Assembly: GCF_020921035.1 (NCBI RefSeq)
Contig: NC_063157.1
Span: 20,477,015 to 20,541,014 of the forward strand
Direction of reading: 5' to 3'
Source: Rhodamnia argentea
Taxonomy: Eukaryota; Streptophyta; Magnoliopsida; Myrtales; Myrtaceae
DNA length: 64,000 nucleotides
The notes below the pieces were generated by a model. It worked only from the letters and a program-made list of their open reading frames with translations. It was not told where the DNA came from and did no database searches. The translations under genes were made by a program, and so were the position numbers. Within the stretch, counting starts at the first letter, position 1. Every line of letters begins with the position of its first letter. Shown here piece after piece: positions 1 to 64,000 of this stretch.

Positions 1-754
1 CCATGAATTTAGACCGGGCGATTCATTTCTATACTCCTTGGAAGACAATATAACTATCAAAGGCTGCTCAAATAATAGATCTTGCGCTTTATGCGGCATT
101 ACTCATTTGTATGAAAAAGAAGAGCAGACTGCTTCTACCCAGCTAAGGTGGTTGCAATCTGGCCCTTAAAATTTTCAAATACGTAATTGAATTGAATCAC
201 AAGGCTGCAATTTGAACAGTCATAAACAGATGCAAATGAATTCAAGCAACTTTTCGACCAAAAAAAAAAAATCAAGCAACTGGCAACGGTGGATATTTCA
301 CGAAAGATTCTTCAGATAGAAGTTCCAACCGAGTTGCCACGGAACCAGCCAGGTGATGACATTAGCACATTCATCTCTAAACTACAAATGAAGTTCGACA
401 TTGCATCGTCAGAAACTCTTACAGAACAATGTCAATTTCGCCAAACCCCCCACCAACCCTAACAAAGGAAAAAGAAAATAACAAGGCCCGCCGAATTAGC
501 GCCCAAAAGAGGAGACTTTCATAGGCAAGAAATTGAATAGAACAAATCCAGACGAATTCAATAGACACTAGGAAACTTTCATCTCTCTCCTGAAAGCTCT
601 GCATGATTCTAACAATATCCACCAGTCTTCGCATAGAGGTAAGACCGAACTTGTTCAATAGTACGCTTTTCGAGGATTATTCTGCGGGATCAAAACAGCA
701 TGCAGCACTGGTCAGTTCACAAATATAAGGTTTACAAGGCTCATGCAGCAAATA
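1..754. other. 3' flank of the SURP/G-patch gene; no other gene seen
   Basis: AT-rich sequence downstream of the minus-strand SURP/G-patch stop codon. Part of it is probably that gene's 3' UTR. The short open frames here show no family similarity or codon structure that I recognise, and I see no RNA gene or repeat. Confidence 0.5.
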
Positions 755-3700
755 TTAAGGCAAAGAGTTTAGCACCAGAGGGTTTGGTCGGTAACGATAT
801 CCAAGCATCATCCTCTTTTTATACTGCTCATATATATCATCTTCTGGCTTCACCTCTCCAGGATTATGAGCACCAACACCCAAGTTGTTTTTCTTCACTT
901 CACCAGCCATGATTGGATCAGCAATACCGCTTCTAGAGCTTCCAAGACCCTCACCTGCTCAAATAGCCAGGTGCACCAATTAGCCTCTTCCACTCAGACA
1001 CAATTAGGAAGTCAGACACCACAAGAATAATTCCTCATCAACCACCATCGTTGGCTTAAATGTCACAGAACAAGGAGTTTCCTCCATACTTAAGCCACTT
1101 AGGAGCTATACAAGATACTTAACAAATCGACACATTCATTAACTTCAGTACATCATGCACACAGGATTAAGCTGCTTATGTGACATACTTATCCTAACAA
1201 AACAATCTAGCTATCTAAACGCTGCCTTATCTTCTAGATGGAACGATGCCAAGAGCTACAGCGAATAGGAAATTGAGAAGTACCTTCTTTCCAACCCATT
1301 TTTGACAAAAGCTTATGGCCAACATTATCAGCCTGAATCCTGGCCCTTTCAGCAGCCTCTCTAGAAGCCCTTCGGGCAGAGGCATCATTACATGAAGCCA
1401 AAAACCTTTCAAGCTCTTCTGGAGGAATGAAATCACCCATGTGATGACCTTTCTTGGAGGGTCCTATGAAACAAAACACAAATGTGTCATCTCAACTGAG
1501 ATGCAGATAGCTAGACGCAAAAAAAAAAACAGAAAGAAAACACCCGCTCACAAAGAAATTCAAAATTCATAAGGTAACCTTGAAGAGAAGTAGGTGGAGG
1601 CATTTCGTCTTTTGATTGTCTAGGTTGTCTCCTCCTCTCCTCCTGGGCAGCCTTTTTCATGTAAAATTCCATCATTGCTACAGGATCTGCACTTGCTGTA
1701 GAACCTGACTCACCTGTGTTCAACAGAACTCGATCAAACAACATGCTTAATCCTTTATCGTGCTCACTTAATAATGCCAAGAAAGCACGGACCACAAAAG
1801 GTCTTTGTAGCATGTTGCAATTTAACCAAAAAGAAGTACTCACATCATTTCTAGCATGTTGCAACTTTGTACCTTGTATTAATAACTTGTTAGATGTAAT
1901 CGTTTGTCTTTGGATCAAATTGATTTCAGGTTGTCTTCAATTCTAATGATTTCAGCACATTCAGCTTTTCAGATGCTGCCATATTCTATTTTACCTTCTA
2001 TAAATACGAACATTTTATGATCATATTTGTCTCTTATTTGGAAGTATATCAGTAATTTAAGCCAAATTCAGATGACATGATGAAACAAATGTGTAATCAC
2101 CGTTCCTATCTGAAGCAACTCCAGAACCATCTGTAGCTTCGTACAATGCTGAAGCAGGAGTTTGATAACTTAAGTGATGGGCCTGGCTGTTGAGTATCCT
2201 TTGGGAGCCAGAATTTGATCTTGACTCTGGTATACCTACTCCACCTGCAAAAGGCAAACCAGGAGATTAAAACGACCATTTAAATTTTACTTGCAATTAT
2301 TAGGGGGTGCAGATAATTTACAGCGAAGAATTCTAAAGAACCAACATAGACAATAATGAGATAGAAAACAACTCAGAGTCTGAATGACTTGGGTAGGAAA
2401 AATCATCCATTTATAGAATGGAAGATGCACTGCATAGCAAACAATGTAAGCTGCAAATAGATAAATGCAAGGGCACAGACAAAACAAGCAGAATCAGCCT
2501 GAACCATGAAATCTAAAATGCAAAGCAACCACCCCGTAACTTTCAAAAGAATCAACTCCCTTGGACATCCCGTTCTCTGTCTATCACATTCACAAACGCA
2601 TTCCACTTTTGCTTTAGCAAAGATACTACAAGGACTTTCTACTTTTGCTAGTACAATTACAACAATCTGAAACTCCAGATCGCACATGATACTCCATATG
2701 TGTGCTCTCTACTATATGATACATACAGCAAAACCATCAAACAGAAAGTGCTGAACAACATGATATTGAATGATAGGGCTAAGTGGGAGCTTGAGAGAGC
2801 TTTAGCCCTGCATAGGCGCTACAACTGCAATAGAGCATTCGACGAGCAATTAAAGCAGAAGGTGAAAGTTGAAACACTTGGACTTGAGTTCTGATAGCAA
2901 TTCCAGTGTGCTTTTTGCAGCTTTTGCTGTTCCAACTTTATGTTCAGATTTCTCTCAGTTAAGTGGTTTGAAATGTAAATACTTCAAGAGAATTTGATCT
3001 TCACATGTATGAAGTTAGTTTTACACTTAATTACATGCCGGATATTCATGTTCTTAAACTCTACACAATTTCACAGCATGCACAGAACAAAAGCAATGGA
3101 AGTGCAGAAACTAATTATTTGCCGGCATCCAAGACATCAAACTAGCTAAGACCATGGAATACCATGCAACTCTGAAAAAGAAAGACATTCAAGCACGATA
3201 ACACCAACCATTGCGAGATTTCTGAGGTTCCTTGCTCTCTAAAGAAAGGGCATTTTCCTCCTGAGCAAGCCAAAGGGCATTTTCCTCCTGAGCAAGCCAA
3301 AGGGCATTTTCCTCCTGAGCAAGCCGGTACTTGTAGTACTTGTAATCAGCACAGGTTTTGTCAAATAAAAACCTGTGCATAATATAAAACATTAGGGACA
3401 AGCTGGCAAAGGCAAGGGAGAATCGCCATTTGCTTGTGTGCTTGAAAAAGACTCGATGGATGATTATGTATCTAAGCACCACACAGAAGCCAAACAACAG
3501 CTATGTTCCAGACAGAAATATATCAAAGTATATACCTGAATGGAGTATCCCCAGGATTTTTCTGGCGAGACATATCTTCGAGATGCCTTCCATTTTTGGC
3601 CACAAAGCTGGCTAATTTGTCCGCAACTTTCTTTACTGTAGGATCGCTTGGGGAAGGTGGTGCTGCACGTCACTTACAAAACTGATTAATACCGAGAGCA

Positions 3701-5158
3701 TGAACAAGAGAATGCAAACTACTCTTGTAGCAGGCGTGCCACATATTTCCATATCTTTCAGTGAACATCTCTTTCCACCAATGTTGGTAGGTACTTAAGG
3801 TTAAAGCTGCATTCACGAGGGAAGAAATATTCAAAAATGTTTTGCTCTCCTTATGAGAAATTGAACCCATAAAGGGTTAAAATATTGCGTAAAGGGGACT
3901 GCATCAACCAACATCAAACATTTAAATCACATTTCATTACAGTATAGAAGTAATCACGACTCCAAAACCAGGTGGCATAAACCCCGGGATGGAATTACTC
4001 CTGTATTGAGCTTACTAGAAGTGCACACCCGAACAGCAAAAGGACTAAAGACGTTTCAGAATTATAAGAAAACATCATATATTGGCTATCAGGTTAAAAA
4101 ACCAAAAGTGATAGCAAAATGGGGGCTTCTTCTCTGCACTTATCCAGTAAAGTGCAACCAAGTAAGCCTGTCTCTGAAAGATATTTTGTTTCCACACATT
4201 CTACTCGGATTTCCAACACAACAAGCGCAAATAACTACACAAAAATAAAAAAATAAAAATGTCAGACAAACACCACAAAAGACATAAGACTCTAAGCAAC
4301 ATTGCTATTTCAAAGATCAGAAGAAAAGACAAGCGGAGTAAAGGCCAAACAATGTTTCCCTAAGATTTTGGACTTTCCTCTTTAAAAAAAAAAAAAACAG
4401 AGAGGAAGGAAGAAAGCAATCAATCAGAATCTGAAGGTGAAACAATAGTTGAAGCATAACTAAAAAGGAGAGACCTAGAATAAAGAATAGGCATCCATCC
4501 AAAAGAATGACGCAAAATGAGTAACAAACAGCATGTACTATCAATTCACTATGAGCTCCAACCACGACAAACCATTACTGTTGTTGAACAAAAGCAAATT
4601 CTACCACAAGATACCGAAATGCAAGAGAAAATCTCATCACTTGCTGATTACTTGAAGCAATCTCGCCATTCCATTCCTCGACAAGAAAGACAATCCAAAC
4701 GAAAGCCTCCCATCACAGCCCTGACCACACAAAATTATTTTCATGAAGTGGTATTTACCAACATCATCCCGTCCTGATGATTCCTCATAGGCTTCCTGCT
4801 TGATTAATTTCCTCCGTTTAACTGACGTGTCACCCAAATTACCCCTAGCATCAGCATCATCTTCATCCTCATCTGCAGCTAGCTTAACTGGAGGTGCAAC
4901 AAGCCTTGACTTCTGTTTCAAGCTGAATGCAAGTTTACCACCGGATAAAGGCTGACTGGACTTTCCAGAATTATTAGCCTTGCTATCCAATTGTGTTTTG
5001 GAAGCACTAGGGTTCCCAGATCTTGAAACAATTGAACTCTGTTTGGGATCTCCTGATGGATCACTTGTATCCCTTGCTTTTTCTTGCTGAAGCTGTTTGA
5101 ACCTCTCCATGAAGGAACCATCATTAACGAAAAGGCTAGACGATGCTTCCTTTTCCAT
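755..5158 (-). CDS. SURP and G-patch domain-containing protein (SUGP1-like splicing factor)
   Basis: Seven coding exons by my reading: 5158-4759, 3662-3536, 3372-3209, 2244-2101, 1713-1579, 1463-1284 and 954-755. All introns are GT-AG, all phases agree, and the total is 1350 nt (449 aa). The start is the ATG at 5158, giving MEKEASSSLFVNDGSFMERF, the N-terminus usual for this plant family. A SURP (SWAP) module spans about residues 143-192 (KKVADKLASFVAKNG ... CADYKYYKYRL). A G-patch spans about 368-415 (VGHKLLSKMGWKEGEGLG). The tail reads DDIYEQYKKRMMLGYRYRPNP. The animal homologue SUGP1 works in spliceosomal branch-site selection, so a nuclear pre-mRNA splicing role is inferred. From memory, the Arabidopsis counterpart is At3g52120. 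Oddity: a nonapeptide is triplicated just after the SURP (residues 193-219). Confidence 0.93.
3245..3325 (-). repeat. In-frame 27-bp tandem triplication inside the SURP exon
   Basis: Three near-perfect 27-bp units encode LAQEENALW, LAQEENALW and LAQEENALS directly after the SURP module. The unit is a multiple of three, so the frame is kept. Related plant proteins normally have one such segment (LAEEEKAL-like, from memory). Confidence 0.9.
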
Positions 5159-6029
5159 GAGCAAACAACCAACTGAGCTCAGTCTGTAAACGGGACGTCA
5201 CTGTTTCCAAACAAGCTTTCAAGCTACTTAGACATTGTACTGAACGTTTTGAAACCAAAAAGAAATGAAACAGAAATTCCACAAGGAAGTTGTGTAAATC
5301 TAACGGATAATAACCACACCAAAGAGTACAAGAAGGAACAACACTTCTCTGTTCGCACAAGCATTATATCCGATACAATCAAAACCCGAATAAAACCATC
5401 ATGGAATCAATCACTGGATTCAAAAGAATACACCAAAAAATAGGTTCTTCATATGTCCCGCTAGAATAAAAAACCAAGGGCAAGTCAGCGTGAACAGAAA
5501 ACCGCAAACGTGCAGGACTAAAAGGTGGCAGATTCATCACCCAGATTCAACATACTCAGCACCTCATCCTAAAAGCACAGTTATAGGATTTGGCGGCTGC
5601 CGCATTTCTCATTCAGACAAGACAGGACCTGTATCGTGAGAATGCAACTTCGACGGTAAACAAATGAAAAACCCTAATTATCAGCTAATCAGGGCAGATC
5701 GGGGGAATAGCAAGGTATGAGAAACAACCAACTGGATGAACAAAAGCAAAGGGACAGACAATCATGCACAAATAGCGAACAGAAGATTCAAATATCAAAC
5801 GGGACAACGGCAATCGAGAGAAATTGGTCGGTGATCGATCAAAAGAAGTACAATTCAACACCCATTCCTAACCAATTTGAACGCGGGGCAAATCGAGCCG
5901 AATCAGGTAAGAGCGACAACCTGCGGGTGGCGATGCGCAACCCAAAATCTGAAACGACAAGCGCAGACCAAAGGAGGAGGACGTGCACGGAACGTGAGGC
6001 GCTCGCGCGAGCGGAGGTTCCCGTCTTAT
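5159..6029 (-). promoter_or_regulatory. 5' UTR and promoter region of the SURP/G-patch gene
   Basis: Sequence between the start codon and the upstream MULE-type insertion. A telo-box-like AAACCCTAA lies near 5667-5677, common near transcription starts of plant housekeeping genes. No convincing TATA box was picked out. The exact transcription start and any 5' UTR intron cannot be fixed from sequence alone. Confidence 0.4.
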
Positions 6030-6241
6030 AATATAATGGGAAAATAAAAATAAAAAAAGGCGTCAAGTGCCCTTAATTTCTCAAATAAGGACCTAAAATG
6101 GATATTATTTCAAATAAGACCATAAAGTACTTAATTTAGTCCTTTAATTATATTTTTTTTCTTTTTCTTTTTTTTTCTTCCCCCTTTCCTCTTCCCTCCC
6201 CTCTCCATCTCCTTCTCCATCTCCACCGCCATCGCCATATA

Positions 6242-6853
6242 GGCCCGGTTTGATTCAACATTTGACCAAGGGACTTTGAGAAAATGCAAATATCTTTGGA
6301 CTAAAGGCTTTTTTCAAAATACAAATAGTATTTGGTAAAGTGTATTTTAAAAACATATTTGGAAAGCAATGTTGATGTAAATGTTATTTGGTGAAAAATG
6401 AACTTTATAAAATATTTTTTCTTTTTGAAAAAAGGATGGTTGGCCGGCTGCGACCTGCGACTCGCTATGGCGCCCGGTCGGCAGGAGGCAATCGGTGGCG
6501 GCGACAGCGGTTGTGACCGGCCACCGGCGGCGGGGGCAAGCGGCGACCAAGAAGAACGGTGGCGGCGACCGGCAGCAGCGGTGGCGGCGACCAGAAGCAA
6601 CGGCCGATGGGCAATGGCGGTGGGCGACAACGACAAGTGAATGTGACAAAATTAAAATAAAAAAAAATTAGTTGCATTTCACAAAAGTCCTTTAGCCCAA
6701 AGTACCTCTAGAGATACTTTGGGCTAAAGGATTTTTTAGAGCATTTGAAATGCTCTCCAAAGTGAGCCAAAAAAATGAACCAAACACCATTTGCATTTGG
6801 CCAAGGAACTTTAGAACCCAATGCTCATTTGCAATGTTGAACCAAACAGGGCC
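6242..6853. mobile_element. PIF/Harbinger-like MITE nested in the left MULE arm
   Basis: A 612-bp element with inverted ends, GGCCCGGTTTGATTCAAC on the left and GTTGAACCAAACAGGGCC on the right. It is flanked by a 3-bp ATA duplication (6239-6241 and 6854-6856). The mirrored right arm of the host MULE has the uninterrupted sequence CCATATACACTC near 7805-7815, which acts as an empty-site control and confirms the 3-bp duplication. The core at about 6440-6640 is GC-rich (GGCGGC-type), between AT-rich shoulders. No transposase is present. Confidence 0.8.
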
Positions 6854-6956
6854 ATACACTCTCGCATCCCCCTCCCTTCCCCTCCGACGCCTCTGTCAAC
6901 CACCATAGCTCCGGCGAAACACCTCGATCCTCCGGAATACAGTGTAGCGAAACACC

Positions 6957-7484
6957 ATGGCCTCCGTCTCTCGCGCCCTACACTACGACAAGCCGTTCGA
7001 CGTCGGCGCCGCCCACGAGGCGCAACTCCCCGCCGGGCGGCCAGAGCCAAAGAGCCTCTACCGATCCATCTTTTGCATGGCCCGATTCTTCCAATGGCTC
7101 GACTCTCACGGCGTCCCGATGAGGGACGTGGTGAGGGGGAAGGCGCGGAGGGAGTTCGAGGCAGCGCGGCTCAAGAATGATCCCAAGGTCGTGGGCCGGC
7201 TACTGGACAATGCCCGCGAGGCGGTGCATACACAAACCTCTGCCCCTCGACAACAAGTTTTGAGCACTTTGAAGGTAGCATCCAAAACAGAGGGCGAGCA
7301 AAGTGCTTCCTCGTTGCTTGCATCATCCAGAACAAAAGAATCAAAATGCATTCACACGTCAAGAATCGCAAAGAATCAAGAAGCCATAGCCGCTGCAATG
7401 ATCGGCTCACTGCGTCCTCCTAGGAGGACGATCGTAGGAGCCGACGACTTCGACAATCTGGACACTCTCTCGCCTTTTTCATAG
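6957..7484 (+). CDS. LYR-motif (Complex1_LYR-like) ORF captured in a MULE
   Basis: An uninterrupted 175-codon frame from ATG to TAG, lying inside the MULE at 6039-7998. Residues about 29-85 fit the LYR fold: a SLYRSIF motif, then about 25 residues later RGKARREFEAARLKNDPKV and a LLDNAREAV helix. In known LYR proteins these contact the acyl-carrier protein and help Fe-S or respiratory-complex assembly in mitochondria. The C-terminal half (from about residue 90) matches nothing I recognise and may come from a second captured piece. The first 30 or so codons are duplicated in inverted orientation in the right arm, where an in-frame TAG breaks the copy. It is probably a transduplicated gene fragment (Pack-MULE type); whether it is expressed is unknown. 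Confidence 0.55.
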   Translation: MASVSRALHYDKPFDVGAAHEAQLPAGRPEPKSLYRSIFCMARFFQWLDSHGVPMRDVVRGKARREFEAARLKNDPKVVGRLLDNAREAVHTQTSAPRQQVLSTLKVASKTEGEQSASSLLASSRTKESKCIHTSRIAKNQEAIAAAMIGSLRPPRRTIVGADDFDNLDTLSPFS

Positions 7485-8769
7485 TGAAAAATTAGAGTGC
7501 TTTCAGAAGAGGAAGAAGACGAGAGAGGGCATTGTTACTGTGTGTCGCGAGATGAGAAGCCTGTGCATTTTTACTGGGTGATGTGAGGGAGGTGGAAGCG
7601 ACCCGAGCGGCTCGATTGGCTGGTGCTGATGGATGTCCCACCTTGCGGGCGGCAGCAACGTCGAAGGGCTTGTCCTAGTGTAGGGCGCAAGAGATGGAGA
7701 CCATAGCTTTCGCGGCACCGCTGTGTTCTAGAGGATTGAGGTGTTTTGCCAGGCCGTAGTGGCTGGCGGGGGCGCTGGAGGGGAGGGGAGGGGGATGCGG
7801 GAGTGTATATGGCAGTGGCGATGGAGAGGGGAGGGAAGAGGAAAGAGAGAGAAGAAAAGGAAAAGACAGAGAAAAAATAAAACAACAATTAAAGAGCCAA
7901 ATTGCAATTTTCTCAGGCCCTTATTTGAAATAATGTCTATTTCAGACCCTTATTTAAGAAATTAAGGGCACTTGAAACCCTTTTCTGGAATTTTCCTCAA
8001 TATAATGCAGCACCAGAAATAATACACCCGGGAACCCACCCCATTGTACTTTTCATATATTTGCGAATTCTTCCCTATAACTTCTTGAAATCATACTATT
8101 GCCCAATTTTACTTCGTGGTTAATATTAGGGATAAACGACCACTTCTATAGTTTGAAATAATTAATCAATAAAGAAATTTCATTATCGCCGATAAATTGT
8201 GTCTATATAATTTCATAGATGATGAAAAAAATTCATTCATTTAATTTTTTAACCGACACATGCGATCATTTCTTAGAAAATATTTTCCACATCATTCATT
8301 TTCTGCGAAATAAACACACTTAAAGACTAGATCTGTCAAACGGATGGTTCGAATTGGATTTGGGTCATGTCATAAATGATCCGATTCAAATTGACCTATT
8401 AGCCCGTTTATAACAATTTATGCGTAGCGCAAATTTCTTGAACCATACCTAACCCAACACATACTCAACCCATACCCGATCCAATCATATTGCTAAGACA
8501 CTTTTATATTTAATTCAATCTAAGAAAACTACGTTACTAGATCATTGTGGACAATTTTCATATTTTTTATATATATTTTTAATTCCTTTTAAAAATCTGA
8601 TTTTTTATTTTTTATCTCAATTTTTTTTATTAGGGAGTGAATAGGTACATGTGCAACATTTTTACGACTTATTCGATGATTTTCCCTGTGCATGTCCGAC
8701 CAAGGAGACCAAACAAGTCTTGTTAAGGTCGATGCAAGAAAAGGACGGGGGAAGTAAAGAGCGTATATG

Positions 8770-8960
8770 GCAACACTTATACTTCAAAAATTAACTTCTG
8801 ACCAAAGTTGATTTTTCTACTTCTGCTCTAGAAGTTAATTTATAATTAGAGAAAGGCGCTTGATAACAAGACAAATTTTTTGCTTCTAGAACAGAAATTC
8901 ATTTGGTAGCGCTTGAAAATTTATTCTTTCGGAATATTATTAACACAAAGCATTTTACAA
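8770..8960. repeat. Possible hAT-type MITE fragment
   Basis: Contains the CTTCTGCTCTAGAAGTTAA type palindromic text and ends near GGTAGCGCTTG, mirrored by GGCGCTTGATAAC, in the style of plant hAT MITEs with GCG-TTACCAAAC ends. No target duplication could be fixed, so the boundaries are approximate. Confidence 0.3.
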
Positions 8961-10119
8961 AAAAAACTATTGATCTTAACCTAAAATGCATGTTATTCAA
9001 TAAAAGTGAAATGTAAATACCGACGAATTTACGTATAATTTGTCATTTAATTATTTTTATGCAAATGTGAATCAATTTTATAGGAAAAATTCTATTAATG
9101 AATATGATGGCCAAGTTGATATGTATATGCTAAAAGCATGGGTAGTTTCGGTACTTCACCACATGTGCCTCTTGCGTGGTTTATGTTGCAATGAGCATAA
9201 CGTATAAATATTATTCGTGCCTAAACCGTCTCTAGTTTAGATGTACATCATGATATATTCAATAAACCATACCATGGACGAATTGATTTATAACAAGCAA
9301 CAATTCAGTCGTCACATTTTGAAACAGTGACAATTTGTCTAGAACAATGTGCTTCACCTTTAAGAATCATCTACGCATATATTGTATATAATTTTCCCTG
9401 TTAAATCCATCAATCCGACAAATTGACAATAGAAAGACATTTCAAGTTCTAAGTCAAATGCAGAGGATATTACTACATGACCTTGGAGATGTTGAGATAT
9501 TTCCAGGGGCCTTTGTTGGACCTTAGTCAACCCCCTTGCCTAGCACAAGTGCAGTTACCATCGAGAAATTCTATTAGTTCATTGAAGAAATTTGTATAAC
9601 TAAGAAAACTCCAAGGTATGGATGAATAATGTTACACAAGCATGAATAATTGGCATTCTGTTAAAAATTGAATGGACGCACCTATCCAATAAAAAAAAAA
9701 AAAGAAAATTGAAAGAAGTGGGAGAGTTTCAATAACCTGGCATCAATTATTTCCAACAAGTTGGTTTAGTACTTGTTGAAAACCTAAGCAGAAATTTCGA
9801 GTAAATGCATCTGAAAATGACATTTATAAATTCTACATGATACTTTAAGGGTGTGAAGAATATCGACAAACAAAAACACACATGCATTTTACCTTCTCAA
9901 CATCAAATTTTCTTGCTTTCAAGAATCTGATAAGCAAGACAGATGACTTGAAAAGTTTAAAGGTAACAACAACAATAGTATAATCACATTTTTGTGGGAT
10001 TGCGCGGTCCATTTTACATTATTTGTGGGATGCCATTTAACCAACTTGGATTAATTGCTTGGTCCACTTTGCCATGATTATGTCTTTGTGGGATGTCATT
10101 TAACCAAATCATGGAACAT

Positions 10120-10475
10120 TTATTTTTTAATCATTAAAAAAATGACATTGCTAAAACACTTCAATGCAATACAAATTTAGTTAATAATTTTTTAAAACTA
10201 TTTTTCAAAAAAAATATTTTTTATTAACGACCAAAGGAGACCGCCGGCGGTGGATGGCGGTCACCACCAGCAAGGGACGACAGCCATCCGACCGCCAACG
10301 GATTGTTTCTTTTTGGTTTTAACTTTTGGGGAGAAGTAACTTTTTTTTTTTTAATTTCTGAAAGTTGCTCAAAAATAATTTTTGAAGCAAAAGATTGCTT
10401 CAGAAATAGAAAAATGAAGTTGAGTAATCCAACGAATTTATGCTTCGGAAGTTGCGTTACCAAACGGGTTTCTTG
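10120..10475. repeat. Possible hAT-type MITE with GC-rich core
   Basis: The right end GCGTTACCAAACGGG and the internal GAAGTTGC, AGAAGTAAC and TGCTTC text are typical of plant hAT MITEs. An AT-rich left shoulder leads to a GC-rich core at about 10235-10305. The left end and target duplication were not found. Confidence 0.3.
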
Positions 10476-10499
10476 TAACACTCCTGTATATAGTTCTTA

Positions 10500-13065
10500 A
10501 TTAACAAGAAATGGTCGAAACGGATTGGAAAGTTGACTCAGGCAGAACGAAGTAGCGGACGAAATCGAATTAAAGTTACTGAGTTAACAAAAGGGCCCGG
10601 AAAAGAAAATGGCGATCGAGAGTCAATAATTGGAGTTCGGCCCATCGCCAAGGTTCCGACCCAATTTAATTCATTCGTGGAAGGCCCATGATAGAATTCG
10701 GCCCAATTCAACACGACTTTAGCAACAGGCACGAAGGGGCGAGACCCACACGGGGCCGTTGGGCCGGCCCAGCCCGGTTGATAGGCGACCCTGCTTGCCT
10801 TGGCTAGCAGCCATGGGCCGTAAAAAGGGGGCGAGGCCCAGCTGCTCTCCCCACCAGTCAAGGAATGGGCCCAATTTCTCCAAGTGGACTTGGGCTTTTC
10901 TTTTCTTTCTGGACAACAAAAGCCGAAAGAAGAACCCATTTTCTCCTTCTCCACTTATCCTCGGTAGCATCGGCAGCGGAGGCGATTTCTTTCTCTGGTT
11001 CAGCTCCCTTCTTCCGGCAAGATTTTCGGTGACTCCACGGCAACCAGCAGCTCGAGACGTGACAGCAGTGACTCAAGCAAGTCATTTTTCTAAATTGCAT
11101 ACTTGTCCGCGCAATGCGAGTCGGGTGGCAGACTGGCTCGGGGATGGTCTCGGCCGTAGTATAGCGAGTAGTTGAATAGCAAAACTAGCCTTGTGCATGT
11201 CGGGTAGGTGTACAGAGGGTATCGCGGTTTGGTCCCTCATTTACAAGGAAAACTTCCGAAGGTATAAGCTGGGCACGATGATGTGGAGGAGGAGAGCGGT
11301 GATGGGGTCTGATGCACGTGACTTTTGAAGCTGAATTGGACGCCTTAGAATTAGGATTTGAGAGAATTATTGGATGGATTGTTATGAGTAAACTGGAAAG
11401 TAGAACTTTTGTTCCTTGGAATCCGGGTGCTATTTTTCTCGGTAAACCAACAACCCGTGCGCCCGTGGACCGTGATTCTGTTTTGGCCGGCTGACCTTCC
11501 TCTGGTCGGCGGTGTGGTTGGGGATCACAAGTTCGGAACACCGTCGATCGCAATGAGTCGTCAAGTATTCGAGTCAGTGGAAATCGGAGAATGGAGTTAC
11601 CTTTAGATTAATGCTTGTCGAGTTGCAATGTACCGGAAATGGATGTGTTTTAGCAGAAATGGGCAAAGCGTCTAGATTGAGCCATGAGTATAGAAAACGG
11701 AGTAAGTCGTTAAATGGTCTTGGTCTTGGTCTGGGAAAGGCGACTTAGCGACTCCGGTGCAGCCCGAAGAGGTGGCCTATGGTTTTTAAGTGAGGGGCCA
11801 GCATAAATGCCTTGTGAACAATGCGAAAAAGTGGGATGCTGAGTGTCCGTTCAGTAGTTTTAGTTCTCATTGTTATCGACTTTCAATTTTGCGATGGTTT
11901 GTAGCCAAGTCCTTGCGTGTCTATTGTGTTCGTCTTACTTTACCATGGTAGAGTAGATCATTGTAGGACATGGCATGTCATGGCATAACGTACACTTTTG
12001 TTGCATGTACGAGTATGTACTCGCATGTCGTGAATTGGAGCCGAGTAAGGTCATTGGAAATGAACCTACTGCTCGGATATATATGTATCTCTCATGGAGT
12101 TTTTGGAAAGACATTGCTGTGTGATCGGGCCGATCTACGAGGCGGTACGAGATGTCTTCGCAATTACATATCAGAAATAGACGGGTCATAATAACGACGA
12201 GTAACATATTTCATGAGTATATGTTTCCATTCACATCCCACAACAACGCGTTTTTCCATGTTACATGTAGCAATGCAATTCAAGTCAATACCAAGTCCGA
12301 CTACCTCAAGTATTGGTGTTTACCTGTCTATACCGTTGCTCGTATATCTCATTGTACGTATTAGTCGGTGGTTTAGAGATGTAACTTGCTGTGGTTATCT
12401 CACTCTATTGTTGTTGACTTTTTTTTATGTAATCATGGCTAGCTTGCCATCAGTATCGTACAAGGTGCCATCACGCCTTCGGTGGAGTATGGCCCCGTAT
12501 GTGATCTCGAGTTTGCCCGGGCTCGAGTTTGTCGTGGTGACTGTTACCATGTGAATTAATGGAGGTTTGGACGTGGGGAAGTCCCCCACTGTTTTGTCGC
12601 GATATGTGGTTGCTTAGAGGACGACCTAGGTTTTGTGGGCCCACCGCTGTTTGACTTAGTAGGTTGTTGATGTTCGGCACATGCCGAAATCCGAGTTGAT
12701 ATGGAAGTTTTTGTTGGGAATCAGTTGTCTCATTGTTATTTTTGTATAGGGTAGGGTAATGGGCCACTTTTTGGATGCCACCCGATGATGTCTCCCTAAC
12801 TGTATATGTAAGAAGAACCCGATCTTTGTCGGCCATTAATAGATAAGTGCCATGTTTTGGTCATCTGACTACGTATTTATTTAAATTAATTATTATTAAT
12901 CACTAGTGTGCATGGCGAGCCTAGGATGCCATGGCTCTGACATTTCTGCTATGGAGGAACTTTTAGAAAAGAAATTTTGGTTTAGAAGTATTACCATGCA
13001 CGCCCAAAGTTGATGATGGAAGAACTTGAAAACTCTCGTTCTATGTTTCTTGTTCCTACGTCTAT
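10500..13065. other. Unassigned intergenic region with a dense GGCCCA motif cluster
   Basis: The stretch 10620-10890 holds many GGCCCA/TGGGCC elements (TCP site II-like), followed by CT-rich text at 10930-11020 that looks like a promoter and 5' UTR. No downstream coding exon could be supported: open frames at 10759-11175, 11312-11494 and 12213-12554 have no recognisable domain or splice continuity. It may be a decayed gene or an old retroelement remnant. Confidence 0.3.
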
Positions 13066-13068
13066 TAA

Positions 13069-13851
13069 GGCTTAATTTGTTTCGTGAAAAATGAGTTCTT
13101 TTCGGAAAATATTTTTCGTGAAGTCAATTTCCAAGAAAATTACTATATTTTCTAATGTTTGGTTGAAATATGAAAAATACTCGGAAAATATTTTTCGTTG
13201 TTTGATATGGAAAATTGGATTTAATTTTCCTCCATGCATTTCATTCAATAATTTTTTTTTTCCATTTTTTATTTTTTAAATTGAATTTTTAGTATCTAAT
13301 TATTTATCTTTTTTTTGTTTTTTCTCTTTTCATTTTTATGTTTTCCTTTTTCTTTCAATTAGTGTCTTTTGCTAGTTGCCGACCACAATGACGGTTGTCG
13401 ACGCCTGGCATGGCCTCGATTGGGTCGAAGATGCTAGGCCTCACTTGGCCGGCCACCGGTTGTGGCCGTGGTCGGCGATCGGCCGAAGGAGAAGAAGGGT
13501 TACAAAAAAATAAATAAAGAAAGAAAAAGAAGTAAAAAAAAAAGAGAGAAAAATTAAAGAAAGTAATTTAAAAATAATTTTTATTCAAAAATAATTTTTT
13601 TTGAATTTTGAAAAATAAATAAAAAATGAAAAGAAAGTAAAAAAACAACAACAAAATATGTGAAAGATAGGAGGAATGAAAAGTGAGGAAAATTTTTTCA
13701 AGAGAAGAGAAAAACATTTCCTCACTTTTGAATAAGTTTTTTCCATAGAGGAAAAATGTTTTCTTGGACTAGCTTATTTTTCGCCCTCCAAACATAGGAA
13801 AATCCGAAAAACGTTTTTTGGAAAGTTATTTTTCGTGAAACAAACGAAGCC
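13069..13851. mobile_element. PIF/Harbinger-like MITE (Tourist type)
   Basis: A 783-bp element with inverted ends GGCTTAATTTGTTTCGTG and CACGAAACAAACGAAGCC (right end read on the minus strand gives the matching GGCTTCGTTTGTTTCGTG). It is flanked by TAA on both sides (13066-13068 and 13852-13854), the Harbinger target preference. The interior is AT-rich with repeated GGAAAATATTTTTCG text and a GC-rich core at about 13375-13500. No transposase is present. Confidence 0.8.
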
Positions 13852-13857
13852 TAAGAG

Positions 13858-15921
13858 TGTATGCCTTATTGATCCTCAAGAGTTGTCGCAACCTTGCCTT
13901 CGGGTTCCTTCGGAGGGTCCGGCGGGTTTAGAGGTATTGCCATCGGTCAATGGCGTGGACTCTCCCAAGTCCTACCTTGCGTGACATTGGATTCATTTTC
14001 TTGATTAGCAAACTAAAATGCTATTAAGAATCGCCACTAGCCTATTGGGGTCGGCTATAAACCAATCGAGACACGGGAGGGATATCTCGATTCCTACGCA
14101 ACCAGAGCTTTTATGTTCGGGGACTTGTTTACGATAACTAGATAATTAGCGCCCTTTCGATACCTAACCGATCAATATTCCCTAAGGTGATTACACATTC
14201 TGCATATCATTTTAAACTTATCAGGTATTTAACCAAGTACTAAATGATCATGCATAATACTTTTATATCATTTCGTGCAATTACCTATTTATCATTAATC
14301 TAACAAATAGGAAAAACGATTAACGGGCAATTTTTCAAAAGACAATATTATAATAAACAATTAATCAGGTAAATATGCCAAATAAAAATCAGGATAAGCA
14401 CATACAGACCAAATCTATGATAACGATATTTAAACAAACAACTTCGACTCGAAGGTCGAATTACAATAGTTATTAGACCGGATTGAACATCGGTCTTCAA
14501 TCAACGCTAATCTAAGGTATGAAAATTCACATTTGCAGTAAAAAGGTCATGAAACCATTTTTTTAAATTTTCTCAAATTTTTCTGATTTTTTTGAAATCT
14601 TTTTTATTATTTTTCGGATTTTTTATTTTTATTTGTTTAATATATTTTATTTTTAATTAAATGGAGCCGGGTCCGGGTCGGGTTCTAGGACCCGAACCTG
14701 GATCAGGTCGTTGGACCCGAGCCGGCCCGGGAGAGAGGACCAGAACCGGGCCCAGTCGGCACAAAGGATTCGGGCCTACATCCCCTCCACGGACAAGATG
14801 GGCCCATGCACCTCTTGGTCCAACTTCAGTTAGGCTTTGAATTTCGCCGGGCCCTGACAACACTCTATAACTTCAGACCCAAAGCCCAACAGTCCTTCTT
14901 TTCTTTCCCTCAGCCCACTCGGAGCCCAACATCCTTCTTTTTTTAGTCTTTTCGGACCAGCCCACTAGCATTTGCTCTTGCCAGCCCACTCGACCAGCAA
15001 TACAGCCCAGGCCCAAAATATTTTCTTTTCTCTCCACAACAGCCCACACGACCAGCCCAGTCTCCTCTTCTTCTCCTCTTCACCGCCAGCCCACTCGAGC
15101 TAGGAACTAAAACAGGCCCAGCTCCTTCTTCTCCCTTTTCTCAGCCCGCTACGAACAGCCCAAAAACAGCCAAGAAAAAAAACGTGAGTCAGCCCTCCAC
15201 TATTACTGTTCATTGTCTCCTTCGTGCGTCTGCAAAATCTGCAGGACTTCAACCGCGACACTGGATTTGCCCACCGCATCACTGTTTTTTATCATCTTCC
15301 AAGCATCGTCTTTTCCTTTGCCACGTCAAACGGCAATACTGCACTCTCGGCACCACCGAGCTTCTCTCACCTTTGCGCCGCACGTTCTGGAGTTGTTCGC
15401 CCGCGCCACTGCTTTAGTGTGTAGGAAAGAGTGATGTGGGGGGGCGGTGAATGTGGGGTTCGGATGAAAAAAAAAAACAACGAGAGATGTGGGCTGAAGA
15501 GAGAAAGAAGAGAAGATGGGCTGTGGGGAAATAAGAGGAGAAGTGGGCCATTTGTTGGTCTAAGACGGGAAGGAAAAAGGGAAGTAATTGGGCCTGTGTC
15601 GCGTGGGCCTCTTCGCTCGGGAAAGAAAAGGGGAAGGGCCCAGCTGGGCACCCAGGTGGGCTGGTCCGACAGGCCAATTTTTTAGCTGGTGCGGGCTCGA
15701 GTGATTTAGCCGCATCAGTTTTTTTTTAATTAAGATTTATATTTTTTAATTTTATATTTTGGAAATAAAAATAAAAATAAGAAAACACATATGTGTATAT
15801 ATATAAAACACATAAAAATGCATATTTAACCAATTAGACAATATTCTAACGAAAAATAAAAATAAAAATAAATAAGATAAAATAAAATAAAATACGGGAT
15901 CGTCAAAATTAAGTGTCAACA
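13858..15921. mobile_element. Possible solo LTR of a Ty3/gypsy (Tat/Ogre-like) element
   Basis: The segment begins TGTATGCC and ends GTGTCAACA, with AAGAG/AGAG immediately before and after it, compatible with LTR termini and a 4-5 bp target duplication. The text near 14025-14100 (TCGCCACTAGCCTATTGGGG, CGAGACACGGGAGG) and the end (GGGATCGTCAAAATTAAGTG) resemble plant Tat/Ogre LTR sequence from memory. The middle (14660-15690) is GC-rich and full of AGCCCA/TGGGCC words. No gag-pol is adjacent. Boundaries are tentative and no second LTR is visible. Confidence 0.35.
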
Positions 15922-17768
15922 AGAGTCTTTTGTCGTCTGCTCCCTTAGAATTTAATAAGTCTTGTGCCATGGAGTTAGAAAGTCTTTCAATGAAGAGACG
16001 GTTTCATTTGATGTGAAATCATAGGCATAGATCCTAGCAGTTTCGAAATTAAAGCCCCTGAACTTCGACCACTAGGACCATAGATGGACTCGAGTTCTAT
16101 TCTTTTCCTAATCATGTACAAATTTCAAAGATAATAAATTTTACTTGTGTTTGTTTTTTTAATGTTCAATATCGCCACTTTAGTGACCACGTAAAGATAA
16201 TATGGTGTGCTAACAATGGAATAACCCGATTGCACGAATCATGTAAAAGAAAGAATAAAGAAAGAAAGAAAGTAAAAAGAAAAATAGTAAAAGAAAAGGT
16301 AAAAGAAAGGTAGAGGCTTTCCAATGGATTGTAAATGGGTTCACAATGGACCCATTTATAATATACTTATTTTGACTTCTTAAATGAGAAGTCTTATATG
16401 CTAGCTTACTAAAATTTGTTATGATCTATTTAAATGCTTATGGATTATTAAATGGATTTTAGACTCATTTTGATATGTCTACTGAACACGAGAGAGGCAA
16501 GTTGAGCTAGTCAACCTCAACTAACACAACCATTGACATTGCAAGATTAAGATTCCAAAGGAGGACCAAATGATAAAGTTGGGGTATCCCATCTCACCGA
16601 TCTAGCTAACATGTCGTATTCAAGCGGGGAAAATTGTATAAAAAATATTGTACTTATTACACTTTGACCAATTTAATCCTAAATATTATAATTGTGCCAA
16701 TTTAATCATAAACATTTTGACAATTTGTCAATTTAGTCTTTCTGGCCAAATGGCAAAAAATTACCGACGTCAATGCTGATCGTCTTATATGGAATGCTCG
16801 ACAACGATGTTATTTTTTTTTTTCCAATTTTGTTTCTCATTTATTGTTAAGGACTAGCAGGGGGCCGCCGGACATTGTTTGACCCAGCCGGGGTCATCGG
16901 GCCTCGGCCAGCTGTGATTGAGGGCCGTTACTGAAATCAATTAATTGAAACTTCCATGCACGCCAAGGTCATTAGTACCGTCCTAGATCTCCGGAGTCAA
17001 TGACCTACAAAAAGCTATTAATGCTCTTAGTCAAGGCGAGTAATGCAGGATTCTGCCTGCATGGATGACTTGGAAACGCTAGCAGCAGAGATTGTTATCT
17101 ACGTCATGTAGCAGTAGCGCAATCACAATGTAGGGTGCTTAAACCAACCAACCACCAAATATATGAACCTTACTTGTTGAAGAACTTATCAAAACTTATC
17201 AAGGTACTATAAAATGCAAGTTTTATGAGCCTTAGTTCTTGGTATCCTACTCGCTGGACATGCAGCCAAATGCCGAGTTTCTACCATCAAACATTGTTGA
17301 CTCAAAGTATACCAAATTTTGTTGTTTGATTTCTAAATTAGTCAAAAATTTTGGTCTTAAAGTGTCACTGAGACTTTCCTTTCGAACCTTGGACTCAACA
17401 ATGACAACCACACAACCATCACATGAAGGAAATCTTGACTACTCATAAATGCTGGCAAAATTTTCTGGCGAAGAGAGGTTAGACATTTTTCAGGCTCTTC
17501 CATATATCTCAAAAAAAGAGAGAGAAGAAAACAATCGCAACCACAAGGAGCACGACCTAGTAGTTTCCTTTGTCATGAACAGGAAGGTGGGAGGTTGATT
17601 CCCACCTCTGCATTTGAAGGTAGGGATGAAGAAAATTGCCTAGTAAAAAGAAAAGGTCTATAAGAAGTGCCACTAAATTGACTTTAAATGGCGCACTGCA
17701 GATGTAGGACCAAAGGTTATATGAAGAAGTGATAATTTTAAATAAATCAATTTCTGTCTGAAAGGAGC
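15922..17768. other. AT-rich intergenic region, repeat fragments, no gene
   Basis: Holds a purine-rich AAAG/AAAGAAAGG tract (16250-16315) and a stretch at 16620-16930 whose text (CCAATTTAATC, GACAATTTGTCAATTTAGTC) followed by a GC-rich piece resembles one arm of a MULE-like repeat. No inverted partner was found. No coding exon is supported; the open frame at 17239-17448 has no family match. Confidence 0.4.
17540..17665 (+). mobile_element. tRNA-derived SINE-like fragment
   Basis: Contains A-box-like GACCTAGTAGTTTCC and B-box-like GGTTGATTCCC text at SINE-typical spacing, followed by CACCTCTGC and an A-rich end. It is diverged and not foldable into a functional tRNA cloverleaf. It lies just downstream of the COM1 gene's 3' end. 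Confidence 0.4.
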
Positions 17769-20122
17769 TTACATTTCAGATTCGAAGCCAATGTTCCAGA
17801 ATCCTTCAGGAGTCATTGGAGGAACATATTTGTACCTATGCCGGGACACACCATCCTGATGCTCACAGCGGAAATTCCTCTTATTATTGTCGTTATCTTT
17901 GCTTTCATTATCAGGGAGAACAGCGTCGTAAAATCTCTTGCACTGCCTGCACTCAATTCCTTTTAGATTTTCCCGCTCGGCTTTCCTTCTTACAGGTTCC
18001 ACATACTTAAAACTTCGTTTGCCAGCAGAAGGTGCTACCACTTGCTGCTTCTTAGGACAAGGATCAACATTCATGTCCTGTGTCTCATCATCTGAGAAGC
18101 TTCGATATATTTCCTTCAGATTATGGGCTGGAGAATCTCGATATTCTTCAGTTGCAGCTTCATTCAAGTTCCTTTTAACGTTCTCAAAAGGTGTATTCAG
18201 AAAATCATCGTGAGGATCAGGCCCTCCTAAAGGTTGATTAGACCTAGTGTCTCTCCAATCTGATGCATTGCGCTTTGTGCCTGCTGCAGCCATGGACTTT
18301 TCACCAATTTGACATTTTGATGAAACGTACTTTGATTTGGGTGAGAGGGAACGCGAGTTCTTCATTGGTCCAATCCCTTGGTCATCCTCTAAGCGATCTT
18401 CAACACTGATCTCCCCTTTCACTTTCACCCCACCACCAAAAGGAGCAGTATTCAGATCACCATTTTCAAGGCCTGAAATATAAGGTTAGGTGCTCATTAT
18501 AAGGGCCTAGGCAAGGAGTTCGATCACCTCCACCATTCCAACTTGGAATGGGGAGGTGAGAAGTTTGATCGCCGCCTCCGAGGACATGAGCAAGGGGGGT
18601 TTAAGAGACACCCATTACATGGGGTGGGACCCCAAAACTAAAGAAAGAAAAAAAGAAGTAGCTTTTACTGCAAAGTCCATGCAACTTTGACACCCCGGCA
18701 AGAACGCTTCAACAAACATCTCCCCATTTATACCTAATTAGTACAAGCAGTCATGATCGAAAAATTTCTTAACTAGAAATCCAACGTGAAAACATAATGA
18801 CTGTTTCAGTAAAGCCTAACGAAATCTATTCAAAGTCATTGTTATGCACTGCCAGGATAAAAAGAACATGAAGCCTTACAGGATGCAGTAGGTTGATTCT
18901 GCTGGCGCCTCAATATGTCATCTCCCTCGAATGATTTGCTTTGTGGAAGGTTATCCTCATTTACAAGACCAAGCTTTGTACGGAGGTAATTATTCTGAGA
19001 CTTCAGCCTTTTATAGGCATCAAACAAATCCTTTTTTTTCTTCCTCTCAGACAATAACTCTGAAGTTTTACATTCAATCAGTTGAAGTAGATTCTCTTCC
19101 AATCCTCCTTCAGTAATATGGCTGCTCTTTTCTCGAAGACATGCCTGCAAGTCATTGACTTTCTCCTCTAGATCCTTCACCTTGCATGATAAAAATTGTC
19201 TCTCTTCGTGTTGTTGTGATTCCTTCTCATTAACCATACGGTCTAAATGACCTGAATCACTTTGTTCAGGCAACTCTTTGTTCAATTTCCTTACCATCTC
19301 TTCGTTGGCCTTTCTCCTAAGGTCTTCCTCAAGCTCACTTATTTTCTCCGCCAAGCACTTTGATCTGGTCATCAGTATTTCTTTTTCCTTTTCGCAATTG
19401 ACCAACAGCTGCTCTCGGTCTAAAACTTCAGAAGCCTGTAATTGCATCTTCTTCATTAAATTTGCTTGCAAGTCTTTTCCTCTGATTACTTCCTCAGTTT
19501 TCTTTCTGACTTCATCTTTAAGTGCCTTAACCATATTTTCCAGATTTTCTTGCTTAGCAAGAAGGGCTCTTGTCTTTTCTTCTAGCTCTTTTGTTTCTTT
19601 CCCTTTGATAGCTAGTGCAGAAGCATTCGATTGAACTAACTGCAGTAACTTCTTCTGGAGATCTATGCCCTCATCAAATTCCTTAGTCTTTTGTCGAAGC
19701 TCAGATTCAAGCTCGTCAATTTTATGTTTCCGGTTCTCCTGTTCATCAGCCAACTCCTTCAATCTCTCTTCCTGTTCCTTAGACATCTTCGCCATTTCCT
19801 TTCTGAGAGACCGGTTTTCTTGGCTGACCTGCTGCTTTTCCAGCAGAAGTTTTTCTGTTTGAATTAACAAATTACTTTCCTTCTCTTTCCATGTATTTTC
19901 AGCAGCTTCCATGGCCTCTGTGTAAATTTTCTGCAAGCTTCTGGATTTTGACTGGAAATTTGGGTAAAGTTGACTGCAGAATATGTATTCTATCTGAGAT
20001 ATTCTGTCCTTAGCTTCCTGAATGGCCGCGACCAATATAGTGCTCAGGCCTGAGACATACTTAACATCATCATGGTCTAAGGAAACCCCCACTTTTGGAG
20101 AGTTATTGTCGCATTTGTCCAT
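17769..20122 (-). CDS. COM1: COM1/SAE2/CtIP-like DNA end-resection protein (GR1 homologue)
   Basis: Two coding exons, 20122-18880 and 18472-17769, joined through a GTAAGG donor and a TTTCAG acceptor (phase 1). The product is 648 aa. Residues about 25-400 are coiled coil, starting YVSGLSTILVAAIQEAKDRI. The C-terminus is the diagnostic SAE2/CtIP module: ECRQCKRFYDAV (Cys589, Cys592), then RNFRCEHQDG and SRHRYKYVPPMTPEGFW at about 624-640. Known members activate the MRE11 complex to resect double-strand breaks and remove SPO11 at meiosis. The ATG at 20122 directly follows a CTCTCCAG that looks like the acceptor of a 5' UTR intron; an in-frame ATG at 20134 is the alternative. The intron holds a SINE-like insert. 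From memory the Arabidopsis homologue At3g52115 is the neighbour of the SURP/G-patch gene there too. Confidence 0.92.
18495..18665 (+). mobile_element. SINE-like insertion in the COM1 intron
   Basis: Intronic segment with GAGTTCGATCACC and AGTTTGATCGCC (B-box-like) text, an imperfect internal inverted repeat around CTCCACCATTCCAACTTGG and GGAATGGGGAGGTG, and an A-rich tail near 18640-18660. Family and boundaries are uncertain. Confidence 0.3.
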
Positions 20123-21892
20123 CTGGAGAGACATAGAATGTTAAGCACACAAGCAGTCAAGAACATAAAATTAGAGAAAAAAGACACCAATCGACACATG
20201 CAGGATATTTCCACTAGTCCAACTCTTCGCCGCACAGAGCTATAGATACCTGATCTAAGCAACCTAAGCTGCAAAGCTTGTAACAACATGGTCAAGCAGA
20301 TCAGAAACAGGACAAGTATAAGTTTGAAAATGCGGGAAGTCAATACGACAAATGCTTTGGATAATCAGCCATATATCTGCATTGTGCAGACCTCGAATAC
20401 ATTTGAGAGTGAGAGCGATATTTGCTGCCTAAAATGATAGTTTCACAGGCCTAGTGTCACTTGGTGGATTCACGCCTTTCTGTAATATTGAATCACAACA
20501 TCAACCACATTGGATTCTCTAATGTGCACATTTCATATGCTCGTATGTTACTAGGGCTCAGCAGCTAACTCCAGCTGATTGCAGAAGAAAAGGGGAACAC
20601 CTGAGATGAGAAACAAGGCGGAGGAAGAACAAGGAAAGAAAGAAACGAAAGAGAGAAATTTTGAAAGGAATGAGTCCGTGGCAATTTCCCTTACAATCTC
20701 ATTGTAATGACAATGCATATATCAGTGCAACAAATAAGGTACTTGCAACTTAGAGAACTATGGTTGAGCTAAGACACTTGTCCTGAGAAGCAAGGAGTGG
20801 ACCGCGGGACTGCGGAGAAAAGCTTCCATCCTTTCTGCAGCTGAGAAAAAGGATTGCTCGAGAATGCTATAAGCGGCGATCCTCGAAACAGGAAGAAACA
20901 GATTCGAATCAAAACCCTAGCTGAAGGAAGATGAAGACTGCCTCTGCCTCAGTGTTTGGGCTCGTCGTTGTCAATGCCAAAACGCTTATTCTTCTACTAA
21001 AAGCGGGAAATGTTTCTCTTCCTCTGACTAAAAGGATCGAGGAATTGCCTATCATTGGGCGATTAACAAACACTGGTCGAAGATGTGGGATCCAGAAATA
21101 GGTTAGTGCGCGAAGGAAGCTAACTACAGCCTATTACGGAAAAAGGAAGCTAGAAGCATATGAAAACGGGAGACAGGAAGAAGATGCGAAACTTACCGGC
21201 GGCGGAGGAAGCTAACGACGGCGGCGATGATGCGGAGCCTCGGTCAGACGCTTAAAGGATGTACTATCGGAGAACCAGGCGAGCAGAAATGGAGTTGGAA
21301 GGGAGCAACATTTGAGATTCGGCCGGGACTTGGCGGCAATTTGAAAAGCTTACCCGGTAAGGCTCACGGGAGAGCTTGGCGTGGAAGATGAAGTGGGCCG
21401 AGAAGAATACGAGGTGATGGTAAAGGGCCCATTCACTCGAGCCCAATTTCTTGATGGGCTTTGGTGTCTGGGTCTTTCTTCTCTGGATTCTACTACTGCT
21501 GGTGCATCGGCTTTTTGCTTTGCTGCATTCTTGCAAGGCAAAAAGGGCAAAGCAAAGCAGGAGAGCGGAATGAGAAATAAGCAAAGCGTGTGGTGTTTTG
21601 TATTTGCTTGTTGAGAGCGTTGTCAATTTCTTTGGTTGGGTTCGTCGCAAATCTTCTTCGACGGCACCAAATCTCTCTCTCTCTCTCTCTCTCCATTTCC
21701 CACTGGGCTGGGCGGGACTCCATAGATGCAGCCACAGCCACAGCCACAGCCACAGCCACGCCACACGCCGTCGTCCTCTACCAGGGTTTCCCCTCCACCG
21801 CCTGATTCCTGGTGTCTAACTGCTCCATCCCTCCGTTTCTCTTTCGTCTCCTTGTTCTAGGGTTTGATCGCCCGATTGCGGCTGTGGGAAGC
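20123..21892. promoter_or_regulatory. Shared upstream region of COM1 and the NAB2-like/RRM gene
   Basis: About 1.77 kb separates the two divergent start codons. A telo-box AAACCCTAG lies at about 20914, in the probable COM1 leader. Four GCCCA/TGGGC site II-like words fall within 21390-21465. A second, inverted telo-box CTAGGGTTTG at about 21857 precedes the plus-strand start by some 35 bp. A CT microsatellite (21669-21693) and a CCACAG hexamer repeat (about 21728-21758) lie in the probable 5' UTR of the plus-strand gene. Confidence 0.45.
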
Positions 21893-24800
21893 ATGGATCG
21901 ACTTGATGATCGCACTTTCAACGTCAACTTCAGCGGCGAGGGTGCTGCCCTGCTCTGGGACACCGTCAAGCTCAAGCTCAAGGAGTTCATGCCCGATTAC
22001 GCCGACGACACTCTTGTGGTCTCTCTCTCTCTCTCTCTCTCTCTTTGTTCCCCCCTTTTTTCTTTTTCCCTTTGTTACCCTTCTCTGCCCGTTCTATCTC
22101 CTCCGTAGAACCAATTCGTTTTTGTCTCGAATGCTACTGAGCATTTCTATTTCGGACCTGTCGCGTAGGAAATTCGTCAGCTGATTAACCGCCTCTTCAT
22201 TTCTATAGAGGTTTGGATACATATATAGCTTGCGGATTCATCTTCTGGTTTGTTGTCGTCGTAGTCGTCGTCATAGGGCCCGTCATTCTACTTTTAATGC
22301 GTCTCCTACTCTCTTGATGTGATTTGTGAGAGAGATTTTCTTCTTTGTTTGGTGTTCTGGCTGTTGCGTTGCAACTTCAAGGCATTCTTTATCTTGGTAA
22401 AATAATTTTCTCAAACTAGGTTTGATGGCCACAAGCTCATCTTCTAGCTGTACATTCCTGTCTGCAATTACAACCATGGTGGCTGAATGATGATGTTGTT
22501 GTTGTTTAACTTGTTGATCTGCTTTGGCAGGAATACGTTGTTGTCTTATTGAGGAATGGCCGGCGAAAAGATGAAGCGAGGAATGAGTTGGATGTTTTCT
22601 TGGGAGACGATAGCGATTCTTTTATATCTTGGTAGCCTTTTATGTACTTCGTTCAGATATTGTCAATCCGTGCAACTGACCAGTTTGCCCCACATTGCCC
22701 TTGACATGATGTTTTACGTTCTCTTGTGTCAGGTTGTGGGATCATTTGGCCAAAAATTTGGATCTGTACATAAAGCCTGAGGAACCAGAAGTAAACGATT
22801 TACATGAAGTGAAACCGATGTCAGAGGAACTGCCCGACACAGCAGATTCTCTAAACCTAGAGCCTGAATCTGAAAAGGGAAAATCAAGTAACTTATCAAG
22901 AAGTCGCCGCAATAGGGAATGGAAAGGACTAATGGGGGATGCCGGCGAACCGCCTCCTCTCAAGAGCTCGGAGAGCAGGCATATACATGAGGAGGCAAAA
23001 TCTTACCCCAGGGATCATCGTGCAAGAAGATCCATTTCTCCTCAACATGCAACGCAGCGGAAAAGGAGTCGGCTGGATGAACGGCAGCATATGAAGGTGT
23101 GTGATTTCTGAGCTTCAGTTTTGCAAGTTACTCAACAATCTTATGCCATTTAAAGCATCTGTATCAGCTTTTTCCTGCTTTTCTCGAACTAATTATATCG
23201 ATTAACTGGCATGTAGGGTGTGTCTATTAATGTCTTTAGCTGAAGGTAGCTTATTTCCATATCTTGCATAGCCTACTCAAAAAATTTAAATATTTGCGTG
23301 GAACTAATTAGAGGACATTTCCTGTTCATTAACACTTAGTAGCATCAATTTGCATTGTTTGTGGTGTTCGTCTCTTGGAGCCATGGTTCCCCTCAAACCA
23401 CATGTCTTACCTCTACTTCTGATGATTTTGATTTCCTGCCTTTCTTTTATCATCTCTGCTATCTTTCTTGAGTTGAGGGCTGAAGGAACTGAAATGATGT
23501 GCTTGATTCAGTGATACAATCGCAATTATATATATTTCCATTTTGCACGCCGCGCTCTGCTTTCCTCTGATTTGCGTTCTTCCAATGGTTTTTCGAAGGA
23601 ATGTTTTACTAATTGGAAAGTAGATTAACATTGTACTCAGGCTAAAGATCATCCACTGCAGACTAAAGGGGTTAATTTATGAGAATCATCTGCAGCGGCT
23701 GAATTTTCTTTTCCTGTGCATATTGGACCCCTTTATGCCTCCTTAGTGAACATTTGCACTTGAAAAATATAGAAATAGGATAGAGACTGCTATGAATTGG
23801 AACTTTTCATTTAATTAACGCTAAGCGCACTCCCTTTCGCTCTTCAAGCACTCTACTAAACAAGGCTAGTCCTAGTCCTAAACCCTAATAAGTCTTAAGC
23901 CCTCTCTTAACTTTACCCATAACACTTGGATGCAACTACTAACGTGCTTCTTGGGCAAATGGCTGACACCAACACCGGTTAGTTTTCAGTCAACCAAGCA
24001 CGAAAAGTCTGAAAATAATTTCTCGGAAACAATCTTTTTTTCGAGATGCCAGAGTTTTGGCTCTACCACGTGCTTATACCAGCAGACTTCCCCTTTTTCG
24101 CTCAGTCCTTCTACCTATACTGCATCTAGCATTCTTTAGTTACATTTAGATGCAGTTATTTCTGTTCATATAGGTGTAGCAAGCTTGTTTTCTTTAGTGT
24201 GCAGTTCATTTGCGCCATAGGCTAGTTTTTGCGGAACCGAGAATCTACAGTGTTAAGTTGTTATTTAATAATCTACTCTGCTTATGACATAAATTATCTC
24301 TGTTATGTGCTATCAATTGTTTTGCCCTTCTATCGTTCTTCCAGATCAGGTCTTTACTAATGGCCAAATGTTCATTGTGATTATCCCTCTCATGCACTGT
24401 GGAGGCTGCCTATACGCAGCCTCCAATTATGTGAGGAGGTTTTATACTTACCACAGTGTCTACTTGGTTCACAGGTTGTGGACTCTGCCTTGAATTTATC
24501 TTCATAGTTCGCTTGCAATTGTTCTACTCTTCAAACGCTTTTCCATTTCTGTCGTGCCTCCCATTTCTTCTCCTCAGGCTCATTTAGTTTTTCTGAATTT
24601 CCCTATCAAATAGGCTTCCCCTATTCATGGTGGACGGTATATTTTCAGTAGATCATGCCAAATTTCGTGGGATTTATGTACTAAATCTTTAGATTTTTGC
24701 TTCTTACTCTCCATTCGAGAGTTACTTTGCAAGGTTTTGTTCTTCTCGAGGAAAATTGATCTGATTTGCTTCTCAGCAGAGGGACTCAACTTCTCAAACG

Positions 24801-27283
24801 ATGGATGCTCCTAGAAGGTTGCTGCAATTTGCCGTGCGAGATGCTGTGGCAACTTCCCGACCTTCCGACTCTGCTGGAGAATCTACTTTGAAGCGACTAC
24901 GTTCCGTGGTTTCGACTACCTCTGAAGATGTAGTTGATCGGCCTCCGAGAATCCGATCTGTTGCAAGGGTGCCAAATCCCATGGCGACTGTGATTAAAGC
25001 TGTAGCAGAAGCTGCCAGAGATGTGAGAAAAGCAAAACCTTCAGGAAATGTATTCGACAGACTAAGTCGTGCAGTGGAGGTTTCAGAGCCTGAGCTTGTT
25101 GGAGAAGTTGCTGCAGCCGAAGATGATGAATTTGAAGACTTAAACCAATTTGGGGAGCATACCTGTTCAACTCAGCCTCAAAGACTTGACTATGATGAAA
25201 GCTATGATGGGGATATGACGATGATGAAAAGGGAAAGCACTCTGGGATATGATTATATATCGGACAACGAAGGGTATGATGAAGGAAAAGTTACTGGGCA
25301 CTCCGATATTTCTCAGACTAACATACATGGTGGAATCAGGCATGAAGATTCAGTGATAATGCAGTACAGTATATCAGAGACCACTGAAGATGATATTAGC
25401 TTTAAACGGAAAAAGAAGATGGAGCAGCTGCCTGTGACAGCTAATTCTTCCCATAAGATGGCTAACATTCCTGTAAATGCAAATTCATGGCAGCCTTCTC
25501 GCCAACAGGCTGGACACGATGCTACTAAGCTGGACAACCAGCACCCTCCGCGAGGAAGTCTGGCAGTGGCAAAGAACTCTGATGGCCAGGTCATAGGGAA
25601 CAACAAACACATCTCTGTTGCTAATGGAAATGTAAGATGCTCATTCAAGTCTCCCATGTCATTTTCTTCTAGCAGTAGTAAGCAATCTATTAGCAGCTTA
25701 TTCTTTGTGCTGAAACTGTTGGTCTCGGGGTGCTAATGATTTACAGGCACAACCTGCTGCAGATACTCCCAAAGAGTCTCAGAAAATGCTATCATCAACT
25801 CCTGGTGGGTTTCAATACTACGATTCTATCTACTTATGAAATGCAAGCTATTTGTATGATTGTTCCATCAGGATTTTTACAATCGTGCTTTCAAATAAGT
25901 TTATGCTATATATTTGCAGCTTCAGTTTACTTTAAATTGGAAAGTCAGTTCCATTAATTGTTCTTCTTTTTGAATTCTTTATGTTTGCTAATTCGCAGGA
26001 TTAAATTCTACAACTCGTTCTTTGGAGGACACTGATTCTCGGACTGTTTTTGTGAGCAATGTAATAATTGACTTTCTTTTGGTCCTCAGTAATTGTTTCC
26101 TTTTTCTCAGTAAGCTTCTCACTGATGGTCATTCATTGATGCACAGGTTCATACCGCTGCCACCAAGGATAGTCTTTCTCAGCATTTCAATAAATTTGGT
26201 GAAGTACTAAAAGTGATAATAAATACTGACGCAGCGACTGGACAACCAATAGGGTAAGCAGTTTGAATGCCTTTGCTGTCGCATTTTGATGATTTGAACT
26301 CCAAGTTCCGCTAGCTGTTGAGCAATATTGTTTTAGTTTGTGTTTCTTACTTGTTGCATGGTTACTAAGCAGATCAGCTGTTGTGGAGTTCACGAAGAAA
26401 GAGGCTGCAGATGATGCACTTTCTTTGGATGGGTCCTCTTTTATGTCACGGGTTCTCAGGGTACTCATTCTGGATTCTATAAACTTGTCATATGCTATCA
26501 TCCATCTTAGTTTCTGTTGCAAACAAGTTGTCACGTGAACCATAAAGCGTCTGGCCACTGTTGATTGCATTTCTTTGCTAAACATTATTACGGTCCCTTG
26601 AACATGTTCTTGCTTCTTCATTTTGGTGAAGTATGAGGAATTATTCAGAGTGCTAGCGGTATCTACGAACTGGCTATTGGCGAGTGTAGGGGAGTGTTAC
26701 ATGAAAGGCCTCGACATATTTTGCTGAGTGCTGCTGTTAAGTGTGTAAAAGTTTCTTTTGGTATGGGTGATTTGTCGAGTGGCGACACTTCAATATGAAG
26801 TGATGGGGCCCTGCTGTGTAATTGTTGGATGCCCATTGGTCCATGTATAGGGTCTATAAATTGCGTCTCTTTAGCATTTTTATGGGGAAAATTATTGTAG
26901 TTAATTTTTCCTTTCCTCGATACTTGCTTCTAGAAACAACTTTTTTCCTCATTTTGCTTATTTAATATTTCTTTTTGCAGGTTGTAAAGCGGAATACGAC
27001 TCTTCAGAAGATCTCTCCAATGACCTGGCCACGGCTTGGAAGGGCCTCTCCTTATGCAAGGTTTTCCAGAGTTCCTTTTTCCAGAGGAATTCCAGGTGCA
27101 TTCCGTTCTCGTCTGCCTGTCAGACCTGGTGCAAGGAGCTTGCAATGGAAGCGGGATGCGCAGGGCACTCCTGTAGAAGGTGGGACTAGCATTGCTGCCA
27201 ACAGCATCCCCTTTTTCGGTACCCGGAGATTTACCTACGTGCGTACCGAGTCTAAACCTACTGAGAACACTGGCGGAACATAG
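21893..27283 (+). CDS. NAB2/PWI-like N-terminal domain plus RRM protein (nuclear RNA-binding)
   Basis: Nine coding exons: 21893-22018, 22531-22631, 22733-23096, 24780-25631, 25747-25804, 25999-26060, 26147-26253, 26373-26460 and 26981-27283. All are GT-AG and phase-consistent: 2061 nt, 686 aa. Residues about 10-90 (LLWDTVKLKLKEFMPDY, EYVVVLLRNGRRKDE, SWLWDHLAKNLDLY) resemble the PWI-like fold of NAB2/ZC3H14 poly(A)-RNA-binding proteins. The middle is acidic and Ser/Arg-rich, probably disordered. An RRM lies at about 514-587 (RNP2 TVFVSN at 516-521; GEVLKVIINTDAATGQPIG; SAVVEFTKKEAADDAL). The tail is Arg/Pro/Gly-rich (RASPYARFSRVPFSRGIPG). No CCCH fingers are present, unlike NAB2/ZC3H14. A role in nuclear poly(A) RNA metabolism is inferred. 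A CT microsatellite starts one base after exon 1. Confidence 0.88.
22019..22045 (+). repeat. CT microsatellite at the 5' splice site of intron 1
   Basis: About 12 CT units begin at the first intronic bases of the NAB2-like/RRM gene (GTCTCTCT...), so repeat-length changes would fall right beside the donor site. Confidence 0.8.
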
Positions 27284-29800
27284 TTTATCGGTGAAGTTGT
27301 GCTCGAGGAAGTTTATGGCGGCAAATGCCTCAACTTGTTTCTCTCCGAGACAATTAAAAGCTGCAAAATCCAATTCCATTGGAATGTGAAACACATGCTT
27401 TATACTTGCATGTTTAGGCTAGGCGTGTCACGAAGGACAATATCTTTCTTGGGTCGTACAAAGATTTGATCTTCCAAGTGAAGGATATAGGGTATGGAAA
27501 GGTTGATGCAATTTTGGCAGAAGTAATGTTTTTCGGGTAGTTCACTGGCAGCTTGGTCTTTTTCCTTCCCAATCTATATGGAGAGACAGATTGTAATATG
27601 TGAATAGGGATAGGAATTGGTAGGTCTTTTCGGTTTCTTGTTTTGATGCAAGGACTTGGACCTGCTTCTTGTTTCAGGACTTTTATTGGACGGGAAAAAA
27701 AAAGTAAGAAGGTGTGAAAAAAGAAAAAGAAAAGCATAGAGGAGGATGATATGCTGAAATGCATATTTACATGTTGGAACGCTACTTCAAGATAGCTGCC
27801 GACAAAACTTGGGAAGATATCTTTCTTGTATTTGCCCTGCTTATTAACTTGATTAGAAGGTTTCTTGTGCTAGTCAATATATGTGTGTGTGTGTGTGAGA
27901 GAGAGCTTTAAAGGATGCAAGATGGCCGAAAGCAAATTCTATGTGGTCTGTGTTGGATGTTTTGCTGAAATGCAGAGCCATTCACGCTGTTTCGCACCCT
28001 TGAAACAGCTATGTGCAATTTTGCAGCAGCATTAGTTGCCTTGTCACTGAAAACAAACTGTGATATCCGTTAGGCATCTTGGGATGAGACTCGTTCAGAT
28101 TCCAGTCCACATTTATTAGTCCGTCTAGGCCGTACATAATCCATTAGTCACGGTCAGCACATCCTCGTTATTTCTTGTATGGCGCCTTTTCACGGCCACT
28201 GAGACATGAAGCTGAACGGTTGCAGTTAGTTGAGATGTAATGATCCCAGTGGGATTGAAGTTCCTGGTTGCCTGGTTGCCAATCTACCCGAGATTTTCAG
28301 GGCAGGAGGTTTTGTCAAAGCGGAATGAGAAGATGGAGGAGACAGTTGCGGTCAAGTTGCTAAAACTCTTTAATTTGATGGAGGGGATCACAGCCATTCC
28401 CGTGAAGGACACACATTCGAGTTGGTACGCCCATCCAACCGAAGTAAACATACCCCGAAGTATATAAAGGTCACCGCGACCAGCACAAATATCATGTTTA
28501 CCATATTTCAGTTCTCTAAATGAAGTGAGGCGACATTTTGTTAAATATTGCTGATGAAACATACACACTCATAAGGTCATAACCTCGAGATCAGAAAAGA
28601 CGCAGTATGGTCAAATTTTGACTTCATAACTTGGAAATACCGGCAGATTCCACGTCACATTAGGGTGCCATGTCCATGTGATATGTAAGGAACCATTTGC
28701 CAACCTACAAAGAAGACAAGGGTTGGGCTGGAGCCTTGTCCGGTACGTATATATAGCACCCCAAGAACCTTAGATACGATGAACAATTCAATAAGGAGAG
28801 CAAACAATCATTAGAGTCGAGGGGTATGCCCAGTTGATGGGTCAAAACACCTTTAACCTCTACTCTTACAGCAATCATATCCAGTCACTGGAGAGAGTAT
28901 TACCAAATGCCACTTCTGGGCAAACTCAAAACAAAGACTAGGTGCTCCCCATTGATCACGCAACTATGCAAAGACACATAATGTTTATGCTGTTAGAAAA
29001 AAATCTATCAACCTAAATGAACAGTTAATTTATCTACTTTTGGGAAGTGGCAACTGCAACTTAAACTCATAAAAGAAAGACAGAGGAGACTTGGACATAT
29101 ACTGGCCCTCTGCTGGCCCTCTGCTGGCCTTGCGGAACATACACAGAGATGACGAGAGTAAGCATGTAAGGAAAATGGAAGCCATTGCATAAGGAACCTT
29201 TGATGTCTCACAACTAACACTATAATGAAGAACACTAGCCATTCATGCAACAACAGAGACAAATGAATACGTATTCATATTGACATCTACTGGCTAAAGG
29301 TGATCCGGATCTTAATACTTTACAAGAAGGGTAACTAATGGATGTCTAGGGAGATTGCTTAACTGTTCAGCATTCTGTCCAGTCTAGGTAAATACTGCTA
29401 CATCCAGCGAAACTGCCCAGAAATATGCTAGGACCATGTATGCAGCCATATATCTGTCATCATCTTCAACTTTCACAACAACAAGCTAAAGTACATTATA
29501 AGGAGACCATCTATCAGAAAGCATATAGAATAGGCAGTTGCCGCAGTTCTCACAAGCTACAATTTTTGACAGAATGAACTTGCTGTCGCAAGTAGGGACT
29601 CGATTTTCAGGGCAATTTATTTATGGTTTCCACAACAGTCAGGGGCCACACAATCAAAATCTCTGGCGCTTCTTACTCTTCACAAAATTACCTAAGAGAG
29701 AAGGGCCAGCCATTTGGTAAACCCATGACTTGTGTGCTTTTGATATAGATATGAGAAGCTACAGAGAAACAAAAACGGATGCCGAAAAAAGAGAGAGGGA
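27284..29800. other. 3' UTR of the RRM gene, then intergenic DNA
   Basis: The first roughly 600 bp are probably the 3' UTR, ending near a GT/GA microsatellite (27880-27905). The rest, up to the minus-strand membrane-protein gene, includes that gene's 3' UTR. A 12-bp tandem duplication (GGCCCTCTGCT type) lies at about 29104-29130. A short frame at 28240-28467 has no recognisable feature, and no RNA gene was seen. Confidence 0.45.
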
Positions 29801-30550
29801 TCATTTGGAGAGCAAAGTGAACAAGACACCAAAGGAGAGAGCCGCAGCACAGAAATAGGAAACCCCGCGAGCCCGGACGAAGAAGAGGTTCAAGCTCTTG
29901 GCAACCTGAAGCGAGAGGGTGAGGATCTGGAGGCGACCGAGCTGCTCCATTTTATAGAAGAAGTAGATGGGCTTCACGGACTGGCGGACCAGGAAGGCGA
30001 GGGAGAAAGGGAAGCCGAAGGCTACGCAGCCGAGGAGGGAGGCTTCGAAGATGGGGGAGGAGCGAGTGAGGTAGGAGATCCAAGCGCCGAGGGCGAGCTG
30101 GAGGAGACCCAGGGCGGCAATGGCCTTGCTGGAGCTGTAGAGGGTCTTGATCAAATCATCGAGCACCTGGCGGGTCTCGTTGGCCAAAGCAGAGAGGTCG
30201 CGCTCGACGGTGGGGCCCTCGATCTCCTGGTGCTTGAAGTTGGGGTTTTGGCTGGGGTAGTCAGTCGGATGGGGAGGTTTGTCGGGATGGGAGGGAGAGG
30301 TGGTGGAGAAGGATGAGGAGGGCGGGAGGGGGAAGGAGCAAAGAGGAGGGACATGAGGATGATGATGATGATGGTAATAAGAGGGGAGGCGAGGGAAGGT
30401 TGGGGTTTGAGGGAATGAGCGGTTGAGGGGAACAGCAGGCTGAGAGGGAGGAGAAGGGCGGGGTTCGACGGCGGAAGATGCAGGGAGGAGAGTGGCGGCG
30501 AGGAGCTTGATCTTGGAGCCACAGCACCTTCGGGCTAACGGAGCAGACAT
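29801..30550 (-). CDS. Conserved plant membrane protein of unknown function
   Basis: Intronless 249-codon gene starting at the ATG at 30550. The first 95 or so residues are Pro/Ser-rich with a HHHHHPH run, and begin MSAPLARRCCGSKIKLLAATLLPAS, a Ser/Ala/Arg-rich start that could be an organelle transit peptide. The conserved part starts at EGPTVERDLSALANETRQVL, followed by hydrophobic segments at about 144-165 (AIAALGLLQLALGAWISYL), 170-190 (SLLGCVAFGFPFSLAFLV) and 227-247 (VSYFCAAALSFGVLFTLL). I recognise it as a plant family without known function, and no catalytic motif is visible. Upstream, a TGGGCTTGGGCTTGGGCC cluster (about 30679-30696) and a GAAG microsatellite (30573-30597) lie in the promoter or leader. 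Confidence 0.82.
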   Translation of the reverse strand: MSAPLARRCCGSKIKLLAATLLPASSAVEPRPSPPSQPAVPLNRSFPQTPTFPRLPSYYHHHHHPHVPPLCSFPLPPSSSFSTTSPSHPDKPPHPTDYPSQNPNFKHQEIEGPTVERDLSALANETRQVLDDLIKTLYSSSKAIAALGLLQLALGAWISYLTRSSPIFEASLLGCVAFGFPFSLAFLVRQSVKPIYFFYKMEQLGRLQILTLSLQVAKSLNLFFVRARGVSYFCAAALSFGVLFTLLSK

Positions 30551-30902
30551 TGCCGCTGCAGCAGACGAGATCGAAGGAAGGAAGGAAGGAAGGAAGGGAG
30601 TCGTGAGTCGTTTGTATTTGTCGTTTTCGGAGACATTAATAATTTTTTAATATGGTCTGCATGGCATGGCTTTTTACTGGGCTTGGGCTTGGGCCGACAC
30701 GCAGAACGACATCAACACCACAAATTTCTCATGCTAACCCAACTCGTCAGGAGAAGGAAAACAAACATCCAACAAGCAATTTTAAAAATTTGAAACCGTC
30801 ACATTCATTTCGCAATTCCAACAAAGGCACTGTTACACTGAAGCAATTATTCCCTTCTATCCAATACCATCTCTCTTGATCCTCTGTTTTCTTCAATGGT
30901 AT

Positions 30903-31091
30903 CTAATGCAAGTAGTAGGCGAGGAATGACATGAGGGAGGCGCCGACCAGAGAGCCGACCGCGGGCAAGCTAGCGGCAGCTGCGCTGGTGGGTACGGGAG
31001 CAGGAGCCGCTACGGGCTTGGTGGCGGCCACGACGGCGGTCAAGGAGGCGGTGGCAAAGAGAACTGCACATGCCATCTTCTTCATCTCCAT
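30903..31091 (-). CDS. AGP23: Arabinogalactan peptide (AGP23-like)
   Basis: A 62-codon gene with the layout of an AG-peptide. A signal peptide covers about residues 1-23 ([20 protein letters not shown]). The short mature part is rich in Ala, Pro and Ser ([12 protein letters not shown]), where prolines would be hydroxylated and O-glycosylated. The hydrophobic tail ([17 protein letters not shown]) would direct addition of a GPI anchor. The start MEMKK and end SLVGAS..S.LAYYL match Arabidopsis AGP23 as I remember it. It would act at the outer face of the plasma membrane or cell wall; AGP23 is best known from pollen. A small MULE lies 499 bp upstream. Confidence 0.9.
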
Positions 31092-31580
31092 GGTAGCGAA
31101 TTGATCGAGCGAGCGAGATCGACAACAACCAACAATAAAGGATCACAACTCTCGTGGGAGATTGTTGGTATCGCCGACCTCGCTATGCGCTCTCGGAAAC
31201 AGATGTGCAGGCCTGAGGATGGATGGGCATGGGGTGGGGCATCATTTATAGAAATCATAGTCGCGGGGGGTGGATGGAGCCTTTTCTTAGGTAGAAGCAG
31301 TTATTTTGATCCGTTTTTTAAGTGGTTTGAATTCGAGGACGAGTGTTACCTAAATCAATCTTGAGAGCGCTTGAAAAAGGAAAAGAGAAAGAGAACGGCT
31401 AAGGGCTCTCATCAATCCCCGATTGGTATGGAGGCATGTTGTAAATGGATGATGGTTAATAGTGTTGGCGATTCTGATGCCCATAAATGGAAAGGGTCAG
31501 TCAAAACATCTACATAACTTTGGAATTTCCATTTGAGAAATGTTGCCAAAAAGCAAAACTGTGAGGAGATTTTGATTAAT
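31092..31580 (-). promoter_or_regulatory. Upstream region of the AG-peptide gene
   Basis: Sequence between the AG-peptide start codon and the MULE-like element. It probably holds the leader and core promoter. No distinct TATA box or other element was resolved with confidence. Confidence 0.3.
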
Positions 31581-31589
31581 AAAAATGGA

Positions 31590-32473
31590 GATAAGTACAG
31601 TACAAGTGTCATAACTTTTATACGGCGTTCCCTTGAGTGCCATAATTTTCAAAACGTTCACTTAAGTGCCATAACTTTCAAAAATCATTTATTTGAATAC
31701 CATCGCTCACGTGGACACCGGAAAAGCCGACGTAGCGCCGGCGAACCGATTTTTTTGAATATTTAATGTGCAAGTGGAAATTTTCATTAATTCTTTTTTT
31801 TTTTTTGCAGATTTTATTTTTCTTGTTTGTTTAATTATTGAAAATAAACAAAAATTAAAAAAGGCCGAACCCTTAATTTCTCTATGGTGGCCGACGAGGG
31901 TCTTGCCGGCCACCACCGGCCGGCCCAAAGGCCAAGGTCGGCTTGCCCCGGGCGGCCGAGGTCTCGGCGGCCGTCTGCTAGGGCCGTTGCGGCCTCGCTC
32001 GCCCGGGGTGAGCCGACCCTAGCCCTTGGACCGGTCGGTGGTGGTCGGCGGGGGCATGAGGCCCTTGCCCGTGGTCGTCGTCGGCCGGGGCTATCGCGGC
32101 CTCGCCGGCCCAAGGCGAGCCGACCCCGGCCCCTAGGTTGGCGGTGGTTGACGGCGAGACCCTCGCCGGCCACCACCAAGAGACCTAAGGGTTTTTTTTT
32201 TTTGAAATATTAAATAATAAAAATAAAAATAAAAATAAAAACATCAAAATGAATAAAAAATTCATAAAATATTAAAAAAAGTAAAGAAAATCCACGTGGC
32301 AATGATAAATTAATAAAATAATAGCAAAAAGTCCATGTCGGCTTTTCCGGCAAAAATGACACTCAAATGAACGATTTTGCTCCGACATGGCACTCAATTG
32401 AACGTTTTGAAAGTTGTGGCACTCAAGTGAACGCCGTATAAAAGTTATGACACTTGTACCGTACTTATTCCAC
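31590..32473. mobile_element. Small MULE-like foldback element
   Basis: Inverted ends of about 130 bp share GTACAAGTGTCATAACTTTT, then GGCGTTC, a repeated GTGCCATAA/GTGGCAC text and CGGAAAAGCCGAC. The ends are flanked by AAAAATGGA (31581-31589) and AAAAATGAA (32474-32482), an 8-of-9 match to a 9-bp target duplication. The interior (31865-32185) is very GC-rich, built of GGCCGGCC/GCCGGCCACCACC words, and is itself roughly palindromic. No transposase is present. Confidence 0.7.
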
Positions 32474-32482
32474 AAAAATGAA

Positions 32483-33349
32483 ATGGGTAATAAAAGGAGT
32501 GGAGTCTTAAAATTACAAGGTCCAATGATGTAGAATTACGTAAAGCCTAGTCGGCCTCGTTCAGAGTCTCCGACATTCCGTCAAAGCCATGTAAGCCTTG
32601 GATTAGACATGCATCCATCCTTGATTAACTTCTTACATTAAGACATTCCTAAAAGCAGTCATATGTTGGAGCATGGTTGTCCGATGTTTCATTTTTTCTA
32701 CTAGCCAAAGCAAAATACTTAGTGATTTAGAGCCATCACATCATTTAGAACACATTGGCATACCTAATCCTATTCAGATCCATTAAGAAAATCGACACAT
32801 GTTTGACTGTCATGGACATCAAAGACACCATTTCAAGCATGCTGCAAGTCCCGAGACTTTTTGAGACATCGGGTTTATGGCTCTTCTCTGCGAAATTTTG
32901 TGTGACCACCGTTAACTGTTCTAAAAATTTAAATAGTTAGATGAAGACGTGATTTAATATTTAATTACTCTATCACTCTCCTTTCATGAAAACCAGCTCA
33001 TGCCACTCATAAAGCCAAACTTGAAAAATTCTAAAATGTCAAATGGCTGCCACCTCTCCTCTATTTTAAGTTTCGTTCGAACCAAACTCACTTGTTATTA
33101 CTATTTCGGTTTCAGATCGAGAGTTCAAAAATCTTCCATCCTGCTCTCCCAACCAAGTGAGATATTGCATTTTGTTAACTTATCAAGGGTGGTAGACTCT
33201 AGAGCTAAAACCAAGGGAACAACAATTAGAAGACGCTTTTTTTTTCCGATGGATTTGTTAGGTCGTCGCCGTAAGATCGGAGTAGCCCAGGGTGTTCGCA
33301 AGGTGTGTAAGTTATTCTTCCCTCTTCCGTATTTCGTATATATTTTAAC
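32483..33349. other. Intergenic, no gene recognised
   Basis: AT-rich sequence between the small MULE and the left end of the tandem array. The open frame at 33000-33365 has no recognisable domain. Confidence 0.45.
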
Positions 33350-34140
33350 TAAAAGGAAGGGATAGAGAAATCTCAAGTTAAAAACTAAGAGGATGGGGAA
33401 GTTCGGACGTATTGCTTTCTCTTCTCTTTTCTATTGTTTTTGAAAAAAAATATATGAAGAAATAAAGATAGAACAGACCCACAAGATTGTTTTAAAAATA
33501 TGAAGAAAGAACACAGCCACAAGTCACAATAAGATTTTTATTTTTGGTAGCTCGCAATTTTTCGGTTTTGTGACCTAGGTTTTTCTTTCAATAGTTTGGA
33601 GAGAAGTGACTTTGTTAGATAAAATAAAAAGGTTGTTGCTAGTTTTGTTGTGAAGCTTGTTACATATTTATCATATTTGTTTGTTATTCCAAAACTGTTC
33701 ATGGGATTACTTTCGTTGATTGAGTCTAATCTAATTTTGATTATATGACATTATTACTTTAGCACGACATGTGGATTTCAAGGATCTTCGAATTGGTCGG
33801 TTGATTGTCCATCCAAGATATGTTCATGTCCTCAAGGGAAATTATGCACGATAAAAAAAAGTGCGAAAGAATTCTACTAAACGAGGAAGATTATATTATG
33901 CCTCAACTTGTAATGTAAGCGCAAAAGTTTCGTATATTGATGTAATACTTGATATTGTTGTACACTAAATTTTTGTCCAGACAGTTTTGTACAATGGGTT
34001 GAAACTATATCGAGGAATGTAGGATCTATTCACCTAAAAATGTGGACATAGTCAATTCTAGAGAGGCACCAAGCGAAAATGAAAAATTGGCAATCATAAA
34101 AGGAGATGTGAAGTAAATTATAAGAACAATAGGCTTCATT
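33350..34140 (+). repeat. Left copy of array-end block A
   Basis: Closely matches 50755-51600 in the same orientation, sharing AAAACTAAGAGGATGGGG, GAACAGACCCAC, TGGTTGATTGTCCATCC-type text and ATGTGGACATAGTCAATTC. Here block A runs directly into array repeat sequence at about 34160. It contains possible exon remnants (CPSKICSCPQGKLC, then an intron-like gap and QWVE...) that I cannot assign to a family; a GRF-type zinc finger is a weak possibility. Confidence 0.8.
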
Positions 34141-34710
34141 ATGTCAATAATAATGTTATGTGATCAAACAAAACATTTTCATCCGATCTCCGATTAACTC
34201 AATTTTTGCACCAATGGAAGATCAGTAATCCAATTATTTCAAAATGGTCGTAATATTTTCCACGATAGCAATCCGTTTGTCATTATTTGAAAAAATTAAC
34301 TTAGATGATTAGTGCATCAAACATTTCTCTTTTTAAGAGCAAATTTTCGGTGCATCAAACATTTCTCTTTCTACGAGCAAATTTTTGGTGCATCAAACAT
34401 TTCAAACATGAGTATCAATTAATCACATTTGCATCGTAGTCTATTTTTACTTTGATATTGTCAATTTCATGAGCTTCTACAATCAAGAAAAACCCAAATT
34501 CAATTACAAGAACAAAGATACAAGAAAATCCAGGGTAAGAACCGCAAGAAATTAAAAATAACATGCAATAATACCAAAAAAAAAAAAAACCTCCAGGGAA
34601 GTAGAACAGCTAAATTCACATCCACTTGTGAATCTTGAAAAAAGAAATTAGTTTTAAAGAGGTAGAAAATTTAGAAGAAGGTGTAGAAGATAAATTGGCC
34701 TTATAGTACT

Positions 34711-35023
34711 ATGAGTTCTTCCCGGATGAAAGGAAAGCTTCTTGTCGGGGATATACCGATTGTCAATGTTGCGTATTTGACATGATCCTTTGCGTTTAGA
34801 CTTGAAAAGTTAAGCGCCAATCAACGGCAATCAATAATGAGGACAGGGTTTGGTAACCTATTGGTAATACCAAACCACAATGTCAGCAAGACTCTTAACT
34901 GAATTGTTTGATAAATGGAGCTGCAAGAGGCATGCCCTCCAACTTGATAATTATGAAATTTCCATGACGCCCATGGACGTTGCTTTGGTCCTGGGCCTTT
35001 GTGTCGTTGAGAACAAAACATAA
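34711..35023 (+). pseudogene. Plant mobile domain (PMD, MAIL1/MAIN-like) fragment, left copy
   Basis: Reads MSSSRMKGK..., then FAFRLEKLSANQRQSIMRTG, FGNLLVIPNHNVS and, after a frame change, TELFDKW and NYEISMTPMDVALVLGL. This is the pattern of the PMD domain found in MAIN/MAIL1 and in several plant transposons. It is broken by an in-frame TGA (where the right copy has TGG) and by a 2-bp loss just after NVSKTL. It ends at TAA 35021-35023, far short of a full domain. It lies between array repeats, at the point where the longer monomers lack about 0.7 kb. Confidence 0.6.
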
Positions 35024-35559
35024 AATTTTTCTTTCTTCTCCGTAACCGAGCATGAAATCTATATTTCCATAATGAATGTCCACGCATATTCAATTTTTCG
35101 ACATTCCTTTAACCAAGTGAACTTTATTTATTTATTTTAGCAATTCAATTTTTTGCTTTGGGCTATAACTCGAGACATATTCTAACAAAGTATAACAATT
35201 GAGAAAGAAACAACATAATACCATCTTGGTAACCGTCTTGTCCAATATCACAAAAATAACAGAAATCATTATATGTTAATAAGATTTTGTTTATTTCAAG
35301 AACTAAAAGGCAATGTTAGAGTGTTCTGCCGAATACGTCCATTGTTCTCGGGTGATGGTCTCGGAAGTGATATATCTTTTACTTGACATCAATAGGAACT
35401 ATTGGTCGACGCATTGAATTACTTCAAAGCAGTGAAAAATAACTCTTGCGAGTTAGAGAAATTCTTACCAACATCATGTTTTTTTAAGAACCAAATACGG
35501 CTTCATGTTGTTTATTCATGATATTTCTAGTTTCCTTAGCCCGATCTGAAGCACAATCT

Positions 35560-38500
35560 AAGTGTCTCATGTCTATTCACTTTTGGAATAGTAGTAAAAA
35601 CGAATACATTTGAATTTGAGAAAGTCTTCATGCACAAGGCTTCCAAGCATGAGGTTTTTGTTGAGATATTAAAACTGGTTCAGAGTGTGCTTGATGGCTA
35701 CAAGGTGATATTTGTGCAGTGTTTTCTTTGATTATGCGAGGGTAGAATTGAATTGCTAGATGTTATAAGGAGGTGATCAAATGGATGGTTGATTGCTTTT
35801 TTTTTTTTCCCTATGTTCGTGTATTTTTCTTTTTATCGAGAAATCAAAACATTTAAAGAGAAGTGCATTTATCTTCCAATACAAGGGTTCTATTGAATTT
35901 GACTAAACTTTGATCAAACAAAACCTTTTCATCCGACCTTCGATTAACTCAATTTTTGCACCAATGGAAGACCGGTAGTGCAATTGTTTCAAAATGGTCA
36001 CAATATTTCCCTCAATAGCAATCCGTTTCCCATGATTGGATATAATTAACTTAGATGATTAGTACATCAAACATTTCTCTTTCTATGAACAAATTTTCGT
36101 GCATCAAACATTTCAAACATGAGTATCAATCAATATCATTTACATCATAGTCTATTTTTTCTTTTATGTTGTCAATTTCATGAGCTTCTATAATCAAGAA
36201 AACTCCAAATTCAATTACAACAATAAATATAAAAGAAAATCCAGTGGAAGAACCACAAGAAATGAAAAATAACATGCAATAATACAAAAAAAAAATTTGT
36301 GGGAAGTAGAACGGCTAAGTTCACATCCACTTTGAATCTCGGAAAAATAAATTAGTTTTAAAGAGGCAAAATATTTAGAAGAAGGTGTAAATCTACGCAT
36401 TGAACAACTTCAAAGCGGTAAAAAATACATCTTGGGAGTTAGAGAAATTCTTGCCGACAACATATTCTTTTAAGAACTAAATATAGTTTCATGTTGTTTA
36501 TTCAAGATACTTCTAGTTTCCTTAGCCTGACCTAAAGCACAATCTAAGTGTCTTATGTCTATTCATTTTAGGAATAGTAGTAAAAAAGAATACATTCGAA
36601 TTTGACAAAATCTTCAAGCACGAGGCTTCCCAGCATAAGGTTTTTGTTGAGATATCAAAACTGGTTCAGAGTGCACTTGATGGCTACAAGGTGATATTTG
36701 CATGGTATTTTCTATGATTATGCAGGGGTAGAATTGAATTACTAGATGTTATGAGGAGGTGATCAAATAGATGGATTATTGTTTTTTTTTTTTTTTCTAT
36801 GTTCGTTTGTTTTTCTTTCTATCGAGAATCAAAACATTTAAAGAGAAGTGCATTTATCTTCCAATACACGGGTTCTATCAAATTTGGCTAAACTTTGATC
36901 AAACAAAAGCTTTTCATGCAATCTCCGATTAACTCGATTTTTGTACCCAGTAGTCCAATTGTTTCAAAATGGTCACAATATTTTCCTCGATAGCAATACT
37001 TTTGCCGTAATTGGATATAATTAATTTAGATAATTAGTGCATCAAACATTTCTCTTTTTATGATAAAATTTTCGGTGCATCAAACATGAGTATCAATCAA
37101 TCTCATTTAATTCATAGTCTATTTTTGTTTTAACGTTGTCAATTTCATGAGCTTCTATAATTGAGAAAAGCCAAATTCAATTACAAGAACAAAGATAAAA
37201 GAAAATCTAGTGGAAGAACCACAATAAATTAAAAATAACATGCAATACTACCAAAAAAAAAAAAAACTCGAGGGAAGTAGAATAACGAAGTTCACATTCA
37301 CTTGTAAATCTTGAAAAGGGAAATTAGTTTTACAGAGATAGAAGATTTAGAAGAAGGTATAAATCTACGCATTGAATTACTTCAAAGCGGTAAAAAATAC
37401 ATCTTGCAAGTTAGAGAAATTTTTGCTAACCGCACGTTCTTTTAAGAACCAAATACACCTTCATGTTGTTTATTCATGATAGTTCTAGTTTCCTTAGTTT
37501 GACTCGAAGCACAATCTAAGTGTCTCATGTCTATTCATTTAAGGAAGAGCAGTAAAAAAAATTACATTCGAATTTGAAAAAATCTTCAAGTACGAGGCTT
37601 CCCAAGACGAGACAATTGTTTAGATATCAAAACCGGTTCAGAGTGCGTTTGATGACTACAATGTGATATTTGCACGGTGTTTTTTATGATTATGTGGGGG
37701 TAGAATTGAACTGCTAGATGTTATGAGGAGGTGATCAAATGGATGGATTATTGGTTTCTTTTTTCTATGTTCGTTCATTTTTCTTTCTAACAAGAAATCA
37801 AAACATTTAAAGAGAAATGCATTTATCTTCCAATACACGGATCCTATCGAATTTGGCTAAACTTTGATCAGATAAAACCTTTTCATCCGATCTTCAATTA
37901 ACTTGATTTTTGCACTCATGGAAGACCGGTAATCCAATTGTTTCAAAATGGTCACAATATTTTCCTCGATAACAATCCTTTTGCCGTAATTGGATAGAAT
38001 TAAATTAGATAATTAGTGCATCAAACATTTCTCTTTCTATGATAAAATTTTCGGTGCATCAAACATTTCAAACATGAGTATCAATCAATCTCATTTACAT
38101 CATAGTCTATTTTCGCTTTAACGTTGTCAATTTCATGAGCTTCTACAATTGAGAAAACGCAAATTCAATTACAAGAACAAAGATAAACGAAAGTCTAGTG
38201 GAAGAACCATAAGAAATTAAAAATAACATGCAATAATACCAAAAAAAATTGAGGGAAGTAGAACAACTAAGTACACATTCAATTGTGAATCTCGAAAAGG
38301 GAAATTAGTTTTAAAGAAGTAGGAGATTTAGAAGAAGGTAAAAATCTACGCAGTGAATTACTTCAAAGCAGTAAAAAATACATCTTGCGAGTTAAAGAAA
38401 TTTTTGCCAACTGCACGTTTTTTTAAGAACCAAATAGACCTTCAAGTTGTTTATTAACGATATTTCTAGTTTCCTTAGCCTAACCTAAAGCACAATCTAA

Positions 38501-38620
38501 GTGACTCATGTCTATTCATTTTAGAGCCAAATACACCTTCATATTGTTTATTCATGATATTTCTAGTTTCCTTAGCCCGACTTGAAGCACAATCTAAGTG
38601 TCTCATGTCTATTCATTTTA
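35560..38620 (+). repeat. Left flank of the array: long (about 1 kb) monomers
   Basis: Kinesin-exon copies 1-3 and the spacer leading to copy 4, at spacings of 986, 970 and 1079 bp. Compared with the core, each long monomer carries about 600 bp extra between the ATTAACT...GATTTT text and the next exon, including GCATCAAACATTTC, AATAACATGCAATAATACC and CTTCATGTTGTTTATTC. An internal duplication of about 110 bp at 38420-38625 explains the longest spacing. Confidence 0.85.
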
Positions 38621-41600
38621 GGAATAGTAGTAAAAAAGCATACATTCGAATTTGACAAAGTCTTCATGCACGAGGCTTCCTTGCATGAGATTTTTGTTAA
38701 GATATCAAAATTGGTTCAGAGTGCGCTTGATTACTATAAGGTGATATTTGCACAGAGTTTTCTATGATTATCCGGGGGTAGAATTGAACTGCTAGATGTT
38801 ATGAGGAGTTGATCAAATGGATGAATTATTGTTTTTTTTTTTTTTCCTATGTTCGTTTATTTTTCTTTCTATCGAGGAATCAAAACATTTAAAGAGTTAT
38901 GCATTTATCTTCCAATACATGGGTTCTATTGAATTTGGCTAAACTTTGATCAAACAAAACATTTTCATCCGATCTTCGATTAACTTGATTTTAGGAACAA
39001 TAGTAAAAAAACAAACATTCGAATTTGATAAAGTCTTCATGCACGAGGCTTCCCGGAATGAGGTTTTTGTTGAGATATCAAAAGCTGGTTCGAGTGCGCA
39101 TGATGGCTACAAGGTGATATTTGCGCAGATTTTTCCATGATTATCCCGGAGTAGAATTGAACTGATAGATGTTATGAGGAGGTGATCAATGGATGGATTA
39201 TTGTTTTTTTTTTTTCCTATGTTCGTTTGTTTTTCTTTCTATCGATGAATCAAAACATTTAAAGAGTAATGCATTTATCTTCCAATACATGGGTTCTATC
39301 GAATTTGGCTAAACTTTGATCAAACAAAACATTTTCATCCGATCTCCGATTAATTTGATTTTAGGAATAGTAGTAAAAAAGCATACATTCGAATTTGACA
39401 AAGTCTTCATGCATAAGGTTTTTGTTGAGACATCAAAACTGGTTCAGAGTGTACTTGATGGCTACAAGGTGATATGTGCACAGTGTTTTATATAATTATG
39501 CGGGGGTAGAATTGAAATACTAGATGTTATGAGGAGGTGATCAAATGGATGGATTATTATTTTTTTTTCCTATGTTCGTTTGTTTTTCTTTCTATCGATG
39601 AATCAAAACATTTAAAGAGTGATGCATTTATCTTCCAATACATCGGTTCTATCAAATTTGGCTAAACTTTGATCAAACAAAATATTTTCATCCGATCTTC
39701 GATTAACTTGATTTTAAGAATAGTAGTAAAAAAACATACATTCGAATTTGACAAAGTCTTCATGCACGAGGCTTCTCGGCAAGAGGTTTTTATTGAGATA
39801 TCAAAACGGGTGCAGAGTGCGCTTGATGGCTACAAGGTGATATTTGCGCAGTGTTTTATATAATTATGCGGGGGTAGAATTGAACTGCTAGAAGTTATGA
39901 TGAGGTGATCAAATGGATGGATTATTGTTTTCTTATTTTTCCTATGTTCGTTTGTTTTTCTTTCTATCGAGGAATCAAAATATTTAAAGAGTAATGCATT
40001 TATCTTCCAAAACACGGGTTCTATCGAATATGGCTAAACTTTGATCAAACAAAACATTTTCATCTGATCTCCGATTAACTTGATTTTAGGAACAGTAGTA
40101 AAAAAACATACATTCGAATTTGATAAAGGCTTCATGCACGAGGCTTCCCAGCATGAGGTTTTTGTTGAGATATCAAAACTGGTTCGGAGTGCGCTTGACG
40201 ACTACAAGGTGATATTTGCGTAGTGCTTTCTATGATTATCCGGGGGCAGAATTTAACCGTTAGATGTTATGAGGAGGTGATCAATGGATGGATTATTGTT
40301 TTTTTTTTTTCTATGTTCGTTTGTTTTTCTTTCTATCGAGGAATCAAAACATTTAAAGAGTAATGCATTTATCTTCCAATACATGGGTTCTATCCAATTT
40401 AGCTAAACTTTGGTCAAACAAGATGAAAATATTTTTATCCGATCTACGATTAACTTGATTTGAGGAACAATAGTAAAAAAGCATACATTCGAATTTGACA
40501 AAGTCTTCATGCACGAGGCTTCCTAGTATGAGGTGTTTGTTGAGATATCAAAACTGGTTCAGAGTACGCTTGATGGCTACAAGGTGATATTTGCACAATG
40601 TTTTATATAATTATGCATGGGTAGAATTGAACTGTTAGATGCTATGAGGAGGTGATCAAATTGATGGATTCTTATTTTTTTTTCTATATTTGTTTGTTTT
40701 TCTTTCTATCAAAGAATCAAAACATTTAAAGAGTAATACATTTATCTTCCAATACATGGGTTCTATCGAATATTACTAAACTTTGATCAAATAAAACATT
40801 TTCATCCGATCTCCGATTAACTTGATTTTAGGAATAGTAATAAAAAAACATACATTCGAATTTGACAAAATCTTCATGCACGGGGCTTCCTAGCATGAGG
40901 TTTTTGTTAAGATATCAAAACTAGTTCAGAGTGCGCTTGATGGCTACAAGGTGATATTTGCGCAGTGTTTTTTATGATTATGTGGGGGTAGAATTGAATT
41001 GCTAAATGTTATGAGGAGGTGATCAAATGGATAGATTATTGTTTTCTTTTTTTTTCCTATGTTGGTTTGTTTTTCTTTCTAACGAGAAATGAAAACATTT
41101 AAAGAGTAATGCATTTATCTTCCAATACATGGGTTCTATCGAATTTGGCTAAACTTCGATAAAACAAAACATTTTTATCCAATTGCCGATTAATTTGATT
41201 TTAGGAACAGTAGTAAAAAAACATACATTCGAATTTGACAAAGACTTCATGCACGAGGCTTCCCAGCACGAGATTTTTGTTAAGATATCAAAACTGGTTC
41301 AGAGTGCGCTTGATTACTATATAGTGATATTTGCGAAGAGTTTTCTATGATTATCCGGGGGTAGAATTGAAATGCTAGATGTTATGAGGAGCTGATCAAA
41401 TGTATGGATTATTGTTGTCTTTTTTTTCCTATGTTCGTTTGTTTTTCTTTCTACCGAGGAATCAAAACATTTAAAGAGTAATGCATTTATCTTCCAATAC
41501 ATGAGTTCTATCGAATTTGGCTAAACTTTGATCAAACAAAACATTTTCATCCGATCTCCGATTAACTTGATTTTAAGAATAGTAGTAAAAATGCGTACAT

Positions 41601-44600
41601 TCGAATTTGACAAAGTCTTCATGAATAAGGCTTTCCAGCATTAGGTTTTTGTTGAGACGTCAAAACGGGTTCAGAGTGCGCTTGATGGCTATAAGGTGAT
41701 ATGTGCGCAGTGTTTTATATAATTATGCGGGGGTAGAATTGAAATGCTAGATGTTATGAGGAGGTAATCAAATGGATGGATTATTGTATTTTTTTTTCCT
41801 ATGTTCGTTTGTTTTTCTTTCTATCGATGAATCAAAACATTTAAAGAGTAATGCATTTATCTTCTAATACATGGGTTCTATCGAATTTGGCTAAACTTTG
41901 ATCAAACAAAACATTTTTATCCGATCTTCGATTAACTTGATTTTAAGAATAGTAGTAAAAAAACATACATTCGAATTTGACAAAGTCTTCATGCACGACC
42001 CTTCCCAACATGAAGTTTTTGTTGAGATATTAAAACTGGTATAGAGTGCGCTTGATGGCTACAAGGTGATATTTGCCTAATGTTTTCTATGATTATACGG
42101 GGGTAGAAATGAACTGCTAGATGTTATGAGGAGGTGATCAAATGGATGGATTATTGTTTTCTTTTTTTTCCTTTGTCCGTATGTTTTTCTTTCTAACGAG
42201 GAATCAAAACATTTAAAGAGTAATGCATTTATCTTACAATACATGGGTTCTATCGAATTTCGCTAAATTTTGATCAATGAAAATATTTTCATTCGATCTC
42301 CGATGAACTTGATTTTAGGAACAATAGAAAAAAAAAGCATACATTCCAATTTGACAAAGTTTTCATGCACGAGGCTTCCCAGCATGAGGTTTTTGTTGAG
42401 ATATCAAAATTGGTTTAAAGTGCGCTTGATGGCTACAAGGTGATATTTGCGCAATGTTTTCTATGATTATGCGGGGGTAGAATTGAACTGCTAGATGTTA
42501 TGAGGAGGTGATCAAATGGCTGGATTGTTGTTTTCCTTTTTTTCTAATGTTCGTTTGTTTTTCTTTTTATCGAGGAATCAAAACATTTAAAGAATAATAC
42601 ATTTATCTTCCAATACATGGGTTCTATCGAATATGGCTAAACTTTGATCAAACAAAACATTTTCATCGGATCTCCGATCAACTTGATTTTAGGAACAGTA
42701 GTAAGAAAGCATACAATCGAATTTGATAAAGTCTTCATGCACGAGGCTTCCCAACATGAGGTTTTTGTTGAGTTATCAAAACTGGTTCAAAGTGCGATTG
42801 ATTGCTACAAGATGATATTTATGAAATGTTTTCCATGATTATACGTGGGTAGAATTGAACTGCTAGATGTTATGAGGAAGTGATCAAATGGATGGATTAT
42901 TATTTTCTTTTTTTTCCAATGTTCGTTTGTTTTTCTTTCTATCGAGGAATCAAAACATTTAAAGAGTAATGCATTTATCTTTTAATACATGGGTTCTATC
43001 GAATTTGGCTAAACTTTGACCGGACAAAATATTTTTATCCGATCTCCGATTAACATGATTTTAGGAACAGTAGTAAAAAAACATAGATTCGAATTTGACA
43101 AAGTCTTCATGCACGAGCCTTCCTAGCATGAGGTTTTTGTTGGGATATCAAAACTAGTTCAGAGTGCGCTTGATGGCTACAATGTGATATTTTCGCAGTG
43201 TTTTATATAATTACACGGGGTAGAATTGAACTATTAGATGTTATGAGGAGGTGATCAAATGGATGGATTCTTATTTTTTTTCCTATATGGTTTGTTTTTC
43301 TTTCTATGAAGGAATCAAAACATTTAAAAAGTAATGCATTTATCTTCCAATACATGGGTTCTATTGAATATGGCCAAACTTTGATCAAAGAAAACAATTT
43401 CATCCGATCTTCGAATAACTTGATTTTAGGAATAGTAGTAAAAAAATATACATTCGAATTTGACAAAATCTTCATGCACGAGGCTTCCCAGCATGAGGTT
43501 ATTGTTAAGATATCAAAATTGATTCAGAGTGCGGTTGATGGCTACAAGGTGATATGTGCGCAGTGTTTTCTATGATTATTCGGGGGTAGAATTGAACTGT
43601 TAGATGTTGTGAGGGGGTGATCAAGTGGATGGATTATTTTTTTCTTTTTTTTCCTATGCTCATTTATTTTTCTTTCTATCGAGGAATCAAAACATTTAAA
43701 GAGTAATGCATTTATCTTCAAATACATCGGTTCTCTCGAATTTGGCTAAACTTCGATCAAACAAAACATTTTCATCCCATCTCCAATTAACTTGATTTTA
43801 GGAGCAGCAGTAAAAAAGCATACATTCGAATTTGACAAAGTTTTCATGCACGATGCTTCCTTGCATGAGATTTTTGTTAAGATATCAAAATTGGTTTAGA
43901 GTGCGCTTGATTACTATAAGGTGATATTTGCACAGAGTTTTCTATGATTATCCTGGGGTAGAATTGAACTGCTAGATGTTATGAGGAATTGATCAAATGG
44001 ATGTATTATTGTTTTTTTTTTTTCCTATGTTCGTTTATTTTTCTTTCTATCGAGGAATCAAAACATTTAAAGAGTTATGCATTTATCTTCCAATACATGG
44101 GTTCTATTGAATTTGGCTAAACTTTGATCAAACAAAACATTCTCATCCGACCTCCGATTAACTTGATTTTAGTAAAAGTAGTAAAAAAATATACATTCGA
44201 ATTTGACAAAGTCTTCATGCAAGAGGCTTCCCAGCATGAGGTTTTTGTTGAGATATCAAAACTGGTTCAGAGTCAACTTGATGGCTACAAGGTGATATGT
44301 GCGGACTATTTTATATAATTATGCGGGGGTAGAATTGAACTGCTAGATGTTATGAGGAGGTGATCAAATGGATGGATTATTGTTTTTTTTTTCTTATGTT
44401 CATTTGTTTTTCTTTCTATCGATGAATCAAAACATTGAATCAGTAATGCATTTATCTTCCAATATATCGGTTCTATCGAATTTGGCTAAACTTTGATCAA
44501 ACAAAACATTTTCATCCGATCTTCGATTAACTTGATTTTAAGAATAGTAGTAAAAAAGTATACATTCGAATTTGACAAAGTCTTTATGCACGAGGCTTCC

Positions 44601-46550
44601 CAGCATGAGGTTTTTATTGAGATATCAAAACCGGTTCAGAGTGCACTTGATGGCTACAAGGTGATATTTGCGCAGTGTTTTATATAATTATTCGGGGGTA
44701 GAATTGAACGGCTAGATGTTATGAGGAGGTGGTCAAATGGATGGATTATTGTTTTCCTTTTTTTTCCTATGTTCGTTTGTTTTTCTTTCTATCGAGGAAT
44801 CAAAACATTTAAAGAGTAATGCATTTATCTTCCAAAACACAAGTTCTATCGAATATGGCTAAACTTTGATCAGAGAAAATATTTTCATCTGATCTTCGAT
44901 TAATTTGATTTTAGGAACAATAGTAAAAAAACATACATTCGAATTTGATAAAGTTTTCATGCACGAGGCTTCCCAGCATGAGGTTTTTGTTGAGATATCA
45001 AAACTGGTTCAGAGTGCGCTTGATGGCTACAAGGTGATATTTGCGCAGATTTTTCCATGATTATCTCGGGGTAGAATTGAACTGCTAGATGTTATGAGGA
45101 GGTGATCAATGGATGGATTATTGTTTTCTTTTTTTTTTCCTATGTTTGTTTGTTTTTCTTTCTATGGAGGAATGAAAACTTTTAAAGAGTAATGCATTTA
45201 TCTTCCAATATATGGGTTCTATCGAATTTGGCTAAACTTTGATCAAACAAGATGAAAATATTTTCATCCGATCTCCAATTAACTTGATTTTAGAAACAGT
45301 TGTAAAAAAGCATAGATTTGAATTTGACAAAGTCTTCATGAACGAGGCTTCCTAGTATGAGGTTTTTGTTGGGATATCAAAACCGGTTCAGAGTGCGCTT
45401 GATGGTTACAATGTGATATTTGCATAGTGTTTTTTATAATTATGCGGGGGTAGAATTGAACTGTTAGATGTTATGGGGAGGTGATCAAATGGATGGATTC
45501 TTATGTTTTTTTTCTATATTCGTTTGTTTTTCTTTCTATCAAGGAATCAAAATATTTAAAGAGTAATGCATTTATTTTCCAATACATGGGTTCTATCGAA
45601 TATTGCTAAAATTTGATCAAATAAAACATTTTCATCCGATCTCCGATTAACTTGATTTTAGGAACAGTAGTAAAAAAGCATACATTCGAATTTGACAAAG
45701 TCTTCATGCACGAAGCTTCCCAGCATGAAGTTTTTGTTGAGATATCAAAACTAGTTTAGAGTGCGCTTGATGGCTACAAGGTGATATTTGCGCAGTGTTT
45801 TCTATGATTATGCGGGGGTAGAATTGAACTGCTAGATGTTATGATGAGGTGATCAAATGGATGGATTATTGTTTTTTTTTTCCTATGTTCGTTTGTTTTT
45901 CTTTCTATCGATGAATCAAAACATTGACTGAGTAATGCATTTATCTTCCAATACTTCGGTTCTATCGAATTTGGCTAAACTTTGATCAAACAAAACATTT
46001 TCATTCGATCTTCGATTAACTTGATTTTAAGAATAGTAGTAAAAAAGCATACATTCGAATTTGACAAAGTCTTCATGCACGAGGCTTCCCAACATGAGGT
46101 TTTTGTTGAGATATCAAAACTGGTTCAGAGTGCGCTTGATGGCTACAAGGTGATATTTGCGTAGTGTTTTCTATGATTATGCGGGGATAGAATTGAACTG
46201 CTAGATGTTATGAGGAGGTGATCGAATGGATGGATTATTATTTTCGTTTTTTTTTTCCTATGTTCTTTTGTTTTTCTTTCTATCGAGGAATCATAATATT
46301 TAAAGAGTAATGCATATATCTTCCAATACATGGGTTCTATCGAATTTGGCTAAACTTTGATCAAACAAAATGTTTTCATCCGATCTCTAATTAACTTGAT
46401 TTTAGGAACAGTAGTAAAAAAACATACATTTGAATTTGACATAGTCTTCATGTATGAGGCTTCCCAACATGAGGTTTCTGTTGAGATATCAAAACTGGTT
46501 CAGAGTGCGCTTGATGGCTACAAGGTGATATTTGTATTGTGTTTTCTATG
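38620..46550 (+). repeat. Array core: about 22 monomers of about 370 bp with seven-monomer higher-order structure
   Basis: Copies 4-25. Each monomer has the exon, then GGTAGAATTGAACTGCTAGA, ATGTTATGAGGAGGTGATC, a T-rich run, CTATGTTCGTTTG, AATGCATTTATCTTCC and TTTGGCTAAACTTTGATC. Diagnostic variants recur every 6-7 monomers. GATTACTAT occurs in copies 4, 11 and 18. GATATGTGC followed by TTTTATATAATTATGCGG occurs in 6, 12 and 19. A TCC-TAG nonsense plus GGATTCTTAT spacer occurs in 9, 16 and 22. An AGATGAAAATATTTT insertion occurs before 9 and 22. This indicates a roughly 2.6-kb higher-order unit present about three times. Confidence 0.85.
44915..45033 (+). pseudogene. Kinesin-14 motor-domain exon, representative consensus-like copy (copy 21)
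   Basis: A 119-bp segment with a TTTTAG acceptor before it and an AAG/GTGATA donor after it. In the open frame it gives a 39-residue stretch that includes [36 protein letters not shown]. This matches the part of the kinesin-14 (KATA/ATK) motor just before the ATP-binding P-loop (GQTGSGKT), which is absent here. The preserved splice sites mean the source was genomic DNA, not a retrocopy. It is one of about 28 copies. Many others have in-frame stops (for example copies 9, 10, 13, 14, 16, 18, 22 and 23) or a TTTTAA acceptor (7, 12, 13, 20 and 24). No other kinesin exon is found in the window, so no kinesin can be made. Confidence 0.85.
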
Positions 46551-49500
46551 ATTATGCGATGGTAGAATTGAAGCGCTCGATATTATGAGGAGGTGATCAA
46601 ATGGATGGATTGTTATTTTCTTTTTTTTTCTATGTCCGTCTGTTTTTCTTTTTATCTAGGAATCAAAACATTTAAAGAGTAATGCTTTTATCTTCCAATA
46701 CACGGGTTCTATTGAATTTGGCTAAACTTTGATCAAGCAAAACATTTTCGCCCGACCTCCGATTAACTTGAATTTTGCGCCCATGTAAGATCGGTAATCC
46801 AATTATTTCGATATATTCACAATATTTTCCTTGATAGCAATCCTTTTGTTGTAATTGGATATAATTAAATTAGATGATTAGTGCATCAAACATTTCTCTT
46901 TCTACGATAAAATTTTCGGTGCATCAAACATTTCAAACATGAGTATCAATCAATCTCATTTACATCGTAGTCTATTTTTGCTTTGACGTTGTCAATTTCA
47001 TGAGCTTCTACAATTGAGAAAACCGAAATTCAATTACAAGAACAAAGATAAATGAAAATCTAGGGGAAGAACCACAAGAAATGAAAAATAACATGCAATA
47101 ATACCCCACAAAAAAACACTCGTGGGAAGTAGAACAGCTATGTTCACATTCACTTGTGAATCTCAAAAAGGGAAATTAGTTTAAAGAGGTAGAAAATTTA
47201 GAAGAAGGTGTAAATCTACACATTGAATTGCTTCAAAACGGTAAAAAGTACATCTTGCGAGTTAGAGAAATTTTTGCCAATTGCATGTTCTTTTAAGAAT
47301 CATACGGACCTTCATGTTGTTTATTCATGATATTTCTAGTTTCCTTAGCCCGACCTAAAGCACAATCTAAGTGTCTCATGTCTATTTATTTTAGGAACAA
47401 TAGTAAAAAAGAATACATTTGAATTTGACAAAGTCTTCATGCACGAGGCTTCCCAGCATGAGGTTTTTGTTGATATATCAGAATTGGTTCAGAGTGCGCT
47501 TGATGGCTACAATGTGATATTTGCACGGCATTTTCTTTGATTATGCGGCGTCCAATTAAACTGCTAGATGTTATGAGGAGGTGATCAAATGGATGATTTA
47601 TTGTTTTTTTTTTCTATGTTCATGTGTTTTTCTTTCTATCGAGGAATGAAAATATTTAAAGGGAAATGCATTTATCTTTCAATACACAGGTTCTATCGAA
47701 TTTAGTTAAACTTTGATCAAACAAAACCTTTTCATCTGATCTCCGATTGACTTGATTTTTGCACCAACGGAAGACCAGTAATCCAATTGTTTCAAAATGG
47801 CTACAATATTTTTCTTGATAGCATTCCATTTTCCGTGATTGGGTATAATTAACTTAGATGATTAGTGCAATAAACATTTCTCTTTATGCGAGCAAATTTT
47901 CAGTGCATCAAATATTTCAAACATGAGTATCAAATAATCTCATTTAAATCATAGTCTATTTTTTCTTTGACATTGTCAATTTCATGAGTTTCTACAATTG
48001 AGAAAACCCCAAATTCAATTACTAAAACAAAGATACAAGAAAATCCAGGGGAAGAACCACAATAAATTAAAAATAACATGCAATAATACAAAAAAAAAAA
48101 AAAAACTCAAAGGAAGTATAATAGCTAAGTTCACATCCACTTGTGAATCTTAGAAAGAAAAATTAATTTTAAAGAGGTAAAGATTTAGAAGAATGTGTAA
48201 ATCTACGAATTGAATTTCTTCAAAGCGATGAAAAATACTCCTTGTGACTTTGGGAAATTCTTGCCAATAGCATGTTCTTTTAAGAACCAAAAAGAGTTTC
48301 ATGTTGTTTATTCATGATATTTGTAGTTGCTTCAGTTTGACTTGAAGCACAATCTAAGTGTCTCATGTCTATTCATTTTAGGAATAGTAGTAAAAAAGAA
48401 TACATTCGAATTTGGCAAAGTCTTCATGCACGAGGCGTCCGAGCATGACGTTTTTATTGAAATACCATAAGTGGTTCAGAGTGCGCTTGATGGTTACAAG
48501 GTGATATTTTCACGGTATTTCCTTTGATTATGCGGGGTAGAGTTGAACTGCTAGATATTATGAGGAGGTGATCAATTGGATGGTTTATTGTTTTTCTTTT
48601 TATTTCTATGTTCCTGTGTTTTTCTTTCTATCTAGAAATCAAAACATTTAAAGAGAAATTCATTTATCTTCTAATACACGGGTTCTATCGAATTTGGCTA
48701 AACTTTGATAATGGTCACAATATTTTCCTCGATAGCCATCCGTTTGCCGTGATTGGATATAATTAACTTAGATGATTAGTGCATCAAATATTTCTCTTTC
48801 TACGTGCAAATTTTCAGTGCATCAAACATTTCAAACAAGAGTATCAATCAATCACATTTACGCCATCTTCTATTTTTTCTTTGACATTATCAATTTCATG
48901 AGCTTCTACAATCGAGAAAACCACAAATTCAATTACAAGAACAAAGATACAAGAAAATGCAGTGGAAGAACCGTAATAAATTAAAAATAACATGCAATAA
49001 TATGGAAAAAAAACCTCGAGAGAAGTAGAACAGCTAAGTTCACATCCACTTGCGAATCTCAGAAAGGGAAATTAATTTAAAGAGGTAGAAGATTTAGTAG
49101 AAGGTGTAAATCTACGCATTGAATTACTTCAAAACAATAAAAAAATACCTATTGCGAGTTAGAGAAATTCTTGCCAACAGTATGTTCTTTTAAGAGAAAA
49201 ATAGTGCTTCATCTTGTTTATTCATGTTATTTCTAGTTTCCTTGGCCTGACTTGAAGCACAATCTAAGTGTCTCATGTCTATGCATTTTTGAAACAGTAG
49301 TAAAAGCCTTTCGAATTTGACAAAGTCTTCACGCACGAGGCTTCTCAGCATGAGGTTTTGTTTGAGATATCAAAACCGGTTCAGAGTGCGCTTGATGGGT
49401 ACAAGATGATATTTGCGCGGTATTTTCTTTGATTATGCAGGGGTAGAATTGAACTACAAGATGTTATGAGGAGGTAATCAAATGGATGGTTTATTGTTTT

Positions 49501-49890
49501 CTTGTTTTTTCTATGTTAGTGTGTTTTTATTTCTATCGAAGAATCAAAATATTTAAAGAGAAATGCATTTATCTTCCAATACACGGATTCTATTGAATTT
49601 GGCAAAACTTTGATCAAACAAAACCTTTTCATCGGATCTTCGATTAACTCGATTTTTGCACCAACGGAATACCGATAATCCAATTGTTTCAAAGTGATCA
49701 CAATATTTTCCTTGATAGCAATCCATTTTATGTACTTGGATATAATTAACTTAGATAATTAGTGCATTAAACATTTCTCTTTCTATGAGCAAATTTTCGG
49801 TGCATCAAACATTTAAAACATGGGTATCAATGAATCTCATTTACATCATAGTTTATTTTTGCTTTGACATTGTCAATTTTATGAGCTTAT
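46551..49890 (+). repeat. Right flank of the array: long monomers
   Basis: Copies 26-28, at spacings of 990, 991 and 904 bp, again with the roughly 600-bp extra spacer seen on the left flank. Copy 28 (near 49313) has lost part of the exon start (GTAAAAGCCTTTCGAATTTG). These edge monomers differ more from one another than the core monomers do. Confidence 0.85.
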
Positions 49891-50123
49891 ACAATGGAGA
49901 AAACCCCAAATTCAATTACAAGAACAAAGATACAAGAAATCCAGTGGAAGAACCACAAGAACTTAAAAATAACATGCAATAATACCAAAAAAAAACAAAA
50001 AAAACCCAGGAAAGTAGAACAGCTAAATTTACATCCACTTGCGAATCTCGAAAAGATAAAGTAGTTTTGAAGAGGTAGAAGATTCAAAAGAAGGTGTAGA
50101 AGATAAATTGGCTTTATAGTGCT

Positions 50124-50440
50124 ATGAGTTCTTCCCAAAGGAAAGGAAAGCTTCCTGTGAAGGATATGCCGACCATCAATGTCGCACATTCAACGTGGTC
50201 CTTTGCTCTTAGACTTGAAAAGTTTAGCGCTAGTCAACGGTAGTCTATAATGAGGACAAGGTTTGGTAACTTGCTGGTAATACCAACTCACTATTTCAGC
50301 AAGACTCTCTTAACTGAATTGCTAGATTAAATAGAGCTCCGAGAGGCATGCCTTCCAACTTGATAATTATGATATTTCCATGACTTCCATGGACGTCGCT
50401 TTGGTCCTGGGGCTTCGCGTCGTTGGGAACAAAACATGAC
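50124..50440 (+). pseudogene. Plant mobile domain (PMD) fragment, right copy
   Basis: Same segment as 34711-35023: MSSSQRKGK..., STWSFALRLEKFSASQR, FGNLLVIPTHYFSKTLLTELLD and SMDVALVLGL in a second frame. Unlike the left copy it keeps TGG (W) and the reading frame through SKTLLTEL. It has its own lesions: a TAG after SASQR, a TAA after LLD and a later frame shift. The two copies therefore decayed independently. It runs directly into block A. Confidence 0.6.
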
Positions 50441-50754
50441 CTTTTCTTTCTTCTCCATAACCGAACATGAAATCTATATTTCCATAGTGGATGTCCACAT
50501 ATAATCAATTTTTAGACTTTCCTTTAAACAAGCGGACTTTATTTATTTATTTCCGCAATTCAGATTTTCGCTTCGGCCTCAAACTCGAGACATATTCTAA
50601 TAAAGTATAACAATGGAGAAAGAAACGACACAATACCATTTTGGTAACCGTCTTGTCCAATATCACAAAAATAACATATATCATTATATGCTAATAAGAT
50701 TTTGTTTATTTCAAGAACTAAAAGGCAATGTCAACTTTTCTTTTTAATATTTTG

Positions 50755-51600
50755 GTTCCAAAAGGAGGGGATAGAGAAATCTGAGGTTAAAAACTAAGAG
50801 GATGGGGAAAATCTAAAGTTCGGATGTATTGCTTTCTCTTCTCCTTTCTATTGTTTTTGAAAAAAAAAATGAAGAAATAAAGACAGAACAGACCCACGAA
50901 ATTGTTTTAAAAATCTGGAGAAAGAACATAGCCACAAGTAACGATAAGATTTTTTTTGTTGTTGTTGGTAGCTTGCAATTTTTTGGTTTGTGACTTAGTT
51001 TTTTTCTTTCAATAGCTTGCAGATAAGTGACTTTGTTAAATAAAATAAAAAGGTTGTTGCTAGTTTTGTTGTGAAGCTTGTTACATATTTATCACATTTA
51101 TTTGTTATTCTAAAATTGTTTATTGAATTATTTTCGTTGATTGAGTCTATTCTAATTTGATGATATGACATTATTATTTTAGCACGACATCTCGATTTCG
51201 AGAATCTTTGAATTGGTTGGTTGATTGTCCATCCAAGATATGTCCATGTCCTCAAGGGAAATTATGCACAATAAAAAAGAAGTGCAAAAGAATTCTATTA
51301 AACGAGGAAGATTATATTATGCCTCGACTTGCAATGTAAGTCCCAAAGTTTAGCATATTGTGCATGTAGTGACATGTTGTAATACTTGATATTGTTGTAC
51401 ACTAAATTTTTTTCCAAACAGGTTTGTGCAATGGGTTGAATATTATTATATCGAGGAAAGCAAGATCTATTCACCTAACAATGTGGACATAGTCAATTCT
51501 AGAGAGGCACCAAGCGAAAATGAAGAATTGGCAATCATAAAAGGAGATGTGAAGTAAATTAGAAGAAACATAGGCTTCATTATGTCAATAATAATATTAT
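50755..51600 (+). repeat. Right copy of array-end block A
   Basis: Direct repeat of 33350-34140. Here the order is PMD fragment, block A, unique sequence. On the left it is block A, array repeat, PMD fragment. This permuted order suggests the array grew from a larger tandem unit holding A, repeat and PMD. Confidence 0.8.
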
Positions 51601-52541
51601 ATGGACTCATCATATCTTTTCTTCTTGGAATTGTGATTTCTATATTACTATATCGGTAATTATGGGAGTCAATTTTGATGATTATGTAGAACTTGATCTA
51701 ATATGATTTTAAAGAAACTAGTATAATGAATTTTGTCTTTCTTGAGATGAATAAGCAGAGGTGATCGATGATTATTTGACATTGGCCCGTCTGGTTTCGA
51801 TTCCATTATCTAGTCGAATTGAACTCGAGTTTGAAATCGTTACTACATCGGGTTGACTCAATTTATTGCCCTATTACTACTATGCACAACAAGAAGAGGA
51901 CTTGATACAAAAGAGGGCCGAGCAAAGAAACGCATGACAAAGGAAGTTCACTAGCAATTAAAAGATGACTATACTCATAAGAATGGGATAGTGGCATCAG
52001 TACCACTTCTATCCGGCTGTAGTTATTTCTAATTGAAGGATGATGGAATATAGGGCATTCAAAAGGGAGTGCAAACAATAGACTCTTCCAAAAAGAAAGC
52101 AACATGTAAGCTCAATATTAGCAAAAATTGACATTGTCAAGTTGCTAGCAATTGGCAAGCTATTGGTTACAAGAGAAAGGCACCTATTAGCCAAAGAGGG
52201 AGTTGTGCTTCCGAAGCTTTCTGAAGCATGAAGATAAATAGTTGTTATCAATCTACTCTCTAACGGGAAAAATTGAGCATGGATCAAGTGTTATTTGCAG
52301 GAAGCTGCTACTATCAACTAAGAATTGTGCTTTTTGTTGATGTCATAAAACACCATTAACACCTACTGCTGTTGTCTTCATCTGATAAAAAAGGACGAAT
52401 TTCAAACTACAAGGATTAATCGAAACTACAAGATGAAAAGAATGGTGTACTTCCTCATATCATGCCATGTACAACTTATATACAACAAGACTAGAACCAC
52501 AAAAAGGAAAGGAAAGGAAAGGCTTTTCTCATATCATGCAC
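51601..52541. other. Intergenic between the array and the FAR1-like pseudogene
   Basis: No recognised gene. A plus-strand stretch at about 51890-52290 has coding-like text in several frames (for example ILAKIDIVKLLAIGKLL) but is broken by stops, and I cannot assign it. Confidence 0.4.
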
Positions 52542-54125
52542 CTAGTATGAGGTCCCTCCTGTGCACAAAGATTCCTTTGTCTTTTGCTTCTCATTAGCGC
52601 CTTTAAACCGAGTGTTTGGTACACCTTTTGGCCTTCTCTGAGGGGGATCAAGTATTTGAATTCCATAATTTTCTGCGTATTCATATTCATCATTTTCTAG
52701 CAAGAAACTAACATCATCTTTACATGCGAGAGATTACATTTTGTTCATGATACGAGAGCGAAGATGCAGCAAGGTTGTAGTAGCGATCTTTTCCGTAACA
52801 TCATGATTCGCACCGATGTTCATAACACCAAAAGCCAATTGTACCGTCCTCTTCAAGCGCAATGTTTTTGACTTTATCACATCAAGAGAGCTTTTTCCAA
52901 GATCATCACAATGACTACTTTGTTTTGCGGGTTTTCTCCATGTCTACAAGTATTGTGATGGAATGCTTGTAGCATTTGCAACATGTGTCGAGGATACATA
53001 ATCTATACCTGCACAACCATCCTTGCATTTTAAATAATTTGTAACTACATGTAATGGTAGAATTTGTTGGACAAACATGGCCAATATGCTTTCTTTGACA
53101 ATAAGTGTGCAATGGCCCATCATCTATGTTCAGACAAAGCATGCAATAACTCAGCCTGGAAATTCCTATAAATGACATGAGTGTAAACATGTGTAGAATG
53201 TTTCAATATTTCACTATCGCGGCTTTCCTCGAGCACACTCAATCTGATTAACAAATTCAGACAAAGTCATCTTCTCGGGGCAAGGATCTAGGGTTAGTGC
53301 CAATTTTTGGAAAATGTATCAAATATGTAGGGGGCGGTATGGTCTTACATGTAATATCTTGAAAGATGTTATTAGTGCTATCACTTCTTTGTGTGGATCT
53401 AATTCCCGCAGAAAAAATATCCTAGGCAAATGCAGGATTTCATTTATGACGCAGGCAATACATATTATTCCACCACTTGTTGTCCTCCAAGTTCCACTCA
53501 TGATACTCATATAAAAGTTTGTGCCAAAATTTATTTTCAAAGCCCGACTTTTCAAAAGATGTGCAATATGATGCGTAACATTTTTCCCCATATGCCATAA
53601 AAATAAACGATGATTATTGTTCGGAAGAATAGTTTTAATGGCATTTACCATTGCATGATCTTGATAATTAAAAATAGTCTTGGGTACTTTATTACCCATT
53701 GCCTCTAAAGGATTGAAATGCCCACACAAAAGAAGCAATAGTGTCATCCAATAGAAATGGACAATCAAATATAACATTTTTTCAATGATAATTCAAGCCA
53801 ACAAAAGGTGCACATGTCATATTGTATCTATTTGTGCATAAGTAGTATCAAATAAATTCCTCAACATCGCCAAAAGTTTCATAATCTAGCTTGGATACAT
53901 CATCAAACCAAAAAAGAATGGTCAGTCTTTGCTCCTTACCCAATTGAAATTTAAAGAAAAAAATACTTCCATTTGATTGTAAGCAATTAAAATGGTTAAT
54001 GAGAATTTGACAATCACCCGCACTAATCAAGTCTATCTCTTTGATTTTAAGTAATTTTGACAATCACGAAGCGTAAAGCCAACATTTTTCCTGTCTCCCG
54101 CTTCACCATTAAGGTAAGAACACAC
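52542..54125 (-). pseudogene. FAR1/FRS family (MULE transposase-derived) pseudogene
   Basis: Read on the minus strand from 54125, the pieces appear in family order. GDRKNVGFTLRDCQNYLKSK is the linker after the FAR1 DNA-binding region. Then come INHFNCLQ and LDYETFGDV, CPFLLDDTIASFVWAFQSF, NYQDHAMVNAIKTILPNNNH with LFLWHMGKNV (MULE transposase core), a Cys-rich SWIM-like remnant at 52915-53190, and a C-terminal DPPQRRPKGVPNTRFKGANE ending at TAG 52542-52544. The frame changes several times, for example a 2-bp loss between AFQSF and LEAMGNK, and the N-terminal DNA-binding part is missing. Intact relatives are light-signalling transcription factors or Mutator transposases. Confidence 0.75.
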
Positions 54126-54703
54126 GCTTTCGTAGCCCTAATACCTGCCCCAACCAAAAAAATCAAAATTCAAATTCTTTTATGAACATTATACACGATG
54201 ACATTATCCTTTGCAACCTTTGTAAGGATTTTTTTTTAATCTAATTATTTAAAGAAGAAAGATAAATTTAAAACAAACTGAAATTCTAAAGAGATAAGTC
54301 ATACACATTTATCCCGAGAATAAGTTGAATTAGCTTTCGAAGACTAGGAATTACCTGCTGAATATTAGTAAAAATGTAAGTCAGTGCAAAGGTGTTTTCG
54401 TGTGCATACTTTCATTTCAGTTATGAGAGATTGAAAGTGGGTTTCGTGAAACAATATAAGTAAAACACACCTTGTGAACACTTGCTTCTAACCCCTCGGC
54501 GTGGAGACAGATATTTTGCTGTTCTTTAGTATCATGTCTCTAAGAAGACATTGCCTTTTGGAGTACGCGTGGAGAAGCAACACGAATATCACAGTAAATT
54601 AAAGAGAGGTCCCACGTACTGATCTCGTGTTTTCATTTCTGTACTACTAGGCCAAAGCGACTTCAGCTCCTTGAGATCGAGAGAGAGAGAGAGAGAGGCA
54701 GAG
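54126..54703 (+). promoter_or_regulatory. Upstream region of the BAHD acyltransferase gene
   Basis: AT-rich at its left end, with a GA microsatellite (about 54678-54698) in the probable leader just before the ATG. No distinct TATA box could be chosen with confidence. Confidence 0.35.
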
Positions 54704-56200
54704 ATGGGGATTGATGTAGAGGTGGTGGAGCATTGCGAGATCAGTCCAGCCACCGGAGAGTTGGAAGAGAGGGAGGTGGTGGAGGCGGCGGTGGTGGGGT
54801 TGAGCATGATGGACATCCCGTGGCTCTTCTTCTCTCCCACCCAACCCCTCTTCCTCTACCGCTACCCCCACTCTCTCTTCCACTTCACCTCCACCGCCCT
54901 CCCTCTCCTCAAGCTCTCCCTCTCCCGCTCCCTCCTCCTCTCCTTCCCTCTCTCCGCCCGCCTCCATCTCCACCCTTCCCCTCCCTTCCTCCTCTGCTCC
55001 TCCTCCCACACTGTCTCTCTCACTGTTGCCGTTGCCGCCGCCGCCGATGCCGATGCCGATGATGATGATGTCTTCGACCGTCTCTCCACCCACCACCCCA
55101 GAGACGCTTCCCTTTTCCACCCTCTTGTCCCTTCCTTGCCCGCCATTCCCATTTCCAATTCCTCCTCCAACGCCCCCGTCCCTCTCTTCGCCGCCCAAGT
55201 GACCGTCTTTCCCAACTCCGGCCTTTGCCTCGGCCTCGCCTGTCACCATGTCGTCGCCGACGCCCGTACCTTCAACCTCTTCCTCAAGGCCTGGGCCTCC
55301 CTCTCCCGCCAGCTTTCCTCTCCTGCTCCTCACCCATCGTCGCTCCGTGGCTTCTTCACCACGCCTCCCTACTACGACCGGACGGTCCTCAGGGATCCAC
55401 GCGGCCTCCTCCACAGATTCCTCTCCGAGTGGTGCGGCTCCAAATGGCAGTCCCCTTCTTCGTCAGACCATGGTACTGTCGGTACTCCCGACAGGGTCCG
55501 ATCCACTTTTGTTGTGGGCACCACTGAAATGGACGGCATCCGAGAATGGATCCTCTCTCGGTGCAACTCCGGAAATCTCTCCCGCCCACCCCATTTGTCT
55601 CCTTATGTTCTCACCTGTGCATTCCTTTGGGTCGTTTGGGTGAAAGCCCATTTCTCCCTTCAGGCCCACAACAATCCAAAACCCAATCTCTGCAGCCCGG
55701 TTTACTTCGGATTCATAGCGGGCGGCCTCACCCGCTTGGGCTATCCGGTACCCGCTTCTTACTTCGGCAACTGTGTTGGGTTCGGCCGGGTGGAGGCCAC
55801 AGCCCACGAGCTGGTGGGAGAAAATTGCATTGTGGTAGCAGCAAATGCGCTAGGGAGCACGGTCAAGAGGTTGGACAAGGACCTTTTCGCAGATGCGGAG
55901 CGTTGGATCTCAGATTGGAGGGCCTTCTCGGAGTCGGAACTCCACGTGACCATTGCCGGGTCGCCCAAAGTGGACCTGTATGACACGGATTTCGGGTGGG
56001 GGAGGCCTAGGAAGATAGAGGATATATCGATTGATAAGAGCAGAGCCATTTCTTTGCATGAGAGCAGAGATGGGGAAGGTGGGATAGAAGTGGGGGTAGC
56101 TCTACCCAAGCCCCAAATGGATGCCTTCACCTCTCTCTTCACAGCTGGTCTCAAGGTCATGATGATGAAGCAAACGGCGCTCCCAAATCCCAATCCATAG
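54704..56200 (+). CDS. BAHD acyltransferase, malonyltransferase-like
   Basis: Intronless gene, 498 aa. The ATG at 54704 (MGIDVEVVEHCEISPATGEL) is chosen over an upstream in-frame candidate within the GA repeat. The catalytic HXXXD motif is HHVVADA (His182, Asp186), and the structural DFGWG motif is at 429-433, so both BAHD signatures are intact and correctly spaced. Members transfer acyl groups from CoA thioesters to alcohols or amines in the cytosol. The layout and the GWGRPRK continuation resemble phenolic/anthocyanin glucoside malonyltransferases, so malonyl-CoA is the likely donor, but the acceptor cannot be told. A low-complexity Ala-Asp run (AAAADADADDDD) near residues 116-127 comes from a GCCGAT repeat. 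No frame damage is seen. Confidence 0.92.
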   Translation: MGIDVEVVEHCEISPATGELEEREVVEAAVVGLSMMDIPWLFFSPTQPLFLYRYPHSLFHFTSTALPLLKLSLSRSLLLSFPLSARLHLHPSPPFLLCSSSHTVSLTVAVAAAADADADDDDVFDRLSTHHPRDASLFHPLVPSLPAIPISNSSSNAPVPLFAAQVTVFPNSGLCLGLACHHVVADARTFNLFLKAWASLSRQLSSPAPHPSSLRGFFTTPPYYDRTVLRDPRGLLHRFLSEWCGSKWQSPSSSDHGTVGTPDRVRSTFVVGTTEMDGIREWILSRCNSGNLSRPPHLSPYVLTCAFLWVVWVKAHFSLQAHNNPKPNLCSPVYFGFIAGGLTRLGYPVPASYFGNCVGFGRVEATAHELVGENCIVVAANALGSTVKRLDKDLFADAERWISDWRAFSESELHVTIAGSPKVDLYDTDFGWGRPRKIEDISIDKSRAISLHESRDGEGGIEVGVALPKPQMDAFTSLFTAGLKVMMMKQTALPNPNP

Positions 56201-58346
56201 CTTTCTTCAAGTCTCCATATGTGGTGTCGTTGGCCACCTTCCATTGTTTTCTCACTGAGCTCATGTTGTGCTATTCCACGAATAAGGCGACCCGCCGATT
56301 GTGTTTGGCAATTGCATTTCAATTCGTTCGCAGTCATTCATTTGCTGGCCCTAGCAAGGTTGCATTCATTCCAAATCGCTCACATTCCGCTCTTCGTAAT
56401 TGTCAATCGATGTTTTCATGTACAACATATGGTTAGCAAAATTATCGACTAAAATTCGGTTGCGATAGTGAAGTAAACTCACATTGCAAGTAGCATTTCT
56501 AGTCGGGAAAAATTCAACCGAGTTGAATGAAACGTACTTAAATGACTCGGCCTCTGCCTAGTTTTACTTTCGTAGGTAGGTATTGCGCAACTGCTCGGCC
56601 CAAACAACAAAAAGGGTCTTAGAATGGCGGCCTCTACACTACGTAATTCCCTTGGGAAAAGACCCCATTGTGATGTTGTGAGACCGTAAAGATTGCTCCA
56701 AACTTTGCACGAGCTATTAGCTTTGCTCAATTGAAAAGGTCCAGTTTTCCCATTCCATTTTAATGAAGACTATCAGCTATCGATACATGGTACCTCAGTT
56801 TCCGCCATTCACTATTTTCTTGGCCGGGCATGTGGGGCTCGTTCTCCCTTGCCATTCCTTTAGACAAGATATTTTCCAGGAACCCATAATCATTAGTGGT
56901 TCGCCATCGGACTATAATAGAACGGTACCACCAGCCACCACTTGCAAGATGCAGGGGATCTTCAAAGGTCAGGTCCCGCTCCTCCAGACGCCACAACGGT
57001 TTGCTATTTTCTAAGATGTTGGGATTGGGATTTTGCTAATGATCCTTCATTTTGAGCGCACGCAGAAATGCTTTTGTGACTTCGCTTTGAAGCCAAATCA
57101 ATATAAACACTAGACCAATTTTTTTTTTTTTACGAGTATCCCATTGCTCCAGACTGTGGAGTGTTGCAACAAGTATTATACATGCACAGACCAGAGCCAA
57201 ATGGAGAAAACCATGCCCAACAAACATGTGCATATAAGCTCCCCATGTTTCTTCACCCTTTATTCTTTTCCAGATACAATTTACTTTATTGTAAAGCTCT
57301 GCATATCCAAAGGATCCAAATTAGGGCAGACAACTCCGGATCTGATGCAAACAAAAAGGATGAGTCATAAGAAAGAGATTTATACATCATTCCTCGCTGT
57401 CCAGTAGCACCGTCTCTCAAATTACCCAGAATAAGATATCGAGGACTAAATGTTCTGCAAGGCCCACTTATTCTACAAACTCCAGGATACATTGGAAACA
57501 AAGCTTTCCCTCTTAACAAAGCCAAGCAGATTAGCAAAAACAATCCCCCATGGTCTACACAATGGGACAGATAAGCACATATAGTGCGAAAGTATCTCAC
57601 GAATGTTGCTAAGAGCAACCACTAACAGAAGAAGCATCTAACAACAACAAAGAGCCTTTGTTATTTCAGTCTAAAGACGTGAAAGCGACAAGCCTCATAG
57701 CAATTAGCAAGGGTGTATAGAGAACTAAGACCTAATGCTCCAGCAAACCTTCCACTTAGGTCTCAAGTTCTTATAAAAAGTTGTCATTTTCACATTCAAC
57801 ATAAGCATCAGGCCAGTGCAGAAAAAGGGCACATGCTCACATGGACTTTGTATCACTTCAGACAGTAAAAGGCATTTAACTCCTTGTGCCTCAAAAGTAC
57901 AAGAACAATGCAAACAACAGGTTTTATCCCTAGGTGGAAAGTTATCATCAAGCAGTCCAACCGAGGCAGACATAATTGGGGAAGCAAAATGTTTTCTTAT
58001 CAGATTGGAAAACTGGAAAACCTAAAATTCAAACTCACCTCAACAACCGATGAAGAGATGCCATGCCAACAGATAAGGAAAATTCACAAATACTTCAAAT
58101 AGGCATTCATCCTGAAAAAAATGATGAAAACATTATCATTACCCTGTACAGACTTCTCGTTTTACACAAATGCTAGTCTAATATCTGGCTAGGGAAAAAT
58201 AAAGAGGCTAGTTCTGACGTTGGAATCAAAATTCAATTGTTAATGCAAATTCATTGGAGCTTGGAACTTACAACAGGAGAGATTATCGAACTATACACTG
58301 GAAATAACGAATTAACTCACCCTTGGAGTGTACTAAAGACATATGC
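56201..58346. other. Convergent 3' region between the BAHD and makorin genes
   Basis: 3' UTRs of both genes probably lie at the two ends. Between them I see no domain-bearing frame, RNA gene or repeat of note. Short frames (56219-56452, 56763-57014, 57144-57407) have no recognisable similarity. Confidence 0.45.
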
Positions 58347-61300
58347 TTAACTAATCCGTAGGTCACCAAGAAAGTCCGACAGCCTAAAGATATATTAAAC
58401 TTGGTTAGCAGAAGCTAATAGAATATAAACAATAGAAGGCCAAAACTGAGCATTTAGAATTAGCAACCGCAGATGATAGTCAACAAGACATTAAAGCGAG
58501 ACATAAAGAGCACTAAGGAAAAACCTAATATCCTTAGCTATCACTGTTTCTCCATCTTCAGCTCCTAGATGCCTCAAAACAACTTCCTCCAGCTGTCCGT
58601 CTCTGTATGCGTGCTGCAATCACATAACATGAATTATGTAGGCATTTTGACAATCTGATCCATCACATGATAGCTGAAGATTTACTCAAATGGAAAAGGG
58701 ACATCTACCAGTAAACAGTCAACCGTCACATAGAAACTTTACAAGTACTACGATATAATAAAGACAAACCACCAAATTTTCATGTCTGCAAGAATGACAA
58801 ATCACATAACAGTGCTAAAATTTTCATGTCTGCAAGAATGACAAATCACATAACAGTGCTAATCCAGTAAAAGCATCCTTCGCTAAGTAGCACACATCCA
58901 GTAGAGGCACCAGTAAGTAGAATCCCATCCCATAATTCATAGCTTCGTCAGCTCTCTCCCAATACATTTCCGAAAATATCAGCGAGAGGCATGAGCGTAA
59001 AGCAAAGGTTTCAAGATGCCTGCTGGCATGGACACTAGCATTAAAATACAACCAAACAAACACTTGCAGAATCTGACATAGCTCGATTAATTTCCAATCA
59101 TCTCCACAGAAATGTTAAGGAAAATGTCTTTCCATGCCTATCAAACATTGGTGCATCAAACCACCGACTTCAATCGAATAAAAAGCCCACACAAATTAAA
59201 ACCTAGTTCATGATTCATAATTACAGAATTTTGATAGGAAGAGAAACAAACTACAAACTTCATCTTCTTTTCTTATGCAAAACTGCCAGACTTCCAAATC
59301 TCAAATCAAACTCAACGACAACAGGCTAAAATCTGGAACAAGGACCCCTACTCCCTATCACTTGATGAATCACCCGAGTTAATCCCCAGTTGTGCCAATA
59401 AAAAAGCCATCTCCATAGGTGTTAAATCATCGTCATCGGTGTCTTCAACATTATAGATATCCAAGTCTTCATCTCCCATAAGGCTCTCAAGAAAAAGTAA
59501 ATGCTCAAAAACACCAAACATTGCATCCATATTTGCAGGATTGCGCCTGCGCCTGCGCCTGCGGGGAGGTGGCCTGTGATGTATCCATGTGTATGACCCT
59601 GGCTTGACCGTATGCTGGAAACAACAAACACGATACCCATTAGGGTATTATCCATTGCCTAAAGATCTTTGGGGTGAGTGTACATTAAATGACAAGTAGG
59701 TTCATAATTCTAAGGACAGAAGTCAGACGAGGACAAGATTTCATCTTGACCACAACAATGCAACTAACTACTTAAGAGACAAGCTTATTCTCTATATAGG
59801 ACCCAAAAGAATTATACATAGACAGCACCACCTCTTCTTCGTCTTCTTTTCAAATATCAGCGTTGAAATACACCAGTCATCATACACCTCATCCTGAAGA
59901 ACGGCCGTTTCACATGAAGTTTATTGAAATTAAAAATCAAGGGTTTGTTCAAATTCCGGACAAGAGGCTGTTATTAAACGAAGTCAGTGTGACAGCAACA
60001 AGAGAACTCCAACATGAAGTTCTAAATAAATGGAAATCCGCTCTTAATCGGCAATATGAGGAGCAAACCAAGCCTACAAGGGAGAATCGGAGATTGCATA
60101 TCCTAGTCAGTCGGAAGAAGACTTATTTTCAGCAATCAAACTCGACGTAACGATAATAAGAAATATAATTTCTAAACAACATTAGTCTCACTCAGTGTGG
60201 GTGTCTTCTTCTCTTTGACACCATTCTAAAGCTACCTAGTCATTTAGATGCACAGGGGAACGTGTTCAGGTATACACTTAAAGCTGCGTGGTGCTCCTGA
60301 TGGCAAACAAGGAAGAAAGTATAATTATTCTAATATTCACCCATCAAAGGTGCCACAATTCAGATCATTAGTCTGCACCAAATGGCAAAAAGAAGCAGAT
60401 ATAGCACAGAAAAGCACATCAGCCCGATATTGTTTTCAACTTCTCTACGAGAACAAGTAACTTATCCATTTTTGCTCCAATACTTCAATATTGTAAAGAG
60501 GCAGAGCTACATAAATTGTATGTGCTCATCTCCATGCTCACTTTACCAATGAGATACCTTCTTTTGAGAGATGCAACCAATACAGGCACTAAAAAAGTGG
60601 AGAAAATGCATATCCTTTCACAATTGCCGGCAGGAGAAAGCAAGTAGGCCAAAAATGAATTCCATCACAGAAGCCTCACTCAAAGTATACATAGGGCAAG
60701 GCAAGCTCTGTAATGAAATCAGAATACTCTCAAGCTTGGAACTGCATTACCTTGTAAAAACAACTAGTCCCAAATGGGCAGTTTCCATCTCCAAAATTGA
60801 AGTGCTTACAATCAATTGACCTGCAAATTAGGAATAGGCTGGAGAGGTCAATTTGAGAATAGAAGAAGAAAGAAAAGGAACATGCGCAAGTTCTGCAGAG
60901 CCACATGGTTAAGTTTTACAGAAAGTATTTCTATCCCTTGCAGTCAAGAAGCAGATCATAAGCGTGTAGCATGTTTGTACAAATGACCAAAGTTTGCAAC
61001 TATTACTGCTGGTAAATCTCAACAAATTCCAGACAAGATCTACTGGAACCAACCCAAAGATGATTAACAGTTGGTCCTCAGGAACCATAAAGCTAAATAT
61101 ATTCTTAGTTCACCTCATAACATACCCAGCGATTGGCCAACAAGAAAATGAAAATTTCTAAGCAATTTTATATATGCAACGCGTGCACGGACAAACACAC
61201 ATATACGTATATTTTTGTATGTAGGATACTTTTATGTCCTTACTTGAGTTTGGACTTGTAGTTGTCGATAATTTCCTCTTTTTCTTCTTTTGTGGTGTAC

Positions 61301-62963
61301 CAAATGACACTGGGTATGACAAAGTAAGAAAGCTTGCGACATATCGGGCAGGCCCTCAATGAACTATTCACATCCATTCCAGTAGTTGGTGAGCTACTAC
61401 GCCAGTTCCTGATGCACGTTATGCAAAACGCATGATCACATTCTGACAATATACCAAACTTCCTTTCAGCTGCAGTGGGTTTCGAAAGAACACGATCCAA
61501 GCATACACTGCATTCTATTTCTTGACTAAGTTTCAATGCCTCAAGCTGCTTTTGCTTTTTCTCACAAGTCTTCATATGCTCCTCTCTTTCTTCAGGTCTA
61601 AAAGGATGCAAGCAGTGCTTTCCACAGGTAGGGCATAAATCTCCATGAATATGAGGGCAAGCTTCTCCACGAGGACAATCGCCAGCGGCGGCAAATGAGC
61701 AAATAGACTGATCAGCTGGTCTGACAGTTCTAGACTCTATGACGTCACTGCCATCAACATAATCACGCTGCTCAAAGCCTCGATTCCATGCAGGTTGGTC
61801 GCGGGGGCCTGAAGGTCTACTTCGTGAAGAAACCTCAACAGAATTGGAGATGGAATGGACTCCACTCCTAGAAGACAAGACTTGAGGAAGAGACCCTGAA
61901 ATGGGGGGCTGTGAGGAAGTTCTCGATGATGATGATGATGCACCGGACCATGGACGAGAAGCCTTAACGTGCTCATATCTGCATCGATTTCCATAGGTAC
62001 ATATTCCTTTCTGATAGAAGGTACATATCTGTGCAAAAATCAAGGGGATCAATAGCAAATACAGAGAATTGATCTGGGTTAATTGTAAAAGCCTGTGGAA
62101 GCCGACAAATACATTGTTTGATGGAGCTGTCCAGTCATGTGAATACTCACAGTGCTCCCCTTTCAAACAAGCACCATGTGCAAAGAACTTGCAAAGAACT
62201 CTGCAAGCACAACTAGAATCATAAGGCCATTTGTCAAAGAAGGCTAGATGACAGAATGGCTTCCGAAGAGTGTCGCATGGTAATTAGTCAGAGAAGAAAC
62301 CATTTTCAGAACAGAATACAAAGAAGCAGATAGATTTTTTTCATAACCAGATACACTGCAGCTTCATGATCTACGCTAAATAAAACTGGCAGCGCCCTAG
62401 CAATGATCAAGCATTTTCAAAAACAGTCTTTTTTCCTTTTTGTCAGTTACACGTCTAATCCACCAACAAATAAGAACGTCTCATCAAAATCCAGAAGCCA
62501 TTTCATGGTCATTCAACAAAAAATTCACAATCACAGGCAACCGAAATGACTGAATTCAAGAGAACCCTATTGCGCCTCGAGCAACCTAACGTCAAGGCAA
62601 AAAGATTTCCACGCCTCGACCAAACCGACGCTAAAAACCTAAGCTTCTGACATGTATCGATGCACCCATCTGAAAGAAAAAGGGCAAAAACGGATAAAGA
62701 CTGCTTTTTCAAATAATTAAGGCACGTAATCATTAAGGAGAAACCAAAGAACATGAATAGGAACGCTTGTCTTTTCGTTCGATGAACAGAAATCTCGTTC
62801 ATCAATGACCACCGTCGCAATCGTAAACAAAGGCTAGCTGCCCATTACCATTCACCACAAGAGAAGCCGCAACAACAACTCTGAATAGCCCCGTGATGAT
62901 TAGAAAACGAATCCGCTGAAAGAAAAATAAGCAGGGAGAAAGGGAAATTCACCTCTTGGACAT
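58347..62963 (-). CDS. MKRN: Makorin-type CCCH/RING E3 ubiquitin ligase (distal-exon isoform)
   Basis: Exons 62963-62953, 62200-62113, 62028-61244, 60820-60751, 58613-58525 and 58383-58347; 1080 nt, 359 aa, all phases consistent. Makorin order is complete. CCCH fingers lie at Cys7-Cys15-Cys21-His25, Cys35-Cys43-Cys49-His53 and Cys143-Cys151-Cys157-His161. The makorin Cys/His block ([12 protein letters not shown]) is at 165-188. The C3HC4 RING runs from Cys206 to Cys263 ([25 protein letters not shown]). A fourth CCCH has Cys299-Cys309-Cys315-His319. The end, [20 protein letters not shown] ... [11 protein letters not shown], matches rice makorin as I remember it. Known makorins are RNA-binding ubiquitin ligases. 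Start is the first ATG (MSKRVLCKFF). A MULE begins 329 bp upstream. Confidence 0.9.
58774..58861 (+). repeat. 44-bp perfect tandem duplication in a makorin intron
   Basis: Two adjacent copies (58774-58817 and 58818-58861) of an AAATTTTCATGTCTGCAAGA-type unit, apparently identical. It looks recent and lies in the intron before the distal terminal exons. Confidence 0.85.
59348..59614 (-). CDS. MKRN: Alternative terminal exon of the makorin gene (proximal isoform)
   Basis: A TTTCCAG acceptor at 59615 opens an 88-codon frame in the phase required after exon 4 (60751). It reads [20 protein letters not shown], then an Arg run, [20 protein letters not shown], an acidic stretch ([20 protein letters not shown]) and a stop. 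Its first codon is CAT (His), which would complete the fourth CCCH finger exactly as the CAC at the start of the distal exon does. The joined product would be 406 aa. KPGSY..W..HRPP endings occur in other makorins as I remember them. The Arg run comes from a CGCAGG hexamer repeat (about 59547-59565). No transcript evidence is available here. Confidence 0.7.
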   Translation of the reverse strand, partial: HTVKPGSYTWIHHRPPPRRRRRRRNPANMDAMFGVFEHLLFLESLMGDEDLDIYNVEDTDDDDLTPMEMAFLLAQLGINSGDSSSDRE

Positions 62964-63291
62964 GGCGACGAGAATTGAACAAAAAAAAAAGAAAAGAAAA
63001 AAACAGGACGAATAAATACACAGATGCAATCTGCAGTATCTGTTATGAGCGATTTCAATCGGAAGAGAGGATTCTTTCGGATGGAAGAAGAGAAATTGAG
63101 GATGAAAATGAAACGCCCTTCACACCCCGCCTGGATTTAGGGCTTTTTCTTCATTTTGGGCGGTATCGCCCTCCGCCCCTTCAAGAACTCTCACGCGTCG
63201 CACGTGCGTGGGGGAACTCTCTTCCATCCTCTTTTTTTTTTTTTTCGGTTTCTCCTTTTGAGTTCCTCTCTTACCAAACACATAAAATACA
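62964..63291 (-). promoter_or_regulatory. Promoter and leader region of the makorin gene
   Basis: Short interval between the makorin start codon and the next MULE. Contains A-rich leader-like sequence (62975-63010) and a GC-rich stretch (63130-63215) with CACGCGTCGCACGTGCGTG, which includes a CACGTG G-box at about 63202. Site assignment is by motif only. Confidence 0.4.
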
Positions 63292-64000
63292 GGAAAAAAA
63301 TCCAAAAAAGGGCATCAAGTCCTCTTGTTTTTTCAAATAAGGGTCCAAAATAAACTATGTTTTAAATAAGGGCCCAAAGTGACATAGTACGTTTCAATTA
63401 AAGGCTCGAAGTGGTTCTAATGTATCAAAAAAGGGTTTGACTCGAATGGCGTTTTCGTCATTTCACATTTTAATTTTTTCATTCATTTTTTTATTTTTCC
63501 TGATTTAAAAAAAAAAAAAAGCCACGCACAGGCGGGAGGACCGCCCCTCCCACCTATGGCCTTGAGCCCACCACCGGTTGGGGGTCGACGGGCGCGGCGA
63601 AGGCCGGTTTGGTCGCCGGCCCTCGCCGAGGCATCGGCGACCCCACCAACCTTTGCCACCCCCGCCTATCGCCCTTCGGCAATGGGACGGTGGCCACGAG
63701 CTAGAGGGCCGCCCCTCCCGCCTGTGAACATCCACTTTCTCCTTCTTCTTTTTTTTGAGAAAACAGATAACAAAAAATATAATAAAAAATAAAAAAATTA
63801 AATAAGTAAAAAGACTAAAATGTGCTTAAATCAGGCCCTTTTTTGAGATTTTATGGTCATTTCAAGTCTTTATTTGAAACGATGTTCATTTGGAGCCTTA
63901 TTTGAGAAAACATGAGGATTTCGGGCCCTTTTTTGAAACCGTATTCACTTATGGCCCTTATTTGAGAAAACATGAGGACTCTGGGCCCTTTTTCGAAACG
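63292..64000. mobile_element. MULE-type element, left part (runs off the window)
   Basis: Starts GGAAAAAAATCCAAAAAAGG, then GCATCAAGTCC and AAATAAGGGTCCAAAAT, the same terminal family as the element at 6039-7998. After a GC-rich core (63530-63735), inverted counterparts of the terminal motifs appear from about 63825 (GGCCCTTTTTTGAG, GCCTTATTTGAGAAAACATG). These include a tandem subterminal repeat of about 61 bp (63894 onward). The right terminus lies beyond the window. The open frames inside are not recognisable genes. Confidence 0.7.

Follow-up and report, generated by a model that had tools for sequence, protein, structure and literature searches.

A kinesin-14C gene duplicate on contig C8 of Rhodamnia argentea that probably decayed into several exon-bearing satellite arrays

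A 64,000-nucleotide stretch of contig C8 of Rhodamnia argentea (hereafter the window; placed at C8:20477015-20541014 by a genome search of the 346.7-Mb assembly) contains a tandem array of kinesin-14 motor exons. We propose that a duplicate of a KIN-14C gene on C8 decayed and was broken up, and that its exon segments were separately amplified into several satellites. A probability of about 0.78 is given to this reading, slightly lowered by the limited coverage of C8 in the searches for the P-loop and N-terminal exons.

BLAST of the exon consensus against the window gave 28 copies of the motor exon, all on the plus strand, in agreement with the original prediction of about 28 same-strand repeats. 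The copies are arranged head to tail and show concerted similarity, as satellite DNA does. The inner part was found by TRF as 22.0 copies of a 372-bp unit with 87% matches, and the outer exon copies, three on each side of the inner block, are spaced by 905–1078 bp (Table 1). The exon had been described as a 119-bp segment bordered by TTTTAG. The motor exon is real, but the homologous exon of the intact gene on C3 is 113 bp long, and the 119-bp segment starts 6 bp too early; TTTTAG aligns with intron sequence in the C3 gene and sits on a deletion junction in the 372-bp units. A GT donor follows the exon in 26 of 28 copies when the copies are aligned. The arrays described here are about 10–15 kb in size and all lie on one contig, C8; satellite arrays are typically large, heterochromatic and present at several sites.

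Table 1. Positions of the kinesin-derived repeats and of the sequences around them (window coordinates unless marked C8 or L023).
Feature	Position	Strand	Remark
Block A, left copy	33351..34161	+	87.3% to 50760-51603
Left partial copy of spacer X	34161..34685	+	77-81% to three long units; also at C8 loci
Left block B: shared with C8:20.567-20.569 Mb, plant mobile domain-like, then intron-like DNA	34686..35195	+	
Kinesin-14C exon 3' end, QLRKK.HNTIL, then GTAACC	35196..35228	+	tblastn
Next kinesin-14C motor exon, single copy, decayed, ELKGNVRVFCRIRPLF...GRRIELLQS	35300..~35434 (end approximate)	+	tblastn
Array 1, entire tandem array	35406..50098	+	BLAST and self-comparison
28 motor-exon copies, kinesin-14C	35585..49416	+	113 bp in C3 gene
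Left long units of ~985 bp, each with exon tail, intron, exon, beginning of next intron and spacer X	35406..38611	+	
Spacer X of first long unit	35800..36389	+	long form seen on C8 only
Local duplication of 97-bp intron stretch	38422..38621	+	TRF
372-bp sub-array, 22.0 copies	38615..46776	+	~613-bp deletion at ATTTT; 13-monomer similarity peak
Right long units	46776..50098	+	self-comparison
Right block B', containing the end of one exon (HNTIL, 50611-50643) and the truncated start of another (ELKGNV, 50715-50732)	50096..50731	+	
Block A, right copy	50760..51603	+	self-comparison
Array 2, residues 674-733	C8:20733130-20734746 and 20735777-20743280	minus	period 552-555 bp
1573-bp repeat, 3.5 copies, residues 555-634	L023:3668-9130		

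The consensus peptide of the array matched the Pfam families PF16796 (3.2e-9) and PF00225 (4.3e-7, with a score just above the Pfam cut-off). Its best sequences in the PDB were kinesin-14s (KIFC1, Kar3, KIFC3 and Ncd), with kinesin-1 behind them. In a search of plant proteins, using as the query the exon pieces of the window, joined in places by a few residues taken from plant relatives, 1093 proteins were obtained at E<=0.001 among 1124 candidates, and the family-named proteins among the 120 matches listed were mostly plant KIN-14C or KIN-14N. By these matches and by tblastn the array exon is a KIN-14C exon, and the predicted kinesin-14 assignment was upheld in that the peptide hits kinesin-14s ahead of kinesin-1. 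Chance similarity to kinesin was ruled out by the Pfam, PDB and plant protein matches, which are far above chance. Tandem repeats are prone to mis-assembly, but that the array is an assembly artefact or a chance likeness is extremely improbable, as the inner copies differ from each other by about 11% and several separate repeats carry different exons.

The array exon is not the only kinesin sequence in the window. The 3' end of a KIN-14C exon and a single, decayed copy of the preceding motor exon adjoin the array on the left, and a second, truncated set of exon pieces was detected by tblastn on its right. The 3' tail of the preceding motor exon was found again at the junctions of the long units, which start inside this tail. 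As kinesin exon pieces flank the array, the array grew within a longer piece of the gene. The original prediction had stated that no other kinesin exon is present and that a single exon alone was involved, and neither statement survived, as more exon pieces lie on both sides of the array and different exons are carried by other repeats on C8. Descent of the satellite from just one internal exon of a working gene, which would agree with the single exon in each inner monomer, is therefore refuted as stated by the flanking exons of the same copy, the exon tail in the long units and the repeats of other exons, and this origin is highly improbable.

The P-loop exon gave no real match in the window (one chance match, E 0.19) or in the C8 loci L022-L025, L028 and L029, while the C3 locus was found as a positive control; no complete KIN-14C motor was thus seen in the window or these six loci. 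Among the 56 of 239 candidates scored in the genome search, neither an N-terminal kinesin exon nor an intact kinesin-14 gene was seen on C8. The missing P-loop exon (window and six loci) and N-terminal exon (56/239 candidates) weaken the case for a single whole ancestral gene on C8. They also bear on the idea that the cluster is a relic of a kinesin-14-based drive haplotype, comparable to maize Kindr. The Kindr copies on Ab10 are described as genes required for drive, each in a repeat of about 100 kb, within a tandem array of about 1 Mb (PMC7238635), and multi-copy kinesin-14 DNA on one chromosome, here together with satellite arrays, is common to both cases. However, Kindr copies are genes, whereas exon pieces with no P-loop were seen here, no intact kinesin was seen in these partial views of C8, and the copies drift neutrally as described below, so that such a relic would be a very improbable analogue.

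The search of the same genome for the donor gene, proposed with the original prediction, gave a KIN-14C gene on C3 as the nearest intact kinesin-14, with exons covering residues 1–802 (6072906-6078118 plus the first exon, minus strand). A paralog was found on C2 in the genome search. The monomer had 48 matches in the genome, i.e., 28 in the window array, 18 exon-less spacer pieces on C8 (including one in the left flank of the window), one on C5 and one in the C3 kinesin gene. Window positions 35188-35734 are colinear with the C3 gene through exons and introns (69% over 573 columns). Because this alignment runs through the introns too, it indicates that the kinesin DNA of the window is a genomic copy and not a processed one.

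In a comparison of 211 residues, the C8 pieces share 145–147 residues with C3, Corymbia and protein P0001, and 134–135 with four other dicot proteins, while C3 and Corymbia have 200 residues in common. At nine sites where C3 differs from both Corymbia and P0001, C8 agrees with these at five, with C3 at two and is otherwise at the other two. From this comparison the C8 copy is old, and its age is perhaps near that of the split from Corymbia, for which nine sites are few. The dN/dS values between the consensus and C3 for six exon pieces were 0.10, 0.39, 0.50, 0.34, 0.38 and 0.48, where some pieces include a few flanking codons and the value of 0.10 rests on 35 codons. Values of 0.10–0.50 in all six pieces would follow from constraint on the C8 gene prior to its decay; those of 0.34–0.50 could reflect constraint on the C3 branch alone. 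The C-terminal peptides of the C8 type had no close relatives among 58 matches to proteins of limited length, the best being 50% identical. In the C8 copies of the exon for residues 573–634 aligned there (L022-L025), about 12 residues of C3 are absent, a shared old deletion.

Each long unit is a chimera that combines the exon tail, an intron, the exon and the beginning of the next intron with a spacer of about 590 bp, which we call spacer X. The predicted amplification of an exon plus intron was correct as far as genomic kinesin-14 DNA is in tandem, but spacer X, which belongs to C8, makes up over half of the long unit. In a genome search that skips very common words, spacer X was present in long form only on C8, at 20.51–20.75 and 21.98–21.99 Mb, and outside C8 the query matched only in short weak pieces of about 54–110 bp; spacer X as a widespread transposon is thus unsupported. 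Two pieces of spacer X lie head to head in opposite orientation at about position 9130 of L023 (C8:20749128), a possible hairpin. On the left of the array, block B (34701-34998) is 81% identical to positions 5529-5828 of L022, where the Pfam plant mobile domain (PMD) was matched weakly (E 0.0028 and 0.1); the domain had no match in the window itself. Block A occurs once on each side of the array, its two copies pointing the same way, and had no match in loci L021-L029. No convincing known domain was found in block A or spacer X at E 1 or better in Pfam; the plus frames of the left flank gave, besides the kinesin exon, two weak unrelated matches (E 0.013 left of block A and E 0.13 inside it), and the minus frames of spacer X had no Pfam match. 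About 2 kb to the right of the right copy of block A, broken pieces of a MULE transposase domain lie in two minus frames at about 53580-53835 (PF10551, with E values of 0.014 and 0.0059 that fall short of the Pfam cut-off).

These neighbours raise the possibility that a transposable element, Pack-MULE-like or plant-mobile-domain-like, captured the kinesin pieces, which it would have carried to C8 before their amplification there. The plant-mobile-domain-like stretch adjoining spacer X, the weak MULE pieces and the position of spacer X next to several different exons would fit such a carrier. However, no inverted self-match was found at E 1e-10 in 33–53 kb, so no long terminal inverted repeats of the Pack-MULE type are present there; the long form of spacer X was seen on C8 only, and the captured pieces found so far come from one gene and keep its introns. 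We regard this carrier as unlikely. The recurrence of spacer X beside several different exons is also not predicted by a plain decayed gene. Pack-MULEs and other gene-capturing transposons are described as carrying gene fragments (PMC8903248, PMC3310237). The sequences here resemble them in having gene fragments with introns and mobile-element-like pieces close by, and differ in that no long terminal inverted repeats were found and the fragments are tandemly amplified.

Other features were observed in the neighbourhood. An open acyltransferase-type ORF lies beside the array at window positions 54704-56200 (PF02458 on its database twin P0121). This gene is 82% identical to that of Syzygium oleosum over the entire length, and further matches were 73% in Corymbia (the best local match covering 13% of the query) and 72% over 74% in Eucalyptus grandis, in keeping with a plant of the Myrtaceae. 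Short tandem repeats were found by TRF at 58774-58862 (44 bp x 2.0) and 3245-3325 (27 bp x 3.0), each with 100% matches, and a 60-bp repeat at 63868-64000 reaches the end of the window.

The evolution of the copies was analysed in two arrays. In array 1, the divergence from the consensus was 7.2% in the exon and 6.5% outside it, and the exon copies carried 71 synonymous, 170 nonsynonymous and 14 stop changes, where 64.0, 181.7 and 12.4 would be expected in the absence of selection (the exon in this test was 7 bases longer than the C3 exon, and the nonsynonymous counts include stops). In array 2, the corresponding divergences were 6.9% and 7.1% (17 of 18 units aligned), with 55, 194 and 15 changes against 72.6, 214.3 and 14.3 expected, the synonymous changes being below expectation. 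When array 1 was read from the FEF codon, 17 of 28 copies were open and 11 had a stop, with upstream frameshifts not counted. Coding selection on the copies was ruled out, as exon and non-exon divergence are about equal and stops are as frequent as in the neutral expectation. The kinesin copies of arrays 1 and 2 drift neutrally, like the non-coding units of a satellite.

The origin of the short monomer can be read from its junction. The 372-bp unit is the long unit minus about 613 bp, and the junction lies on ATTTT, which is common to both ends; the 372-bp monomer arose from the ~985-bp unit via deletion at this microhomology. The outer long units are less alike than the inner units (0.858 versus 0.893). 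Among the 22 inner monomers, similarity peaked at a distance of 13 monomers (p 0.00035 in 20000 order shuffles; p 0.0047 over the 15 distances tested). Distance 14 was also raised (p 0.017), and the other 13 distances were not significant. A peak of this kind is the trace left when a block of monomers is copied.

Other kinesin exons from this lineage occur as tandem repeats elsewhere on C8, both within 0.25 Mb and at a distance of about 1.4 Mb. About 71 kb chosen by position and 20 monomer-matching loci were examined, and the copy numbers on C8 are lower bounds. In four C8 stretches chosen by their match to the spacer (L022-L025), exon copies for residues 573–634 (n=14), 674–709 (n=9), 709–733 (n=9) and 744–797 (n=3) were counted. 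For residues 573–634, the genome-wide search gave 19 match rows, of which one is in the C2 gene, one in the C3 gene and 17 on C8; the latter represent 15 copies, of which two are each split into two rows. Array 2 contains 18 exon copies in the 11 kb examined, with more matches down to 20731602. At least three different exon groups of one kinesin gene lineage have thus given rise to tandem repeats. Positions 6788-10000 of L022 and 3097-6294 of L024, in clusters 1.4 Mb apart, are 96.5% identical over 3.2 kb, a recent duplication, from which it follows that the region was rearranged recently.

The original prediction had further suggested that transcripts of the array could yield small RNAs matching functional kinesin-14 genes, and the arrays might then be kept for tuning these genes, in analogy to Su(Ste) and Stellate. 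The many diverged tandem copies of gene pieces and the head-to-head inversion at C8:20749128 would suit this idea, as would the 21-mers with one mismatch to C3 in the array-2 stretch (9/10980) and in L024 plus L025 (1/19980). On the other hand, none of the four stretches compared has an exact 21-mer, and exact siRNA matches to the C3 stretch are thus ruled out. The 14341 21-mers of array 1 included 0 exact, 0 one-mismatch and 40 two-mismatch matches to the C3 stretch, the longest exact match being 16 bp, in a comparison that covered part of C3 and part of C2. Since the C3 stretch compared contains no exact 21-mer of the array, siRNA control of the C3 KIN-14C by the array appears unlikely, and the suggestion is weakened. 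The Drosophila Su(Ste) repeats, which are described as making piRNAs, are about 90% identical to their target (PMC10567549); like the arrays here, they consist of diverged copies in tandem that are related to a gene for a protein, whereas the window DNA is about 69% identical to C3 over the colinear stretch and no near-identity to a target was found in the 21-mer comparison. Maintenance of the arrays by such a role would be very unlikely.

We favour the decay of a KIN-14C duplicate, which would have proceeded as follows. An old duplicate on C8, presumably a single ancestral gene, would have decayed and broken into segments interspersed with the local spacer X, which in this scenario adjoins a plant-mobile-domain-like stretch, and segments with different exons would each have been amplified separately into tandem arrays. 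For array 1, a piece of about 985 bp, running from an exon tail through an intron and the next exon into the intron after it and ending with spacer X, would first have been duplicated in tandem, probably by an illegitimate event. Loss of about 613 bp between two ATTTT sites would then have turned one long unit into the 372-bp monomer. The expansion of this monomer to 22 copies, in which a block of roughly 13 monomers was copied, would be explained most simply by unequal crossing-over. Unequal crossing-over after the first step would fit the tandem duplication, the deletion and the spread, and the copies of spacer X between exon modules may have acted as direct repeats aiding exchange. In a bolder version, which we consider rather improbable, a whole kinesin-14 locus on C8 was turned piecewise into satellite families with the spacers as direct repeats, and the cluster is possibly the relic of a multi-copy, possibly selfish haplotype. 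As far as the data show, the arrays would be inert satellite DNA, with no function indicated.

Tandem units that contain gene sequence are known from the human macrosatellites D4Z4 and RS447. Their units hold whole ORFs, whereas those described here hold single exons, exon pieces and introns. A tomato repeat related to the rDNA spacer is described as a plant satellite derived from a gene region (PMC2679016), so that genic-region DNA was turned into a tandem repeat in both cases; here, the source is a protein-coding gene of low copy number, complete with introns, and several of its exons gave separate repeats. The terminal exon of SEPTIN14 is reported to have undergone segmental dispersal in apes with a processed pseudogene (PMC13015009), i.e., the exon of one gene spread along with neighbouring repeat DNA, but it is dispersed in segmental duplications and the abstract describes no tandem satellite, while the array here is tandem. 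TE-derived satellites share with ours the tandem expansion of a part of a longer sequence, but the source here is a cellular gene; the legend of Figure 6 in a 2019 review (PMC6947457) calls the reverse of its process, from TE to satellite to coding sequence, unproved. In titles and abstract starts of the open-licence PMC papers listed, no report was found of a kinesin-derived satellite or of a satellite born from the exons of a protein gene.

The birth of satellites is usually inferred from finished arrays. Here, a single genome shows each stage: a nearest intact gene, the long unit, the deletion from which the short unit resulted, and a block duplication that came later. These stages, together with the at least three exon groups seeded by one lineage, make the direction from gene to satellite testable. 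Annotators should note that a kinesin domain match in this region of C8 is not necessarily a gene. The region seems to offer a clear view of how a gene becomes satellite DNA, with a broken copy of a cell-division motor gene in pieces and arrays that no longer code.
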